A stretch of DNA of 64,000 nucleotides, taken from Natronorubrum halalkaliphilum (GTDB taxonomy: Archaea > Halobacteriota > Halobacteria > Halobacteriales > Natrialbaceae). The notes under the pieces were generated by a model that was not told where the DNA came from, did no database searches, and was given only the letters and a program-made list of their open reading frames with translations. The stretch spans positions 1 through 64,000 of the forward strand of contig NZ_WUYX01000022.1 in NCBI RefSeq assembly GCF_009834785.1, given 5' to 3'. Position numbers and translations under genes: made by a program. Shown one piece after another: positions 1 through 64,000 of this stretch (position 1 is its first letter; each line of letters opens with the position of its first letter).

Positions 1-55
1 ACTCACCATCTCTCTTCACGATCAGCGGCGGTCGCTTACCGTTGAGGTTGCGGTT

Positions 56-577
56 TCAGTACCGAACTTTGTGAGGTACTGAGTCTAATCTCTTATTGCG
101 GAGTGCTAAGACATCGTCTTGGTATTCTTTATCTTCGACGTTCGGTTCAACGTTCAAATGTTCCCGAGCAAGATGTTGATGATTCGCCATTAATGCGTTT
201 CGAAGCTGCTCACGCGCCCAAATCGTGACCTTCCACCCATATTCCTCCTGTAATTCCACTTCTAACCGTCGGCGAAGTGATCCGGACGGATCTGCCGTCG
301 TAACAAACACGAAAAAGTCGTATTTTCGATCATGGTCTGCAGCTTTCAAAGCGTCATCAGTGACTTTCCCTCGGATTCGGTCACTGCGTGTTCGAGCAAC
401 ATGCAGTATTCCGTTTCGATCACCGTCGCACAGCAACGCATCGACGCCTCCATCAGTTCCTTTCGTCCCGGTCGGGTCGACATCATACCCGCGCTCAGCG
501 AGCAAGTCAGCAGCGAGTTTCTCTAAATCCTGTGGGTACACGTTCGTCAGGGCGGTTTCGAGTTTCGTGAGCGGCAC
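56..577 (-). CDS. Truncated Mrr-like restriction endonuclease-fold protein
   Basis: The 173-residue product aligns over its whole length with the N-terminal half of the 383-aa protein encoded at 5556-6707. Both begin P-x-T-x-L-E, carry the phrase YDVDPTG followed by DGGxDALL, and later share FDFF/YDFF, YGW and EHL-V-P blocks. That alignment puts the start at the GTG at 577 rather than the TTG at 628. DGGxD matches the Asp-containing core of PD-(D/E)XK nucleases of the Mrr type, but the usual Q-x-K that should follow reads HVA. The protein stops where the longer paralogue continues for about 200 residues, so this looks like a 3' truncated copy. Whether the remaining domain is functional is unknown. 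Confidence 0.72.
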   Translation of the reverse strand: MPLTKLETALTNVYPQDLEKLAADLLAERGYDVDPTGTKGTDGGVDALLCDGDRNGILHVARTRSDRIRGKVTDDALKAADHDRKYDFFVFVTTADPSGSLRRRLEVELQEEYGWKVTIWAREQLRNALMANHQHLAREHLNVEPNVEDKEYQDDVLALRNKRLDSVPHKVRY

Positions 578-652
578 AATCCATATGATGTCATTGCGTG
601 ACCGTAAAAACACCGTAGCTATAATCAACTCTATAATATGAGCGAGTGAGTA

Positions 653-660
653 TTTATAAT
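653..660 (+). promoter_or_regulatory. TATA box for the gene at 685
   Basis: The octamer TTTATAAT lies 25-32 bp upstream of the ATG at 685. This is the usual archaeal spacing for a leaderless transcript, so it favours 685 over the GTG at 646 or the ATG at 673. Confidence 0.45.
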
Positions 661-684
661 GAAGCAGTACGGATGCAAAACAAA

Positions 685-1035
685 ATGGATGCGACCAAAG
701 CCGTTAATTCGTTTATTGAGTTGTGCGAGTTCATTCCAACCAAGGATACGGCTCTCGATGAACCAATTGTGACTACATTTCCATCAACAATACACGAGAG
801 GGATTGGACAATCGTTCTTAATGGCGACCCGACAGAAGAATACGCAGTTGAAGATGTTCCAGCCTCTGGAGCAACAGTTACTGTGAGACCAACGCAGGCC
901 CTAATCTTTCTCGGTGAACAACACGCAGGCATCATCGGGGCGGGAGCCGGAAAATTCCATGAAGACGAATTCGAGTCGCTAGAATCTTCTGTCAAAGAAG
1001 CTTTCTTTAACGATTTCGAAGAGGTTTTCATGTGA
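685..1035 (+). CDS. Hypothetical protein
   Basis: An acidic 116-residue protein that I do not recognise. It has a predicted beta-rich centre (DWTIVLNG, TVTVRPTQALIFLGE), a small-residue stretch HAGIIGAGAG, and an acidic Phe-rich C-terminus. No membrane segment or metal motif is visible. In-frame starts also exist at 646 (GTG) and 673 (ATG); 685 is chosen from TATA spacing. It is divergent from the truncated nuclease-like gene on its left, and its stop lies 27 bp before the left end of the IS630 element, so the insertion did not break it. Confidence 0.6.
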   Translation: MDATKAVNSFIELCEFIPTKDTALDEPIVTTFPSTIHERDWTIVLNGDPTEEYAVEDVPASGATVTVRPTQALIFLGEQHAGIIGAGAGKFHEDEFESLESSVKEAFFNDFEEVFM

Positions 1036-1062
1036 ACTTCCCGTCCCATCTGCGAGGTTCGT

Positions 1063-2231
1063 GTCGGTATAATGATCAAGATAACTTTTGCAAATATGGA
1101 CTGAGGAACTGGTCGATCCAGGACTTGGCAAATCCAAGTCGATCAGTAAGGGTGTTGAAGAGACGGCGAGCGAGAGTGCGGAACGCGCTCTCGCTCGCCA
1201 CGACGATTGGCGAGGCATTGCGTTTGAGCACTTTCCAGACCTGCTCGATTGGGTTGAGATTCGGTGAGCCAACCGGAAGAAAGACGAGATCGATACCGAG
1301 TTGATGTGCGCGCTTGCGCGTGTGTTCACAGATGTGAGACGAGAAGTTATCCAAGACGAGCAGAATCCGCGTTCCCGGATTCTGCTCGCGGACCTCCTCC
1401 AATAGGGCACAGATGTTCTCTTTCGATTGATCTTTAGGGAACGTCAGGACACTTTCCCCGTTGAGCGTATAGCACCCGACCGCTGGTTCGTCAAGCTTCA
1501 CCAGCGGTCGTTCCAGTGTCGGATCATCGACGTACCACAGTCGATGTGAATTGTCGTATGGTTGCGGATGCGAAGCGTCACAAAAACCGACGACAGTTCC
1601 TCCATCTGTACAAATATCGTCGTCGAGGACCCAGCCTTCGTCCTCATCATCAGGACGCTTGTTATGTGCTGTCTCTGGTTCCTCGTCGAACGCGTCTGCG
1701 ACGCGTTCTTCGAGGATTTCATCTGCGTTTTCTGGCCGAGATGGGCGTTTTGGACGTGGTTTAGCGTAAGATAGTCCAAGATTCCGGAGGAACCGACCGA
1801 GGTAATCCGGATGATACTCAACATCGAACTCTTCGTCTAAGAGCTGATGGACTTCCTGTGCTTTCCAAGGCTGTCCCTCTCGGAGACGTTCTAGAAGACG
1901 CTCTTGTTCCTCGTCACCGAGCTTCGGGGGCCTTCCGCCCCCGAAGTTCGGTGTCAACTGACCCAGTCCGCCATCGTTCCATCGACGTGCCCAGCGACTT
2001 CCAGTCGACGCAGATTTCCCAACGTCGTCGGCCGCTTCTTCGTACGTTGCACCCTTGTAGAGACGTTTGACAAAGGTGAGTCGTTTGATTATCTTTGGAT
2101 CGTCTGCTTCGTCCAGCAGACGATCCAACTCCGCCTCACTCAGATGACGAACGAGATCGCCTCGCCGGTCTCCTCCCATTACTCGCCCATCTCAGCCCAT
2201 GCCCATAACTTCCGTCACTCATTATACCGAC
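1063..2231 (-). mobile_element. IS630-family insertion sequence, about 1.17 kb
   Basis: A single transposase gene (1076-2179) is bracketed by perfect 13-bp inverted repeats, GTCGGTATAATGA at 1063-1075 and its complement at 2219-2231. IS630/mariner elements insert at TA, and each repeat contains TATA. The exact element boundary, at the outer GTCGG or at the inner TA, cannot be fixed without an empty site. The element sits between two convergent unknown genes and interrupts neither. An intact reading frame and perfect ends suggest recent arrival or continued activity. Confidence 0.85.
1076..2179 (-). CDS. IS630-family transposase
   Basis: The 367-aa protein has an N-terminal helix-turn-helix region (about residues 10-110, with KSASTGSRWARRW and a GGGRPPKL linker) followed by a DDE catalytic domain. 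The candidate catalytic residues are the Asp in GFCDAS, the Asp in LVLDNFSSH and the Glu in NPIEQVWK, in the order and context expected for IS630/Tc1-mariner transposases. It catalyses cut-and-paste movement of the surrounding element. The frame is unbroken and fills almost the whole element, and the stop lies at the inner edge of the left terminal repeat. Confidence 0.93.
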   Translation of the reverse strand: MGGDRRGDLVRHLSEAELDRLLDEADDPKIIKRLTFVKRLYKGATYEEAADDVGKSASTGSRWARRWNDGGLGQLTPNFGGGRPPKLGDEEQERLLERLREGQPWKAQEVHQLLDEEFDVEYHPDYLGRFLRNLGLSYAKPRPKRPSRPENADEILEERVADAFDEEPETAHNKRPDDEDEGWVLDDDICTDGGTVVGFCDASHPQPYDNSHRLWYVDDPTLERPLVKLDEPAVGCYTLNGESVLTFPKDQSKENICALLEEVREQNPGTRILLVLDNFSSHICEHTRKRAHQLGIDLVFLPVGSPNLNPIEQVWKVLKRNASPIVVASESAFRTLARRLFNTLTDRLGFAKSWIDQFLSPYLQKLS

Positions 2232-2268
2232 CGGACCAGTGACGGGATACCAGGAATCGCGACGAATT

Positions 2269-2889
2269 TCAGCGGTCTTCATCTTCAGTGTTGTCAAAGT
2301 CATCAGTCTGCTCGTCTGAATGTATCGACCACTCCCATTTGTTACGGAGATACATGGAAACATCGTCTGGATCGATCTCCTCCGTTTCTGCTTCGAGTAA
2401 CGCACGCACTTCGGCATTCGAAAGATCATCCATCTGTTCCATTTTACTGCGACCGCGATCTGCAAGATAGTCGAGCCGACTCTTCTCGACTTCGAGGTTG
2501 ACATCAACTATTGTGGATGAGTTACGACGCTGTTCAACCTGCCCAACTGCCGTTTCAACGATTGATTCGGCATCTCTCCCAGAATCATGAGCGGCTTCAT
2601 AAAAGAACGCTATTGAACTTCTAATTGCACCAACAAGCTCAGGATCCCTTTCAAGTTCGTCATCAACACGATCAGCTAAGTCATACCCCGTAACGCTATA
2701 CACCATCTTTCGATCTTCTGGATCTAACTCATTATACAGTAATGTGAGATCGTGTGTTGCTGCCACAAGACGCTCCCGAATCCGTGACCGGAGGTTTCGC
2801 TCGTGAACAGGCCGCTTAAATTCCTTTTCACCGCGTAGATATTCTCGTTGTGCATCTGTCAGCAATGCTGCGGGGCGATCTAAGTCCAT
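2269..2889 (-). CDS. Uncharacterised haloarchaeal protein
   Basis: A 206-aa acidic, largely helical protein. The N-terminus (LTDAQREYLRGEKE, then RNLRSRIRERL) looks like a type I recognise only as recurrent in haloarchaeal hypothetical proteins. The middle contains an amphipathic helical stretch with several Arg, and the tail is Asp/Glu rich. No catalytic motif, signal peptide or membrane segment is visible. A regulatory or DNA-associated role is possible because of the basic N-terminal helix, but this is a guess. It is convergent with the gene at 685-1035, with the IS630 element between them. Confidence 0.7.
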   Translation of the reverse strand: MDLDRPAALLTDAQREYLRGEKEFKRPVHERNLRSRIRERLVAATHDLTLLYNELDPEDRKMVYSVTGYDLADRVDDELERDPELVGAIRSSIAFFYEAAHDSGRDAESIVETAVGQVEQRRNSSTIVDVNLEVEKSRLDYLADRGRSKMEQMDDLSNAEVRALLEAETEEIDPDDVSMYLRNKWEWSIHSDEQTDDFDNTEDEDR

Positions 2890-3098
2890 GTGTTGTATAT
2901 CTGCATCGCCGAACTATTTATTATTACGTAATCTCATAGGAGTTTGTGTGAATAGGAAAACAACAGTACTCCCTGCCGACAACCAGAACATACGATCGAT
3001 CGGCGACAGACGGTACTACTAACACCAGAAATGGAAAGGAAGCTATCCATCGACATCAACGGGACACTCTTGGTAAGGGAATCCCCGTTGTGCCGACG

Positions 3099-3164
3099 GC
3101 TTTACTTTAGAAGTAAAGCACTATCTAAGTGTCGGTTAGAAGCAGGAATTGAACTTCTAACCGA
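3099..3164. repeat. Two adjacent hairpins in a 566-bp non-coding stretch
   Basis: The stretch 2890-3455 contains no convincing gene. It holds two strong inverted repeats: GCTTTACT/AGTAAAGC (3099-3106 and 3112-3119, 5-base loop) and TCGGTTAGAAG/CTTCTAACCGA (3132-3142 and 3154-3164, 11-base loop). A GGGAATCCCC block precedes them at about 3078-3087. Such hairpins resemble the ends or omega-RNA-like 3' regions of IS200/IS605-type elements, but no transposase or TnpB remnant is visible, so they could also be a terminator or a structured RNA. Confidence 0.4.
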
Positions 3165-3455
3165 TAGAGGAGATACCAAAACAATAGTTTGGCGTATCTC
3201 ACCACCCAACCTGTGTGAGGTACGGGGCGGTTCTTCGGTGATGAAGCCTGCTCCAAACGTCCCCATAGGAAGTTGCTGGAGGGAAAAGTCATGGGAGAGC
3301 ACCTCTCTAACCGAAACACGATCTAGCCACGACTCGCTTCTTCCGTCACGACGGAATACACCCCCTTACCCTTCTTCCCATACTGTGTGTGATGATGATC
3401 TGACATCACCCATCTTGGGTGGTTTCTTCGAAGTTCTTTCCGGGGTGATTGCGTC

Positions 3456-4874
3456 ATGAGTGCTGGTCTGGAACATCTTGGCTGGCTTGTCCCGACGTCT
3501 GAATGGGAACCCTTCAAAGAATGGGTTCGTGATGTAACTGGCGGGTACAAAGGTTCTCTCGGCCGGTACGTCGAGAAAGCAATAGAGGACTATATCCGCT
3601 TTGCTGACGCTGTTAAGAAGCTACAGACTCTTGCCGACGACGTCATCACCGAAGAAGAAACGGATATACCACACAGTTTGGTGGGTGACGACCTCACTAC
3701 TGACTCGAAAACTGAAGTCCGGGTCCGTATTGCCCCTTATTCAAAAGACGGGTTCCGAAACGCAGTTTCGGAGTCGAAAAATTCGTATGGTGTTGAACTT
3801 GCACGTGCGCTCCGTCAGTACCGAACCAACCCCTTCCATGAGTGGGTTGCCGATTTAGCTGATCGATTGTCGACTGCTCTCGATGATACTGAGGATGAAC
3901 CCCCTGAGGACACCATCAACGATCAGGATGGTGTCAACAAACAACCGCGGACAGTCGAAGAAAAAACCGAGGCGATTGTCGACTATCTCGAAACCGAGAT
4001 GTCGTGCGAAAGTCACCAAATCAGTCGTGACGACCTTGATGAAGCGATTGAAGTAGTTGTTGGCGACGGGGAACCAACGAAACGAACGATGCGTAAATAT
4101 CGTAATCAAGTCGTTGAAACGCTCAATCTTGGTCGCCATCCACAAACACCAAAGCTCTATAAGCCGGTCGATGAACTCCCAGATCGGCCGGACGACTACC
4201 CGTGGGAATGCTGGGTTTCTGTCGAGTATCTCAAGGGCGACCCAGAGGCCCGTGCTCGTCGCGTCGTTCTCGAGCTCGGGAAGCAAGCCGCAGCGTCGAA
4301 CGGGCGTATTGGAATCGAAAAATCAGCTGTCTGTGAGGAGATTTTGAATGAGTCTGTCTCACCTGCAACGGCACGTCGAACTGTTGCCGCTGTTGTTGAT
4401 AACTACCCAGTCAAAACCAAGCGTGAGGACCTCCGACTGAATCTTGTTCGGCTTGCAGAAGAACAACCTGAGTTAGCAGAAGAAATCGTTGCATACGCCA
4501 ACTTTGACCCGGATTCATCTGCGGCAGTAACTGACTGTGATTCGTCGCCGGATAACTGGGTCGACCGCGCTGCTGACCAGATCTCAAAACTCTGTGAGAC
4601 TGCCGATTTCGATATTGAAACTATGCCAAAGCAGATCTTGGATAATAAAATTGCTCGAGCAAAGTATCCAAATAAGGTTTCCGACGAGAAGAGCCAAATA
4701 TCCGAAGATGCCCTTGAACGGGTGTGTGAAGCCGATCGAGACGCGGTCTCTGCTGCTCTTGTGGCATCTGACTCGAGTCCAGGACCAACTGCTGAAGAAG
4801 ACCTTCAACGAGCCGCCGAAACAGAACTTGAGAAACTCTCATCAGATACCTACACGACATCTTCTACACCGTGA
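3456..4874 (+). CDS. Putative DNA-binding plasmid protein with winged-helix-like regions
   Basis: A 472-aa acidic soluble protein that I cannot assign to a named family. The N-terminus (WEPFKEWVRDVTGGYKGSLGR, then YVEKAIEDYI, residues about 16-50) has the look of a small helical DNA-binding or dimerisation module. A central region (about 165-235) and a second one (about 270-320, with KSAVCEEIL and SPATARRTVAAVV) look like helix-turn-helix folds that pair a recognition helix with a short wing. The C-terminal third is acidic and helical. No nuclease, ATPase or membrane motif is seen. A replication-accessory or partition-like role is conceivable. The next gene on the same strand, a phiH1-type repressor, begins 83 bp downstream. 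Confidence 0.7.
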   Translation: MSAGLEHLGWLVPTSEWEPFKEWVRDVTGGYKGSLGRYVEKAIEDYIRFADAVKKLQTLADDVITEEETDIPHSLVGDDLTTDSKTEVRVRIAPYSKDGFRNAVSESKNSYGVELARALRQYRTNPFHEWVADLADRLSTALDDTEDEPPEDTINDQDGVNKQPRTVEEKTEAIVDYLETEMSCESHQISRDDLDEAIEVVVGDGEPTKRTMRKYRNQVVETLNLGRHPQTPKLYKPVDELPDRPDDYPWECWVSVEYLKGDPEARARRVVLELGKQAAASNGRIGIEKSAVCEEILNESVSPATARRTVAAVVDNYPVKTKREDLRLNLVRLAEEQPELAEEIVAYANFDPDSSAAVTDCDSSPDNWVDRAADQISKLCETADFDIETMPKQILDNKIARAKYPNKVSDEKSQISEDALERVCEADRDAVSAALVASDSSPGPTAEEDLQRAAETELEKLSSDTYTTSSTP

Positions 4875-4957
4875 CAGTACAGCGGGAGATTCCTGTTTCA
4901 CTGGCCGAAAGGCATTACTTGTCACCATAACTACCTTCTCAATACAGAGTACTACCC

Positions 4958-5305
4958 GTGAAACTACGTCAACCAACCGACTTTCTCATCCTTGAAGGAC
5001 TGGAAGACAAAGGACGGAATGTTGCGACGAACCTTGCCGCTCACACCGGGAAGTCCCGCAAAAACATCAACACCCGACTGCCGGTGCTCGAGGACTACGG
5101 GCTCGTTGAAAAGATTGGACCGGCTGACCGATCTGGACTGTACGAGATTGCACCGCTCGGAAAAGCCGCGTTGGTCTACCAAGATCAATATGAGAAAGTG
5201 GATGACTTCGAGGAACTCATCGAAGGTCCCACAACCGACAGTGATGGTTCCAGTGAGAGTCAGGCGAGTTTCGCCCGTGGTGATGACGAGTCTGAAGACG
5301 CCTGA
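4958..5305 (+). CDS. PhiH1-repressor-like winged-helix regulator
   Basis: A 115-aa protein starting with GTG. Residues 1-75 form a winged helix (MKLRQPTDFLILEGL, NVATNLAAHTGKSRKNINTR, LEDYGLVEKIG, GLYEIAPLG) of the type named after the haloarchaeal phage phiH1 repressor. The C-terminal tail is Ser/Asp/Glu rich and probably disordered. The paralogue at 30993-31268 is nearly identical over the winged helix but lacks the long tail. These proteins are expected to bind DNA as dimers and repress transcription; the target is unknown. Confidence 0.85.
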   Translation: MKLRQPTDFLILEGLEDKGRNVATNLAAHTGKSRKNINTRLPVLEDYGLVEKIGPADRSGLYEIAPLGKAALVYQDQYEKVDDFEELIEGPTTDSDGSSESQASFARGDDESEDA

Positions 5306-5373
5306 TTCACAAAGTAGCAGTAGATAGTAGCACAGTTTCTTTATTCAGAAATAGAGCCTGATAGATATGTAGA

Positions 5374-5519
5374 GCGTGTCATACAATGGTTCTCAACAAC
5401 CATTGTCCACTGTCCTTCTCTTGAATAAAACCTACGACTGGCGAGATTCACAGAGTACACGCGAAATGCGTACTGCATAACGGCTAGGTAGAGATGGTGA
5501 GACGTATTCTATGACACGT
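5374..5519. mobile_element. MITE-like inverted-repeat element
   Basis: The non-coding gap 5306-5555 contains CGTGTCATACAAT at 5375-5387 and the inverted copy ATTCTATGACACG at 5506-5518, matching at 12 of 13 positions, about 144 bp end to end. Just inside the left end is a hairpin, CAATGGTT/AACCATTG. The same arrangement, CGTGTCATAGAAT followed by a short hairpin, recurs at about 21175-21205 against a broken recombinase. No open frame or clear target duplication is visible. It is probably a miniature element mobilised by a transposase encoded elsewhere. Confidence 0.45.
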
Positions 5520-5555
5520 TGGAATTTGTATGGATACGCGGCTCAACAGGCTCGT

Positions 5556-6707
5556 TTATGATTCATATGGATCCCACTCAATAGAATCATCCTCATTTTT
5601 CGAATAGTGTATCGAACCGTTTCGCCAGCCAATACGGTTCCAGAGCTGATAAAGTGGTTCGCGGAGGGCCAACGCGATGTTAGAGTCCAAATCTTCAATC
5701 TTCACCCGCTTCAATTGGAAGACATTCTCGTTGATCGGACGGGTAGTATCTGGTCCGAAAACTGACTGCGGTTTTTCAATCGGATAGTTCTCTGCATCGA
5801 TTATCGTGATATAAACGTACAACGGCGGGTAGATGCCCGCAGTCTGGTACATTTCTCGGAGGCTATCCATTAGAGAGACGATTTCCTTATCGATGAACCA
5901 CGCTATCCCGTGCCTTCCCTTCCGCTCCATAGTCAGCTTGGTTGTCACAGCTTCTACCCATCCATTGCCGTCTAAACAGACGTATTCAGAAAATCCTCCT
6001 TCTGACAACTCCGTATAAGGAGCCGTAATCACAAAATCACCGAAACCCTCGGTACCAGCCGACCGTGAGCGAAATTTTGGCGGGTCAGGGAGATCGGTTG
6101 CGATCATTCTAGGAGGATCCGAAACCGACTCAACGGGAATGACATGGACAGCCACAATCGGTTCTTCATCTACTATTTCACCGTGGCGTGGCTGCCGATC
6201 CCGTAATCGGTCGAGTTGGGCCTCATATAATTCGTCGATATCCTGTTCTGGATCATCAAGAGCATTCAGAGGGTCGACATGGAGATGTTCTTGTACGAGA
6301 TCGTGGTTGTCGACATCCATCAGATCTTTTCTCAATCGGGCAAAATCCTTGATCTGGACGCGCCAGCCGTACGTATCCGCCAATTCGTTCTCTAATCGGT
6401 CCCGTTTGACGCCGGCAATCTCCGTGGTGGTCGCAAATATGAAGAAATCGAACTCTTCCGGGTAGTCAGAAGCTGACTCTGCATCTGAACGAATCTTCTC
6501 CTCGATATTACTCGAGGTCACGCTACAGTGGAGCACGCCAGATTTTCCCAAGCGCTCAAGAAGTGCATCTCTCCCTCCATCTGGACCCCTCACGCCGGTT
6601 GGATCGACATCGTATCCTTCTCTACCAAGCAAGTCAACAGCTAACTGTTCCAGTCTCGCACCGTCCCCGACAGCGCGGAGATTTGCTTCAAGAGCAGTGT
6701 TTGGCAT
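5556..6707 (-). CDS. Mrr-like restriction endonuclease-fold protein, last gene of the defence array
   Basis: The 383-aa product starts with a PD-(D/E)XK-like domain (residues about 15-130). YDVDPTG and DGGRD (43-47) occupy the place of the Asp motif in Mrr-type nucleases, but the expected Q-x-K reads HCS at 60-62, so the canonical catalytic Lys is missing. The C-terminal 200 residues are beta-rich with no family that I recognise (TELSEGGFSEYV, RKGRHGIAWFIDKE). It is the most promoter-distal gene of the leftward array, 43 bp after the PLD-SNF2 helicase. A role in cleaving or sensing unmodified invading DNA is inferred from context. It could instead be an inactive binding domain. A truncated homologue lies at 56-577. 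Confidence 0.82.
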   Translation of the reverse strand: MPNTALEANLRAVGDGARLEQLAVDLLGREGYDVDPTGVRGPDGGRDALLERLGKSGVLHCSVTSSNIEEKIRSDAESASDYPEEFDFFIFATTTEIAGVKRDRLENELADTYGWRVQIKDFARLRKDLMDVDNHDLVQEHLHVDPLNALDDPEQDIDELYEAQLDRLRDRQPRHGEIVDEEPIVAVHVIPVESVSDPPRMIATDLPDPPKFRSRSAGTEGFGDFVITAPYTELSEGGFSEYVCLDGNGWVEAVTTKLTMERKGRHGIAWFIDKEIVSLMDSLREMYQTAGIYPPLYVYITIIDAENYPIEKPQSVFGPDTTRPINENVFQLKRVKIEDLDSNIALALREPLYQLWNRIGWRNGSIHYSKNEDDSIEWDPYES

Positions 6708-6750
6708 CTATTGGTTCATCTGGGAAGTCCATGCTTACAAAACTACCCAG

Positions 6751-9700
6751 CTACTGTGGTTGCTTTGTTGACTTCTCTCGGTTATCGAGGAATTGATCGC
6801 ACCACGTCGGAAGGGAATCCATCGGTCCATTTTCAGTCACTGTCCCATCGCCTGCAATCCGGGTAAACACGCCGTCCCGCCCCCACGCACACACTATTGG
6901 CTCCTGGTCTTGATCGGGTCGGGTCACGATTCTTTGTTGGAATCGCGACGGCTCCTCACTCACATCCTGCAGTACTGTGAGGAGCTGTCCTAGGAGTGGA
7001 TGGCCTGGCGCAAGATGCTGAACCGATGGGAACTCGTCAGCACACACAGCCGAGAACGTCACTGCCACTTCATCAGCGGCAGTCGCAATAGCCTGTGCAA
7101 TCGTCTGTTCCCCATCCCCCGCTGGGACCCCAATCGGTGCGTCACCTACTGAGAGACGATATGTACTGTCCGCAAAGTCGAACTCCTCATCATCGTATTC
7201 GAAGTCAATCTCCTGAACCGGGGTGAATTCGACATCGGCCTCGGAAAGCGCGTCGTTATCGACCAACACTGACTGGAGACTCGGTGTCTCGAACGGAGGT
7301 TCATACTCGTATTCCTCCTCGCCGACATCGACGAGATCTGGGTGACTGTAGGACTGCCACGCATCAAGTTTTGCTTCGTCGACGACGTCCTGAGCGACGA
7401 GGTCGTCGACGTCCTCGAGTGACTCACCAACATCAACGCGGTCGCCCTGATCGCGTTCTTCGAGTTCTTCAGAGAACTCACGGTCAGCTGATTCGACCGC
7501 AGCCTGGTCGTCACCGCTGTCCGCGTTCAAGGTCGCATTCCGGATCTGTTGGCTGACGCCGGAGAGTATGGGTTGCATCTCACCGACGACGTTTTCGAAG
7601 AGACCAATTCGGTCGTCAAGGCGATCATAGATGTCCGTCTCAACCGTATCCTCGTAGCTGTAGTTGAGAATGCGAATCTCGTCGAACCGTTGACCGATGC
7701 GGTCAATCCGACCGATACGCTGTTCAACCCTCATCGGGTTCCACGGCAAGTCGTAGTTGATGAGCGCTCCACATTCCTGAAGGTTTAGACCCTCACTCGC
7801 GGAGTCGGTACAGACGAGGATATCGACCTGCCCATCGTCACGTGAGAATTCGCGCTTCACGCGCTCTTTCCCGACGTGCTCCCACATTTCAGAATCGGGG
7901 TCATACAGCTCGCCGCCACGACCGGAGTACGTCGCAATAGTCGCTCCGAGAAGATCCGCGAGACTGTCCCGGATGAAGTCCATTGTGTCCGCGTACTGCG
8001 TGAAGACAATCACCCGGTTATGGCCAGCACGGTCCAGTTCGTCGAGGTCGTCGTACAGCTTCTGGATCTTCGGGTCAGAATCAACCAAGTCTAAGTCATT
8101 AACGAACGCTTCCAGAGCCTCGATTTCTTCCTCGATAAGCTGTTTCCCCTCTTCAGTCACGCTCGGGATGAGTTCAGAGAGGTCCAAGTCGTCGCTACTA
8201 GCGTCGAGTTCATCCAGAACGTCCCCGTCGTCGAGGTCCGCGTTTTGTAGCGTTTCGAGGACGACCTGTTCCACATCACCATAATCCCGATCGCGAGCGC
8301 GCTCCCGACCGGCAAGCACGGTCCGTTGCGCCCGAAGTGTCTCAAGCCGGTGTTTCAGGCTCTGGCTGATTGCATAGACACTCGACGTGAGTCGCTGCCG
8401 GTACGTGGTCATCACGAACCCGATGGCGCGTGTTTGGGCTTCGTCAGTCTGCTGGGCTCGCTTGTAGAACTCACGTGTGTACTCGTCGATCTGATCGTAG
8501 ACCGCCCGTGTCTCCTCGGTGAGTTCGATTTTCCGTTGTTCCGGGTTCCGGTTCGGAACGGTCGTATCGAGGAGACCGACCGCCTCGTACTTTCGGAGTG
8601 TATCCCGTGTATTCCGGTGGATGAGCGCGTCGACGGGTGTAGACTCCGCGAGAATATCGCGGATGACTCGCCAACCACCCGGCGAAAGTTCGTCAAGTGC
8701 GTCCTGTCGGTCGCTGCGGGACGCCATCAACCACTCGTCGGCGTCTTCAGGATAGAGGAGCCGTTTGAGTTTCGTATCCTCGCTCGCCTCGAAGCGGTCG
8801 ATGTCATAATCTGCCATCGCGTCGTCGACGTGGTCAAGATAGCCGTCGTAGGCGTCTCCATAGGCTCGTGCAAGCCGGCACGCGGTCAGCACACGCTCTT
8901 TGGCGATGGCACGGTCCTGTCCGTCCTCATTGATATCGAGTTCGTCTGCAAGGTGCTGGAAGACTTTTGAGGAGAATGTTCGATCCGTCGGGAGCCGGTC
9001 TTGGTGTTCCAATCCATCAAGCGTGGCTTGCGTGCTCCAGGAAGCCTCCGCCTCGTCGGACTCCGAACTAGGGGTGTCGAGAACCTCGTTGAGGGCCTGC
9101 GACAGCCCGTCCCGGGTTTCAAAGAACTCCATGAAGATATCCCGGTTATCCCAACCACCCGGAAGATCCAACAACTGCATCAGATCGTAGAGTTCGCCAG
9201 CGTGCAATTGCATCGGGGTAGCAGTCAGGAGGTAGTAGGCGTGCGTATAGTCGCGAAGCTGTTCGAGAAGAGCGTAGAAATTACTGCCGCGCCGGGCGTT
9301 GTGCGCCTCGTCGACGATGACGGCGTCCCACACACCCATCCGGTCTTCCGTATCGTGGTCACGTCCGCGACAGCTTGCCGGGATGACGTCCCGAGACCGG
9401 TCGGATACCCGGTCTAAGGGAGCGACCTGATCCCACCGGTCGTCGAGACGAGCTGTGTGCCACGACATTATGACGACCGTCGGCCCATCCAGCGGCGACG
9501 TTGCGTCGGTATCAGTCGACTGTTGTTCGTAGAGGAACCGCCAGATGGGGCTGTCCGCCCATTCGCGCTCTCCGGTTAGGTCGAGGTCCGTTGCCGATGG
9601 TGGATAGTGGTCGCGACCGCGGACGTCCCGGAATACGTGATCGCCTGCTGTGTCCCGGTCGAACCGGACGGCATTGATGTTGAACTTCTCCCAGAGCTCT

Positions 9701-10701
9701 TCCTGCCACTGCCGCTGCAGACTCGCCGGAACCAGCAACAGCCCAGTTTCAAGCTCGCCAGTAAGGCCAAGCCGGGAGAGTGTGAGGCCGGCCTCGATCG
9801 TCTTCCCGAGTCCCACCTCGTCACACAGCAGGAAGCTCTGTGGATACGTATTGACGAGTGTGTCCGAGACAACTCGTTGATGGGGCCACGGCGTGATCGT
9901 GCTCGCTTCCTCGGCCAGTGCGAGCCCACCGGGCGACAGCGGTCCATCCTGAATGATGTTCGCTTTGTCGCGCTCCGTCGGGGGAGCTGTACCATTCGCG
10001 ATCTGAATCGCTTCCTGGAGATCGTTCTCGGTGTCGGGGGCCTTCCAATCGATAATGTCCTCTTCGATTGCATCGGGGAGATCATACACTTCGACGAAGG
10101 GGTGTTCATCACTCCACAGTCGCTCGAAGGTCTCCTCGTCGCCGGTGACGTAGTCCGCCTGCTCAGAAACCCACGAGCGGTGAACCTTGAAGCGCTCGTA
10201 GTTGCGAGCCCAGCCGCCGACAGTCTCGTTGACGCTGCCTTCGAACGAAATCGTGTTTCCATCGCTATCGTGGAAGAGTCCAACTTTCGGATGGAAGATC
10301 TCCCAGTCGTGAGAGGGAGAGCGTGGATAGGCGACCTTGATGTGGATCCGTCCCTCGCGGAGGAGACGCGCGAGAATACGGAGGTTCGCATCCAGGCGTT
10401 CGTCATCGAGGTCCTCGAGGTTTTCCTCGAGGCGGTCGGTGAGCGTCTCTAGAACCGGACGGTCTGACTCGTAGAGTTCGGTGCCAACGATGAGTCGCAT
10501 TTCACCATCGTTCTCGACGAGGGCGTGAATGCCGTTGGCAGCAGCCGCGAGTGCCGTGCTGGAGAAGTAGCCCGCAATCCGGTCGTATTGCTGGCTGCGT
10601 TCCAGTGCGGGCTCGTAGAAGTCCTTGACGAGATGGGCGCGTCCCTGCTCGGGCCTGCTCTCGTAGATGGACTGCCACTCGCGGTCACGTAGATTAGTCA
10701 T
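6751..10701 (-). CDS. PLD-domain SNF2-family helicase (BrxH/DrmD-like)
   Basis: A 1316-aa protein with two modules. Residues about 25-215 form a phospholipase-D-like domain with HPK at 137-139 and GSVNET at 155-160, a half-HKD motif typical of helicase-fused PLD domains. Residues about 270-1040 form an SNF2-type superfamily 2 motor: DEVGLGKT around 294-301, DEAH at 464-467, then LTATP, and C-terminal motifs SEGLNLQ and RIGRIDRIGQ. The remaining 270 residues are acidic and unassigned. Such helicases occur in BREX type 3 and DISARM loci, where they are thought to translocate on incoming DNA. The gene lies 17 bp after the methyltransferase gene in the same operon. Confidence 0.93.
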   Translation of the reverse strand: MTNLRDREWQSIYESRPEQGRAHLVKDFYEPALERSQQYDRIAGYFSSTALAAAANGIHALVENDGEMRLIVGTELYESDRPVLETLTDRLEENLEDLDDERLDANLRILARLLREGRIHIKVAYPRSPSHDWEIFHPKVGLFHDSDGNTISFEGSVNETVGGWARNYERFKVHRSWVSEQADYVTGDEETFERLWSDEHPFVEVYDLPDAIEEDIIDWKAPDTENDLQEAIQIANGTAPPTERDKANIIQDGPLSPGGLALAEEASTITPWPHQRVVSDTLVNTYPQSFLLCDEVGLGKTIEAGLTLSRLGLTGELETGLLLVPASLQRQWQEELWEKFNINAVRFDRDTAGDHVFRDVRGRDHYPPSATDLDLTGEREWADSPIWRFLYEQQSTDTDATSPLDGPTVVIMSWHTARLDDRWDQVAPLDRVSDRSRDVIPASCRGRDHDTEDRMGVWDAVIVDEAHNARRGSNFYALLEQLRDYTHAYYLLTATPMQLHAGELYDLMQLLDLPGGWDNRDIFMEFFETRDGLSQALNEVLDTPSSESDEAEASWSTQATLDGLEHQDRLPTDRTFSSKVFQHLADELDINEDGQDRAIAKERVLTACRLARAYGDAYDGYLDHVDDAMADYDIDRFEASEDTKLKRLLYPEDADEWLMASRSDRQDALDELSPGGWRVIRDILAESTPVDALIHRNTRDTLRKYEAVGLLDTTVPNRNPEQRKIELTEETRAVYDQIDEYTREFYKRAQQTDEAQTRAIGFVMTTYRQRLTSSVYAISQSLKHRLETLRAQRTVLAGRERARDRDYGDVEQVVLETLQNADLDDGDVLDELDASSDDLDLSELIPSVTEEGKQLIEEEIEALEAFVNDLDLVDSDPKIQKLYDDLDELDRAGHNRVIVFTQYADTMDFIRDSLADLLGATIATYSGRGGELYDPDSEMWEHVGKERVKREFSRDDGQVDILVCTDSASEGLNLQECGALINYDLPWNPMRVEQRIGRIDRIGQRFDEIRILNYSYEDTVETDIYDRLDDRIGLFENVVGEMQPILSGVSQQIRNATLNADSGDDQAAVESADREFSEELEERDQGDRVDVGESLEDVDDLVAQDVVDEAKLDAWQSYSHPDLVDVGEEEYEYEPPFETPSLQSVLVDNDALSEADVEFTPVQEIDFEYDDEEFDFADSTYRLSVGDAPIGVPAGDGEQTIAQAIATAADEVAVTFSAVCADEFPSVQHLAPGHPLLGQLLTVLQDVSEEPSRFQQRIVTRPDQDQEPIVCAWGRDGVFTRIAGDGTVTENGPMDSLPTWCDQFLDNREKSTKQPQ

Positions 10702-10718
10702 GTTGGAGAGATTTCGAA

Positions 10719-13613
10719 CTAGGCGTGGTCACCGAGTTCAGTCTGTTCGGACCTATCTTTTGAGACATCAGCGAAATCGGTCGGGGTGAACTCGAGGCCG
10801 AGCGCGTCGTGGGTCCGGCCTATGGCGAGGTCGCGAGCGGCTTCCCATTCTGAACTCCGCTGGGGAAGAACTTGCAGGAGGGCTTTCAGTGTTGCCTTGA
10901 ACCCTGCATCTGTGTCGAAGTTGCGCTCTTTGAGCCAATCGATTGCGACGTCCTCGCCCTGTTTCTCGTAAACGTGCATCGCCGCGTGAACCGCATCGAG
11001 GGCGATAGTGTAGGATAGCGCTTCCGGGTCCACCGGCGTCCGATTGGACCTTTCTTCGGGTGGGAGGATGATATCTTGGACGCGGTCGTCGTGGGTCTTT
11101 AGCTGAATGTCGCCACGTTTCTTCCCCCAGATTTTCGTAGAGCGTTTGATATCGTCGATATCAACACCAACACCGAGGCCCAGCTGATGGCCATCATCGT
11201 AATGGAAAGTATCGGACTCGTGAACCAGCCAGGAAAGAATATACCACTCTGTAATGTCGTCCAAGTCTCCGAGTCCTTCACCCTCAAGATACTCCTCAAC
11301 AAGGACCCGTGTCACTGCTTCACGGGCTTCTTCAAGAGCGCGGCGGGGTGGAACCTCATTATCTTGGTCATCAACAACTGGATAGGCATCAGCGTAGACT
11401 TTCAACGTTGGCCCGAATGCAGAGATAATCACGTCCGTTTTTGTAAGTGAAAGACCCGAATTAAGGAGTTCGCGGGCAGCATCCTTAGCAACGTCTCGTG
11501 TATCTGTACGAACATCACTCCAAAGGGTCGGGATCGAGTCCGTCTCGTGCTGATTCGCATCAACGGGTTTGCGGCCCGTGAGGAGTAACGTGCTGTCGGC
11601 TGACCCGCCACCCCGGGTATCGGTCCTCTGTGGCATTTCACTCGTGATGGGATGTGTCGAAGTTACAGTGAATCCAGATCTGATAAGTGATTTAGTGAGA
11701 GTATCCCACGCGCTGGACTCCTTATGCGTGAACATGACGGTCATTACTCCACCAGGCTCAAGCACTCTGTAGAGTTCCTGAAAAATACCTGCCATTTTAT
11801 CTTCATAATCTTCAGAAGCGAACTCCTGTTTGGACTTAGAGCTATCTGCGACTTCCTTGTATTCAGCGACATTCGCCACAGCCTCGTCGTCTTTATCTGA
11901 GAGTTCACCAGTGAACATCTCGGGGAAAGTGTCCCCAAGGTATTCTTTCAACCAAACGTAGCAAATGTCCGAAAGTTCGGAATAGATGATGCTGTCGTAG
12001 TATGGCGGGTCAATAACAACCGCTTGGACGGTGTTAGTTTCAATATCCAAGTCGGCTGCGTCACCGACTAGAACCTCCGATTCGGGATCTTCGATATCTT
12101 GAAGATATGACACAAGCTCCTCGTAGGAGTCGCGGACACGATTGAAGTTATCTTTCCATGATTGATTTCCTGCACACAGGTTGTTATCAACGAACGACCA
12201 CTGGAGTGTGAAGTGCTTCCCGCCAAGAGCATTTGCGGGGTATCCTTTTCCAGTGTCGAGTGGTGCAAACCGTGTATTTCGGTCAATTGCCTTACTGGAT
12301 ACAAGAGAGAGAATCGTGAGGATAGCTTCTGCCTCCTTCTCTGAGTGGCTTTCGCGGATTTCGTCTTCCACTTCCTCAAAGGCTCGAAGATACTCATAAT
12401 GAGTGACGAGTTGCCGATCAGTAAACGCATCTCGCCATTTAGTGACTCCGTACGGGCCAGCTCGATCCTCATCACCGATGTACCGATCTTGAGTGAGAAT
12501 TGTATTCAGTCGGAAATCAGATTCCGTACGCTCAGACGCTTTTTCACAGGCTTTGTAATCTTCCTTGGTCGGAGCTCGCCATCCAGAGCCAGAGCCATCG
12601 TTGACATACTTGACACCGTAGACTGTCGTGTCATACTCGCCATTCTTAAACGCTGTACGGATATCATCTGACTCCATCACGACAGGACAATTCAGACATT
12701 CTGCGCCACTTCGGGAATGAGGGCCATTCTGAGGGTTGAACTCGTTTTTCGATACCTTATCAGGAAGCCGTACACAGTCGTACTCGACACTTTTCGTTTC
12801 TTCATTTAGACGCGGGCGGGAAGCAACGCCGCTTGTCGACGACTGTTTCTGAAGCCACCACTTCTTCACTAGAGGTATTTCGAATCCACAGTCAGGACAA
12901 GTGACGGTATATGTACAAGCATAATGGGATGGACTACGGCGGTCGTTCTCACTAGGGAAGTACTCATCAAGCCGCTCTGAAGCGACCTCATCAACTTTGT
13001 CACTCCATCGGTTCAATTCGCTCTGCAGAGAACCCACCCTCGGCGCGTACTCATTCATAACCTTGAGCATTAGCGAAGGGATGGGATTCAATTCGTTTGC
13101 AATCGTGGGGAGATCGTACCGGAGTGCTTCAAATGGAATTACACCGCCACCAGCTGTTGGATCTAGAACGGTAGGTAGTTCTCCGTCCCATTGTTGCCGA
13201 AGAAGTTGGTGAATCTCATTTCGTTCGTTCTCACTCGGTGATTGAGTGAATGGGCGGGGGTAATCGTAGTGGTCTTGTAGTGTTCCATCCCGTTCATCCT
13301 CATTACTCTTCTTTCGTGCGACGTATTCTACAATACTCTCGCCGTCTGTTCCTTGAGATGGGCCAATCTGTATCCACCGAAGCAGATCGTCAGCATCAAC
13401 TCCCGAAGGTAGGACAGAAGCTAGGACGGCAAGTCGGGAGGCGGGAGTTGGTCGCCGCGCAAACCAGGGATGGAGATACCGGTGAGGCGGCATATGTTGG
13501 GGGTTAGCCTCTTTTAGATTCTCGATTCCAACTGCCTTGAGCGGGAGCTTCCCCTCAATAGCAAGCTGATCTAATTCGGATTGCTCATCGATATCAGGGT
13601 TATTTTGAGTCAT
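10719..13613 (-). CDS. DUF1156-type DNA methyltransferase (PglXI-like)
   Basis: The 964-aa protein begins with a DUF1156-like region (KLPLKAVGIENLKEA, then HPWFARRPTPASR). Methyltransferase motif I is VLDPTAGGG (149-157) and motif IV is DPPYYD (535-540), as in N6-adenine or N4-cytosine amino-methyltransferases. Between them sit a Cys pair CPDC (239-242) and a second CLNC (306-309), a likely zinc site. The size and large insert fit the BREX type 3 methylase class, which marks host DNA and spares it from the cognate defence machinery. The gene starts 6 bp after the stop of the upstream 213-aa gene, so the two are co-transcribed. Confidence 0.93.
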   Translation of the reverse strand: MTQNNPDIDEQSELDQLAIEGKLPLKAVGIENLKEANPQHMPPHRYLHPWFARRPTPASRLAVLASVLPSGVDADDLLRWIQIGPSQGTDGESIVEYVARKKSNEDERDGTLQDHYDYPRPFTQSPSENERNEIHQLLRQQWDGELPTVLDPTAGGGVIPFEALRYDLPTIANELNPIPSLMLKVMNEYAPRVGSLQSELNRWSDKVDEVASERLDEYFPSENDRRSPSHYACTYTVTCPDCGFEIPLVKKWWLQKQSSTSGVASRPRLNEETKSVEYDCVRLPDKVSKNEFNPQNGPHSRSGAECLNCPVVMESDDIRTAFKNGEYDTTVYGVKYVNDGSGSGWRAPTKEDYKACEKASERTESDFRLNTILTQDRYIGDEDRAGPYGVTKWRDAFTDRQLVTHYEYLRAFEEVEDEIRESHSEKEAEAILTILSLVSSKAIDRNTRFAPLDTGKGYPANALGGKHFTLQWSFVDNNLCAGNQSWKDNFNRVRDSYEELVSYLQDIEDPESEVLVGDAADLDIETNTVQAVVIDPPYYDSIIYSELSDICYVWLKEYLGDTFPEMFTGELSDKDDEAVANVAEYKEVADSSKSKQEFASEDYEDKMAGIFQELYRVLEPGGVMTVMFTHKESSAWDTLTKSLIRSGFTVTSTHPITSEMPQRTDTRGGGSADSTLLLTGRKPVDANQHETDSIPTLWSDVRTDTRDVAKDAARELLNSGLSLTKTDVIISAFGPTLKVYADAYPVVDDQDNEVPPRRALEEAREAVTRVLVEEYLEGEGLGDLDDITEWYILSWLVHESDTFHYDDGHQLGLGVGVDIDDIKRSTKIWGKKRGDIQLKTHDDRVQDIILPPEERSNRTPVDPEALSYTIALDAVHAAMHVYEKQGEDVAIDWLKERNFDTDAGFKATLKALLQVLPQRSSEWEAARDLAIGRTHDALGLEFTPTDFADVSKDRSEQTELGDHA

Positions 13614-13619
13614 GGAAAA

Positions 13620-14261
13620 TCACTTGATATGGTCCGTCAGCAACACTCGAAGGGCCTTTTCGCCGTTCGGACTCGACGGAGACCGACACTTCGCGTACCA
13701 GTAGTAACACTCCTCATCGCTCATCCGTGCAACGCCTCGAGCCAGCGACCGCATCCGGTCGATACGCTGGATCGGCTTCACGCCACGGAAGGCAACAGCA
13801 AGCCGGACACCTGCCGTCTCGGGTAGGAGCACGAATCCAGATCCCCCAGTGAGAACTTTTGATGAATCTCCTGGCGTGCCTTCGATCGCCTCCCGGACGA
13901 CGTCCTGAAGCGCACGGACGCGGGTCGGGTCAAGCCGTGCGACCTTTGCGCCGGCCCACTCATCCCACGTCCAGCCATCGAACTTGGAAAGGAGGTCGTC
14001 TCCAGCGATGTCCGAGACGAGATCCTCGACTGGTGTGATACTCAACGAACGACCATCCCGCTCCAGGCGATCACGGCGGGCTTCAGCCTGTTCGCGAGGG
14101 AGTAGTTCGTGGAGCGTCCACTCTCCGCCACCGTCTGTCTCTCGTCGGACGAGCGTGAACGTTGGGCGGCCACCGAACATACTCGTCCCGTAGCGGACCA
14201 GCCGATCCTCCTCTGTTCCCTCGGCGGGTGAGGTCCCAAATTCCGAACCGCGACTCGCCAT
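13620..14261 (-). CDS. Uncharacterised defence-array protein
   Basis: A 213-aa protein with no catalytic motif that I can identify. It contains beta-rich segments (FGGRPTFTLVRRE, GSGFVLLPE, GVRLAVAFRGVK) and a C-terminal helical stretch with ECYYWYAKCRS. Its start codon shares one base with the stop of the DUF499 ATPase gene (TGATG), and its stop is 6 bp before the methyltransferase gene. It is therefore almost certainly translated with the two and likely part of the same complex. A small protein in this position between the DUF499 ATPase and the DUF1156 methylase would fit an adaptor or specificity subunit; this is inference from position only. Confidence 0.85.
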   Translation of the reverse strand: MASRGSEFGTSPAEGTEEDRLVRYGTSMFGGRPTFTLVRRETDGGGEWTLHELLPREQAEARRDRLERDGRSLSITPVEDLVSDIAGDDLLSKFDGWTWDEWAGAKVARLDPTRVRALQDVVREAIEGTPGDSSKVLTGGSGFVLLPETAGVRLAVAFRGVKPIQRIDRMRSLARGVARMSDEECYYWYAKCRSPSSPNGEKALRVLLTDHIK

Positions 14262-17200
14262 CAGACCGTCACCTCCGAGCTCGTCCGAATCGGGCCACGC
14301 CCTTCGACCCGGACGTCGATGTTGCCCGCATCAAGATCGTTGTCGAGTGCGGCCAAGAGGTCGTCGCCCTCGTCAGTAATCGGTTCGGGCTCGTCAAACT
14401 GGAAGCGGAACTGGATAGTCTCTCGATCATCGCCGAACGAGCCGGGCTGGTCGATCACGTCCCGGAATCGGCTCGGTGAGCCTGTGAATTCCGCGCTGTA
14501 CGTCCCGTCGTCCGTCCGCGTTTCGTACTGCATTCGGACCGTCACCGCGTCCTCACGGGCTTTGAATCCGGGGCGCTGACTGACGAACTTGGCCGCCTGG
14601 AAGGGATCCTCCCCACCGACTTGGATGGTTACCTCTTCAAGCAGCGGCGTCCGGTCAGTCCCGGCCTTCGATTCCGCATCTCGGCGGACTTCCGAGAATG
14701 CCCGCGAAGCGGACATCATCTTCTTGCTCGCCTCCCAGGATTCCTCAGGTTGGCATTCCTGGCATCGACCCCGTTCGTCCAGCAGCTGCTCGCTAGCGAC
14801 CTCTTTGCCACAGGAACTACAGGTCGTATCGGACTGGTGTTCCTCACAGTAGTAGGGTTCGCTGCCTTCTGGGTTTTCAACCTCCGCCCCACACTCAGCA
14901 CAGGTTGCAACCGTCTGTTCTGGCCGGTCGATTTCATCGAGGTGGTCGTCGACGAGCGCGTCGATATCTCGGTAAACGACGAAGGAACTCCCGATTTGGA
15001 CATCGCTGTCCCGAATCGAGGTCTCGACATCGGGAGATTCCCCGAACGGTTCCGGGTGTGGCCACGTCGACGGCTCTGTCGTCCCGGCCCAGTACGCTGT
15101 CCCAGACCCGCCATCCCAGTATGCGTACCCATGGTCGCTAACGAGAGAGGAGACAGTCTCTCGAATAGGTTTAGTGCTGAAGAGGTAGTCCAGCCCCGGT
15201 TTCTTCGCGTACTGGTTGACCAGCGCTTCGGTGGACATAGCGTCCTGGGTCTGCTGCCAGAGTTTCTGTTGCACGTGAGCGGACCCACGAGCGCCAGCGT
15301 CGCGTTTCACGATCTTATCCTCGAGCGTTGTCTGGACAGCATCGACCAGTGTCGTCCCGCCATTGGATTCGGTCGCACCAATGGTGATGTGGGTAAGCCC
15401 ATCCCGGTCAGGATAGTAGAGGTGCCGGTAGACGTTCCGAACGAGTTCTCCGAGCATCAGCTGTGCCTCGTCGCTCCGTTCTCGGAGCTCCTCGATTTGT
15501 TCCGAGGAGAGGTCGGCTTTCTGTTCAGGGCTATCAAGCAGGGCCTCTATAGCCTCGAGACGCCGAGCCTCGTCGATTGCAGCATCCATTCGATCAGCGT
15601 CAGGGGCGAGGAACAGAGCGTAGTTCTTGTAGATTCGCGTCTCCGTCTCTCCGTCGTGTTTTGCGGCTTGCTGCTCGTAGAGCTGAGTCACCCGGTTCGG
15701 CGGCGTATCGCCGCCGTCTTCGACAGCAGCGGTATCCGGATGCATCACCGCGAGCTTCGTCGTATCCGGTGTATCTGGCAAGTCCGCTGGCGATTCAGGG
15801 AACTCCACCGGTTGGAAGCCACCATCGCCGATTTCCTTCGAAGTGAGGCGGTTCTCGAAACGCGAATGAGCGCTCGCTTCGGGGGTAGACTCGATCCGCT
15901 GGTCGATTATCCGAATCAGGTTTGGTTCTTGCTTGAACCGGAGCCGCTCTTCCTCGTAGAGGAAGTAACACGCGACGTCCATATCGTCACCCCGGAGTGC
16001 GGATAGTGCGGCATCGTAGTCGTCAAAATTCAGATCGGGATGGCCGATAGCGAGGTTCAGATCGGCGTGAGTTAGACCTGCGGCTTGTTCACCGTATGCG
16101 AGGCTGTGCCAGAGAACTGTCGTCGTCAGATGGGTACCGAGAGGCGGTAGGCCGTTTTCGGTCCATTTTCGGTCCTCAAGCTGGGCGTGAGCGGTACCAT
16201 CGTCGTCGTAAATGTCGGCGGTCACTGCGGGACCGAGATCCACGAAGTCGAATAGGCGCTCACGAAGGATCGTCTGAATCCCACCGCCAGGATCGTCATC
16301 AGCGACTGTGAGGTCGTAGATGCGAATCCAGTGGCGGTCGTAACTGTCGGGCTGGTGATTCCAGAGGTAGTAGACAGCTCGTGCAAGTAAGCGGAGGGCG
16401 TCACGAGTGCGCTGGAACCGAGGGATAGTATCGATCTTGTCCGTGAGAGCGTCGATTAAGGAGGGATGGAAGGGGTATTCGCGAGCAAGGACATCCACGT
16501 AGCCAGCGTCGGTGGCTTCCTGTGGATACTGCCGGTCTTCCTGGTCATAGAATTGGAAGTATGAGTCAGCGGATTCGCGGGCGGCATTATCTGGGACTTC
16601 CGAGAAGAGTCGGTGCTGGAGGACCTGTCCAATCTCGTTTTCGTCGGTCGGCGTGACCGTCTTGTGCTGCCGCCGGCCGATCTCGTTGACCTCCTCTATG
16701 TGATCACGGACTCCATCACGAACCCGGTCAGCCTGCTCACCAAACGCCGTATCCGCGATGGAGTAGACGACCGTAACGTGCTCTGATTCGGCAGCCGCTT
16801 CGAGGAGCGCCATCACGAACGAAAGCGTCTGATCGGCGAGCGTCTTGTCGCCGACAGGTGTGCCCGCGGCTTTGTTCATGTAGTCGGCGATTTCGTCGAT
16901 CAGAATGAGAGCTGGCTGATCGTATTGAGCGAAGAGTTTCGAGAGCGTCCCCTCACCGGGAGCGTCCTGGTCTTGATCGTAGTCCTTGAGATACTCGTAG
17001 CCCTCGAGTCCGTAGAGTTGGTACGCGAGCTCCCCCCACATTGTCCGAGTGTTCGGAGCATTCGGGTCATCGTCGGCGTGTCGGGCATCCTTGCTATCAG
17101 CCTTTGTTCCGATGAAGACTCCCGTTGCGATGTCGAGGTCCTCTGTCACCGCATCTTGATAGTCGGCCGCAAGCTCCTCGTCACCGTCCAATAGGTAGTG

Positions 17201-17560
17201 AGAGAGATTATCAATATCTACGGGGTTCTCAGCAAGATGGTAAGAAGCGATGAGGTCATGCGTTTTCCCACCACCGAATCGCGTGTCGAGACAGAGAATA
17301 CTCGAAGTATATGATTCCGGGTTGTACTCTGTCGTCGCTAAGAAACGGCCTGTAAGATTGGAGAGCAGCGTACGGAGCCCCTCCGTGGGGTAGGTCATAT
17401 CGTAAAATGAGTCGGGGTCTCGGTAGACCGGTGCTGCTTTCTCAGGGTTGTGGACGACAGTCGAGAGTTTCGCGGCGAACTGTTCCTCCTGGAGCGAGCC
17501 ATCTAAGACATCGTCTCGCGGCTGGCAATTCTCGAAGAGAGAAGGACACTCGCTACTCAT
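14261..17560 (-). CDS. DUF499-domain P-loop ATPase (BrxC/PglY-like)
   Basis: A 1099-aa protein. The Walker A motif is DTRFGGGKTH (92-101) and Walker B is ALILIDEIAD (217-226), both in the form characteristic of DUF499 ATPases of BREX and related systems. A helical body of several hundred residues follows. Near the C-terminus there is a double zinc ribbon (CAECG with YYCEEH, then CSSCG with CQECQ), and a final beta-rich segment. In BREX this ATPase is the large BrxC/PglY subunit required for defence and methylation. The gene overlaps the upstream AbrB-like gene by 8 bp and the downstream 213-aa gene by one base. Confidence 0.92.
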   Translation of the reverse strand: MSSECPSLFENCQPRDDVLDGSLQEEQFAAKLSTVVHNPEKAAPVYRDPDSFYDMTYPTEGLRTLLSNLTGRFLATTEYNPESYTSSILCLDTRFGGGKTHDLIASYHLAENPVDIDNLSHYLLDGDEELAADYQDAVTEDLDIATGVFIGTKADSKDARHADDDPNAPNTRTMWGELAYQLYGLEGYEYLKDYDQDQDAPGEGTLSKLFAQYDQPALILIDEIADYMNKAAGTPVGDKTLADQTLSFVMALLEAAAESEHVTVVYSIADTAFGEQADRVRDGVRDHIEEVNEIGRRQHKTVTPTDENEIGQVLQHRLFSEVPDNAARESADSYFQFYDQEDRQYPQEATDAGYVDVLAREYPFHPSLIDALTDKIDTIPRFQRTRDALRLLARAVYYLWNHQPDSYDRHWIRIYDLTVADDDPGGGIQTILRERLFDFVDLGPAVTADIYDDDGTAHAQLEDRKWTENGLPPLGTHLTTTVLWHSLAYGEQAAGLTHADLNLAIGHPDLNFDDYDAALSALRGDDMDVACYFLYEEERLRFKQEPNLIRIIDQRIESTPEASAHSRFENRLTSKEIGDGGFQPVEFPESPADLPDTPDTTKLAVMHPDTAAVEDGGDTPPNRVTQLYEQQAAKHDGETETRIYKNYALFLAPDADRMDAAIDEARRLEAIEALLDSPEQKADLSSEQIEELRERSDEAQLMLGELVRNVYRHLYYPDRDGLTHITIGATESNGGTTLVDAVQTTLEDKIVKRDAGARGSAHVQQKLWQQTQDAMSTEALVNQYAKKPGLDYLFSTKPIRETVSSLVSDHGYAYWDGGSGTAYWAGTTEPSTWPHPEPFGESPDVETSIRDSDVQIGSSFVVYRDIDALVDDHLDEIDRPEQTVATCAECGAEVENPEGSEPYYCEEHQSDTTCSSCGKEVASEQLLDERGRCQECQPEESWEASKKMMSASRAFSEVRRDAESKAGTDRTPLLEEVTIQVGGEDPFQAAKFVSQRPGFKAREDAVTVRMQYETRTDDGTYSAEFTGSPSRFRDVIDQPGSFGDDRETIQFRFQFDEPEPITDEGDDLLAALDNDLDAGNIDVRVEGRGPIRTSSEVTV

Positions 17561-17777
17561 CGTTGTCCTCCATTGATAACCCGGATTCTGGTTTGGACAC
17601 GATTACGAACTCGCTTTCCGAACTGTTCTCAATAATCGCCTTGGCGATACCCTTCGACTCAGCAACGTCGATCTTAATTGAGTCGCCAATATCTGCATCA
17701 AATTTCTTAAGTTCAGGTCCGGATAAATTGACTCGACCAGATTGGCCAGTGTTCTGTCCAATTGTTTTCTGAGTCAT
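17553..17777 (-). CDS. AbrB/SpoVT-like small protein heading the defence operon
   Basis: The 74-aa product contains GRVNLSGPELKKFDADIGD followed by IKIDV, the beta-hairpin pattern of swapped-hairpin AbrB/SpoVT DNA-binding domains (r-V-x-L-x-x-x-L-x-x-x-x-x-x-GD). The C-terminus is longer and more acidic than a minimal AbrB domain. It is the first gene of the leftward array and overlaps the DUF499 gene by 8 bp, so an autoregulatory role or a structural role in the complex is possible. Confidence 0.75.
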   Translation of the reverse strand: MTQKTIGQNTGQSGRVNLSGPELKKFDADIGDSIKIDVAESKGIAKAIIENSSESEFVIVSKPESGLSMEDNDE

Positions 17778-17805
17778 CTGGATATACCTATCACTTGATG
17801 GGAGT

Positions 17806-17813
17806 GTTATAAC
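17806..17813 (-). promoter_or_regulatory. TATA box for the defence array
   Basis: On the minus strand GTTATAAC lies about 29-36 bp upstream of the ATG at 17777, preceded by an A/G-rich stretch (AAAG) that could serve as a BRE. Because genes from 17777 to 5556 overlap or are separated by 6-43 bp, this is a candidate promoter for the whole array. Confidence 0.45.
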
Positions 17814-18009
17814 CTTTACTTAGTCTAAGTCGAACTGGAAGTGTCTAGCAGTAGTCCTGATTTTAACTGCTATATTTCGTCACAGACAGTGCTGATTGAA
17901 CGGATCTGAAAATCGTTCTCAAATCCAAGACTACTGCTACAGGGGTGCAACGACGAGGGTGCAATCGATGACATCGGAATATTCCAATCTACCGGAAAGT
18001 CAGTTGGAC

Positions 18010-18978
18010 TCACTCTCCAACTTCTGCGCCAGTTCGGAAGCTCGTGAGTTCGTCGATGCGATCCTCGAGATCTTCGATCTCTTCGCGAAGTTCCTCCGCC
18101 TCGTCACCGTCGGTTGCGGCGAGTTGGTCTTTCAGTCCCTGGAGGCGCGTCTCTTTCACTTCTTCGTCGACGTCGGCCTTTCGAACGTACTCGCTTTCGT
18201 CGACCTCGTAGACATCGGATTCGGACAGTTCTGTGACCTCCAGGGCGTCATCGACCTTGCTGCGATCGACTCCCATCACCCGCTCGCGATCGATGCCCGC
18301 GTCTTCGAGCGTCTCAAGGACCTCGTCGTCGTCTTTGAGTGACCGATTTCGACGTGTCGTCCGTTGAACGGAGCCGTAGGGACCGCTGACAGGCCGATCG
18401 TGATGGAGCCGTCCCAGCAACACATCGGCGACCGTCTGGCGGAGGTTGTTCGCGTTGCGCTGGACGTCCGACAGTAGCGTATAGAGGTTGACGAGCGTAT
18501 CTGTCTCCAGTTCTTCAGGGGCTGTTACATCGTAGCGCTCGAGTGCATCAACGAGGAGGAGCGTATCAGCGTAAACATCCAGATCCGGTTCGGTACGGTC
18601 GGTGGACGCTGGAGTCGAGTCAGCATCAACTCGGGAGCTGGTAGTCGGTTCGTCGGTTTCGATGATCACGCCGGCGTCTTCGTTGATCTCGAAGCGGGGA
18701 TGAAGGCTGAGTACCGCAGGGTATGGATCCCCGTCGGGTGGAAGCCGATCGAGATTGAATCGTCCGTCGCTGCCTTTGATCCGCTGGAACAGTGTCTCGA
18801 ACTGTTCTCGTTGGAGTGGTCGTTTCTCGTTGCTCTCGGCGAATTCGATGATGACACGGTGCTCTTGGATGTCACCGATCTGGAACCGTTTGTGTGACAA
18901 CGGTGTGACGAGCTCTGCATCGTCGGGGAGATCCTCGAGTTCCTCGAGAAGCGTGTGCCAACTGACGATGAACGGCAT
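18010..18978 (-). CDS. Uncharacterised coiled-coil protein upstream of the defence array
   Basis: The start is placed at the ATG at 18978, giving 322 aa; an earlier in-frame start at 19011 adds 11 poorly fitting residues. The N-terminal 100 residues are mixed alpha/beta (PFIVSWHTLLEELE, HRVIIEFAE). A Thr/Ser-rich linker follows, then a helical region with QRNANNLRQTVADVLLG. The C-terminal 60 residues are a heptad-like charged coiled coil (ETRLQGLKDQL, EELREEIEDLEDRID). I do not recognise a family. It is on the same strand as the array, 233 bp upstream, possibly with its own promoter, so it may be an accessory gene of that system. Confidence 0.8.
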   Translation of the reverse strand: MPFIVSWHTLLEELEDLPDDAELVTPLSHKRFQIGDIQEHRVIIEFAESNEKRPLQREQFETLFQRIKGSDGRFNLDRLPPDGDPYPAVLSLHPRFEINEDAGVIIETDEPTTSSRVDADSTPASTDRTEPDLDVYADTLLLVDALERYDVTAPEELETDTLVNLYTLLSDVQRNANNLRQTVADVLLGRLHHDRPVSGPYGSVQRTTRRNRSLKDDDEVLETLEDAGIDRERVMGVDRSKVDDALEVTELSESDVYEVDESEYVRKADVDEEVKETRLQGLKDQLAATDGDEAEELREEIEDLEDRIDELTSFRTGAEVGE

Positions 18979-19254
18979 ATCTGGTAATAACGGCGACCGA
19001 GCGTAAAACACTGATCTGCGAGACGTAATTGATTCAGAGCCAGATTTGAGTGGCAGAGGATTTTGGATGATTTTCTAACGGTGGATATAGTAGCTACTGA
19101 AATAAATCGTCATATAACAGTTCAAACACGTCTCCGCGACTGCCCGACAAACAATCACGCTCTTCGGTATTTAGGGGAATGCGTTGACGGCGGCGCAATA
19201 TTTCTCGGTACGTAACAGAGGAATTTTGTTTTAGATCTGAATTAGAACGCTGAT

Positions 19255-19437
19255 CTAGTCCCCATCATAGACACAAGTGTATTTCAGCACCGTCCTTCCC
19301 TTGTTATCCTCTTCAGTTTCAATTGCAAATACATCTCCTCGCTCGATATCATGTTCTCTGGTCACAGATGCAGGGATAGAGATATCCATCGTTGCCGTGC
19401 CCTTCCGACCACGCACCTTCACAGTCTTCTTCGTCAT
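19255..19437 (-). CDS. AbrB/MazE-type DNA-binding protein
   Basis: A 60-aa protein with the layout of a SpoVT/AbrB swapped-hairpin domain: KVRGRKGTATMDISIPASV, then EHDIERGDVFAIE. Such proteins act as transcription regulators or as antitoxins. No toxin gene is adjacent on the same strand, so an antitoxin role is not supported here. It is a single-gene unit in a 580-bp region between the coiled-coil gene and the HalOD1 gene. Confidence 0.75.
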   Translation of the reverse strand: MTKKTVKVRGRKGTATMDISIPASVTREHDIERGDVFAIETEEDNKGRTVLKYTCVYDGD

Positions 19438-19597
19438 CGTGCGAATGGCAACGTAAGATGGCCAAAAGCACTTTTTTAGACATTATGTTTGATATGTACA
19501 TAAATAGTAGGAGAGTTGATTTATCCGACACCGTTATACCTATCACGCGATAAGTTTCGCCGGGGGATGGGGGAATCCTCCACTTTCCCCACTCACA

Positions 19598-19855
19598 ATG
19601 AAATACCAAATTGACAGCGACGAATCCACAGCCATCGCTGTTGTCCAAGCTGTTGCTGACCACAAAGGAGTCCATCACGAAGAATTGGAGCCAATTTACG
19701 AATCTGTAGAACCGGATGCCTTGGATTCTCTGGTAGGCAATGGTTCTGACGTTGTGGTTCAGTTCGAATATGCTGGCGAGGTCGTTACAGTTGACTCTAG
19801 TCGGATTTGCTTGGAAGACAGGGAATACATGGAGCGGGCTTGCGAAGGCAACTAG
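19598..19855 (+). CDS. HalOD1 domain protein
   Basis: An 85-aa protein made almost entirely of the haloarchaeal output domain HalOD1: AVVQAVADHKGV, then EELEPIYESVEPDALDSLV, then VVVQFEYAGEVVTVDSS. HalOD1 domains are small stand-alone or response-regulator-linked modules thought to act in signalling or transcription, without a known mechanism. A second copy is encoded at 41734-41982. It overlaps the 3' end of the convergent gene at 19852-20061 by 4 bp. Confidence 0.82.
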   Translation: MKYQIDSDESTAIAVVQAVADHKGVHHEELEPIYESVEPDALDSLVGNGSDVVVQFEYAGEVVTVDSSRICLEDREYMERACEGN

Positions 19856-20061
19856 TCGTCTAAATCCACATCCGTGTCGACGTGAGCCTGTAGAACGTTC
19901 CGGATGTGGAAATCTTTCTCGCTGGAATCTTCCGCTTGGAGAGCCTGTTCTAGGTGTGTCTTCGCATCTTCGCTAAGCCCTGTCATCCGCAGATAGAACC
20001 TATGGATTGGTGTAGAAAAATCTTCCTTTTCGACTGTCATACCAACAAGTATTAGATCCAT
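19852..20061 (-). CDS. Small hypothetical protein
   Basis: A 69-aa protein, or 62 aa if translation starts at the second ATG at 20040. It is mostly helical and acidic (GLSEDAKTHLEQALQAED, then FHIRNVLQAH). No motif known to me. Its 3' end overlaps that of the HalOD1 gene by 4 bp in convergent orientation. Composition and lack of rare codons suggest a real gene, but the function is unknown. Confidence 0.55.
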   Translation of the reverse strand: MDLILVGMTVEKEDFSTPIHRFYLRMTGLSEDAKTHLEQALQAEDSSEKDFHIRNVLQAHVDTDVDLDD

Positions 20062-20287
20062 TGCTAATGTCGTACCTCAGGTACCTTCCCATTGTATCCT
20101 AGGTTCGACACTGTCTAGATAATGGCGGCGAGAGGTGTCCAATGTAACCCACCAATCTGCTCAGAGAGACGACGCTGGCGCAGCCATTCGTGATGGGCTA
20201 CTTGTATGTACAAATAATCACAATACTTCACTGAGGAGGACGACCGACTCGAACAAGCGGACACTGCGAGTGTCTGGAAAGACAACC

Positions 20288-20431
20288 ATGCCTGAATGTC
20301 AAAACTGTGGATCACACGTTACGGCGCGATTTGAGCGAGTTTTCGGCGATAACGACGGCGACGTACACGGATGCCGGGAGTGTATGAAGACGACAGAAAT
20401 CGTAAACGGTGAAGCAACCAGAGGACCATGA
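20288..20431 (+). CDS. DUF7563-type zinc-ribbon protein
   Basis: A 47-aa protein MPECQNCGSHVT... with Cys pairs CQNC (4-7) and CREC (30-33) separated by an aromatic-rich stretch ending in VFGDNDGDVHG. The two Cys pairs predict a single zinc ribbon. A close homologue (50 aa) is encoded at 37560-37712. Its stop overlaps the start of the HNH gene by 4 bp (ATGA), so the two are translationally coupled; the ribbon may assist the endonuclease or regulate it. Confidence 0.75.
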   Translation: MPECQNCGSHVTARFERVFGDNDGDVHGCRECMKTTEIVNGEATRGP

Positions 20432-21060
20432 CCGACGAACCGTCTAGCGGTTCCACCGGCGCTCACGCCGAGGATGGACAGGTTGGTGACGACGATTCCA
20501 CCACAGTTCGTGAGTTGCTTGAAGAGATCGGTGTCGACCCTGCCGACCTCGAGAGTGTTGACGACCTGCAGGATGTCGTCGAGCTGGACCTCTCTACTGA
20601 GGGTGAGACAGTTGATCCCGACGACGTCGATCTGGCGGACGTCCTCGATGCCCCTGTCACCGTTGAAGAGAACCAGACTCCAGCGGGGGTCGTTCGCCAA
20701 TCGACACAGGACTACCCGCCTGATTGGGATCGCCGTCGACGGCAAGTGTATGCCCGGGACGACCACCAGTGTCAAAACTGCCGTCGCCGAGGCGGCCCGT
20801 ATGGTGACGTCGAATTGCACGCCCACCATATCGTTCCAAAGTCACGCGGTGGGGTTCACCGCCTCGAGAACCTCGTCACGGTGTGTAAATCATGTCACGA
20901 CGCCGTTCACTCGAGGAACGCAGTTGCACCGACGGCGATTACGGACGCCGAAGCCGAACCCTCGACGCTCGCTGAAGTGCTTGCCGGGATCAAGTCTGCG
21001 AAAACGGCCTTCCGACGATGGAAGCGGATGTACCGGAAGGTCTCGCGATTTGGACCATGA
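20428..21060 (+). CDS. HNH endonuclease
   Basis: The 210-aa protein has a disordered acidic N-terminus of about 95 residues, then an HNH domain: RQVYARDDHQCQNC, a central LHAHHIVPKSRGG, HRLENLVTVCKSCHDAVH. The CxxC...HHI...N...CxxCH layout is the classic zinc-stabilised HNH nuclease of phages and mobile elements. The last 40 residues are basic and helical, suited to DNA binding. The coupled zinc-ribbon gene precedes it. The likely role is DNA nicking or cleavage in a mobile-element or restriction context. Confidence 0.9.
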   Translation: MTDEPSSGSTGAHAEDGQVGDDDSTTVRELLEEIGVDPADLESVDDLQDVVELDLSTEGETVDPDDVDLADVLDAPVTVEENQTPAGVVRQSTQDYPPDWDRRRRQVYARDDHQCQNCRRRGGPYGDVELHAHHIVPKSRGGVHRLENLVTVCKSCHDAVHSRNAVAPTAITDAEAEPSTLAEVLAGIKSAKTAFRRWKRMYRKVSRFGP

Positions 21061-21114
21061 CTTACGATATCTCTATTCGACCTTGGTAGCGAACCCAGAG
21101 AACCCGACTTCCCG

Positions 21115-21490
21115 TCATAGCTTCACCTTATGACCAGAAGCACTTAAGGGAGAGTTGGGTTTTGGAACTTGGAGCGTGTCATAGAATCGTTCGCAACGAT
21201 CAGTAGAGATGCGGAATGCCCGGACGTACGTGAAGTAGCTGTTTGCCGTCGAACCGGCGATCCTGTTGTCGATGTGCTTCTCACGGAGGTATAAGCCGTA
21301 CTCTCGAAGATCGTTCGATGCGAGGGTCCCAACGTGATCGACGTTTTCTCGTTCGCAGAACGCAGCAAAGTCCTCGAGTCGTAGACCGGCAAATATCCCA
21401 CCTGCGGTACGGGAAGCCGTGCCTTTCAGGGCGCGGAGGATGCCACTTGACGGTACGAATCGGTTGCTGCCCGGGACATCATAGACTGAG
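21115..21490 (-). pseudogene. Remnant of a tyrosine recombinase N-terminal domain
   Basis: On the minus strand a frame without a proper start reads LRLEDFAAFCERENVDHVG, then NDLREYGLYLREK, STANSYFTYVRAF. This is the core-binding (SAM-like) domain pattern of haloarchaeal phage-type integrases, which normally continues into the catalytic domain. Here the match stops at YVRAFR, and the next bases belong to the CGTGTCATAGAAT/hairpin end also seen in the MITE-like element near 5.4 kb. The catalytic domain is gone, so the gene is broken, probably by that element. Confidence 0.5.
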
Positions 21491-21537
21491 GTGAGGTGAC
21501 CGAACTCTTATCCACCCGCTCCGTGTATACGAATCTA

Positions 21538-21807
21538 ATGAGTACCGACACCGATCGGAAAGACGCCCCAGAAATCCGAACGAGGATCACGCTCACCGAG
21601 GAAGATGAGTGGTGGGTCGCAACCGACGAAGAAACAGGTGTCACCAGCCAGGGGGGGACGCGCGTAGAGGCATTGGAAAACCTCGACGAAGCCGTTGAAC
21701 TCCATAAAGGAGACGGTCGGGAGCCAACCAACGAAGAACTCCGTGAGATTGGGATCAACCCAGAAAACAACAAGTCGGGAGACACACTCCCAGACGCGCT
21801 TAAGTAA
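21538..21807 (+). CDS. HicB-like antitoxin
   Basis: The ATG at 21538 gives 89 aa; the 14 extra residues from 21496 do not fit the family. The sequence TRITLTEEDEWWVATDEETGVTSQGGTR, then ALENLDEAVELH, matches the HicB/UPF0150 fold (beta strands with D-E-E-T-G-V-x-S-Q-G and L-x-x-A-v-E). It lies 11 bp upstream of a HicA-like gene on the same strand. In HicAB systems HicB neutralises HicA and represses the operon. The order antitoxin-toxin is the reverse of the enterobacterial hicA-hicB. Confidence 0.8.
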   Translation: MSTDTDRKDAPEIRTRITLTEEDEWWVATDEETGVTSQGGTRVEALENLDEAVELHKGDGREPTNEELREIGINPENNKSGDTLPDALK

Positions 21808-21818
21808 GTACACTCAGG

Positions 21819-22073
21819 ATGGCGAGGGGTACGTATTCTGGCGACGATGTGATGACCGTCTTAGTCAACCATGGGCCGTTCTACGTCGATCGCGTTAATG
21901 GCGACCACTTCATTCTTCGCTGGAACCCTCCCGAAGATCATGATTCAGATGCACGAACGGTTGTCGTGCCCCGTCACGACGAGATCAGTACGGGAACGCT
22001 CAAGCGAATCGGTGATCAAGCTGGGATGAAAGATTTCCAGCAATTTCTGGACTGGCTCGATCGAAACCTGTAG
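21819..22073 (+). CDS. HicA-like mRNA interferase toxin
   Basis: An 84-aa protein with the double-stranded-RNA-binding-like HicA fold: a first helix (SGDDVMTVLVNHG), FYVDRVNGDHFILRW with the catalytic His in the G-D-H position, VVVPRHDEISTGTLKRIGDQAG, then FQQFLDWL. HicA toxins cleave mRNA in translation-arrested cells. It follows the HicB-like gene by 11 bp, so the pair is very likely one toxin-antitoxin operon, which could stabilise this replicon. Confidence 0.82.
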   Translation: MARGTYSGDDVMTVLVNHGPFYVDRVNGDHFILRWNPPEDHDSDARTVVVPRHDEISTGTLKRIGDQAGMKDFQQFLDWLDRNL

Positions 22074-22209
22074 GAACAGCCGTCTTCGAGTGACTGTTTC
22101 GCGGACGACGTTCAGATCCTCGATGAGTCGGTTCTGATTGCTCGTTCTTTCCCCTTCACTCATCATTAGTTACGACAGAAACGTAGTGTGGGTCTTTTCC
22201 CAGTCGAAC

Positions 22210-22533
22210 TCATTCATCCGGGTTAACCGGGCCCTTGTACTTCGAGGTTACCTTGTCCCCGTCTCTCCACTGCCAGTAGTAGTAGCGATTGTCGTTGATC
22301 TCTTTGATCGTGATCGTCGCCTTTGCTGGAACGTCGTCCGGAAGATCGTCTGGTCGGTCCTCGATGTCGTCCTCATCAGACTTTTCCTCGAGACGAATTT
22401 CGCGTTCCTTGTGTTCGGCCAACGCTTCGGCGTAGCGGGCAATGTCCTGAAGCCGTTCTGGGGAGGATTCGTTGAGGCTGTTAACGAACTCCGTAGCGAG
22501 GTCAGCCGGTGGGGTTGGTGGTTCGTAGGACAT
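22210..22533 (-). CDS. DUF6788-like protein, copy 1
   Basis: A 107-aa protein. The N-terminal half is helical (FVNSLNESSPERLQDIARYAE, HKEREIRLEEK) and the C-terminal half is a small aromatic beta domain: KATITIKEINDNRYYYWQWR, then SKYKGPVNPDE. This resembles the DUF6788 type seen beside recombinases and origins in haloarchaea. Copy 2 at 59518-59841 shares nearly the same C-terminus and the same promoter motif. The role is unknown; a DNA- or RNA-binding function is suggested by the aromatic-rich basic strand. Confidence 0.8.
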   Translation of the reverse strand: MSYEPPTPPADLATEFVNSLNESSPERLQDIARYAEALAEHKEREIRLEEKSDEDDIEDRPDDLPDDVPAKATITIKEINDNRYYYWQWRDGDKVTSKYKGPVNPDE

Positions 22534-22547
22534 CAGCGATCCCCGTG

Positions 22548-22588
22548 TTAACCAACACGTGTCCCCAATCCAAAGTTCTGTTGGTTAA
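22548..22588. promoter_or_regulatory. Paired inverted TTAACCAACA boxes upstream of the DUF6788-like gene
   Basis: TTAACCAACA at 22548-22557 and its inverted copy TGTTGGTTAA at 22579-22588, separated by 21 bp. The first box lies 14 bp upstream of the start codon of the gene at 22210-22533. The identical box pair with the same 21-bp spacing and 14-bp distance occurs at copy 2 (59856-59896), and a third pair with a 20-bp spacer is at 31393-31432. Confidence 0.7.
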
Positions 22589-22769
22589 TTTGGAGTAGGA
22601 ACCGGCTTTCTGTAATATCATTTGAATTCGTCGCAAACCCCTTCTCAGATGACAACTATCGAAACATCGCCAATTGAGTACTCTAGCGACTCCGAGACCG
22701 TGGTCTCGTCGAAACAGATACCAGTCACTACCAGTTCAACGGCTTCTCACTGTGGGTTCGGACCGTGAG

Positions 22770-23069
22770 TTAATCATCCAACTGTGTCTTTTCCAGCGTT
22801 GAAGCATCTAATTCACCGTCAAGGAACTGTTCTCCCTGCTCATTTAGATTGTAATTTTTGTAATTTCTATCTAAAAGGCCATATTCACTCAAGTTTTTAC
22901 ACCTTCGAGAGATGTGTGGCCGACTATAATCGATGCCATCACAGATATCATTTAATGCATGGCCAATTGCAGATGATGAGTGGATTCCTGCCCCTCGCAG
23001 CCATTCCATAATAACCTCATCGGCTTGGGTAGTCCATTCAGCTCTTTTTCGTACATCGTCTTCTGCCAT
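22770..23069 (-). CDS. Winged-helix DNA-binding protein
   Basis: The start is placed at the ATG at 23069, giving 99 aa; upstream in-frame starts would add a hydrophobic leader that looks untranslated. Residues about 10-85 form a winged helix: ADEVIMEWLRGAGIHSSSAIGHAL, then YSRPHISRRCKNLSEYGLL, NYKNYNLNEQG. The pattern is close to the phiH1-repressor and MarR-like regulators found next to haloarchaeal prophages and plasmids. It is divergent from the primase-helicase gene at 23415, so it may control that module. The 345-bp gap between them holds no gene that I can support. Confidence 0.75.
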   Translation of the reverse strand: MAEDDVRKRAEWTTQADEVIMEWLRGAGIHSSSAIGHALNDICDGIDYSRPHISRRCKNLSEYGLLDRNYKNYNLNEQGEQFLDGELDASTLEKTQLDD

Positions 23070-23414
23070 ACAAACCTTTCCGTACTCCTTGGACATAAAT
23101 GCACCCATAAGATATAATAGTCCAGTATGTACATTTAGATCATAGGCCTGCATAGAAATCATGGTGCGGAAGAGAACACCGTACAGACAGACTCAGACAT
23201 CAATAAACAATCAACGAATCCGCAAACACCACACGTAAGGCTAAGAGTCCAACTCTCTGGGAGAATCACAGTGTGGCCCTGTTGCCGCCCAATCCCTTAA
23301 TATAGGTAGTAATTCTCCACTCAACGGCTTCAGCGCTCCGCTACACTTGAGGAGCGGCTGCGCTGTCATTGGTGGTGCCTTCGGACGGTAGAAGTCGATT
23401 GCAAAACCAACGAT

Positions 23415-26400
23415 ATGCCAAACACTGACCGACAACAACGACAGCAGATAGACGAAAGAATTGGCCTCAAAAGACAGATTGACCGCTATCTCAGCCACCA
23501 CCCCAACGCTGGCGTGAGCGAGATTCTCGGCAGATTTGAGCTCAATCCTAATGACTGGGGTGATTATGTCAGACAGACTGCTGAGTCTACTACGCCCACG
23601 ATTCCGCCGAACAACAGCGCAACACCAAACAGTACTGATTGCGTCGACGAAGACAATGTGGATCCGTCGACGTTAGCAGAATGTGCTAACGAACTTGCCG
23701 ATAGATGGGAGGACGTTGATTTCACTGAGACGAACAGCGACACCTGGCCGCCTACGCTCCACAAGCGCGAGCAGTGGATGGGGCGCCAGGATAAGCTACC
23801 ATTCGCTCCTTGGGGAGATTACGACCACCCGGAAGCTGACCCTGACGAAGACGCCCGTTGGAAGTGGGGGCTCGAGGAGAACTACGTCGACGGTGAAACG
23901 GTCGCAATCGCCGAGGATGACCCCCGCCTTGACGGGCGCGTGTTCATCCAACTCGAGGACGACCCGTATGCGTTCGTCGACGGCGACGACATTCGTTGTC
24001 CTGAAACGGGCGAGGTGCATCCGGCGTTCGTGGCGATCCTTGAACACCTCGGGGCGACCTACGCCGACGTATCGACCTCTGGATCCGGCGTTCACGCCTA
24101 CTACCGTGGGGAACTGCCTATCGACGGAACGGAGCAAGCAACGTTCGCTCTCGATAGTGACCCGTGGGGCAAGAATGACGATGTACCGACGGTGGAGATC
24201 TACGCCAACAAGCATGTCAACGTCGCGACCGGGGAACACGTTGAGGAGACGCCCCTAGAGGTGGCCAAGTGGGACACCGACGTGCTTCGGACAATTCTCA
24301 AAGTCAATGGGTACGAGGATCAGGAGTCGGTCGAGCACGACACCGACCGAGAACGCCCCGAACTCAAGGGCTATAACCCCGATTCGACTAGTGCCGACGA
24401 AACTACCGCCGACATCCGGGATGTCCTCGCTACGGTCGACAACTTGGAGCCGTCCGATGTTCGTCTACGAACCCGACAAACAGGTGAAGAGTCAACCGGG
24501 TGGAGTACGTGGGATCCCAGCTATCGCGCGTCTGCGAGCGGTGAGAGCCTCCACTACAATGGCGAAGGCGTGTTCCACGACCACAAAGAAAATGAGGCCT
24601 TCGGTGTCCTCGGGCTGATCGCCGTTGAGGAGGACATTATTTCCAACCCATGGGACCGCCTCACCGGCGCTGAGTGGTGGAATGCCGTCGAGGCCGCTCG
24701 CGATCGCGGCGCACCGATTCCAGAACTCGATCGATCGGTGGGGCAGCAAGCAACCGAGCCTACAACTGTCCTCCCCAGTGAGGATATCCTCCCACCCGTG
24801 ACTGCCTGGGACTGGGAGGCTGCAGGCGCTCGAGCGGCTCATGGAGAGCTTCCGGAGCAAGACACACTCGACGTCGATGATGTCCGAGAGCGCACTGTCG
24901 AGACGATTGCAGACGGTTACAAACGAGGCGACCGCCGGCTCGTTGAGGTCCTCCCGACCGGTGGGAAGTCCTTCGGCTCGATCGAGGCCGCCGCACGAAC
25001 TAGTGAGCCGATCACTTATCTGACCGGCCGAGGGCGAAAAGAACAGTACGACCAAATCGCCGAGTGGTGCCGAGAACACGGTCTTACCTACAAGATCCTT
25101 CCAGCGTTCACCCGCGACTGTCCGACCGCTAGCGGCGAACACGGCGAGGATTGGAAGGAAACTGTCCTCGACTGGTACAACCGCGGTGCAACTCCCCAAG
25201 ACATCCACAAATACGCCGAGGACATCCTCGATCGACCGCTCCCGTGCCAAGTTGGCCATGATGAGAACCACGTTGACTGCCCCTATGCTCGCAAGTGGGA
25301 CTTTGACCCCGAGACAGACGGGAGCGCGGACCCAGATGAAGATCTACAGATTAACGTCCTCATCGGCCACTACACACACGCCCATCGCGAAGACAAGGTC
25401 GTCCACGGCCGGACCGTGGTATTCGACGAGTTCCCCGGCGGAGCCTACGAACGGACCCTTGACCATGGCATCGAAGGCGCCGTCACCTACTACCTGCAGA
25501 GTCACGACGCGATCCCGTTTGACGACTACACCGAGTTGCTCGAGGGGCGCGACGACGACGCCCGACGAGCCAACGCACTCACCGAACTTCTCGATCACAG
25601 AATCGACCCAGACGGGCGAGCAGTCCTTAAGGACGACGCTGCGAACGCCGCTGCTCCGCTAGCTGCGTTCACCTTGTTGGCTGCCGCGGAGAACAATCTT
25701 GGGAACGGGCTTGAGCGCGCCGAGTTCGCTGCCGACGGCCACGACAACGACGATTCACGTGTCGGCCTTCACGACCGCGAAGAGGGTACCGTCCGCGTCC
25801 TTGCTCCACCAGACCTCTCCTACGCCCGCGGCGTGGTCGCGCTCGACGGGACGCCGACTAAATCAATGTGGGAGCTGGTGCTCGGCGAGCGACTTAACCA
25901 CCGCCAGATTCTGACCGACGACGAGCGGCGGGACTACCTCCGGGACGCCCTAGACCTCAATCTGGTGCGAACGTCGGAGTACGTCAAGCCGTACAACTCG
26001 GCGGACCACGTCGCCGTCAACGACGACGCTGCCCTCTTAGAGGCAATCACCGAGCGCCACGACGAGGATCCCAGCGTGATTACATCGATGACCGCTCTTC
26101 AGGAGTACAAGTGCGAGGGGGTGCTCTCCTACAATGACAACACCGGTGAAGTGCTCGAGGGCCCTGCCGACCAGGTGAGGTGGTACGGCAACGTCCTCGG
26201 CAGCAACGAGTTCAAGCACAAGCGTGTCGGGGCGGTTATCGGATCGACCCATTACGGGGACCGGTTCATCCAGAAGTGGGGTGCCTACGCCGGCGAAGCC
26301 GTCGAGCGAAACGACGAGAAGGGGGCTGAGCTCTCCTACGGCGAGTTCGGCGACGACGTCCTCCAGCACATGCGAGAACACACGACGCTACAAAGCGTTA

Positions 26401-26933
26401 TGCGCTTCGGGCGCGACGGGGAGGGGGCGGTCGTCTACGTGCACACCGATACGCTCCCAGAGTGGGTCGAGCCCGTGATTGCTGCTGAGGGGCGCGTTAT
26501 CCGGACCCGGAGCGAGGGTGAACAGCAAGTAATCAAAGCCGCCACCGACCTCCACAGCTGGCAGACCGCCGAAATCGCCGAACACCCAATCGTCAACGTG
26601 GGCAAGCGACAGGTGTTCAACATCCTGAACGACCTCGCCGACCACGGCTACCTGCAGCGAGAAAGCGATGGGCGAGGGTATGTTTGGTACGATGACGGCC
26701 TCCACAGGATCAATGACCACGGCGATGTCGAACTCGAGCCAGTCGAGCTTGACGGAGCTGAGGGGGCAAACGAAGTTGAAGAAATAGCACGTAGAAAAAC
26801 AATCTATACGTGGGATTTCCGCAACTCCCCATGTGAGCTCACTTCCGATCCGGCAGACTCGCTCAACGACATTGATAGGTTGGCATCTGAGCCGGCTACC
26901 GGAGGTGATCGACCGCCTGATTCCATCGACTGA
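23415..26933 (+). CDS. Primase-helicase-like replication protein
   Basis: A 1172-aa multidomain protein. Residues about 120-300 look like an archaeo-eukaryotic primase (prim-pol) core: FIQLEDDP (177-184) supplies a possible metal-binding acidic patch, and YADVSTSGSGVHAY (216-229) matches the s-G-s-G-x-H block. Residues about 505-900 form a helicase-like motor with Walker A LPTGGKS (513-519) and Walker B VVFDEFPG (668-675). Between them lie Cys569, Cys611 and Cys622, reminiscent of the metal-binding insert of XPD-type helicases. LDGTPTKS (about 820) is a likely motif III equivalent. A C-terminal winged helix (about 1040-1110) ends it. Such proteins start replication of haloarchaeal plasmids and proviruses. 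Confidence 0.75.
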   Translation: MPNTDRQQRQQIDERIGLKRQIDRYLSHHPNAGVSEILGRFELNPNDWGDYVRQTAESTTPTIPPNNSATPNSTDCVDEDNVDPSTLAECANELADRWEDVDFTETNSDTWPPTLHKREQWMGRQDKLPFAPWGDYDHPEADPDEDARWKWGLEENYVDGETVAIAEDDPRLDGRVFIQLEDDPYAFVDGDDIRCPETGEVHPAFVAILEHLGATYADVSTSGSGVHAYYRGELPIDGTEQATFALDSDPWGKNDDVPTVEIYANKHVNVATGEHVEETPLEVAKWDTDVLRTILKVNGYEDQESVEHDTDRERPELKGYNPDSTSADETTADIRDVLATVDNLEPSDVRLRTRQTGEESTGWSTWDPSYRASASGESLHYNGEGVFHDHKENEAFGVLGLIAVEEDIISNPWDRLTGAEWWNAVEAARDRGAPIPELDRSVGQQATEPTTVLPSEDILPPVTAWDWEAAGARAAHGELPEQDTLDVDDVRERTVETIADGYKRGDRRLVEVLPTGGKSFGSIEAAARTSEPITYLTGRGRKEQYDQIAEWCREHGLTYKILPAFTRDCPTASGEHGEDWKETVLDWYNRGATPQDIHKYAEDILDRPLPCQVGHDENHVDCPYARKWDFDPETDGSADPDEDLQINVLIGHYTHAHREDKVVHGRTVVFDEFPGGAYERTLDHGIEGAVTYYLQSHDAIPFDDYTELLEGRDDDARRANALTELLDHRIDPDGRAVLKDDAANAAAPLAAFTLLAAAENNLGNGLERAEFAADGHDNDDSRVGLHDREEGTVRVLAPPDLSYARGVVALDGTPTKSMWELVLGERLNHRQILTDDERRDYLRDALDLNLVRTSEYVKPYNSADHVAVNDDAALLEAITERHDEDPSVITSMTALQEYKCEGVLSYNDNTGEVLEGPADQVRWYGNVLGSNEFKHKRVGAVIGSTHYGDRFIQKWGAYAGEAVERNDEKGAELSYGEFGDDVLQHMREHTTLQSVMRFGRDGEGAVVYVHTDTLPEWVEPVIAAEGRVIRTRSEGEQQVIKAATDLHSWQTAEIAEHPIVNVGKRQVFNILNDLADHGYLQRESDGRGYVWYDDGLHRINDHGDVELEPVELDGAEGANEVEEIARRKTIYTWDFRNSPCELTSDPADSLNDIDRLASEPATGGDRPPDSID

Positions 26934-26984
26934 CTGGGTTGTTCCGTGACAAGCGCACTCACGATTAGCTACTGGTCCGTCCAA

Positions 26985-27008
26985 GTCAGCTCCGAACCGG
27001 GAGCTGAC
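26985..27008. repeat. Inverted repeat in the 392-bp gap before the recombinase gene
   Basis: GTCAGCTCC at 26985-26993 and GGAGCTGAC at 27000-27008 form a 9-bp stem with a 6-base loop. On the plus strand it is followed by A rather than T residues, so it is not a typical terminator for the upstream gene. The rest of 26934-27325 is AT-rich, with no gene that I can support, and probably carries the promoter of the recombinase gene. Confidence 0.45.
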
Positions 27009-27325
27009 AAAAACGTTCGTACAGCGATTATAACTGGATCACTCTCTGTCCGGATTGGGACTCGTATTCAACAAGAGTTGATTGATGGAAGAGAAGGTGG
27101 AATGTAAAAACTCAAATAAATCGAGTGAAATAACCGTGCTGAGACCAACATAAGAAAACTGACTAAAATGAAACGAGGACTCTACGTTTTCGATGATAAT
27201 GTGGAGATTCCGCGAACTTTCCTCCGCAATATAAAGATCCTTTTTAAAATAATGCCATATACATTATAAGAATTACCTTACATTCTTGGTAAGACATAAG
27301 TTGTTACTACATTAATAATAGCCAA

Positions 27326-28156
27326 ATGCCCCGACGTACCGCGATCCCGCTCTACAAATCTCGCCACGTGGCCTTCGTCAGAGGTGCAGCTGACTACCCT
27401 AATTTTGACAAAGGGCTTTCAGGAGTCCTTCACGTCGGAACAGGTGTTCGACCTGACACTATAGGCCATGTTCATACCAATTGGTTTCGTTGGAAACCAA
27501 CACGAGACGGAGAGCCCACGCTCTACCTGAAAGTGCCGGCTAGCGATCCCTGTCGAAAGTATGGAACTCATGAACCGTGCGGCGACTGCAACATGCTAGG
27601 CCACGGCGAGTTTGAACCGAAGACTCCAGCTGGCGAAGGCCGTGAAATCCTTATCGACGACACTTGGACGAACCCAGTCACCAAGGAGCGTGAATATTTC
27701 CCTCTCAAAGATATGGTTAGACGTTATTTTGCACATACAGGAACCCACGCCCCTGACGATGCCATGCACGGTGAAAAGATGATCGGTGGGGACGGCGTTT
27801 CCAAGGGTACCCTCAACAAATGGTACCGTGACATTGGTGCTTACACCGAGATTAGTGCCCAGTTCCGCGAAGATCGGCTCCGCCAGGAATTGGAAATAAA
27901 AGACCCTATCGACAATTCCAATGACCGTGAAACGGTACAAATCAAGAATTTTGGAACAGATGACAAGGGGAACGAGATACCGGATATTATCTCCCACGAT
28001 CTCCGTGCAACGTTCTGTACACAGTTGATGCGTACCGACACGAATCCTGACAAAGCCATCAAAAAAACCGGCCACAAAACAGCTCAGAGTATGGCCCCCT
28101 ACATTTCGTTCGCAAATGGAGAGATCGACAAACAGGAAGAAACACACATGTACTGA
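27326..28156 (+). CDS. Compact tyrosine recombinase (catalytic domain only)
   Basis: A 276-aa protein that corresponds to the catalytic half of a phage-type integrase. Box I is VLHVGTGVRPDTI with Arg42; box II contains HDLR (224-227), GHKT (249-252) and a candidate nucleophile Tyr259 in APYISF. A Cys cluster CRKYGTHEPCGDC (76-88) may bind zinc, as in several haloarchaeal integrases. The N-terminal core-binding domain present in normal integrases is absent. The gene lies downstream of the primase-helicase and 4 bp upstream of the HNA-repeat protein, which carries DNA-binding repeats and its own recombinase-like fold. The two may act together in integration. Confidence 0.82.
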   Translation: MPRRTAIPLYKSRHVAFVRGAADYPNFDKGLSGVLHVGTGVRPDTIGHVHTNWFRWKPTRDGEPTLYLKVPASDPCRKYGTHEPCGDCNMLGHGEFEPKTPAGEGREILIDDTWTNPVTKEREYFPLKDMVRRYFAHTGTHAPDDAMHGEKMIGGDGVSKGTLNKWYRDIGAYTEISAQFREDRLRQELEIKDPIDNSNDRETVQIKNFGTDDKGNEIPDIISHDLRATFCTQLMRTDTNPDKAIKKTGHKTAQSMAPYISFANGEIDKQEETHMY

Positions 28157-28160
28157 GTCA

Positions 28161-29480
28161 ATGAAACGAATCAGTGAACAAGAACTCCTCGATGAGTTAC
28201 GCCGACTCGGTGGGGACTCAGCACCGTCAATCACAGATATGAAGTCAGACGGAAAATTTAGTAGAACTCCTTACGAGAGCAGGTTTGGATCCTGGAATGC
28301 CGCTGTGAGGGCCGCCGGGTACATCCCGAACAGCTCACCTACTGAGAAGGAACTCCTTGAGGAGATGCAGCGGGTAGGTGGAGACTCAGCACCGGAAACG
28401 TCAGATATGAAGTCAGATGGACAATTCTGGCCTAGTATCTACCGGCGCCGTTTCGGGAGTTGGAATGCCGCTCTAAAGACTGCCGGCTACACCCCAAACG
28501 ACCACTGCACTGAAGATGAACTCCTCGACGAAATGCGCCGACTCAGTGGGGACAAACAACCAACAATGTCAGAGATGAACTCAAACGGAAAATTCAGTGT
28601 AGGTCCTTACAAAGATCGATTCGGGAGCTGGAATGCTGCCGTAAGAGCTGCGGGCTATAGCCCGAACAGGGAACAGAATGTCTCTGACAGACAGCTACTT
28701 ACTGCGCTCCGGGAGGCTTCGGATGGTGATGATGTCGCACCACCGCAAGAATCAGCCAGTAAAACCGGCTTTGGCGCTTCGACATATCAATATAGATTTG
28801 GGAGTTGGTGGCGGGCTGTCGTTCAGGCTGGACTTCTACCAAGAAACCGAAGACCCCTCAGCTCCTCGGAATTCAAAAAGCTCCATACTACCGCTACTGA
28901 GCTCCAGAACTCGGCCTGGAAGTTAGCTGTGCTTCTCGCAATGTTCACTGGGCTCACGGGTCAGTTATTCAATGATCTCGAAAGCGAGTGGGTTGAAGAG
29001 CGGCGTCACGATGTCATCGTCACTGTTCCAGCAGAACAGACAGTATCAGGAAAGAGATGGGAGTTTCGACTTCCTGAGTCGTGGTCTAGTGGTGGAAGAA
29101 AGATTGATACACAGCTCCCCGGTCATACCTTGTGGTTTCAGTCGAACCGATCACTCTCTGGCAGAAGTTCCATGCTATATCAAAGCGCAATAATGAAGAC
29201 AGCAGAGAAGGCCGAGCTTACAGAAAGAGAACAAACTATTCCAGGGCATCCCAATTTCAATCAGCCAGTCCCGTTAGTGCGAGCAAGTGATCTGCGAGCA
29301 ACCGGTGGTATTAGAATGGCGCGCAACAGTGTTCCTGTTCATCGAATCCGTCGCCATCTTGGTATTAAGCACACCAACTGGCATGCAAGTATTGAGGACT
29401 TCTTCCTGTGGCTGTACGTTCACGAAGACATCACTCACAACCAGTATGACCCGCCAAACGTTGTCCTTGATCCAGTTTAG
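28161..29480 (+). CDS. HNA-repeat protein fused to a degenerate tyrosine-recombinase fold
   Basis: The 439-aa product (start at 28161, 4 bp after the recombinase stop) has four repeats of about 56 residues (about 8-57, 64-113, 120-169 and a weaker 178-228). Each has the consensus LLdEmrRlgGD...P...dM.s.GkfS...Y..RFGSWNAAvraAGY.PN, the homing-endonuclease-associated HNA repeat that binds DNA. Residues about 250-425 look like a tyrosine-recombinase catalytic domain with SDLRATGG and RRHLGIKHTN. Box I reads FTGLTGQLF, with Thr where the catalytic Arg should be, and the first His of HxxR is Ser. It is likely a DNA-binding partner of the upstream recombinase rather than an independent enzyme. Confidence 0.78.
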   Translation: MKRISEQELLDELRRLGGDSAPSITDMKSDGKFSRTPYESRFGSWNAAVRAAGYIPNSSPTEKELLEEMQRVGGDSAPETSDMKSDGQFWPSIYRRRFGSWNAALKTAGYTPNDHCTEDELLDEMRRLSGDKQPTMSEMNSNGKFSVGPYKDRFGSWNAAVRAAGYSPNREQNVSDRQLLTALREASDGDDVAPPQESASKTGFGASTYQYRFGSWWRAVVQAGLLPRNRRPLSSSEFKKLHTTATELQNSAWKLAVLLAMFTGLTGQLFNDLESEWVEERRHDVIVTVPAEQTVSGKRWEFRLPESWSSGGRKIDTQLPGHTLWFQSNRSLSGRSSMLYQSAIMKTAEKAELTEREQTIPGHPNFNQPVPLVRASDLRATGGIRMARNSVPVHRIRRHLGIKHTNWHASIEDFFLWLYVHEDITHNQYDPPNVVLDPV

Positions 29481-29658
29481 TCCTGATTCCACCGCTGTTC
29501 TCACCAACGATCTGAATCACCCGATAGTAACATAGCTGTTGTATGCTTTCAAATTAGTTAAAATCCATCCCTATTCCGACGATTTTGCCGTATGAATCCT
29601 ACATGTGAGAATATATCTACTGAATCTCAACTAATATCGGCCGTAATTGTAGAGTTGG

Positions 29659-30528
29659 CTATTTAGTAGAAGACTCAATTCCAGCAACAAGCCGCGAGTC
29701 GATGAACGCATCGCAGAGTTGGTCGTCGGTACAGATGGATCGGATCAGTCCGTCGATTCGCTCGACCGACTGGGGGAGATTGTACCGGTCGACAAGCGCT
29801 GGGGCATGCCACGACTCGAGTGGCCGCCCAGTAACAGCAGCGTGGCGAAGCCCAAGCCGAATAATCTGGAGATCATGCCGCGAGTCAAACCCCCAGGCTT
29901 CAGCGCGATCCTCGAGTTCGGTATCGTAGGTATCGAAGCCGATGATGTCGTGACATTCACGGCAGAGACAGATCCCCTGATCGGGATTATGGGACCAATG
30001 GTGGTAGTCGAGGCTCCCGTTTGCAATCGCGCCGTCGTGGTTGAGAGTCGTCAGTGAGCGCCGACACAGCGGACAGGAGACGTCCCAGTCCCAGCCAAAG
30101 GCTGAGGCTTTCTCTGCTAACCGGCTCGTGTACTCGTCGTTGCGCGGCTCGCCTTTGCTGTTCGTAATGCCACCCCAGAGCCAGTCGTCCCAGAACCGTT
30201 GGACCATCGCTGTCAGCGTCGAGGGCTCGACAATTGAGAGATACGCAGCATCGACCGCGACAACACACCAGACGCGCAACTCAACGTCGCATTGGCCACA
30301 GGCAATGTCGAGATGCGGGACGACTGTTGGAAGCCCCTGCTCGTAGACGGTGACGGCCTCGCCACAGTTCGGACAGCAGATCGCGGTCGGTGTCTCGGCC
30401 AGGGCATGCTGGTCGTTTGCCTCGAGCAAGACAGCCGCTCGATCGCCATATGGGTGGTTGGGAGTCGTCGGATGATGGGGTGTTGCTACGAGGTCGTCAC
30501 GCGGTGGACACGATCTTGCGTGTGTCAT
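29659..30528 (-). CDS. Zinc-finger HNH-like protein
   Basis: A 289-aa protein with several Cys/His clusters. CCPNCG near residue 48 and CGQCD near 77 form one zinc site. A second region, CPLCRRS, then YHHWSHNPDQGICLCRECHDII (split here across two clusters), has the CxxC...HH...CxxCH arrangement of HNH endonucleases. The C-terminal 90 residues are helical. Such proteins are common in haloarchaeal plasmids and proviruses and may cut DNA or act in regulation. It is co-directional with, and overlaps by 4 bp, the small gene at 30525-30791. Confidence 0.8.
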   Translation of the reverse strand: MTHARSCPPRDDLVATPHHPTTPNHPYGDRAAVLLEANDQHALAETPTAICCPNCGEAVTVYEQGLPTVVPHLDIACGQCDVELRVWCVVAVDAAYLSIVEPSTLTAMVQRFWDDWLWGGITNSKGEPRNDEYTSRLAEKASAFGWDWDVSCPLCRRSLTTLNHDGAIANGSLDYHHWSHNPDQGICLCRECHDIIGFDTYDTELEDRAEAWGFDSRHDLQIIRLGLRHAAVTGRPLESWHAPALVDRYNLPQSVERIDGLIRSICTDDQLCDAFIDSRLVAGIESSTK

Positions 30529-30791
30529 ACTGCCGATTCCGCCTTAGGGGCTAGGGCATCCGTGATGTCTGGCTGCTGGCACTGCAGGTTCTCGATCGGC
30601 TCGACAGTCTCGACCTGCCAGCTGCCATCGTGGCGCGATTCGTCGACGCGCCAGAACTGCGAGTTGTCTTGGCGTTTAACGTACCGGATGCGCCGTTCCT
30701 GATTGTTTGTGCTTTCCGAAAACGACACAACGAATGCTGTCTCGGTTGCTGTGCTGTTACTGGTCGGATGATGGGTTTGGGGTTCGATCAT
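30525..30791 (-). CDS. Small hypothetical protein coupled to the HNH-like gene
   Basis: An 88-aa protein of unknown family. The core (FVVSFSESTNN, RRIRYVKRQDNSQFWRVDESRHDGSWQVETVEPI, cut here by reading through one beta sheet) is aromatic and basic, suggesting a small beta-barrel. Its stop overlaps the start of the HNH-like gene by 4 bp, so both are probably made from one transcript. No further evidence of function. Confidence 0.65.
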   Translation of the reverse strand: MIEPQTHHPTSNSTATETAFVVSFSESTNNQERRIRYVKRQDNSQFWRVDESRHDGSWQVETVEPIENLQCQQPDITDALAPKAESAV

Positions 30792-30992
30792 AACTGAAGA
30801 CAGAACAGTCAGTGGCTACCAGCTGTCAACTACAAGGCCGACGCCGGCTCTTTTTGTACTGACTCTCCTTCACTGCTTCCGGGAAATAAAAACACAATTC
30901 TACACAGATTCGTCTGTGGAAATAACCGCCATCGTATACAATGGCCAACAAAGATATTTTGTCACCATCGCAACTCATGACTGGGGATTGGA

Positions 30993-31268
30993 ATGAAACT
31001 GCGACAGCCAACAGATTTTCTTATCCTTGAAGCACTCGAGGAGACTGGTCGAAACGTAGCAACGAATCTTGCGCATCATACAAACAAATCACGGCAAAAT
31101 ATCAATACCCGTCTTCCAGTACTCTCAGACTATGGACTCGTCCAGAAAGTTGGTCCTGCCGATCGCTCTGGGCTTTATGAAATTACATCGCTTGGGGAAC
31201 GGGCACTTCGCTACCGCGAACAATACGATGAGAACGAAAATTTTGAGGATTTGCTTGCAAGCACCTGA
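30993..31268 (+). CDS. PhiH1-repressor-like winged-helix regulator, short copy
   Basis: A 91-aa protein with the same winged helix as the one at 4958-5305 (MKLRQPTDFLILEAL, KSRQNINTR, YGLVQKVGPADRSGLYEI), ending shortly after the domain. Near identity over 75 residues points to recent duplication or shared acquisition. A repressor role is inferred from family. It lies 214 bp upstream of the small gene at 31482, with a paired TTAACCAACA site between them. Confidence 0.85.
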   Translation: MKLRQPTDFLILEALEETGRNVATNLAHHTNKSRQNINTRLPVLSDYGLVQKVGPADRSGLYEITSLGERALRYREQYDENENFEDLLAST

Positions 31269-31392
31269 CCGGTTCGATCCTCGAAAAGACGGAAATATCT
31301 CACATGCCGTGTTTGAAAAGATCTGGTGAGCCCAATGAAGACCCCAGGTTGAGAGGCAGTCCTCACCCGTTGACCGACACCGGCGCAGAGAA

Positions 31393-31432
31393 TTAACCAA
31401 CAGACGGCCGCAAGGAGGTGTCTGTTGGTTAA
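31393..31432. promoter_or_regulatory. Third paired TTAACCAACA site
   Basis: TTAACCAACA at 31393-31402 and TGTTGGTTAA at 31423-31432, with a 20-bp spacer (21 bp at the two DUF6788-like genes). Here the symmetry extends by GAC/GTC to 13-bp arms. It lies about 50 bp upstream of the gene at 31482. Confidence 0.65.
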
Positions 31433-31481
31433 CGAGCGACTGATCCGTAGAATTTTCGGGTAGCATGTAGTGGAAAGACTA

Positions 31482-31787
31482 ATGGCTGATAGCGAACAGG
31501 CAGAGAAACAATACCATGCGGCGTCAAGTGTCGACCTTCTATCGGCATTGTCAGCACTCGATATCGAATTTTTGACCGTCTCTGACCAGCGCGTGCTCAT
31601 CATCTACGCCCGATCGATTCTCAACGTCGACGTGAATACGGGTGATATCCAGAGCGCTGATGCTCTCGAGGTAACCGTCCTTGATCACGATCCAAGTGGT
31701 GGTATCAATGATCCATATGGTCTGATCACGAGAGTTATCGACCAGATCGACGAAATGGCTGGGGGTAATCTGTCTCCGGTGCCCTGA
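31482..31787 (+). CDS. Hypothetical protein
   Basis: A 101-aa acidic protein starting at the ATG at 31482 (an in-frame GTG at 31470 is an alternative). The middle shows beta strands (FLTVSDQRVLIIYARSILNVDV, about 30-52) and a Gly-rich C-terminus. No family recognised. A paired TTAACCAACA site sits about 50 bp upstream, and a PadR regulator gene follows 56 bp downstream on the same strand. Confidence 0.65.
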   Translation: MADSEQAEKQYHAASSVDLLSALSALDIEFLTVSDQRVLIIYARSILNVDVNTGDIQSADALEVTVLDHDPSGGINDPYGLITRVIDQIDEMAGGNLSPVP

Positions 31788-31843
31788 GCTATTCACCTAG
31801 GAATATCGACGTTTTTAACAACTAACACCCTCAATTAGTGTCT

Positions 31844-32131
31844 ATGTACGATCTTACTGGGTTTCAACGGGACCTTCTTTATACAATTGCCGGACAGGAT
31901 GATCCCCATGGACTCGCGATCAAAGACGAACTCGAGGATTACTACGAGAAAGAAATTCACCATGGGCGACTCTATCCGAACCTCGATACGCTCGTCGATA
32001 AAGGTCTCGTCGAGAAAGGGGAAGCAGATCGTCGGACGAACTTCTACAGCGTTACCCGACGTGGCCAGCGCGAGATTGAAGCACGACGAGAGTGGGAAAA
32101 TCAGTACGTTGGTGAGTTGCTCGACGGATGA
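31844..32131 (+). CDS. PadR-like winged-helix regulator
   Basis: The start at the ATG at 31844 aligns with its paralogue at 61469 (both begin M-x-D-L-T-G-F-Q-R-D-L-L-Y); a GTG two codons earlier is less likely. The 95-aa protein is a typical small PadR: DPHGLAIKDELEDYYEKEI, HHGRLYPNLDTLVDKGLVEK, RRTNFYSVTRRG. PadR proteins repress transcription in response to small ligands. The stop overlaps a short downstream frame at 32128. Confidence 0.88.
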   Translation: MYDLTGFQRDLLYTIAGQDDPHGLAIKDELEDYYEKEIHHGRLYPNLDTLVDKGLVEKGEADRRTNFYSVTRRGQREIEARREWENQYVGELLDG

Positions 32132-32238
32132 TCGACCTCATTCGTGGCCCGTTTGAGCTGTTGGAACACCAGTCAGACACTGATACTGATGATAAGACGT
32201 CCGACGCCGAGACCAGTAACAAGGACCCATCAAAGTAG
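32128..32238 (+). CDS. Possible 36-aa protein coupled to the PadR gene
   Basis: An ATG overlapping the PadR stop codon (ATGA) opens a 36-codon frame with an amphipathic start (IDLIRGPFELLEHQ) and an acidic Asp/Thr/Ser tail. The overlap and acidic composition support translation, but length alone makes it uncertain. The remaining 222 bp up to the kinase gene at 32461 hold no other gene and probably carry its promoter. Confidence 0.35.
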   Translation: MIDLIRGPFELLEHQSDTDTDDKTSDAETSNKDPSK

Positions 32239-32460
32239 CCACTGGCTCGGGTACACTCTTCGTTCAGCAAAAGGAATATTTCTGCCGTTCCGTCCGTGCC
32301 TCTGACACTTGCTCGGCGTGCCTGGAGGGTGGCATTCAGCCCAGCAACAGAATTAGTTGCTTGAAACACATATAGGTTGTTACTTTCACTGAATGACAAA
32401 CAGTGACTGCCATTCAACCGGGCGGAAATACTTATCCAACTGTATTCTAAAACGAGAGAT

Positions 32461-34629
32461 ATGACTCACCTCCACATTCTCCATGTGGACCCAGATTCTA
32501 CTCTTTCAGCGCATATACCTTCGGCAACGCTACAAAATGAAGTTGATATTGAGGTGATAACTGAGCAACGAGCAGCGGACGCCATCCAACGATTACAGAC
32601 GCTAGACGAGCAAATCGATTGTATTGTCAGCGAGTATGAGTTACCGGAGACAGATGGGCTTGAATTTCTCGAGAGAGTTCGAGCCGAATACGCCGAGTTG
32701 CCATTTATCCTGTTTACGGGGAGTGGAAGTGAATCAGTCGCCAGTGAAGCGATCTCGGCCGGTGCAACGGATTACGTGCAAAAAACGGCTGGAGAAAAGC
32801 AGGCTACACTCCTTCTTAACAGAATTACAAACGTCGTTGAGCAGTATCATTCTCGTCGTGACCGCGACCGGGTATATCAGGCATTGGAAACGGCAACAGA
32901 AGGGATTGGTATTCTTGCCGAGGACAATCGCTATCTCTACGTCAATGATGCCTATGCGGATCTATACGGCTATGAGCAGGATGACCTCATTGGAACCCAC
33001 TGGGAAGAGTTGTATCCAGACGACGAGGCCCAACGCTTTCACGACGAGATTCTTCCCGAGTTAGAGCGAGCCGGCACCTGGGCTGGCCGGAGTCATGGCC
33101 AACGAGTGACTGGTGAGCGATTCCCTGAAGAACTGTCGCTGACCCAACTAGACACTGGCGGCCATGTCTGTGTCGTTCGTGATATTTCACAGCGACTCCA
33201 GCGAGAACGCCAATTCGAGACGCTAGCAAGCAATCTACAGGGACTGGTTTTTCGCGCTGAAAATAATCCCGAGTGGGCACTAGAACATGTTATGGGGAAT
33301 GTCGAGGACTTCATTGGATACTCTGCGACAGAATTAGAATCTCACGAGATATCTTGGCGAGAGATCATCCATCCTGATGATCGCGAGACCGTTTGGGACT
33401 CTGTTCAAACAGCACTCGAGGATGGTGATAAGTACGAAATCACATACCGACTCCGTGATCGTGAAGGGACGACAAAGTGGGTCATCGAACGAGGACGTGG
33501 AGTTACGAATTCAGATGGATCAATCGAGTATCTTGAAGGGCTAATTACGGATATTACGGAGCGGAAACGACGAGAGCAGGAACTCGAGTGGAAAACAAAG
33601 GCGATGGATGAAGCTCCGATGGGGATTATCATTTCAAATCCATCGCAGGATGAGATGCCGATTACCTACGTTAATAATCACTTTTGTGAGGTGACGGGAT
33701 ACGACGAAGACGATGCAATCGGTCGAAATCCGCGGTTCCTACAAGGACCACTCACAGCGGATGACCCAGTCGAGAAGGTCCGTGACGCAATTGAGAGTCG
33801 GACAACCGTCGAAACAGATATCCTCAACTATCGATCTGACGGAACCCCGTTCTGGAACCATATGCAAATCGCCCCAATTACGGATTCAGGTGGCGACCTT
33901 GCGTACTTCGTTGGGTTCCAGAACGATGTGACAGACCGCGTTGAATCCGAGCGGAGAATCGAAGTCCTTCACCGTATCCTTCTCCACAATATACGAAACG
34001 AATTAAACATCTTACTCGGCCATCTTACCGAGTTAAAAGAGCAGCAGGATGTCGATCCGGATACGATCTCTGGAGTGAAACAGCCTGCCACAAATTTGCT
34101 TGCTAGCAGTGAAAAGGCGCGACAGATCGAGGCACTACTGACATCCACCTCCTTTGAACCAGAACCGGTTTCACTTTCTACAGTATTTGATCGAGTTCTC
34201 AATCAGCTCTCAGTATCCGCTGAAGACGTCGATCTGCAACTCGAGGGTCTATCAGATCGGACTGTGGTGGCCCAAGAACAAATCGCAGCTGCATTTCGTG
34301 AACTCCTCCAAAATGCAGTCAAACACTCGTCGAAGGCCGATCAAACGGCTACTGTGACTGCTGAGCAAGAATCTGTTGTGTTCTCGGAAAAGGGAATCGA
34401 ACGGGACGCGATTAAAGTGCACGTTGAGGATTCGAACCCACTAATTTCTGAGTTGGACCGTACCCGTCTTCTGGGGGACAAAGAATCCCCAGTCCATCAT
34501 GGATCAGGGCTTGGCCTTTGGCTGGTCAACTGGCTGGTAACGATGTCTGGTGGTCTCGTTTCGTATACGGAACGGGAGTCAGGCGGAAACCGAGTCACTG
34601 TTGTTCTACTCCAATCTGGCGAGGAATGA
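32461..34629 (+). CDS. Hybrid PAS sensor histidine kinase with degenerate receiver domain
   Basis: The 722-aa protein has an N-terminal receiver-like domain (1-120) whose phospho-acceptor position reads SEYE (Glu58 for Asp). Three PAS/PAC domains follow (about 135-245, 255-370, 375-495). The third has the LOV-type phrase GRNPRFLQG, with Pro422 where a photoactive LOV has Cys, so it should not form a flavin adduct. The histidine kinase region has HNIRNELN with His507, and an HATPase domain ending GSGLGLWLV. It is a soluble sensor kinase; the signal is unknown. The second, similar kinase gene begins 121 bp downstream. Confidence 0.9.
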   Translation: MTHLHILHVDPDSTLSAHIPSATLQNEVDIEVITEQRAADAIQRLQTLDEQIDCIVSEYELPETDGLEFLERVRAEYAELPFILFTGSGSESVASEAISAGATDYVQKTAGEKQATLLLNRITNVVEQYHSRRDRDRVYQALETATEGIGILAEDNRYLYVNDAYADLYGYEQDDLIGTHWEELYPDDEAQRFHDEILPELERAGTWAGRSHGQRVTGERFPEELSLTQLDTGGHVCVVRDISQRLQRERQFETLASNLQGLVFRAENNPEWALEHVMGNVEDFIGYSATELESHEISWREIIHPDDRETVWDSVQTALEDGDKYEITYRLRDREGTTKWVIERGRGVTNSDGSIEYLEGLITDITERKRREQELEWKTKAMDEAPMGIIISNPSQDEMPITYVNNHFCEVTGYDEDDAIGRNPRFLQGPLTADDPVEKVRDAIESRTTVETDILNYRSDGTPFWNHMQIAPITDSGGDLAYFVGFQNDVTDRVESERRIEVLHRILLHNIRNELNILLGHLTELKEQQDVDPDTISGVKQPATNLLASSEKARQIEALLTSTSFEPEPVSLSTVFDRVLNQLSVSAEDVDLQLEGLSDRTVVAQEQIAAAFRELLQNAVKHSSKADQTATVTAEQESVVFSEKGIERDAIKVHVEDSNPLISELDRTRLLGDKESPVHHGSGLGLWLVNWLVTMSGGLVSYTERESGGNRVTVVLLQSGEE

Positions 34630-34750
34630 AACGGACCCTAATCAAACCCAATCAGAGTCATTATTGGACTGGAATTCATATTTTGGTTATGAAAGTAGCG
34701 AGCCTCTATGCTGACATGGATCGAGTCATCCAATACTCTTAAGGTGATAT

Positions 34751-36955
34751 ATGACAAAACAAGTACTCGTTGTTGAGGGTCAGGTTGTCACTGATGACAG
34801 TCTTCACACGCTCTTTTCACGACATCCACAGGAGATTGATGACATAGAAACGATAAGTGCGACGAGTCTAGCCGAAGCAACGACGATCCTCGAGACAGCG
34901 TCTGTTGATTGTATTCTGAGTCGGCAGAATCTTCCTAAGGAGACTGGGGTCGATCTCCTTGAGACAGTTCGCCAAGAGAATCCGGACGTGCCATTCTTTC
35001 TGTTTGTCGAAGGAGATTTAGGTACAATTGCCGGCGATGCGATCGCTGCAGATGTTACTGATTATTTTCCACTTGCAGAAATCTACTCGAAGAGTACAAT
35101 AGCCCGAATTGGAGACGAAATCACAGCACACCGTGGTGACGAATCTGTAGTCGAATTGCTCGATAGCGCCCCACATGCAATTCTTGTGTACGATCAAGCA
35201 CGTACAGCAATTACAGCTGTCAATACAACTGCCTGTGAATATTGGGGCTATACAAAAACTGAGTTTCAACAACACTCGCTTGAATCGTTAACTGCTGAAA
35301 CGCAGCCACCATCAGAGACACCAGTGAATACTCTCCTCGAGGAGGCTCACAACGAAAGTTCACAAGGCGTCGACTGGCGCTGTAAGACGAAAGATGGAAC
35401 TCAGTTCTGGACGGAACTGAACATCCAACCAATCCAGTTCAAGGGCAAGAGACACCTCGTACTGCACGCTCGCGATACGACTGCGGAGAAAGAACGCCAG
35501 GAACGACTCGAGTCATTCCGCAAAGCGGTCGAACATGCTGGTCATTCGATCTATATCACTGACACTGATGCTGAAATCACGTATGTGAACGAAAGCTTCG
35601 AAGACGTAACCGGATACACACGTTCTGAAGCTGTCGGAAAAACACCTCGGCTCCTCAAATCGGGAGAACACGGCTATGCGTACTATCAGCAACTGTGGCG
35701 AACGATTCTCGATGGTGATACCTGGCAAAACGAGATCATTAACCAGCGAAAAGATGGTACTCGATACGTTGTCAACCAGACGATTGCGCCCATCACTGAC
35801 GAGCACGGCACGATCAGTCGATTTGTTGCTGTCAATGTCGAAGTCACCGAGCGGAAACGCAAAGAAAACCAACTTAAACAACTGTATCAAGCAGCCACAG
35901 AGTGGATTGAGGCAGATACGCGGGTGGAGGCCTGCTCACATGTTAGCGACAACTTGACCCAACTCCTCGATTTTGACTTGCATGGCGTGTATCTTTACGA
36001 CGAGGGAAGTAATGCACTCGAGTCAGTAACTGTCTCAGATCGGTCCAAAGATGCGATTTCAACCCACCCGACGTTTGGACCCGGTGATGGAATTGCTTGG
36101 GCAGTATACGAAAGTGGTGTTCCACAACAATACGATGATGTTCGAACTGCTGAGGCAGTCTACAATCCAGAGACAGTTATTCGAAGCGAGATTATCCTTC
36201 CACTTGGAGATCACGGTATCATCCTGATTGGGTCAAAAACACCCGGCGCATTCGACGATGACGACGAACTGCTTGCAAAAGTCGTTTCGTCGATTCTGAC
36301 GGCAGTCCTGGACCGCATCGGGCGAGAACAGCAACTCGAGGAGCAAAATAGTCGCCTCGAGGAATTTGCAAGTGTCGTTTCTCACGATCTCCGTAATCCG
36401 CTTAACGTTGCCAACGGACATCTCGAACTTGCGCAGGAAACCGGTGATCTCGATCATCTGGATGAAATTGCACTGTCTCACCAGCGAATGGAAGAGATCA
36501 TCGAGGACTTACTTTGGCTCGCCCAGGAAGGGAGAGAAATCCAGAATACACGCCCGATTGCTCTTGAGTCGGTTGCCGAGAACGCATGGTCGTATGTCGA
36601 GACAGCCGACGCAAGTCTTGAAATAGCATGTGAACAAACGATTGAGGCAGATCCAGACCGTCTGCAACAGCTCTTCGAGAACCTGTTTCGTAATGCCATA
36701 GAGCACGGCGGTGATGATGTCACAGTAACGGTCGGGTTGCTAGACGATGGAACTGGATTCTACGTCGAAGATACAGGTAATGGGATTCCACCCGATGAAC
36801 GTACCGATGTTTTCGACTCGGGGTATACAACACTCGCAGAGAGTACAGGCTATGGTCTTTCTATCGTCGAAACAATTGTCGATGGACACGGCTGGTGTAT
36901 CGATCTCACAGCTAGTGAAGAGGGAGGAGCTCGGTTCGAAATTGAGATAGAGTAA
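34751..36955 (+). CDS. Hybrid PAS/GAF sensor histidine kinase with degenerate receiver domain
   Basis: The 734-aa protein starts with a receiver-like domain (1-120) in which the phospho-Asp position reads SRQN. Two PAS/PAC domains (about 130-250 and 255-375) and a GAF domain (about 385-525) follow. A HisKA domain has SHDLRNPLN with His545, and the HATPase has ENLFRNAIEHG, DTGNGIPP and GYGLSIV. A Shine-Dalgarno-like AGGTGAT sits 3 bases before the ATG. It is probably a soluble sensor; loss of the receiver Asp means that domain likely acts as a dimerisation or docking module. The response regulator gene lies 145 bp downstream. Confidence 0.9.
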   Translation: MTKQVLVVEGQVVTDDSLHTLFSRHPQEIDDIETISATSLAEATTILETASVDCILSRQNLPKETGVDLLETVRQENPDVPFFLFVEGDLGTIAGDAIAADVTDYFPLAEIYSKSTIARIGDEITAHRGDESVVELLDSAPHAILVYDQARTAITAVNTTACEYWGYTKTEFQQHSLESLTAETQPPSETPVNTLLEEAHNESSQGVDWRCKTKDGTQFWTELNIQPIQFKGKRHLVLHARDTTAEKERQERLESFRKAVEHAGHSIYITDTDAEITYVNESFEDVTGYTRSEAVGKTPRLLKSGEHGYAYYQQLWRTILDGDTWQNEIINQRKDGTRYVVNQTIAPITDEHGTISRFVAVNVEVTERKRKENQLKQLYQAATEWIEADTRVEACSHVSDNLTQLLDFDLHGVYLYDEGSNALESVTVSDRSKDAISTHPTFGPGDGIAWAVYESGVPQQYDDVRTAEAVYNPETVIRSEIILPLGDHGIILIGSKTPGAFDDDDELLAKVVSSILTAVLDRIGREQQLEEQNSRLEEFASVVSHDLRNPLNVANGHLELAQETGDLDHLDEIALSHQRMEEIIEDLLWLAQEGREIQNTRPIALESVAENAWSYVETADASLEIACEQTIEADPDRLQQLFENLFRNAIEHGGDDVTVTVGLLDDGTGFYVEDTGNGIPPDERTDVFDSGYTTLAESTGYGLSIVETIVDGHGWCIDLTASEEGGARFEIEIE

Positions 36956-37100
36956 CACAACTTGCGTCCTTTGCGTGAGTCCACTACCACCGCCCTCACT
37001 GCTTTGAGATCTTGGGTAGTGTTGTACTCTTTGCGACCACCCATCATTCCAACGTGTTTTGGGAATAGGGTTAGAGGCCAAGAGTACCCATAGAGGACTG

Positions 37101-37559
37101 ATGGACGCAACTGATCAGACGCCGAATGAGCCTGTGGATGTCTTGATCGTTGAAGACAATCCCGGAGATATCCGCCTTACAAAGGAAGCATTTCGTTCCA
37201 TACAGAGCGACGTCCGATTTCACACTGCAAAAGACGGGGGTATTGCTGTCGACTACCTCCAAGAATGCGAACGGTCGGGTGAAGATCCGTTTCCAGACCT
37301 CGTATTTCTTGATTTAAACTTGCCTCGGGTTAGTGGCCATGAGTTCTTATCAACCCTCGAAGACGACTGTAACCATCCAGCACCGCCGGTATTGGTTCTC
37401 TCTAGCTCTCATGATCCAGACGATATCATTCGGAGTTATGAGCGATCAGCAAATGCCTATCTGACGAAGCCATCATCTCCAACTGAATACGAAACACTTG
37501 CAGAAGCGATCGAGGCGTTCTGGATAGACACAGCTCAACATCCGCCAGCACCAGCTTGA
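37101..37559 (+). CDS. Single-domain response regulator (Rcp1-like)
   Basis: The start at the ATG at 37101 gives 152 aa; the earlier in-frame start at 37059 adds unrelated residues. It is a CheY-fold receiver: acidic pair in VEDNPGD (18-23), phospho-acceptor Asp71 in FLDLNLPRVSG, Ser/Thr switch in LSSS, Lys in LTKPS. The extended spacing around ECERSGEDPFPDLV is typical of Rcp1-type regulators that pair with PAS/GAF/phytochrome-like kinases. The neighbouring kinases upstream are likely partners. Confidence 0.9.
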   Translation: MDATDQTPNEPVDVLIVEDNPGDIRLTKEAFRSIQSDVRFHTAKDGGIAVDYLQECERSGEDPFPDLVFLDLNLPRVSGHEFLSTLEDDCNHPAPPVLVLSSSHDPDDIIRSYERSANAYLTKPSSPTEYETLAEAIEAFWIDTAQHPPAPA

Positions 37560-37712
37560 TCAGCAGTTGCAGTTAGTGTGTAATCCGTCCTCATTACTGA
37601 TCTCAGTTGTTTTCATGCACTCCCGACATCCATGGATATCCCCGTTGTTGTCTCCAAAGACACGGCGAAAACGAGCAGTAACATGGCTGCCGCAGTTTTG
37701 ACACGTCGGCAT
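37560..37712 (-). CDS. DUF7563-type zinc-ribbon protein, second copy
   Basis: A 50-aa minus-strand frame (ATG 37712, TGA 37560) reading MPTCQNCGSHVTARF, then VFGDNNGDIHGCRECMKTTE and a C-terminal CNC. Over 38 of its first 40 residues it matches the 47-aa protein at 20288-20431. CQNC and CREC predict one zinc ribbon. It is convergent with the response regulator gene, whose stop is the adjacent base. Confidence 0.8.
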   Translation of the reverse strand: MPTCQNCGSHVTARFRRVFGDNNGDIHGCRECMKTTEISNEDGLHTNCNC

Positions 37713-37837
37713 TAGTGGAACTGTATTCATGAATCAGATTCAATGAAGGTTTCCTTACCGGTGATCAAAGAGGGGAAATTGCCCGACACAGTGGCCATAT
37801 CCTTTATGTAGAATCATTGGCTAATATTCGAATTGAA

Positions 37838-37957
37838 ATGAGACGCTCAACGATCATTGTAGTGCTTGTCGTTATCGTGCTTGTAGCCATTGCTCTCTTG
37901 CGGGGCGGGAACTCAACTAACACCGACTACGATCCAATCGAAGACTACGACAACTGA
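37838..37957 (+). CDS. Possible 39-aa membrane peptide
   Basis: The frame begins MRRSTIIVVLVVIVLVAIALL, a positively charged start then one continuous hydrophobic helix, and ends with a polar acidic tail DYDPIEDYDN. A single-pass membrane peptide is predicted, N-terminus inside. It lies 46 bp upstream of the gene for a membrane protein at 38004. No homology known to me. Confidence 0.5.
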   Translation: MRRSTIIVVLVVIVLVAIALLRGGNSTNTDYDPIEDYDN

Positions 37958-38003
37958 TTATGGTGGAACAAGACGTCACCAAAACGGTGTCTCAAACGCT
38001 CTA

Positions 38004-38927
38004 ATGTCTGGGCAGGAGTTTCTTCGGACTGTCCGTGAACACTTCACAACCCAGGGTTGGGAGACTGAACTCCAGCAGATTCAGGATGGAGTCTCGATCC
38101 TGCACGGAAGGCAGTCAACTACACCAGAGCAAGGACTTGCGTTAGTGATTACTGGGCCAAACTCGCAGGTAACGCCGAATCACGTCAAATACTTACTCAA
38201 ACGCCGCCAAAACCAAGAAGACGAAATCGATAAGACCTTCATTGCGACCACGGTTGGACTTTCAGAGAAAGCTCAAAAGGCAACGTCGAACTACGATATT
38301 ACTGTTCTTGACCAATCAGATCTCGAAACCTCAGCAAACACAACGACTACCAATCAGCCCTCAAAGCAAGTGGGTGGTGGCGAGGAACGGCCAGCTGCGT
38401 CTGCAGCCGACATTACAGCAGTCCTCTCAGAAAACTCCGTGCAGCAGTTGCTCAAACAGACAAACGGTATCTTTGCAGCAGTCGGACTTGGGTTTGGGTT
38501 AACAGCCATACTATGGCTGCGATTCATGGGTGATTCACTCCTTGGGGAGTTGGTTGGGCTCACGTTCATGTTTTTTGTAGTTCTCATGATGGTTTTCAGC
38601 GGCCCCCTTGTTGGAGCACTTGCCGGCATCTACATCCAGCGTCGGATCGAACAGACACGGAAAGCGGTCATCACTGCCGTTGCGAGTGGGTTCACCGGCT
38701 ACCTCACAATGACCGTTGTCGGTGGATTACTCACGTATCTCTTCCTTCCAAGCAGTGGCTCCGGTGGCTCTGAGTCTACAGCTGACACCGGTGCTAACGG
38801 AGCAACTGAAACTGGTGGTGAACTGTTCAGCCTTTCCGATCTCTTTCTCCCATTACTTGGACTGGCAATTCCAGTCGGTGTTGTCGCTGGAACAGTCGTC
38901 TACGTGATCAATCGATATAGTCGCTGA
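38004..38927 (+). CDS. Membrane protein with N-terminal restriction-endonuclease-like domain
   Basis: The start is set at the ATG at 38004 (307 aa); the upstream in-frame extension is not coding-like. Residues 1-110 (MSGQEFLRTVREHFTTQGW, then LALVITGPN, HVKYLLKRRQ, KTFIATTVGLSEKA, ITVLDQSDL) have the look of an Mrr-type PD-(D/E)XK fold, though I cannot identify a clear catalytic Asp/Lys set. Residues about 150-300 contain about five hydrophobic segments. Membrane-tethered nuclease-fold proteins of this build are usually of unknown function in haloarchaea. The small membrane peptide at 37838 is just upstream. Confidence 0.78.
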   Translation: MSGQEFLRTVREHFTTQGWETELQQIQDGVSILHGRQSTTPEQGLALVITGPNSQVTPNHVKYLLKRRQNQEDEIDKTFIATTVGLSEKAQKATSNYDITVLDQSDLETSANTTTTNQPSKQVGGGEERPAASAADITAVLSENSVQQLLKQTNGIFAAVGLGFGLTAILWLRFMGDSLLGELVGLTFMFFVVLMMVFSGPLVGALAGIYIQRRIEQTRKAVITAVASGFTGYLTMTVVGGLLTYLFLPSSGSGGSESTADTGANGATETGGELFSLSDLFLPLLGLAIPVGVVAGTVVYVINRYSR

Positions 38928-38938
38928 TAGTCCTAAAG

Positions 38939-39427
38939 CTACAATCCAAGCACACCTGCTGTGAGTACTGCAAGACCAGTTACGAGGACGCCAAAGGCAA
39001 GGAGCCCATAGTTTGCAATCGGATTCGCTGCTCGAGCAATGTCGTAGGAGTAGTGGCGGTCATCCAGAAACGGCTCGACACCAGCGGGAGTAAGCGCGTC
39101 AGCAGCGATATGAGACCCAAGAGAAACAGTACTGACGGCAAATGCAAACCCACCAAGGACGAGTCCAGCAGCAAGTGTTGACTGCACACCAAGGACGAAT
39201 CCGCCAAGCCCAACGAGCGCGCTAACAAAGACGGCAAAATGAATGGTATGAGTGATACCACGATGCTTGATGCCCGGAATCTTCATATCCCAATCTGGGA
39301 TCATCGACAATGCAACGGCCCCAGCACCGCCAACGAAAGCAAACTCGAGATTGATGAGAAGGGTAATCAGTAATCCAAGTGGCGCATAAAAGATGAGCGC
39401 AGCCCCATAGTGTCCTGTCCGATGCAC
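38939..39427 (-). CDS. Membrane-bound YdjM/DUF457-type metal-dependent hydrolase
   Basis: The GTG at 39427 gives MHRTGHYGAAL, the common haloarchaeal start for this family; a TTG 9 bp upstream is an alternative. The 162-aa protein has four hydrophobic segments and the conserved PDWD and KHRGITHTIH motifs that place it in the YdjM/DUF457 membrane hydrolase family. A second conserved patch is GSHIAADALTP. The role in haloarchaea is unknown. It lies 12 bp from the stop of the convergent gene at 38004. Confidence 0.85.
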   Translation of the reverse strand: MHRTGHYGAALIFYAPLGLLITLLINLEFAFVGGAGAVALSMIPDWDMKIPGIKHRGITHTIHFAVFVSALVGLGGFVLGVQSTLAAGLVLGGFAFAVSTVSLGSHIAADALTPAGVEPFLDDRHYSYDIARAANPIANYGLLAFGVLVTGLAVLTAGVLGL

Positions 39428-39471
39428 TATTGACAAGTCCTCAGCTGTGATATTAGTCCTTTCTTGACAGA

Positions 39472-41049
39472 CTAAAGCGTTGCTGACTCTGTCTCATCGA
39501 GTTTGAACTGGTCCAACCGACGGTAGAGATCGTCACTGGTTTGGCTGAGATTTTCAGCGAGATGTGCTACCTCTTCCATCGCAGTCGCCTGCTGATCGAC
39601 AGCAGCAGACACCTCCTCAACAGACGCAGTCACCTCCTCACTGAGTGAGGACGTGTCGCCAACGAGGTCGCTTACTTCAGTTGCGTTCACGGCCTGTTGT
39701 TCGACCGCATCACTGACTTCGTCTGCACCCTGGCTGGTAGCCTCGATAGATGTCTCAATTTCAGAAAGTTGGTCAACAACCTGGTCAACCGCCTCTGCGC
39801 CGGTCTCTATTTCTTCGTTCGCCTCGCGAATACCGTTTGCAACTTCAGTCGTCTGATTCTGAACATTCGAAACGATTGCTTCGATTTCATCGGCGTGTTC
39901 CTGTGATTCCTCCGCGAGACTCTTGACCTCGTTTGCGACAACAGCAAACCCATCACCTTCGTTGCCGGCATGCGCAGCCTCAATAGAGGCGTTGAGTGCG
40001 AGCAGATTCGTCTGGTCTGCGATGTCCGTGATCACCTCGAGAATATCACCGACCTCTTCCATTCGTGACTCGAGTTCTTCGATTTCAGACGTAATCTCTT
40101 GAGCGGAATCTGTGGCGTCATCGATCCTATTTACAGCATTCGCGGCCTTTTCGACACCGTCTGTTGCCAGTTCACCCGCGCGTTCCGATGTCGCATCGAT
40201 CTGCTGTGCAGTCGCAGTAATTTGCTCAATTGAGGCAGAAAGGTCAGAGATCGTTTGGTCGATTGTATCCGTCTGTGCTGTCAGATCAGCAGCGCCATCC
40301 GCTAACTCGTCTCCGGTCGAGTTGATCTCCTCGATGGAGTTCGTTACCTCTTCACTATTCGCACTCAGCTGTTCACTTGAGGCCGCAAGATCGTCACCAA
40401 GTGACTCGAGTCGATCGACCACCTCCTGAATATTGTCGATTGCCTGATCAAGTGATGCTCCCATTGCAGAAAATTCCTCGTAGACGTCCTGCATCTCGTC
40501 GAAGTCTTCCGGTGGATCCGGAACAGTCGGATCGATCGTCAAATCACCATCCGCCAACTGTTCGAGGCTTGTTGCAAGGTGATCAACGACCGCTGTCTGG
40601 TAGGCTTCGAGTTGCTCTTTCCGTTCGCGTTCTCGGACTTTTGTGGTAATATCACGGACAGTTTCCATCCCACCAGCCAACTCTCCATCTGCGTTCTGGA
40701 ACGGGATCACCGTCCGGCTGACGTGTACTTCCTCACCAGCCACAACAAATGTCTCCTCGCGTTGCTGAATTTCGTCTTCTGTCTCGAGCACCTGATCGAT
40801 GAGTGACTCCCCACCGTGGACTGCAGCCGGTTTGGAATCGATTGCGTCTTGATCTGCCGTCTCGAAGAGTTCGACTGCTTGTCGATTGATGTGCGTTACT
40901 GTGCCATCAGTGCCAACAATCATCGTCGGTGCCTCGAGACCATCCAACACATTATGGAGAAGCATTCCAGCATCAATGTCGTCAGTAACCTCCTCATCGC
41001 TGTCTACTGCCCGCACAGAAGTGTTGTCGTCCATTGAGAGATCAGACAT
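39472..41049 (-). CDS. Soluble methyl-accepting transducer with PAS domain
   Basis: The 525-aa protein has an N-terminal PAS domain (about 25-140; [19 protein letters not shown]), a HAMP-like linker (about 150-205), then a long methyl-accepting coiled coil. The signalling hairpin tip reads [20 protein letters not shown], and flanking Glu/Gln/Ala/Ser-rich heptads carry likely methylation sites. No membrane segment is present, so it should sense a cytoplasmic signal and pass it to CheA/CheW, which are not encoded in this window. Confidence 0.93.
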
Positions 41050-41187
41050 AAACCACTCTTGTTAGTTGGGCCATGTGAATGTACTGGGCGATTTCATCCG
41101 TCTCCACCTGTCGAACCGACCCACGACCCCACAGTCAATACCTCAATTCCGGTACTGGAAGCCGCGCTGTTCACGCGGAGGAGGATG

Positions 41188-41505
41188 TCAATCAATAGAG
41201 TTCGCTACAGTTAGCTTATCAATTGATCTAAGAACGTGATCAGTTAACTCACCGGATTCATCCCGAACAGTTCCCATATCCTGATCATACGCAATTAAAC
41301 CGTGATCTGCCAAGAGCGGTAGATGATCATGCTGGATCCGGATCACTTCTGCATCAACGGCTGTACTATCAGGATGATTTTCAGTAATATGGCGGGCCAG
41401 ATCTTGTGGCGAAGTGACAGAGACATCTTGGAGATGCTGGAGTATGATGCGATTCCGTGGTCGGGACAGTATCTTCAGTACGACGTTGATTTTTTGACCC
41501 ACCAT
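41188..41505 (-). CDS. Winged-helix protein of the haloarchaeal DUF7344 type
   Basis: A 105-aa protein: ILSRPRNRIILQHLQDV, then QDLARHITENHP, VIRIQHDHLPLLADHGLIAYDQ. This is the compact winged-helix layout frequent next to haloarchaeal sensory genes, often annotated DUF7344. It is predicted to bind DNA; target unknown. It is co-directional with the transducer gene 138 bp downstream. Confidence 0.8.
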   Translation of the reverse strand: MVGQKINVVLKILSRPRNRIILQHLQDVSVTSPQDLARHITENHPDSTAVDAEVIRIQHDHLPLLADHGLIAYDQDMGTVRDESGELTDHVLRSIDKLTVANSID

Positions 41506-41733
41506 CGATATTAGATGTGAACTCGGGAAGTAGGACCAAATACGTTACTGAATACACATTGATTGAGAATCATATTGGATAGTTTGCGATGAGAATGCAA
41601 CTCAGTTGCAGATTAGACAAGGGCTTGGGGTTCTCCATGGCCTGAAGACCGTGGTGTTACCTGGTGGACCGTGAGAGTTCCCATGGGAGTTCCTGATTCC
41701 CACTTCGAGACAAGTCACGGATTCTGAGACACA

Positions 41734-41982
41734 TTACTCCTCTAGAACTGTGATTTCGGTATCTGGAGTGCACTCCACAACTACTTGTAGCCCATTATGA
41801 GGAAATTCAAGCCGAAATTCGGAATGGGATCGATTTACTAATCGTTTGAGTGCATCCGCATCTACAGAGTTGTGCAACGGTTTAACGTCCTCAACTGGTG
41901 TATCAGTCACTGCGCTGATTTCCTCGACAATACTGTAGATTACAGAATCCGCTGTTGTCTGTTGGTTTTCTCGTCGAGTCAT
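41734..41982 (-). CDS. HalOD1 domain protein, second copy
   Basis: An 82-aa protein with the HalOD1 pattern: SVIYSIVEEISAVTDTPVEDVKPLHNSVDADALKRLV (read in two helices), then FRLEFPHNGLQVVVE. Compare the copy at 19598-19855. HalOD1 proteins commonly sit beside sensor kinases and response regulators in haloarchaea, as here. Confidence 0.85.
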   Translation of the reverse strand: MTRRENQQTTADSVIYSIVEEISAVTDTPVEDVKPLHNSVDADALKRLVNRSHSEFRLEFPHNGLQVVVECTPDTEITVLEE

Positions 41983-42128
41983 AATCCTGTCATCCTAATT
42001 TAGGGGTTGACTTACAAAAGACCTGTTATACAGGCCCTATGCACCGTTTCTAATGGTTATTGTGTAAATGCACATTGTATATTCCCCCTTCATCGATAGC
42101 TTTCGTTGGCGGAGTCTGTATCAAGATA

Positions 42129-42359
42129 ATGTCTGGCGGTCCGAAGCCGCGAATTACTACCGATGATGTCCTAGAGTTTTTTGAGAACCAGCAAGACCGC
42201 TGTGAGCCATTCGATGCCCCGGCACTTGCAGCTGAATTCTCCTGTCACCGCAACACTGCCCGAAACAAGCTGGAAGATCTTGTCTTTCTGGGTGAACTGG
42301 AATCAAAACAGATCGCCTCCGGAAAGGTATATTGGCGACCCTGCAGCACTGAGAAGTGA
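42129..42359 (+). CDS. Small helix-turn-helix protein
   Basis: The ATG at 42129 gives 76 aa; an earlier in-frame start at 42060 would add a cysteine-rich leader that is not conserved-looking. The sequence ITTDDVLEFFENQ, then APALAAEFSCHRNTARNKLEDLVFLGELESKQI, fits a winged-helix domain with a recognition helix at HRNTARNKLEDL. It may regulate itself or the divergent DUF7342-type gene downstream. Confidence 0.75.
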   Translation: MSGGPKPRITTDDVLEFFENQQDRCEPFDAPALAAEFSCHRNTARNKLEDLVFLGELESKQIASGKVYWRPCSTEK

Positions 42360-42430
42360 CCTCGAGAACGGACCCATGAGACGTTCTCCTTACTGGACGG
42401 AGAGGTGGCGTGTCGTGCCAGCGACCGAGT

Positions 42431-42790
42431 TCACAATAGCCGACGTGGACGCTCACGAGCACGCTCTGTGGCCTTTTCTACCTTCTCAAAGTAGACGTGA
42501 TATCGGTTCCGCCGGACACCCTCCGAAGAAATTTCGACTTCCCCTTCACCGAGTCGATCCTGGATAACAGACCAGCAGACGTCCGAATCCGTATCAGCAG
42601 CCGCTGTAATCCATTCTACACTTCGCCACCGGGGGTACTCTCCTCGAAGAACGTGTTCAACACGCTCTTCGGGAGTGTAGTCAGCTGGATAATTTGGCTG
42701 GAGTTCATCAGAATCATCCGCTGGCAACATTACATCTTGTGCCCGGTCTAGCGCTTCTTGTAGCGTGTCTTCATCACTGTCGTCGTCCAT
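42431..42790 (-). CDS. DUF7342-type winged-helix protein
   Basis: The start at 42790 gives 119 aa (MDDDSDEDTLQEALDRAQDVM); an earlier start at 42817 is possible. The C-terminal region, PEERVEHVLRGEYPRWRSVEWIT, then DTDSDVCWSVIQDRLGEGEVEI, is a winged-helix type common in haloarchaea as DUF7342. It is predicted to bind DNA. It is convergent with the helix-turn-helix gene at 42129. Confidence 0.75.
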   Translation of the reverse strand: MDDDSDEDTLQEALDRAQDVMLPADDSDELQPNYPADYTPEERVEHVLRGEYPRWRSVEWITAAADTDSDVCWSVIQDRLGEGEVEISSEGVRRNRYHVYFEKVEKATERARERPRRLL

Positions 42791-42922
42791 GTCCGAATTT
42801 TTGTGTCGATGACACAATAGATGTTGGCATAGTAGCGTATCTGTGAAAGTCGGCAGCTTCCTACTGCCCGTACAGCTGGGAAGCCTCGTCGTCTAGCCCA
42901 CCTGAAGTACTGTTGGACATCA

Positions 42923-44722
42923 TTACTGGCGGGTCTGAATTTCGAACCTCACACCACCGAGTTCGTCACTCTCAGTGATATCGATCCGCCAGTCATGAGC
43001 TAAGACGATCTGCCGGACACTCGCCATCCCCATTCCAGTCCCACCGTTATGGGATTTCGTTGAAAAGCCCTGCTCGAACACTTGTTCTCGGTTCGGCTCA
43101 GCGATACCAGGCCCGTTATCCTCGAGGAAGATTCCATCGTCTGAGGCACCAACTCGAATGTTGATCGGTGCCTCTCCGTGTTCTAGCGAGTTTCCGAGCA
43201 AATTATCGAACATTCGCCGGACTGCTTCCGGATTGCCGTGGACCATCGGCGCGTCATCGATTTTGAGGGACCCGGTTTCACCGTGTCGGTCTAATGACTC
43301 CCACGTCGTCTCGACAAGTTCTTCTAGGTCGATTGGATGGTGTTCGCCAACGATTGTACCCGATTCTAGTGCATTGGCGACATCATCGACCAGTTGCTCC
43401 ATTCGATCCAAGGAGGGGAGAGCTTCCTCGACATGGTCTACATCTCCAGTGTCCAGCGCTAACCTCACTCGTCCACGAACCGTTTGAAGCGGGTTTTGCA
43501 TATCGTGTGAGAGTACGTCCGCGAGTGCGCCGAACTCTTCTAACAGTCCTCGGCGGGCTGTTACATCTTCTTGGAACCCCACAAAATACTCCACGTCCCC
43601 GTCCTCGTCTGTCAAGGGAGCAACCGTGACACGATTCCAGAATAACTCCCCATCCTGGCGGTAGTTCCGGAGTTCCACACTCACTGGCTCTTCAGCGTCA
43701 ATAGCCCGATCTAGCTCGGTGATTGGTCCCGGCTGTGTTCGGTCTCCCTGTAGGAATCGACAGTTGCGACCAAGAACCTCTTCTCTAGCATAGCCTGTTA
43801 ATTCGGTGAACCCACTGTTCGCGTAAATGATTGGGTTGTCAGGCCGTGTTGGATTCGTGATAGTGATCCCGATCGGTGCCTCGTCCATTGAATGCTCTTT
43901 CAGTGAGAGTTCGTCGCGGACTGTTTCGATATCATCGGTCGCAGATATCGCACAGACCAGCGTGTCCTCTTTGGTGTACACCAGTCGGTGATCGACAGTG
44001 ATCGCCTTCCCGTCCTTGCGGATGTAATCTGTCTCGCCGACCCACTCCTCGTCTCTTGCTCCGGGAAGTATTTCTTCGTGGACTTGCTTCTCTTCTTTCT
44101 CTGGATACAGAATATCCCAATGTTGCCCGACTAATTCTGTTCGCTCGTACCCAACAATCTCTGCGTACGCCTCGTTAACGTACATGAATTTACCATCAGG
44201 ATCGAGCAGACTGATTCCGTCGTGTGCCGTTTCGATAGCACGGAATCCTCGCGTGACCTGCCGTTCTGCTCGGCGTCGAGCAACAGCCTGTTCGATGCGA
44301 TTGGCGAGGACCTCGTATTGCTCTGTGCCACCCCTTTTCTGAAGATATTCGGTAACGCCAGCGGAAATCGCTTCGCTTGCTATCTCTTCACTCCCTTTCC
44401 CAGTAAACAGAATAAACGGGAGTTCAGGGATGTCCGATCTGATGGCTTCGAGAACGTCCAACCCATCCATCTCCGGCATGTCGTAATCACAGACAATACA
44501 GTCTGCTTCCCCCTCCTTGGCAAGTTCCACACCCTCCACTGGATTTGTCTCTGTGTGGATATCGAAGAACTCGCGCTCACGCTCTAAGAACGTCGAAACA
44601 AGATCAGCAAAGCTCGAATCATCTTCGATGTGGAGTACTGTCACGCCGTCTTCGATGTCGGAGAGAAGTGCATGCTCATCTAAGGCATCCTCGAGTGTTA
44701 GATGAGGCGAGGTTGAGGTCAT
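42923..44722 (-). CDS. REC-PAS-LOV hybrid histidine kinase, probable blue-light sensor
   Basis: The start is placed at the ATG at 44722 after a GGGAG Shine-Dalgarno-like site (a TTG 21 bp upstream is weaker), giving 599 aa. Residues about 25-150 form an intact receiver with the phospho-Asp79 in CDYDMPEMDG. A PAS domain follows (about 155-265), then a LOV domain (about 275-390) with GRNCRFLQG; Cys321 is the residue that forms the flavin adduct in LOV photoreceptors, and YANSGFTELTGY and NYRQDGELFWN agree. HisKA has SHDMQNPLQ with His406, and the HATPase ends GTGMGMASV. Confidence 0.9.
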   Translation of the reverse strand: MTSTSPHLTLEDALDEHALLSDIEDGVTVLHIEDDSSFADLVSTFLEREREFFDIHTETNPVEGVELAKEGEADCIVCDYDMPEMDGLDVLEAIRSDIPELPFILFTGKGSEEIASEAISAGVTEYLQKRGGTEQYEVLANRIEQAVARRRAERQVTRGFRAIETAHDGISLLDPDGKFMYVNEAYAEIVGYERTELVGQHWDILYPEKEEKQVHEEILPGARDEEWVGETDYIRKDGKAITVDHRLVYTKEDTLVCAISATDDIETVRDELSLKEHSMDEAPIGITITNPTRPDNPIIYANSGFTELTGYAREEVLGRNCRFLQGDRTQPGPITELDRAIDAEEPVSVELRNYRQDGELFWNRVTVAPLTDEDGDVEYFVGFQEDVTARRGLLEEFGALADVLSHDMQNPLQTVRGRVRLALDTGDVDHVEEALPSLDRMEQLVDDVANALESGTIVGEHHPIDLEELVETTWESLDRHGETGSLKIDDAPMVHGNPEAVRRMFDNLLGNSLEHGEAPINIRVGASDDGIFLEDNGPGIAEPNREQVFEQGFSTKSHNGGTGMGMASVRQIVLAHDWRIDITESDELGGVRFEIQTRQ

Positions 44723-44804
44723 GTCTCCCTGATTGAAATTCAATCACAATAAATATCCGTCACATGTGCGGCTAAGCAGTGAATGCCGATCGGGACCAGT
44801 ATTG

Positions 44805-45827
44805 CTACCACTTAATCTCGAATCGGGCACCACCTTCAGCACTCTCTGTGATATCGATCTCCCACCCGTGACCCTGCACGACTTGTTGTACAATCGAGAG
44901 GCCATAGCCGGTTCCCGCTTGATTTGTCGAATATCCGTGTTCGAATACGTCTGTATGAACTGAACTCGGAATTCCAGGGCCATCATCTGCAACATATATT
45001 CCTGGTTCTTCAGCAAGGCTCCCCACAGAGATTCTGACAGCCTCATCACTGTGGTCAACTGCGTTCCGGAACAAATTCTCCAACAGTTCTTGGAACCTGC
45101 TTGTATCAGCAACTATTTGCCCCAGTTCATCATCGATCTGTAACGTATCCTCTTGAGTTTCGACGCTATCCCAGGATTTGTGAATATACGCTTCGATATC
45201 AATAGGTTCAGTTTCTCCAATTAACTGCCCCGATTTCGAAAGTTCAAGGACAGTATCGACTAAGGTATCAATTCGATCAAGTGACTCGGAAACTTCGTCG
45301 AGTTCTGGACTATTGTGATTTTCTTGTGCGACCTCAGTATAGCCTTGGGCGACAGAGAGAGGGGTACGAATATCGTGGGTGAGAATATCTGCGAATTCGT
45401 TCAGCCGATCCCGTTGTTCCTGGAGTTGTTCTTCTCGCCTTTGTTGCTCGGTAATATCCCGTATAATGCCTGTAAAATACTGGTCACCGTTGTGTTCATG
45501 TTCGCGAAGGCTGATCAGTGTCGGTACTTCGTGTCCCTCTTTGTGAAGTGCAGGCAATTCCATTCCGTCCCAGTCAATATTGCGCTCGCCAGTATCGACA
45601 TATGCGTCAAGAGCCGCAGCGTGGACAGATTCTAGCCGCTCGGGGATAATCTTCATCTTCGAACTCCCAATCAACTCCTCTTGAGAGTATCCAAGAATCT
45701 CTTCGACCGCTGGATTCGAATAGACGATTTTACTCTCCTGGTCGATAGTCAACATCCCCTCGGCAGCATTTTCAACGAGTGTCTGATAGAAATCGTCTTC
45801 GCAGAGTGTAGGGGGAGGAGAGTTCAT
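44805..45827 (-). CDS. PAS sensor histidine kinase
   Basis: The start is taken at the ATG at 45827 (a TTG two codons earlier is less likely), giving 340 aa. One PAS domain (about 10-125; ENAAEGMLTIDQESKIVYSNPA, split here, and LGYSQEELIG) is followed by HisKA with THDIRTPLS (His151) and an HATPase with ENLFRNAVDHS, DDGPGIPSSV and GYGLSIVQQV. It has no membrane segment. It lies 82 bp upstream of the LOV kinase gene on the same strand, so both may be expressed together. Confidence 0.9.
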   Translation of the reverse strand: MNSPPPTLCEDDFYQTLVENAAEGMLTIDQESKIVYSNPAVEEILGYSQEELIGSSKMKIIPERLESVHAAALDAYVDTGERNIDWDGMELPALHKEGHEVPTLISLREHEHNGDQYFTGIIRDITEQQRREEQLQEQRDRLNEFADILTHDIRTPLSVAQGYTEVAQENHNSPELDEVSESLDRIDTLVDTVLELSKSGQLIGETEPIDIEAYIHKSWDSVETQEDTLQIDDELGQIVADTSRFQELLENLFRNAVDHSDEAVRISVGSLAEEPGIYVADDGPGIPSSVHTDVFEHGYSTNQAGTGYGLSIVQQVVQGHGWEIDITESAEGGARFEIKW

Positions 45828-46078
45828 TTTCAATCTAATTAGAGTGGCTGACAGTTAATCGTTGCTGATATGCTGAAACAGCTCTATTGAACCCCTCTTG
45901 TTTATAGATATATTCAGGTGAATCTGGGGAATCAGCCTGCGAAAAAGGTATTGCGCCATACAGTTTATTCGGTTAGCGCATTTTCTCACCCAAATTGTCG
46001 TGGGTTTAGCAGACTCTTCCGGTCAGCAAAACCCACAAACTAATAAAGAATCCAACTGAACTGCTGAACTGCTCCAAA

Positions 46079-46183
46079 ATGCCACTCTTAGAACAATCAT
46101 ACTGGACCGTGACCAGGCTCCTATCCGAATTCTACATCAATCCAATTTCGGATGGTCGAATCTCCCAGAGATCGTTACAATGA
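46079..46183 (+). CDS. Possible 34-aa peptide coupled to the integrase gene
   Basis: An ATG at 46079 opens a short frame (MPLLEQSYWTVTRLLSEFYI and a polar end) whose TGA overlaps the integrase ATG (ATGA). The coupling is suggestive; the short length makes it doubtful. The remaining 251 bp back to the kinase gene at 45827 contain no other gene and likely hold divergent promoters. Confidence 0.3.
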   Translation: MPLLEQSYWTVTRLLSEFYINPISDGRISQRSLQ

Positions 46184-47487
46184 GTCGATCAGATGCCGAA
46201 CAGGAGAGCGAGAGCAACGTTGAGCAGGCGCTATCATTCGATGGTGTCCGATGGACCTCGTGTTCGCTCGAGGACTTCGCGGACCTGTACTGGGACGAGA
46301 TCGCACCCTGTCTCGAAACAGAGGGTTTCGATCCAACAAGCGAGAAACCGACCCACCAGTGGTTTCAGAATCACGATGCACGGTCATTCCTTGCAGCTCT
46401 CCGCCGCCATCATGACCGCTCATTCGGGGAGTTCTGGAATAAAGACCTCGGGCTTGGAGACAATAAAGAAGGCTACACATGGGCAACAACGGACGAGGCA
46501 ACAATCGACGCCCTCGAACAGTTCCTCAACCGACGAAAATCACGGTACAGTCTGGCATCGTCGTCCATCGAAGCAATGCGAACGCGGCTGAATCTCTACG
46601 TCCGTGCTTACCAAGAGGCAAATGGAACGGGCGACCTCCTTACACCAATTCTACGAGGTCAAGAGAATCCAGCCTACGAAGCCGTTGATGCGGTCTATGC
46701 AGCGTTCGACTGGTTGAACGAGGGAACCGAGGACAAGTACAGTGCCCAGACTCTCCAGCGTGTGCGGCGCGTCGTCGACGCCTGGTATCAGCATCTGGTC
46801 GGTCGGCGAGTTACCTCGATGAACCCTGCCAGCGGCCTCTACGACGAATTCAAGTGGGAAGTAGAGGAATCCCCGACACCTTCCCTTTCAGCAAACCATA
46901 TTCGGAAGCTAATGCAGACGTCGGAGACAACACAAGAACAGCTGCTCGTAGTAGCACTAGCTGGCTGGGGACTTCGAGCGAGTGAGGTCGCCGCACTCCA
47001 CGTCTCACAGTTCCACCGTGATGTTCCCGGAGACGACATCCCCTTCATCACGTTCGAGAGCCGCAAGAACGGGCCCGGTGAGGTGTCTCTCCTGTACGGA
47101 ATGGACGTGCTCGACTCCCGAATCGACGAGATAGCCGAAGACGATACGTGGACTGGATACTTGTTCCCATCTTCGCAGGGAGAAATGCCGTACGTGACCC
47201 GAGATACAATCCGGAATTGGTTCCAGAATCTTGCATCGGAGGCAGATCTTCCTGGCCGGATCCAGGGCGAACGACCAAGCCCACAGCTCTGCCGGCGATT
47301 CTGGTACGACACCTATACAGTAGCCCTCGAAGGCGTTCTCGAAGGTATCAACGAAATCGCTGCAGAGCAAGGTAGTAGCGATCCTCAGGTAGTGATGCAA
47401 AATTACCTATCTGACTCGCGTTCTCGTCAAGTCCGACGAGAGTTCATGCAGGATCAACTTAACGCAGCCTTTGGAGAGAGAACTTGA
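46180..47487 (+). CDS. Tyrosine-recombinase-like protein of the partition region
   Basis: The 435-aa protein has an N-terminal SAM-like core-binding region (about 100-230) and a C-terminal recombinase fold. Box I is GWGLRASEVAALHV with the catalytic Arg. The C-terminal patch reads SPQLCRRFWYDTY, then SSDPQVVMQNYLSDS: the HxxR and the second His/Trp site are changed (QLCRR, SSDP), while the Tyr nucleophile candidate remains. A divergent integrase of this kind is common immediately upstream of ParA on haloarchaeal plasmids and may resolve plasmid multimers. Iterons follow it. Confidence 0.78.
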   Translation: MSRSDAEQESESNVEQALSFDGVRWTSCSLEDFADLYWDEIAPCLETEGFDPTSEKPTHQWFQNHDARSFLAALRRHHDRSFGEFWNKDLGLGDNKEGYTWATTDEATIDALEQFLNRRKSRYSLASSSIEAMRTRLNLYVRAYQEANGTGDLLTPILRGQENPAYEAVDAVYAAFDWLNEGTEDKYSAQTLQRVRRVVDAWYQHLVGRRVTSMNPASGLYDEFKWEVEESPTPSLSANHIRKLMQTSETTQEQLLVVALAGWGLRASEVAALHVSQFHRDVPGDDIPFITFESRKNGPGEVSLLYGMDVLDSRIDEIAEDDTWTGYLFPSSQGEMPYVTRDTIRNWFQNLASEADLPGRIQGERPSPQLCRRFWYDTYTVALEGVLEGINEIAAEQGSSDPQVVMQNYLSDSRSRQVRREFMQDQLNAAFGERT

Positions 47488-47531
47488 TGTTACCCATCTA
47501 TCGAGCCATTCCAAATGTCTGTCCTCGGTTG

Positions 47532-47932
47532 GTGATTGAATCAATGAGTCACAGAGTCACAGATTCAATGAAGTGATGACTTCTGGAAGTTATGAGTCAA
47601 TGAATCCACGATCCACGGTAGCAACTGGTACCATGGGGGGAGTCGATTCATCGACTCATGGAATCATTGAGTCACAGAAACAGTGAGTACCTGAATCATT
47701 GAATAGAGGACTCAGGAACACCAGACCCGTCTCACGAAATTATTGAACCAATGAATCAATGAAATCGAGACATTGTGAATCAATGAGTTTGTGAGTTAAT
47801 GAATCAAAGACAGTTCTCGGAAAAGAGAGAATCATAACTCTCAGCCACTCAGATAACGATATCCTCCATAATCAGATTGAGAGAAACACAACTAAGTGTC
47901 TGACATGGATTTATGAGTCATTGATTCAATGA
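47532..47932. repeat. AT-rich iterons of the partition locus
   Basis: The 452-bp gap 47488-47939 contains about eleven copies of a motif around TGAATCAATGA or TGAGTCAATGA in both orientations, for example at 47535-47548, 47591-47602, 47742-47762, 47775-47787, 47793-47806 and 47913-47932. The last cluster abuts the parA start codon. Related copies lie at 49299-49327 after the second gene of the operon. The pattern fits a parS-like centromere or ParA-operon operator of a plasmid partition system. Confidence 0.75.
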
Positions 47933-47939
47933 TCTAACT

Positions 47940-48851
47940 ATGACCGAATCACCTCATGGATGGGGCGTCACACCATCAACTGGCATCCCTACGATCGCCT
48001 TCGGCAACCAGAAAGGCGGGACGGGAAAGACAACCGCGACGATCAACAGTGCCGCGGCGCTGGCCACTCGCGACCACGATGTGCTTGCGATCGATATGGA
48101 CCCGCAAGCCGACATGACAAAAGGACTTGGACTGGGTCCGGGCGACGACAATGACCCATCAAGCCCAAAGAACGAACTCCCCAACACACTAGTCACCGAT
48201 GACGAGAATCTGCTTGACGTACTCGTCGACAATCCGCGCACGCACGATACTAGTCTTTCAGAGATCGTGATCGAAGCCGACGAGTACGACCATCTGAACT
48301 TCGACCTGATTCCCAGTCACAAGGACATGGGCCTTGCTCGAGACTGGATGGACGATGCAAATGCCCGTCTCTCGCTGAAACTCGCCCTCGAAGAGATGGT
48401 TGACGATGGATATAACTACGATTTTATCGTAGTCGATTGCCCCCCTGACCTCTCAGTCCTGACGGACGCGGCGTTCATTGCGGCTCAGAACGTCTTCTTG
48501 GCTGCACAGACCCAAGCAACATCACGGGATGCACTTGACGACCTGTGGGACCAGCTGGAGTCCATCGAGGACAACCAGCAGATCGAGATCGCAATCGTCG
48601 GACTCCTGGCGAATATGTACCGGGACGACGGTCAGTCACAGAAATTCCTCAACTCCTTCGACGAGTCCTTCGCGTCGATGGCACCGATTTTCAAACTCCC
48701 GATGCGAGTAGCGATCCAGCGTGCGTGGGACAACGGACGAGATATTTTCGGGTGGGAAGACGCGAACGACCAGCAAGTAGAGCGCGACCTCTTTCTGGAG
48801 GTTGCGGAGACGATGGAACGAGCGTTCGACAAAACGCAGGTGGAGGCGTAA
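47940..48851 (+). CDS. parA: ParA-family partition ATPase
   Basis: A 303-aa ParA/Soj-type P-loop ATPase. Walker A is KGGTGKTT (25-32) with the deviant Lys, Walker A' is IDMDPQAD, and Walker B is VVDCPPD. The N-terminus is short, as in type Ib ParA, with no extra DNA-binding domain. It should move or position plasmid copies along the nucleoid with a centromere-binding partner. The partner candidate begins 2 bp downstream. Iterons immediately upstream suggest autoregulation of the operon. Confidence 0.93.
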   Translation: MTESPHGWGVTPSTGIPTIAFGNQKGGTGKTTATINSAAALATRDHDVLAIDMDPQADMTKGLGLGPGDDNDPSSPKNELPNTLVTDDENLLDVLVDNPRTHDTSLSEIVIEADEYDHLNFDLIPSHKDMGLARDWMDDANARLSLKLALEEMVDDGYNYDFIVVDCPPDLSVLTDAAFIAAQNVFLAAQTQATSRDALDDLWDQLESIEDNQQIEIAIVGLLANMYRDDGQSQKFLNSFDESFASMAPIFKLPMRVAIQRAWDNGRDIFGWEDANDQQVERDLFLEVAETMERAFDKTQVEA

Positions 48852-48853
48852 GA

Positions 48854-49306
48854 ATGCCCCGGGGAATGGACGAGCGATTTGAGGATCCGTCTGAGGAAGC
48901 AGACGACGAGAAAGCCGCGACCGATGACGAGACGATGGAGACGACGTCGGAAGCAGAGAGTCAAGACCACGAACCTGCGGCTGCTACTGAGGAACAATCA
49001 GGGCAGCAGGGGGCTACTGGCACAGCGGATACTGAATCCTCAAATGAGAAGGCAGAGGAAACAGACGATGAGCCGTTGAACATCCGGGAGGACTGGGACT
49101 CGGCCACGATATACGTTGAACCGGACCAGAGCGAGGATATTGAGGTTACATTCACGCGGCTGAAAAAACAGTTGAAGCGGGAGGACATCACGCTCGAGAA
49201 GAACAAGCACTTCTATCGTGGGATTTTCGAAGTGGCATTCGGCGAGCACCGCGAAGAGACGAAGGAAAAGATTCGCGAACTGGCAAAGGAAGACGGTGAT
49301 CAATGA
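48854..49306 (+). CDS. ParA partner, candidate centromere-binding protein
   Basis: A 150-aa acidic protein starting 2 bp after the parA stop. The first 80 residues are a disordered Glu/Asp/Thr/Ser stretch; the C-terminal 60 (EVTFTRLKKQLKREDITLEKNKHF, read in two segments, then EVAFGEHREETKEKIREL) form a short strand and two basic helices, suggestive of a ribbon-helix-helix-like or other small DNA-binding domain. Position and iterons on both sides support a ParB-like adaptor role, though it is not a ParB of the Spo0J family. Confidence 0.75.
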   Translation: MPRGMDERFEDPSEEADDEKAATDDETMETTSEAESQDHEPAAATEEQSGQQGATGTADTESSNEKAEETDDEPLNIREDWDSATIYVEPDQSEDIEVTFTRLKKQLKREDITLEKNKHFYRGIFEVAFGEHREETKEKIRELAKEDGDQ

Positions 49307-49327
49307 ATCAGTGAATCTTGGATTCAA
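49299..49327. repeat. Distal iterons after the ParA operon
   Basis: GATCAATGAATCAGTGAATC and GGATTCAAC at 49299-49327 repeat the motif found in front of parA. They overlap the end of the partner gene and mark the other edge of the partition operon. Confidence 0.55.
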
Positions 49328-49337
49328 CGAAAGGTGA

Positions 49338-49490
49338 TCAACGCTGTGACTCCTGAACTACGGGAGTGAAAGTTACTGTCTGGTTCAGCACCTCCTCAGT
49401 TGGCGTTCGTCCGTTGAGAGCTTGATTCCGTTGTTCGTGGTTGTAGTGATGTCTGAACCACGTAGCCACCGTCTCACGCTGGATAGATAT
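49338..49490 (-). pseudogene. C-terminal fragment of an integrase-core transposase
   Basis: On the minus strand, a frame ending at 49338 reads IQRETVATWFRHHYNHEQ, then RNQALNGRTPTEEV. This matches the end of rve/IS481- or IS3-like transposases, where a YN-x-x-R-x-x-x-AL-x-G-x-T-P block ends the integrase core. Only about 50 codons remain and no terminal repeat is visible, so it is a relic. Confidence 0.65.
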
Positions 49491-49522
49491 TGCCCGCCAA
49501 TGAAATCTACGGCATCATTTAA

Positions 49523-49651
49523 TATGACGACCGAGGCGAGAAGGACATCTACTGTGACCTCCTCGAAGAGCAGAGCCCCTCATTTAATGATTTGAATAAG
49601 CATGGAGCCGGCCTCGTACAACAAGACGTATCGATCCTACCTTTTATTTAA
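49523..49651 (+). other. Orphan coding-like fragment before the giant gene
   Basis: A 42-codon frame without a start codon reads YDDRGEKDIYCDLLEEQ and then loses character, and stops at the base before the ATG of the giant gene. It could be the tail of another gene brought in by rearrangement. The origin is unknown. Confidence 0.25.
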
Positions 49652-52600
49652 ATGGAGAAAGACCGCACAGGCTACAGGTTTAGAGTTTCAGTGAGTGGCT
49701 CAGGGTCCCCAAAGCAGACGGTCGCAGAATCATGTCGTACTGAACACCAAGATCTCCTCGGTGCGTTAACGAACGAAAGCCGGTGGAGCAAGGAGACGGA
49801 CCTTGGCGTCGGCAATCAAGTCGTCGCCTCCACGCACGAGAGTCGGACAGTTTTGGAACTCATCCAGAATGCGCGGGACGCGATTCGCGACGGACCCGGC
49901 GATGACGGACGAATGGCTGTTATCGTCGGCCCAGAATCCTTACTCATCGCGAACACTGGTCGACCGTTTGAACTCCACGATGATGATGTGTTCGAGGCGG
50001 TCACCGGACTCGGCCGATCGGAAAAACTCGACAACAGCGACTCGATCGGTGAGAAAGGGGTTGGCCTCAAATCGTTACTCCAACTGAGCGAGCGGTTTTC
50101 CGTCCATTCGGTCGTCAATGACGATCAGCTCTCGGCACAGTTCTCTCGCTATCACGCGGGCCAGATGCTGTTAGCAGGGTACGACCACTACCTCAAGACG
50201 GAGCTCAGAAATGAGCTCGATGTCGAGAGTTCCGTCATTGAGTCATATCAATCCATTCTCGACGATATCCTAGATGCAGAGGCACGGTCGAGACTCCCAT
50301 CAACGCCGGATATCGACACCATCGCTGAGCGGGAGTCGACCGAGGAGCAGGCGCCGCCGACGCCAAGCGAGTTCCTCACCGATTTGCCCCGACTCTCTTT
50401 GTTCCGGTACCCCTTCCTCACTAATACCGACCACGAGGAGTCGGATGCAACAAGCCGGCTCGTTGACGCCCTCCTCGAGACTGGTCAATCCGCTTCGTCA
50501 ACCGCGACGCCGGACAATAAATGGCTCGAGGACCATGCCGACACCTACCAGACGGTCGTCCGGCTCGATTATGATGACCCGGAATGGACCGGGTTGCTCG
50601 ATTCTGTTCAAAACGCACTCGCCGAAAGTGGTCGCGATATCGTCGACGCCTTCGAGACCAACCGGCGAAGCGCAAACGTTGGCGGACTGTCCAGCGACAA
50701 GACACCCCAAGCGCAATTCTGGGATGAGTGTACCGACCTCTCTGCGTCAACGCTGGTCCTCCTTGAGGAACTCGACGAAATCGACTTCCTCAAACTCGAG
50801 GGCAATGATACCGAGGAAACCGGTTTCCTTGAGATTGGCGACCGCCGGGAGGTGACTATCGAGACCGACAGTGCCCACCAGTCGTCCATCGGTGACGACC
50901 CCGGACTCTCCCGAATTCCGCATGCAGTCACGGAAGAAACGACCACTACTGTCGGCACGACCACCCACGAGCGAGAGTTCCTTCGATACTCACAGACACT
51001 GACCCCAGACGTCCATGAGTGGTTGACGGATGAGGACCGCGACATCGACGCCGAATCGGCAACGATGGATATCCTGCTGGAACAGCCGCGTCCCGAGGCA
51101 GCCGATTGGGAACCAACGCCAGAACCTCTCCACCTTTACTACCCGATTTCGGATGCTTCGACGCCGTTCCCGTTCGTAATTCATGCTCCCTTCGAAGTGA
51201 GTTTCGATCGCCAACATCTCGTGACTGCCGAGAAAAACCAGACGCTCCTCAAGGAGCTCCCGACGCTCATCGCGACCGTAAGCGAAGATCTCATCCAAAG
51301 CGACGAGGCAACTCACGCTCCACCGTCAGGATATCAATCGTGGATGCCGTGGGTTGTTGCTCCCGTCGACGTCGCCGAGACTGACGCCGAGACATCGCTC
51401 GCAAATGGAATCGCTGACACCCTCAGTCGGCTTCAAGACACCGCGATCGTCCCGACTGATTCCCAGGAACCGTTGCAACCGACGGCGACATTGCTCGACC
51501 CGACGCGGTTGGAAGCCTTCGAGGCGTTGCGTGGGCGGGATGCCGCGCCGCCGATTCCTGCTGCAGAGGTCATCGCGAATGGGGAAGCGTGGAAAGCCAA
51601 CCTCCCTGAATCGGCACCGAGTGACCAATCCCGGTTCAACGGGTTCCTTTCCCAAATCGGGTTGACCACGCTTATCGAGACGATTGCAGCAGATGCATCG
51701 GAAGATGACCTTGTGACGGTCCTCTGTGACTTCTGGGAGCAAGCCGGTACAACCACACCGGATGATGGGTTCGATGCGTGGCATGTGACTGTCGAGCATC
51801 CAGCCCATGCAGAGCTGTACTTCGAGGCCATAGCGGAGGCCCTAGCCGATCACGGCGCAGATGCGGATGGCGACGATGAAAACGACGCAGAAGTCGATGC
51901 AGCAACCCGACTCGGTAGACATGGTGTCCCCCTATTGCCGGCAGAGAAACACAAGGAGGGCACATCGACTGCTGAGGCGGAGGAGACAACCGTAACCCGG
52001 TTAGTTCGCGCGAGGCCCAGCGAGGGGCAATCCGATGATGGATCCCGCCAACGGAGTGAACGCATCGTCTTCCGCCGCCAGGAACCCGGTGAGTCACAAC
52101 AATCCATGGCGGAACTCCCCACTCCACCGCAACAATTGCCGGTCTATATCATTCCGTATCAAAACGAGTGGGTCGGCCCGCTCAAGCGGCATAACCGACG
52201 CTGGGGGACCCGAGAGCTGGAAGGGCAAGCGGCCTTCTATCGCCGTGTCGGCGCCGAAGCGGGTGGGTTCTCGGGCGACGAAAATGGCGACCCAGACGTC
52301 GTCGGCTACCTTGCCGATCTATACAAGCAATCGACAGCCGGGCAAACTGCCGAGTGGGTGACCCCCCAGCCGTTCCACAACAAGCAGTTCGACGACGTCG
52401 AGGAAGTCTTCGCGTATGATACACTCACCGGTACCCCAACGGACTACGACGCGTTTCTCGAGCGACGATACGTGCAGACGACCCCGCTTCCGACCGACGA
52501 CGGCAACCAACTCCCAGCCGAGCGACTGGTGTTCGGCCCCGAATGGGCGGAGCGATTCAGCGACGTTTCGGATTCGCTCGCAAGTGAAAATGGCGTCGAG

Positions 52601-55600
52601 TATCCATTTGGCGGGACTGATGATAGTGAGGCCGAGCCGGGCGCGAAGTTCCGACGCTGGGCCGCAGCAATCGAGTGCCGCCAGGACTTCGAACCCACGG
52701 ACACCCCAACCCTCGCGCCGCCCAGTGACGAGCAGTGGGAAGCCATCCATGCACAGATGGACCTCTCGGGCGCGGAACGCAAGCGGTGGGAACTCTACTT
52801 CTTGTTGCATCTGGGCGTGCAGGTCGGCCCCCACATCGATTGGGGATGGCTCTTCCCTGGCCGTGGCACCGACGACCGTCGCACGGGCGCGTTATCACTC
52901 TCGGAAGTGCAGTCCCTCACAGATGCCGATCCCGAGTTCGAAGCCAATCCACCGATTTCCCCATCCGAAGACCTACTGGAGCGGTACCAAACAATTAGTT
53001 GGCGCTCAGAACACCATCCAGCGTTCAGTGCCGGCCACTCGAGCAGCTGTCAAGAAGATTGGTTAGACTGCGATATTGAGGAGTGGGAGTACAACAAGGA
53101 TCTGGCGATCCCAACGTGGTGGCATCTCACGGAACTCGATCCAGACGCTGACCGGGGTCATCGGGAGGCAGTTCGGGATGCGACGGCGCTCATCTGGCCA
53201 GAACTCACGTCGACCATCACAGACACTGCGTGGTACTGTGACGGTACGCATTACAGCCACCAACCGAATACACACGACGCCACGATTCCGGCGCTCGGGG
53301 TCGTCCAACTACAGGATGCGGCACTCTGGCCGGTCACGGAACCAGATACAGATGACGATCCTGCGGAACCGCCCGGTGGGTTGAGGCCAGAGGACCTCCA
53401 CACAGCAAGGCCACTAATCACCGCCGACGAGCAACGCGGTGCGGCCAGCTATCTGCCACGACTCAACCTCGACGAAATTATCGCAAGCATCGAGTCGCGG
53501 TTCGATGCGGATGGAGAACTGCCGGGCGTCGAAATCGCATCGCTGCCGACAAAGCTTGGCGCACGGCCGCTGGATGAACTCACCCCAGCCCAAGCGGCCG
53601 ATCGACTCAACGAGTTCTTATCCAGCCGTGCGGTTGCCGATACACACCGCACATACGACCATCAAGCGCTTTCGGCGATGGAATCCACATGGGATTCCCA
53701 GTCGAATACAGTGCCCACCTATGGATTGCTACGGCGGCTCACGGCGACCTCGCAGGTCAGTCGAAAACTCACTGATGAGGAACCCAAGCGCCAGTGGCTT
53801 CGGCGGGATATCTGGCATACTGGCGTTCGACTCCCAGTCCGATGGGCCGACAACTCGCTTATCCTCCACGTTGAGGAGGACATCCCACAGGTCGAGGAGC
53901 CTGAGCTACGAGTCTACACGCAGCAAATCCCGCAGCACGCACGCGAACAGTTCGCCAGTGACGATTCCATCGCGATCGTCGAACGGCCCAGTCGAGAGGC
54001 ACGAGCCATTGCATACCTGTTTGGCGGTGCCCCCGACGGCCCGACACCGCCATTTGGAATTCAAACAAAGACAGAACAGCCGGATCTCGGAGTTTCCGAG
54101 GACGAGTTTGAACCAACACCCCAAGAACAAGAAGCGATTAAGGACCTCAAATCGACACTGGAGCCCCGGATAATCTATCTGCTAGCCGCATACGATGCAA
54201 ATGTATCTGAGGCAAACCATCGGGCGGTCTACAACCAGCTCAATGCGGTCGTCGACAATCCAATCGGGATCATCGAGAGCACCGACGGCACGAGTTCAAG
54301 GCGGTCGACGCAGTGGTCACCGCCAACCACTGATGAGGAAAAGCCAAATCAGATCGCCATCTATCGGAGCGCAATCGACGAGCACAGTGACGATTCGACG
54401 CTGATCCCGCTATACCTCGCAGCAGATGGCCTTGCCCAAGTCATCGACCAATATTCGCTTAGGGATGTCTTCGAGAACATACTCATCAAGCCGGATGACG
54501 CGCTCGATTACGATTACGCCGAACAGAAAGAGAATGTCCGCGCAGAACTCTCTGAGCTTCGAGAACAGCGATTCGAGCTGGTTCAAGCGGCACTGAGAAC
54601 ACTACTTTCGAACATCGACGAGACGGCAAGCCCACCGGAGTTCCATATCAATCCGGACGACGACGTCGAATCGACACTGGAGAAAATGGCGAACGCACCG
54701 AACGGGACTGAGGACACGGTCGTCAATGCATGGGTGGAGGCATTCACGACTGCGGGGCTTGCCGAGCCGGCCACCCGGCAATGTATTGCGGCCGCAGCGA
54801 TGGAGGAGAACTACGCACGACTCCAACATGTTTCTACAGCACTCCAGAACGCCTCAGAGCTTCACCGCGAGGACTTGAGAGACCACCAAGTTTGGGATGA
54901 ACTCGACTCCTGGCCGACCGACAGCGACGTCGAGTCCCTCCGAAAGTACCTCACCGCTGTCGCCAAAATTGACGCCTTCTGGGCGACGTACACCGATAGC
55001 GAATCGGATTCAAAAACCGCTATCGCCCTCGCCGTCGATGCAGCTGCCAACCCAACAGCGCCACCGGAGCCACTGACACCAGTCATAGAGGGCATTCCCG
55101 ACGGCGACCGCGTGGCGACAGCGCTCAGGGACCGCTTGCTGATCGAACTCCCAAAACAGAGTGACGGGCCCGTTCTCGAGTCCATCATAACGACCGTCGC
55201 CGAGTGGCACGCAACCCGCCACAAAACGTTCGCCGCCTCACTCAGTGAGGACGATGACACCAATAAGCTCCTCAGGGCGTTCACGACGGCACTCGAGAAC
55301 CCCACCGAGTCGCTCGCGACTGTTACTGACGCACTGAACGGGTATCGTGAGGACACTGGTGGCGGCGGTGGACCTACGAGCCACGCCAAGCGACGGGAGC
55401 TCACAATGCAGTGGGTGTCAGCGTCGGATACCGAGCTGGATGATGCGGTTAACTCATCTCTCACACTGGAAGATGCACCTGACGATGGGGGCGCTCCCAG
55501 TATTGGATCAAGTTCATCTAGCACCCCGACATCAAACGCAGAGATTGCTGACGACCGAGGGCGTGAAGCCGAACTGCTGTGTCTGGCGCGTACGTGGAAC

Positions 55601-56245
55601 CAGTTCCGGACACAAGACCAATCGACACGAGAGCGAATCCTCGAGGAACTCACTCGATGGCGGAGCGCCGATATCTGGCGGATGAAAGCGGTTGAAGCCA
55701 TCGCCGATATCGATACAAATGAGCCAGCAATCGAGGGCGAACGCCCGGAAGTGGTCCTTCGGCAGGCAACAATCCCCGATGAATCAGCGTATCGGACTGC
55801 ATTCCGCCTGTTGTTCGACGTTTCTGACGAGCGTGGGCCCGGATTCGATTATATCGACCCCTTCGCCGGCATGGACGAAGAAGCGAACTCGGGCTGGGGT
55901 CCGGAACATATGAGACGGGTCGAAGTCAAGGCCGTTACACCGGACCGAGCGACCAATGGCCGCATCAAATTGACCGGAAACGAGTTCCGGATGGCCCGCC
56001 GGCGAGGTCCCGATCCATTGCCGGGTGAGTTACCGAAGAAAATCCGGGAATCAACAGACCGCTACCTGCTCCGCTTAGTGAGTCTCCCGCGTGCGTGGCG
56101 CAGTGAGGATGACCGTGGGAACGGCATCACGGTTAGAGACATTCAGGACTTCGTTGACTACGGGAAGTTTGAAGAGGATGATGAACCCCTCTGGGAGAAG
56201 CTGCGGGGTGGGGAGTTCTACGTGAGCTTTGGGTCTGGCAACTGA
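49652..56245 (+). CDS. Giant sacsin-like HATPase and DUF3883 protein
   Basis: A 2197-aa soluble protein. Residues about 45-230 form a GHKL/HATPase domain of the sacsin type: ELIQNARDA (69-77) is the N-box, IANTGRPF (99-106) and IGEKGVGLKS (132-141) are the nucleotide lid motifs. About 1800 residues of unassigned acidic sequence follow. The last about 150 residues contain the DUF3883/NOV domain: GPGFDY, RRVEVKA, LTGNEFRMA and YLLRLV, with the E-V-K core resembling a PD-(D/E)XK nuclease. This domain order recurs in large proteins of defence islands. The gene starts right after the transposase relic; the first 20 or so residues may not be native. Cellular function is inferred, not known. Confidence 0.82.
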   Translation: MEKDRTGYRFRVSVSGSGSPKQTVAESCRTEHQDLLGALTNESRWSKETDLGVGNQVVASTHESRTVLELIQNARDAIRDGPGDDGRMAVIVGPESLLIANTGRPFELHDDDVFEAVTGLGRSEKLDNSDSIGEKGVGLKSLLQLSERFSVHSVVNDDQLSAQFSRYHAGQMLLAGYDHYLKTELRNELDVESSVIESYQSILDDILDAEARSRLPSTPDIDTIAERESTEEQAPPTPSEFLTDLPRLSLFRYPFLTNTDHEESDATSRLVDALLETGQSASSTATPDNKWLEDHADTYQTVVRLDYDDPEWTGLLDSVQNALAESGRDIVDAFETNRRSANVGGLSSDKTPQAQFWDECTDLSASTLVLLEELDEIDFLKLEGNDTEETGFLEIGDRREVTIETDSAHQSSIGDDPGLSRIPHAVTEETTTTVGTTTHEREFLRYSQTLTPDVHEWLTDEDRDIDAESATMDILLEQPRPEAADWEPTPEPLHLYYPISDASTPFPFVIHAPFEVSFDRQHLVTAEKNQTLLKELPTLIATVSEDLIQSDEATHAPPSGYQSWMPWVVAPVDVAETDAETSLANGIADTLSRLQDTAIVPTDSQEPLQPTATLLDPTRLEAFEALRGRDAAPPIPAAEVIANGEAWKANLPESAPSDQSRFNGFLSQIGLTTLIETIAADASEDDLVTVLCDFWEQAGTTTPDDGFDAWHVTVEHPAHAELYFEAIAEALADHGADADGDDENDAEVDAATRLGRHGVPLLPAEKHKEGTSTAEAEETTVTRLVRARPSEGQSDDGSRQRSERIVFRRQEPGESQQSMAELPTPPQQLPVYIIPYQNEWVGPLKRHNRRWGTRELEGQAAFYRRVGAEAGGFSGDENGDPDVVGYLADLYKQSTAGQTAEWVTPQPFHNKQFDDVEEVFAYDTLTGTPTDYDAFLERRYVQTTPLPTDDGNQLPAERLVFGPEWAERFSDVSDSLASENGVEYPFGGTDDSEAEPGAKFRRWAAAIECRQDFEPTDTPTLAPPSDEQWEAIHAQMDLSGAERKRWELYFLLHLGVQVGPHIDWGWLFPGRGTDDRRTGALSLSEVQSLTDADPEFEANPPISPSEDLLERYQTISWRSEHHPAFSAGHSSSCQEDWLDCDIEEWEYNKDLAIPTWWHLTELDPDADRGHREAVRDATALIWPELTSTITDTAWYCDGTHYSHQPNTHDATIPALGVVQLQDAALWPVTEPDTDDDPAEPPGGLRPEDLHTARPLITADEQRGAASYLPRLNLDEIIASIESRFDADGELPGVEIASLPTKLGARPLDELTPAQAADRLNEFLSSRAVADTHRTYDHQALSAMESTWDSQSNTVPTYGLLRRLTATSQVSRKLTDEEPKRQWLRRDIWHTGVRLPVRWADNSLILHVEEDIPQVEEPELRVYTQQIPQHAREQFASDDSIAIVERPSREARAIAYLFGGAPDGPTPPFGIQTKTEQPDLGVSEDEFEPTPQEQEAIKDLKSTLEPRIIYLLAAYDANVSEANHRAVYNQLNAVVDNPIGIIESTDGTSSRRSTQWSPPTTDEEKPNQIAIYRSAIDEHSDDSTLIPLYLAADGLAQVIDQYSLRDVFENILIKPDDALDYDYAEQKENVRAELSELREQRFELVQAALRTLLSNIDETASPPEFHINPDDDVESTLEKMANAPNGTEDTVVNAWVEAFTTAGLAEPATRQCIAAAAMEENYARLQHVSTALQNASELHREDLRDHQVWDELDSWPTDSDVESLRKYLTAVAKIDAFWATYTDSESDSKTAIALAVDAAANPTAPPEPLTPVIEGIPDGDRVATALRDRLLIELPKQSDGPVLESIITTVAEWHATRHKTFAASLSEDDDTNKLLRAFTTALENPTESLATVTDALNGYREDTGGGGGPTSHAKRRELTMQWVSASDTELDDAVNSSLTLEDAPDDGGAPSIGSSSSSTPTSNAEIADDRGREAELLCLARTWNQFRTQDQSTRERILEELTRWRSADIWRMKAVEAIADIDTNEPAIEGERPEVVLRQATIPDESAYRTAFRLLFDVSDERGPGFDYIDPFAGMDEEANSGWGPEHMRRVEVKAVTPDRATNGRIKLTGNEFRMARRRGPDPLPGELPKKIRESTDRYLLRLVSLPRAWRSEDDRGNGITVRDIQDFVDYGKFEEDDEPLWEKLRGGEFYVSFGSGN

Positions 56246-56511
56246 CATGCTCCTCGACACATTCGGCGACTCATCTGCAATCCAACCCCTCCCCCACTAC
56301 ACGTCTAGCGCTATCGATAGAGTTCCTTTCTCAGCCTCCATTTACTCAGATCAGAGGCATCGAAGCCCGGCAGCGCTCAACCCTTCCGTTCATCGAGGAC
56401 GTCTAGCGCGACTGTCTCGAACGACTCGACACGACTCGATCTCCGGGCGCTGTACTTGACTGTCTACGGGACGCCATCAAGTGCCCCCTACGCTGGAACG
56501 GTTAGCACCTC

Positions 56512-56771
56512 GTGGAACGGAATCGCGTCTCCAAGCTGCTGGAGGGGTACACGCAGAACACCCAGAATGTGGCGGCCCTGAAACGGGCTCGCGACCAGAA
56601 TCTCACCGTCCATCCTGGACAGGATATCGAGTACGCCATCGTCGACGAGAAATCCTCACGGGACCACGTCGCCCTCGCCCCGTAGAGATCGACACCTACG
56701 ACGCATTGTACTACGAGACGCAGCTGGTCCGAGCTGCCGAGATCCTACTGTCTCCCTTTGACTGGAATTAG
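56512..56771 (+). pseudogene. 3' fragment of a family B DNA polymerase gene, frameshifted
   Basis: The frame from 56512 reads RVSKLLEGYTQNTQNVAALKR and GQDIEYAIVDEKSSRDHVAL, stops at 56685, and continues in another frame as IDTYDALYYETQLVRAAEIL, ending LSPFDWN at 56771. The two pieces join into the C-terminal thumb region of haloarchaeal/archaeoviral PolB. The upstream bulk of the polymerase is absent. It is a degraded remnant. The other parts of 56246-57738 hold no supported gene apart from origin repeats. Confidence 0.7.
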
Positions 56772-56835
56772 AACGACATCCGACGCGAGTTCAATGGAAC
56801 ACGTGTAGTCGATATCACGGACTGGGCCTAACGAA

Positions 56836-57703
56836 CCCCCTCCCCCCTTTTTCGAGTTGTAAACTCGTGACGACGGGGAGGGGGTGAACAGAAAGAGGGG
56901 GCTGCAAAACAGCCGATTGTGGCAGATACACACGATAGAAGATCTGAACATCCATTTCTCTAAGATGCAACTAAAAATGCGAAAGTTTATGCTGCCCGCT
57001 ATCTAACCATATCCGTAATGGGGACAGAAGAAATAAATCTTCTAGGCCAGTTAGAAGATTAGAATCTCTGGGTATAGAAAATCTCCTCATCTCGTACATG
57101 GTCCCAATCTCGAGAACTAACAGGTTTCATCGCCTCTACGTCCTATTTTGTGAACTTCATTCTCACTCCATGGGGTCTGAAGTGGTCTGCACCCGGCGAC
57201 TTACAACTCGAAAAAGGGGGGAGGGGGAGGGTAGAAGGTTCGAGTACACCACACGAACTTCACCACCCATCATGTTTGTTAACCGGCATTTCTCTCATTT
57301 GTGAACTACTCCTACGAGCGTTACCCTTTCGCGACAATTCTGGTGCTTACTACTCGAAAACGGGGGGTGTGGGATACACCGTTTCACCCTAAGCATCATT
57401 CGAAAAATTCAGCCGATATAGATCTGCTTCTATACTCAGTGCGACTCACTGTTACTTACAACTCGAAAATGGGGCGGGTGGGAGAATCGAACCAGGTGTG
57501 GTGACGCTCCTCGAAGTCTTACAACTCGAAAACGGGGGGTCTGGGTCATCGAGGGAGTTCGACGATAGAAATTCCTGGCGATCCCTTACAACTCGACAAC
57601 GGAGGGTGTTAGATGCCGAAGACGGTATCTAGCTGGTTTCGGGAATACACGGCTGTAGTTGTTAGATAGCCTGTTTTCACCCGGTTACAACTCCACAAGG
57701 GTC
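56836..57703. repeat. Origin recognition repeats left of orc1/cdc6
   Basis: Copies of TTACAACTCGAAAACGGGG followed by more G lie at 57201-57227, 57347-57374, 57456-57482, 57519-57545 and 57586-57612, all in the + direction, plus a weak one at 57685-57703. One copy in the opposite orientation sits at 56836-56862, directly followed by a partial forward copy, so that the pair forms an inverted repeat. The body plus G-string resembles the ORB elements that Orc1/Cdc6 binds at haloarchaeal plasmid origins. Confidence 0.85.
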
Positions 57704-57707
57704 CACA

Positions 57708-57715
57708 TTTTTATA
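57708..57715 (+). promoter_or_regulatory. TATA box of the orc1/cdc6 gene
   Basis: TTTTTATA centred about 27 bp before the ATG at 57739 fits a near-leaderless transcript. GAGGTGG at about 57726 is a possible Shine-Dalgarno site. The adjacent degenerate origin repeat could let Orc1/Cdc6 repress its own gene. Confidence 0.5.
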
Positions 57716-57738
57716 CCCAGAGTTCGAGGTGGTTCATA

Positions 57739-59223
57739 ATGGGACGAAAGGGACGTAGAGCAGGTTCGAATCATCCAGAAGGTGAAAAGGATCGCAAATC
57801 CTCCTCTGCTGCTCCTGATAATCCCGAGTCGATGGGTGAGGAGATAGATACGTCACAGTCGACGTTTGAGGATGGCTCGGAACTCGCCGATTCTTCTCAA
57901 GAGGCAACAAACGGTGGTGGCATCTCAATCCGGGATCGGCTACAAACTGAGTCGTCTGGGGGGGTCTTCGCGAACAAAGACCTCGTTCGGTCAGATACCA
58001 TCATCGACGAGGATCGTATCGTCGGTCGTGATGAGCAACTGGGCCGTGTCGTCGACAATCTGAAACCCGTGCTCCAGAACGAAGGCATCCCAGATATGCT
58101 TCTGAGTGGTCCCTCTGGAACTGGGAAGTCGCTCATCATTCATGCAGTCTGCAAACAGATTGTCGAACTGTGTGAATCTCAAGGCAAGACCTTCGGGGTC
58201 ATTTCAATCAACTGCGAGGGGCCGAAGACAGCAGATCGAGCTGTCTATCGGTTAGTTAAAGCTGCTGCCGACGACCTCGGCGTTGATCCTGGTGTTCCCC
58301 AAACCGGGGTCTCAACGGATCAGAAGTTGGAGCGACTGTACGAACTAATGCGCGAGTATTACGACGGTGTCATCTTCATTCTCGATGAAATCGATATGCT
58401 CGAGGGACCGTATCAGGAAGCGGAGTACAATTCTCTCATCTATCAGCTTTCACGGGCTCGAAAACTCGCCGATTTTGATGGGCCGATCTCACTCACGACT
58501 ATCACGAATTACGCCGATTTCATGAAGGACCTCAACAGCCGCGCACAGAGTTCTTACAACCCTGATGACATCTTCTTCGACGATTACGATGCGAACCAAC
58601 TCCGTGGTATTCTCCATAACCGACGAGACGCCTTCAAGCCAAACTCACTCACAGATGACGTCGTTCCGCTTGTTGCCGCATTCGGATCCCAAACGCATGG
58701 GGATGCACGGAAAGCAATTGATCTCCTCAGATGGGCTGGCGAATTAGCCGAGCGGCGTGGAGCTGACACTGTTACCGAGACTGATGTCCGTGAAGCCCAG
58801 GAGAAATACACCGAAAATCGCAAACTACGCCATATTAGCGGGATATCCACTCAAAAGAAACTCTCCATCTACGCTGTGGCGGCCACTGCCCACTACGCAA
58901 GAGAACACCCTGAGTGGATACCTGCTGGACCTGCGTTCAAGACGTACCAATTCATTGCTGATACGATGGATTCGGATCAGTACAGTCGCGAGACGTTCGT
59001 AAATCACGTCACAGAGCAGAGTACGTACGGAGTATTGGACTCCGAGCGTCGAGGCAAGGGGCGAGGCAGAGGAGTGCATATGTATTTCTCCCTCTCCGAG
59101 GATCCGGAAACGATCATGGAGACGATTCGTGAGGATTCCCGGTTTGAAGATCTAGCTCACGAAGAGGCGACTATCAGCGCAGTTGTCCGAGAACGGCTGA
59201 AGCAGTTCCGCAGCAAGAACTAA
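57739..59223 (+). CDS. cdc6: Orc1/Cdc6 replication initiator
   Basis: A 494-aa AAA+ initiator. After a low-complexity acidic N-terminus of about 75 residues, the AAA+ domain has Walker A GPSGTGKS (124-131), Walker B ILDEID (214-219) and sensor motifs TITNYADF and GDARKAIDLL. The C-terminal about 120 residues are a winged helix with KLSIYAVAATA and YSRETFVNHV. It binds the flanking G-tailed repeats to open the origin and load MCM. The gene is flanked by repeats on both sides, which makes 56.8-59.5 kb the replication origin of this replicon. Confidence 0.95.
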   Translation: MGRKGRRAGSNHPEGEKDRKSSSAAPDNPESMGEEIDTSQSTFEDGSELADSSQEATNGGGISIRDRLQTESSGGVFANKDLVRSDTIIDEDRIVGRDEQLGRVVDNLKPVLQNEGIPDMLLSGPSGTGKSLIIHAVCKQIVELCESQGKTFGVISINCEGPKTADRAVYRLVKAAADDLGVDPGVPQTGVSTDQKLERLYELMREYYDGVIFILDEIDMLEGPYQEAEYNSLIYQLSRARKLADFDGPISLTTITNYADFMKDLNSRAQSSYNPDDIFFDDYDANQLRGILHNRRDAFKPNSLTDDVVPLVAAFGSQTHGDARKAIDLLRWAGELAERRGADTVTETDVREAQEKYTENRKLRHISGISTQKKLSIYAVAATAHYAREHPEWIPAGPAFKTYQFIADTMDSDQYSRETFVNHVTEQSTYGVLDSERRGKGRGRGVHMYFSLSEDPETIMETIREDSRFEDLAHEEATISAVVRERLKQFRSKN

Positions 59224-59246
59224 TCTCGACCTTATTCTCTCCACAC

Positions 59247-59440
59247 TTACTACTCGAAAACGGGGAGTGTTAGAGCTCCGGGGGTGGGTAACAACTCGAA
59301 AATGGGGAGTATCTTTCGCCGGAATCCTTCGTTACTACTCGAAAACGGGGAGTGTTAGAGCTCCGGGGTGGGTAACAACTCGAAAATGGGGGTATCTTTC
59401 GCCGGAATCCTTCGTTACTACTCGAAAACGGGGGGTGTGA
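59247..59440. repeat. Origin repeats right of orc1/cdc6, in an 84-bp tandem array
   Basis: Repeat copies start at 59247, 59289, 59332, 59373 and 59415, alternating TTACTACTCGAAAACGGGG and TAACAACTCGAAAATGGGG. They are carried on a direct tandem duplication of about 84 bp (59247-59331 and 59332-59414, nearly identical, with a third partial unit). The orientation is the same as in most of the left array. No CRISPR: the spacing is short and the spacer is itself repeated. Confidence 0.85.
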
Positions 59441-59517
59441 CCTCCGATTTTCTTGCTGTCACTTCCAACGATGAGAATGTTGTAGAGAAACGACGAGAAT
59501 GGTCTCCTGAATCGAGT

Positions 59518-59841
59518 TCACTCGTCTGGATTGACCGGTCCCTTGTACTTCGATTTGATTTTCTTGCCCTCTCGCCACTGCCAGTAGTAGTAGCGATTGT
59601 CGTTGATCTCTTTGATCGTGATCGTTGCCTTCGTTGGAACGTCGTCTGGGAGGTCGTCAGGTCGCTTTTCAATCTCGTCCTCTGTTGTCTCTTCCTCGAG
59701 ACGGGCCTCACGTTCCTTGTGCTCGGCGAGCGCTTCAGCGTACGTAGCAATCTCTCGGAGCTGCTCCGGGTGCGACTCGTTGAGCGTGTTGACGATCTCC
59801 GTTGGGGGGTTCGCTGGTGGGATCGGAGGTTCGTAGGACAT
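59518..59841 (-). CDS. DUF6788-like protein, copy 2
   Basis: A 107-aa protein closely related to the one at 22210-22533 (shared ATITIKEINDNRYYYWQWR and SKYKGPVNPDE), with more divergence in the N-terminal half (TEIVNTLNESHPEQLREIATYAE). It sits just beyond the right origin array. The paired TTAACCAACA boxes occur 14 bp upstream of the start, exactly as for copy 1, so the promoter motif has been kept or copied together with the gene. Its function is unknown. Confidence 0.8.
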   Translation of the reverse strand: MSYEPPIPPANPPTEIVNTLNESHPEQLREIATYAEALAEHKEREARLEEETTEDEIEKRPDDLPDDVPTKATITIKEINDNRYYYWQWREGKKIKSKYKGPVNPDE

Positions 59842-59855
59842 CGGCTACTCTCGTG

Positions 59856-59896
59856 TTAACCAACACGGCCCACGAATCCATAGGTTTGTTGGTTAA
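59856..59896. promoter_or_regulatory. Paired inverted TTAACCAACA boxes upstream of DUF6788-like copy 2
   Basis: TTAACCAACA at 59856-59865 and TGTTGGTTAA at 59887-59896, with a 21-bp spacer, 14 bp from the start codon at 59841. The geometry is identical to the site at 22548-22588, while the spacer sequences differ. Confidence 0.7.
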
Positions 59897-59948
59897 GACG
59901 ATAGAGACGGTTCTCGCGATTGCTGGCTGTAACACTACTTGAAACTTC

Positions 59949-59955
59949 TTTATAT
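59949..59955 (+). promoter_or_regulatory. TATA box of the gene at 59980
   Basis: TTTATAT is centred about 28 bp before the GTG at 59980, the spacing of a leaderless archaeal transcript. It favours that GTG over the upstream ATG at 59920. Confidence 0.45.
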
Positions 59956-59979
59956 GCCAGTTTCGTACTATGTTACACC

Positions 59980-60906
59980 GTGCTCCGGCGCATCGAACTC
60001 GAGGTTCTCGCTACGGTCGACCGCGGTGACACGATCTCCGAGCTCGCGACGAAGCTCGACCACAGCGAGAGTTACCTCTCCCGTGCCATCGGCGACCTCA
60101 TCGAGAAGGGGCTCGTCTACACGGAACGCGACGGCCGTCGAAAACGAGTCGTCCCGTCGGATGCTCGCGCCGTCGAACTCTACCAGGACCTCGTCCGCCA
60201 GCACTCCCACATCGAGTTCCCCGAGCTGCTGACCGGAAAGGCACTCGAGGTGCTGTACTATCTCGACCAGCCGCGAACCGTCTCCGAGATCGCCGACCAG
60301 AGCGATAACTACCGCAACACGGTCAACCGCGTCCTCAAGCGGTTTCGTAACCGTGGTCTCGTCGGAACGGCCGACAGCCGCTATGACTTCAACGCCGATT
60401 TCGACCGGCTCCACGAGTTCGCTCGGGAACTCGCACACCATCTGCATCGTCAACGCCTCGAAGCCGTGGTCCCGAAGGGTACGATTCTCTGGGAGGACTA
60501 CGACGAATTCCTTGCCCAGGCCGAGACGGATATCGACGCAAAGGAGTTCCACGAAACCGGCCTTGCTCGATTCGTGGACTTCGACCTCCAGTTCCTGCTC
60601 ACCGGCCACCGCTACTATGTCTACTCCGAGGAACTCGACGCAGTCTCGACGGCGGAGCTCTGCTGTCATACCCTCTTGATCGACGACGGCAGCCGACACC
60701 GCTCGTACTGTCTGCTCCTGCTCAGCCATGTCGACGTCGACGAGGAAAATCTCCGAGAGCAGGCGACGAAGTATGACCTCGAAGACGAAATCGACGCCTT
60801 GCTCCGCTACCTCGAGACGCACGGCGGGGTCGACGACAACCGGCTTCCGGAGTGGGACGAGTTCCAGAAGCTGGCGGCTGACTACGAGGTGCAACTCCCA
60901 CAATGA
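59980..60906 (+). CDS. Haloarchaeal HTH transcriptional regulator
   Basis: Starting at the GTG at 59980 gives 308 aa. Two winged helices occupy the N-terminal half: ISELATKLDHSESYLSRAIGDLIEKGLV (read in pieces) and VSEIADQSDNYRNTVNRVLKRFRNRGLV. A C-terminal domain with no clear family carries LAHHLHRQRL and a beta stretch FDLQFLLTGHRYYVYSEEL. The double-HTH build is common in haloarchaeal regulators next to toxin-like or nucleotidyltransferase genes, but here the neighbours downstream are broken, so its partner may be lost. Confidence 0.8.
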   Translation: MLRRIELEVLATVDRGDTISELATKLDHSESYLSRAIGDLIEKGLVYTERDGRRKRVVPSDARAVELYQDLVRQHSHIEFPELLTGKALEVLYYLDQPRTVSEIADQSDNYRNTVNRVLKRFRNRGLVGTADSRYDFNADFDRLHEFARELAHHLHRQRLEAVVPKGTILWEDYDEFLAQAETDIDAKEFHETGLARFVDFDLQFLLTGHRYYVYSEELDAVSTAELCCHTLLIDDGSRHRSYCLLLLSHVDVDEENLREQATKYDLEDEIDALLRYLETHGGVDDNRLPEWDEFQKLAADYEVQLPQ

Positions 60907-61146
60907 GGCCTTGGTTGAACTTGAGGAGCAGTACGGGGTGACCACGCCGATCGAGGCCCGCGTCCAGGAGCTCACGAATCGGTACTACCGGGGCTCGAAG
61001 TCCTCCAGGCACTCGACGAGCCGATGACCGTCGACGAACTGGCTGCCGGACTGGAGCTGGATACCGACGAGGTTCACGACCGGCTCGCGTATCTCTCAAC
61101 GTTCGACCGGGTCCACCGAGATTGTGACACAGTCCGGTCCCATTGA
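60903..61146 (+). pseudogene. Frameshifted small HTH-like gene
   Basis: Frame 1 (from about 60903) reads NEALVELEEQYGVTTPIEARV and VQELTNRYYRG, then goes out of frame near 60990. A second frame continues VLQALDEPMTVDELAAGLELD, with TDEVHDRLAYLSTFDRVHRD, ending at 61146. The two parts look like one small regulator interrupted by a single-base change. I could not identify its normal family. Confidence 0.55.
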
Positions 61147-61376
61147 GTAGATTACTACCAACACCGTCGCCTAGAACGGCAACTGATGGCGGCTATCATC
61201 ACGCTGGCGAACTTGGCGAGCGAAAAAGCGTCGAGACAGTCATCGAGGGGCACGTTCGCGATGCCCAGGAGTGGGCTGAAATCGATCGATTCGAGGTGCT
61301 GTTATGTAGCTCGACGACCCAGGTCAATTTCACCTGCACTGTTGAAAGCTTCGGAAACGGTGGAGGGGGTGAGTAG
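61143..61376 (+). pseudogene. Possible remnant, coding-like but without a recognised family
   Basis: The frame ending at 61376 contains GERKSVETVIEGHVRDAQEWA, followed by EIDRFEVLLCSSTTQVNFT and a Gly-rich end. It has a coding-like acidic composition, but the upstream part changes frame. It may be the remnant of a partner gene of the regulator at 59980. Support is weak. Confidence 0.25.
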
Positions 61377-61468
61377 CTGCTCTTATCCAACAAGACATTC
61401 ATACCATAAACACATTTAGGAACCTGTGAAAAGAAGTCAAATACAGGATCGTTGAAGACTCACGTAGG

Positions 61469-61744
61469 ATGGACGACCTCACTGGATTTCAGCGCGACCT
61501 GTTGTACGTCATCGCAGGTGCTGATCAGCCGTCGGGACAGGACGTCAAGGACGAGATCGAGACATACTACAGCGCCGAAATCAATCACGGTCGGCTGTAC
61601 CCAAATCTCGACACCCTGGTCAACAAGGAACTGGTCGAGAAGGGTCAACTCGACCGTCGTACCAACTACTACGACATCACCGAATCAGGAGAGGACGCGA
61701 TCGAGAACCGACGACAATGGGAACACCAGTACGTAGACGCCTGA
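61469..61744 (+). CDS. PadR-like winged-helix regulator
   Basis: A 91-aa PadR protein closely similar to the one at 31844-32131: MDDLTGFQRDLLYVIAG, INHGRLYPNLDTLVNKELVEKG, RRTNYYDITESG, and a C-terminal RRQWEHQYV. It is a predicted DNA-binding regulator; its target is unknown. A further broken PadR tail lies 150 bp downstream. Confidence 0.88.
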   Translation: MDDLTGFQRDLLYVIAGADQPSGQDVKDEIETYYSAEINHGRLYPNLDTLVNKELVEKGQLDRRTNYYDITESGEDAIENRRQWEHQYVDA

Positions 61745-61893
61745 AGGGCCATAGTTTCGATCGTCGTACCTTCACTGGTTCCTACGTTTTTACCGAAAAG
61801 AAGGCTTATAGTGGCAGAATCGACTCGTCAAAGTATGTCTGCTGAGGCTGACGAGACGCTGCCACATCTCGTAACTATCGTGGGTAGCGGCGC

Positions 61894-61955
61894 GGGGAGC
61901 GTGAGATCGAAGCCCGGAGAGGGTGTGGGACCAATACGTTGACGATCTTCTCTAA
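61894..61955 (+). pseudogene. C-terminal scrap of a third PadR gene
   Basis: Bases about 61894-61955 read REIEARR in one frame and then WDQYVDDLL ending in a stop in the next frame. Together they match the PadR C-termini REIEARREWENQYVGELL and RRQWEHQYV of the two intact copies. A frameshift separates the parts and the DNA-binding part is missing. Confidence 0.5.
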
Positions 61956-61986
61956 ACAGCTTAGAGTTGGGCTACGCAGATCGGGG

Positions 61987-64000
61987 TCAGTGCGTAACTA
62001 TGTTCGTTCCTGGTGACGAGACCAGCTTGCCGTGATCTTGGATATACGAATACAGGTCGAGATACACGTCTGCACAGCTTTCAGCTGGATCCTGTCCTTT
62101 CCTCGGTGTGGTCAACGTCTTCCAATTCCCGATAAGTACACACCGCTTCTTTGCCCGGGTAAGCGCTACGTTGAGCCGGCGCGGTCCCTCGTTTTTGAAC
62201 TCTAAGAACCCGGCATCCATATCCGAGTTACTGCGAACGAACGAAACGATGATCGCTTCTTTCTCGCTGCCCTGAAATGAGTCGACTGTACTCACCTTCA
62301 CCCCGTAGATCTCGTGTCGCTGTAGTTCTGTCTTGATGGACGTGACCTGCCCGTTGTACATCGCGATGATCCCGATATCATCAGCATCGACACCGTTGTT
62401 CAACAGGCGTTTCGCCTGTCCAACAGCGGCCTGGGCCTCTTCGTGGTTTTTCTTGCTTGTTCCATGATCATCTTCTTCACTGCGGATATCGATTCCGACC
62501 ATCGGCGGCATTCCGTTGACTGTCCATCTCGCGTTTTGGTCAGCATCTTCCAGCTTGCCGTCGTAGAACGCCTGATTCGAGAAGCTGGCGATCGTCCCGT
62601 TCATGCGGTACTGGCGGCGCAACGTGGCGGAGATGTTCTCGTCGTATAGGTCCAGTAGCCGCTCAAACAGCGGGCGGTGCATGTTCTCTCGCCGCATATC
62701 CTCGTCTGAGCAGTGCGGTGGCAGCTGCTTGTGATCCCCTGCGAGAATCAACTGCTCTGAGCGATAGAACGGGATGAGTGTCGACGGGGTATCTGCCTGA
62801 GTAGCCTCGTCGATCACACACAGGTCGAACTCGTTCTTGCTGAAGTTGGCAGCCCGGTTGGTGGTCGCTCCGACGATGTCGGCGTGGCGCTTGCTTCGGC
62901 CCATGAACCGTGAACGAACCCTTTCATCGGTGATGCGGTGTCCGTCTCGAGCAATTCGGAGTTCACCGTCTAGATCAGCCTGATACAGTTGATCTGTAGC
63001 TAACAGGTTGTCTACCGCCTGGTTCGAGTGGGCACAGGCCAGCACCCGTTTCCCGTCTTTTACTGCTTCGCGGATGATGGTGGCCAGTGTCCGTGTTTTC
63101 CCGGTTCCTGGTGGGCCGTGGATGCAGAATACGTCTTTCGATCGAAGAGCCGCTTCTGCTGCCTGTTGCTGGTAATTATTGAGTTGATCTCGGTCGAAGT
63201 CGACAGTAAGCGCTGAATCGAAGTTCAGCAGTGCTCTCCCGCCGATGATTTCTCGTTTCTGTTTGTCTCGCCAGACCTCGTCGATGGCCTCCCGTTTCCG
63301 TTCGTTCGCGAGTGGGTCATGAAGTTCGACGATCGAAACCTCAACCCCTTCTTTGAGGTGAAGAGCAGCGAACTCGGGAGCATCAGAGGTCTCCCAGTCG
63401 GGCTTGATCCGAAACCCGTCCTCAAAGACGTCGGCGATCCTGGCGTCGAATGGGAGTCCATCTTCTTCGCAATCTTTCCCGACAACCACCTCAACGTTGT
63501 ATCGGAGGTCGGAATCGCTTCTCAAATCAAGGTCTTTGTTCCCTTTCGCTTCCGATTCGATTCGAAGGGTCATTTTATCGCGTTCTGCAGATACTGCGCC
63601 ACGGGCAGTGAGTGCAGATACGGCGACACGTTGCCGTTCCAACCGATCGATCGATGTATCGTGTATCTCCTTACGTCGTTCTTCCCGTTCGCTGTCATCG
63701 TTGGTTTCGACGAGTTCCACGAGGTCATCGTAGAGTTGATCCATCTCGTCTTCACTGGCTGGATTGTCCGCAGCGATCTCGGTTCTAGAGCCATCGAGAC
63801 CACCCTCTTCTGAATCGACGTCGGTCAGGAACGAGGGCGTTTCAGGCGGAGTGTAATCTGGGTGCCAGAACCGAATTCGGTACCCGATGTACACTCGACC
63901 GAGCGTGTTTGTCTGGACTGGGGTAAGCTTCTCGCGGGCGACGTCGAAGTAGAAGATCGTTGGCCGGTCGTAGTGCTTGCGGAGAATAACGTATTCGCCG
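61987..64000 (-). CDS. Superfamily 1 helicase (DNA2/NAM7-like), incomplete at the window end
   Basis: The minus-strand frame is open from 61987 to the window edge. The GTG at 63894 is only an internal candidate; codons upstream (GEYVILRKHYDRP and KLTPVQTNTLGR) continue in frame, so the 5' end lies beyond 64000. Walker A is IHGPPGTGKT, Walker B is VIDEATQAD, and later motifs are LAGDHKQLPP, RRQYRMN, VDSFQGSEKEAI and ALTRAKK, an AAA_11/AAA_12 type superfamily 1 motor. An N-terminal domain of at least 250 residues precedes the motor. Stand-alone helicases of this kind often belong to defence or repair loci. Confidence 0.92.
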   Translation of the reverse strand, partial: GEYVILRKHYDRPTIFYFDVAREKLTPVQTNTLGRVYIGYRIRFWHPDYTPPETPSFLTDVDSEEGGLDGSRTEIAADNPASEDEMDQLYDDLVELVETNDDSEREERRKEIHDTSIDRLERQRVAVSALTARGAVSAERDKMTLRIESEAKGNKDLDLRSDSDLRYNVEVVVGKDCEEDGLPFDARIADVFEDGFRIKPDWETSDAPEFAALHLKEGVEVSIVELHDPLANERKREAIDEVWRDKQKREIIGGRALLNFDSALTVDFDRDQLNNYQQQAAEAALRSKDVFCIHGPPGTGKTRTLATIIREAVKDGKRVLACAHSNQAVDNLLATDQLYQADLDGELRIARDGHRITDERVRSRFMGRSKRHADIVGATTNRAANFSKNEFDLCVIDEATQADTPSTLIPFYRSEQLILAGDHKQLPPHCSDEDMRRENMHRPLFERLLDLYDENISATLRRQYRMNGTIASFSNQAFYDGKLEDADQNARWTVNGMPPMVGIDIRSEEDDHGTSKKNHEEAQAAVGQAKRLLNNGVDADDIGIIAMYNGQVTSIKTELQRHEIYGVKVSTVDSFQGSEKEAIIVSFVRSNSDMDAGFLEFKNEGPRRLNVALTRAKKRCVLIGNWKTLTTPRKGQDPAESCADVYLDLYSYIQDHGKLVSSPGTNIVTH

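Follow-up and report, generated by a model that had tools for sequence, protein, structure and literature searches.

The 64,000-base window analysed here comes from a 70,109-base contig (C34) of Natronorubrum halalkaliphilum and carries a very large gene, 49652..56245, which encodes a 2197-aa homologue of TmtA, the protein of the Tiamat defence system. This gene and the features described below lie on the plus strand unless stated otherwise. Upstream, an integrase-like protein of 435 aa (46180..47487; weak Phage_integrase match, E = 0.079), whose gene recurs upstream of the same ParA module elsewhere, is followed by a plasmid partition module (47940..49306) that consists of ParA (47940-48851; Pfam AAA_31, E = 3e-35) and a small partner (approximately 48860-49306) and is present in many haloarchaeal plasmids. 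Between this module and the TmtA gene lies a transposase relic on the minus strand (approximate limits 49370..49480; translation ETVATWFRHHYNHEQRNQALNGRTPTEEVLNQTV), which sits in an insertion of about 157 bases that is absent from orthologous plasmids. Downstream, a remnant of the C-terminus of a family B DNA polymerase (about 56481..56771) reads IDTYDALYYETQLVRAAEILLSPFDWN and resembles the C-terminus of a 730-aa PolB-like open reading frame in L093. An Orc1/Cdc6 replication initiator follows at 57739..59223 (Cdc6_lid, E = 3e-25), flanked by 11 ORB-like origin repeats (TTAC[TA]ACTCGAAAACGGGG; 57201..59451), of which six precede orc1 and five follow it; a search with the ORB pattern gave 7 matches where 0.04 were expected.

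A preliminary description of this DNA had placed the gene alone between a transposase relic and a degraded polymerase gene, next to an origin. Both flanks are indeed visible in translation, the polymerase relic at about 56640-56771, and the 11 repeats around orc1 locate the origin. That the gene stands alone holds only in part: it lies in a plasmid partition and replication cassette whose layout recurs in other haloarchaea. The genes adjoining it serve replication and partition, not defence. Elsewhere on this contig, at 6751-17560, there is a complete HmaABC system.

The reading frame proved to be real: it is free of stop codons and has orthologues with 93% protein identity on other replicons, namely plasmids of Halosegnis rubeus and Halobaculum halobium and a 132,812-base contig of G221. 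A plasmid of Halorientalis marina and the genome G052 carry more distant orthologues, with 37-40% identity. The true start may lie 12-23 codons 3' of the listed ATG, as several homologues begin opposite residues ~13-24. Compared with the close orthologues, the gene has a dN of 0.032-0.035 and a dS of 0.14-0.16, and the resulting dN/dS of 0.21-0.23 means that it is maintained; purifying selection acts on it. In 200-codon windows we found no hot spot of positive selection, and no stretch along the gene has decayed.

Conserved domains of the TmtA homologue

The N-terminus contains a GHKL ATP-binding core of the Hsp90/sacsin type (49844..50107, residues 65-152), which matches NCBIfam P_loop_sacsin with E = 6e-18, above the curated cut-off. 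The conserved ATPase motifs are present: an N-box E69xxQN73, N101-x-G103 and G133xKGxG138. When a profile of 13 relatives was searched against the PDB, the solved structures that it matched included Hsp90/HtpG, with E = 1e-4, as well as sacsin, with E = 0.034. The sacsin-type ATPase named in the preliminary description is confirmed by the NCBIfam match. A sacsin-like architecture of internal repeats was considered and rejected, since comparison of the N-terminal profile with the rest of the protein by hhalign found no repeat of the ATPase module.

At the C-terminus, residues ~1960-2150 (55529..56101) form a predicted nuclease-type domain of the DUF3883/NOV_C kind with an intact PD-(D/E)XK signature: E1974, then G-F-D2066, then E2091-V-K2093. 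The preliminary description had named a C-terminal DUF3883 with an E-V-K core. This assignment holds by homology, though a direct Pfam DUF3883/NOV_C match to the 2197-aa protein itself was not obtained. It rests on two observations: an alignment of 17 C-termini, reaching down to 15% identity, shows no variation at the E, D and E-x-K positions, and Pfam NOV_C (PF13020, which is DUF3883) matches the same C-terminal place in relatives, above the cut-off in four shorter TmtAs and with E = 0.013 in the G052 orthologue, which is 39% identical. DUF3883 has been described as a domain of the restriction endonuclease type (PMC3710099, PMC10609329).

Between the two ends, residues ~153-1959 (50108..55528) form a middle region in which no recognized domain or internal repeat was found and which is a candidate sensor or clamp. 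As the preliminary description had it, these roughly 1800 residues carry no assigned function: Pfam, NCBIfam and PDB searches returned no family and no solved relative for them. PDB searches with profiles of the C-terminus and of the whole protein gave chance matches only. Structure prediction yielded no usable model for the C-terminal 269 aa alone (pLDDT 34) or for the N-terminal 640 aa when three sequences were supplied (pLDDT 29).

A large haloarchaeal form of TmtA

The best PADLOC match of the protein is TmtA, profile PDLC03971, with E = 8.8e-152 over residues 17-1745 and E = 2e-28 for the C-terminal part, and TmtA profiles match all 16 of the 16 aligned relatives. By these whole-length profile matches the protein is a homologue of TmtA, the single protein of Tiamat. 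It had been proposed that the gene could be a single-gene defence system and that it be compared with known single-protein defence ATPases; that comparison leads directly to Tiamat, which is listed as a defence system (PMC12926258, PMC13321033) and has been reported in Halococcus (PMC13321033). The defence idea holds, but the kind already has a name. The mechanism of Tiamat is recorded as unknown (PMC12926258), and our literature search found no account of it; no solved structure of Tiamat came to light.

The protein shares with other TmtAs (PDLC03964, PDLC03971 and related profiles) its single-gene organization, the N-terminal GHKL ATPase and the C-terminal DUF3883 signature, which is common to it and the shorter TmtAs. 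It differs in three respects: its length of about 2200 aa as against about 1450-1700 aa, the embedding of its gene in a plasmid ParA-Orc1 cassette, and an H-C...W-x-C...H motif that none of the 11 shorter TmtAs in the comparison possesses. A maximum-likelihood tree built on the ATPase region (35 rows) places the haloarchaeal proteins of 1979-2232 aa in one clade (23 rows, support 100/99) apart from the proteins of 1446-1686 aa, with the caution that long branches meet at the joins between these groups. The motif follows this division. In the 2197-aa protein it reads H1129-x3-C1133 and W1194-x-C1196-x6-H1203 (53036..53260), and the general form H-x(3,4)-C ... W-x-C-x(2-8)-H is present in 19 of the 20 large-clade members tested, the exception (L067) missing the last H, and in none of the 11 shorter TmtAs. 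The 2197 residues include only 9 cysteines, two of them within the motif, which makes a metal site a reasonable inference; judging from the alignment, the motif is likely to be a metal site of the large haloarchaeal clade. This large, Cys/His-bearing form of TmtA appears to be undescribed in the literature that we searched.

Plasmid context, neighbours and mobility

TmtA occurs patchily, in 17 of 149 relatives. No neighbour family is constant across the TmtA loci; the commonest are Orc1 (12) and ParA (11) among about 40. Defence genes lie near several relatives: the Halobaculum copy has a BREX system about 10 kb away, SNF2, DUF1156 methylase and DUF499 genes together with UvrD and PD-(D/E)XK genes are found around those of N. 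bangense and H. lacisalsi, and three shorter TmtAs have restriction endonuclease genes in their vicinity. The survey of spread and neighbours therefore placed the relatives on plasmids and among defence genes rather than mainly in housekeeping neighbourhoods, and library and PDB searches gave the middle region no unrelated role. A UvrD and PD-(D/E)XK pair was considered as an obligatory partner of TmtA and rejected, as it recurs yet is absent at most loci. Two relatives are split by insertion sequences, IS66 and IS1595. No viral contig was matched with the 2197-aa protein as query; a profile search of the same contigs returned one distant TmtA relative (L107), and a search of phage records with L107 gave no match.

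We read 51 copies of the ParA module in haloarchaeal genomes. Eight of these have a TmtA no more than 1 kb from ParA (N. halalkaliphilum, Halosegnis, Halobaculum, G221, G185, G209, G040 and G028), and in two more the distance is about 6 kb. Chance adjacency over the 51 modules, calculated from about 53 TmtA matches over 292 genomes with a size of about 3.6 Mb, would be about 0.01-0.02, a rough order-of-magnitude estimate. In the tree the eight adjoining TmtAs fall on four distinct branches, and both orientations occur among them; the partition slot has therefore captured TmtA repeatedly, from at least four TmtA lineages. In the remaining module copies the slot or its surroundings contain varied other genes, which makes an insertion hotspot the plain reading. 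Repeated capture of TmtA at a plasmid partition slot appears not to have been described in the literature searched.

Comparison of the N. halalkaliphilum and Halobaculum plasmids bears on how the gene travels. The TmtA DNA is 94% identical (49604 to 56348) whereas the ParA module is 84% identical, and dS is 0.16 for TmtA against 1.25 for ParA; the rise in identity, up to 93%, is already seen inside the partner gene from about 49100. Since TmtA is more alike than the module beside it, the TmtA block has passed from one plasmid backbone to another, in part independently. The distribution of related copies indicates that TmtA genes move horizontally between plasmids, across families.

Discussion

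ATP-driven closure of the N-terminal domains is typical of Hsp90/MutL-type proteins. We consider it probable that the gene encodes a haloarchaeal, plasmid-carried version of Tiamat in which an ATP-switched sensor or clamp would license a DNA nuclease that acts on incoming DNA; trigger and nuclease step are the inferred parts. ATP binding would close the N-terminal domains, with dimerization as in other GHKL proteins of this type; this would turn the long middle, with a possible part for the Cys/His site, into a sensor or clamp on a sign of invasion, for which DNA of a virus or plasmid and proteins made by a virus are candidates; and closure would then license the C-terminal nuclease to cut DNA, so that the invader is destroyed or the cell stopped. 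A bolder version, which we put forward only tentatively, would have a distinct haloarchaeal Tiamat with an added metal-binding sensor, whose capture at the partition slot reflects functional coupling to replication and partition, so that plasmids exclude rival plasmids as well as viruses.

The recurrent position beside ParA could also mean that the protein is a device of plasmid against plasmid, tied to the partition and origin module, which attacks incoming plasmids or aids retention of its own rather than providing general defence against viruses. The eight adjacencies within 1 kb, from four branches and in both orientations, fit this idea, as do Orc1 and the origin repeats on the other side of the N. 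halalkaliphilum gene, but most module copies are without TmtA, the slot genes vary as expected of an insertion hotspot, and many large-clade TmtAs are chromosomal; we regard exclusion of plasmids as its main role as unlikely. It is still less probable that the effector targets RNA or shuts the cell down in an abortive infection, leaving invader DNA alone. Such an effector would be compatible with the listing of the Tiamat mechanism as unknown (PMC12926258) and with a DUF3883 substrate that is a predicted one here, yet the signature is that of a DNA-nuclease superfamily and DUF3883 is placed with restriction endonucleases (PMC3710099, PMC10609329).

A sacsin-like chaperone or a housekeeping protein of protein quality control is suggested by the kinship of the N-terminal domain to sacsin and Hsp90. 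This reading was already disfavoured, and the patchy occurrence, the plasmid location, the nuclease signature and the single ATPase module in place of sacsin repeats make it very improbable. Hardly any weight can be given to the gene being a decaying plasmid passenger with no present function: relics of a transposase and a polymerase do flank it, and insertion sequences have split two relatives, but all 2197 codons are open, dN/dS is low, no stretch has decayed and the motifs are intact.

For the preferred reading, an ATPase-gated nuclease, the invariant catalytic positions and the Cys/His site peculiar to the large clade offer targets for point mutation. With distantly related TmtAs captured repeatedly next to one plasmid partition module, haloarchaea lend themselves to tests of plasmid-coded defence.

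Sacsin, a giant chaperone-like protein of animals, has a related GHKL ATP-binding domain, but the 2197-aa protein has one ATPase module and no repeats, and its C-terminus is of the NOV_C/nuclease type, with no match to a HEPN or J domain in Pfam. The SNF2 helicase-DUF3883 proteins of restriction-type operons have the same REase-like C-terminal domain (PMC3710099); the 2197-aa protein differs in having a GHKL ATPase in place of the SNF2 motor, and no methylase partner gene adjoins the N. halalkaliphilum copy.

NO VEIN, a nuclear protein of plants that acts in development, has an HATPase-like N-terminus and a NOV_C C-terminus, its two end domains following each other as in TmtA. If the link is true, the TmtA family would connect prokaryotic immunity with a protein of plant development. 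Homology of this kind would fit the observation that every 'Tiamat' match in plant metagenomes fell on a plant sequence (PMC12409356).

Defence-related and other genes in the window

The minus strand carries a complete Hma-type defence system at 6751-17560, consisting of genes for HmaA, an SNF2/PLD helicase (6751-10701, PADLOC E = 7e-62), HmaB, a DUF1156 methylase (10719-13613, PADLOC E = 1e-54) and HmaC, a DUF499 ATPase (14261-17560, PADLOC E = 1e-82). Two Mrr-like restriction endonuclease N-termini are encoded on the same strand, the first at 56-628 (Pfam Mrr_cat E = 1e-6) and the second at 5556-6707, and both match an Aga REase profile weakly. An SF1 AAA_11/AAA_12 helicase encoded at 61987-63894 (minus strand) has Mokosh MkoA as its nearest PADLOC profile (E = 9.5e-77), a match that may be due to the helicase core common to the whole family. 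The 1172-aa protein encoded at 23415-26933 on the plus strand had no matches in Pfam (E <= 0.001) or PADLOC.

Additional and interrupted TmtA genes

The genome to which the window belongs encodes a second TmtA, the single protein of the Tiamat system, on contig C4 (locus L088, 8915-13975, minus strand); at 1686 aa it is of the shorter type, which lies apart from the large haloarchaeal clade. The Halobaculum orthologue (locus L023, NZ_CP126160.1) has its CDS annotated at 20256-26582, while the conserved ORF spans 19995-26582; because the annotated start is 87 codons downstream of the conserved one, the annotated protein is without the ATPase N-box. The TmtA copies on Halobiforma lacisalsi pHLAJ5I (L084) and on a Halobaculum magnesiiphilum plasmid (L108) are split, interrupted by IS66 and IS1595 transposase genes.
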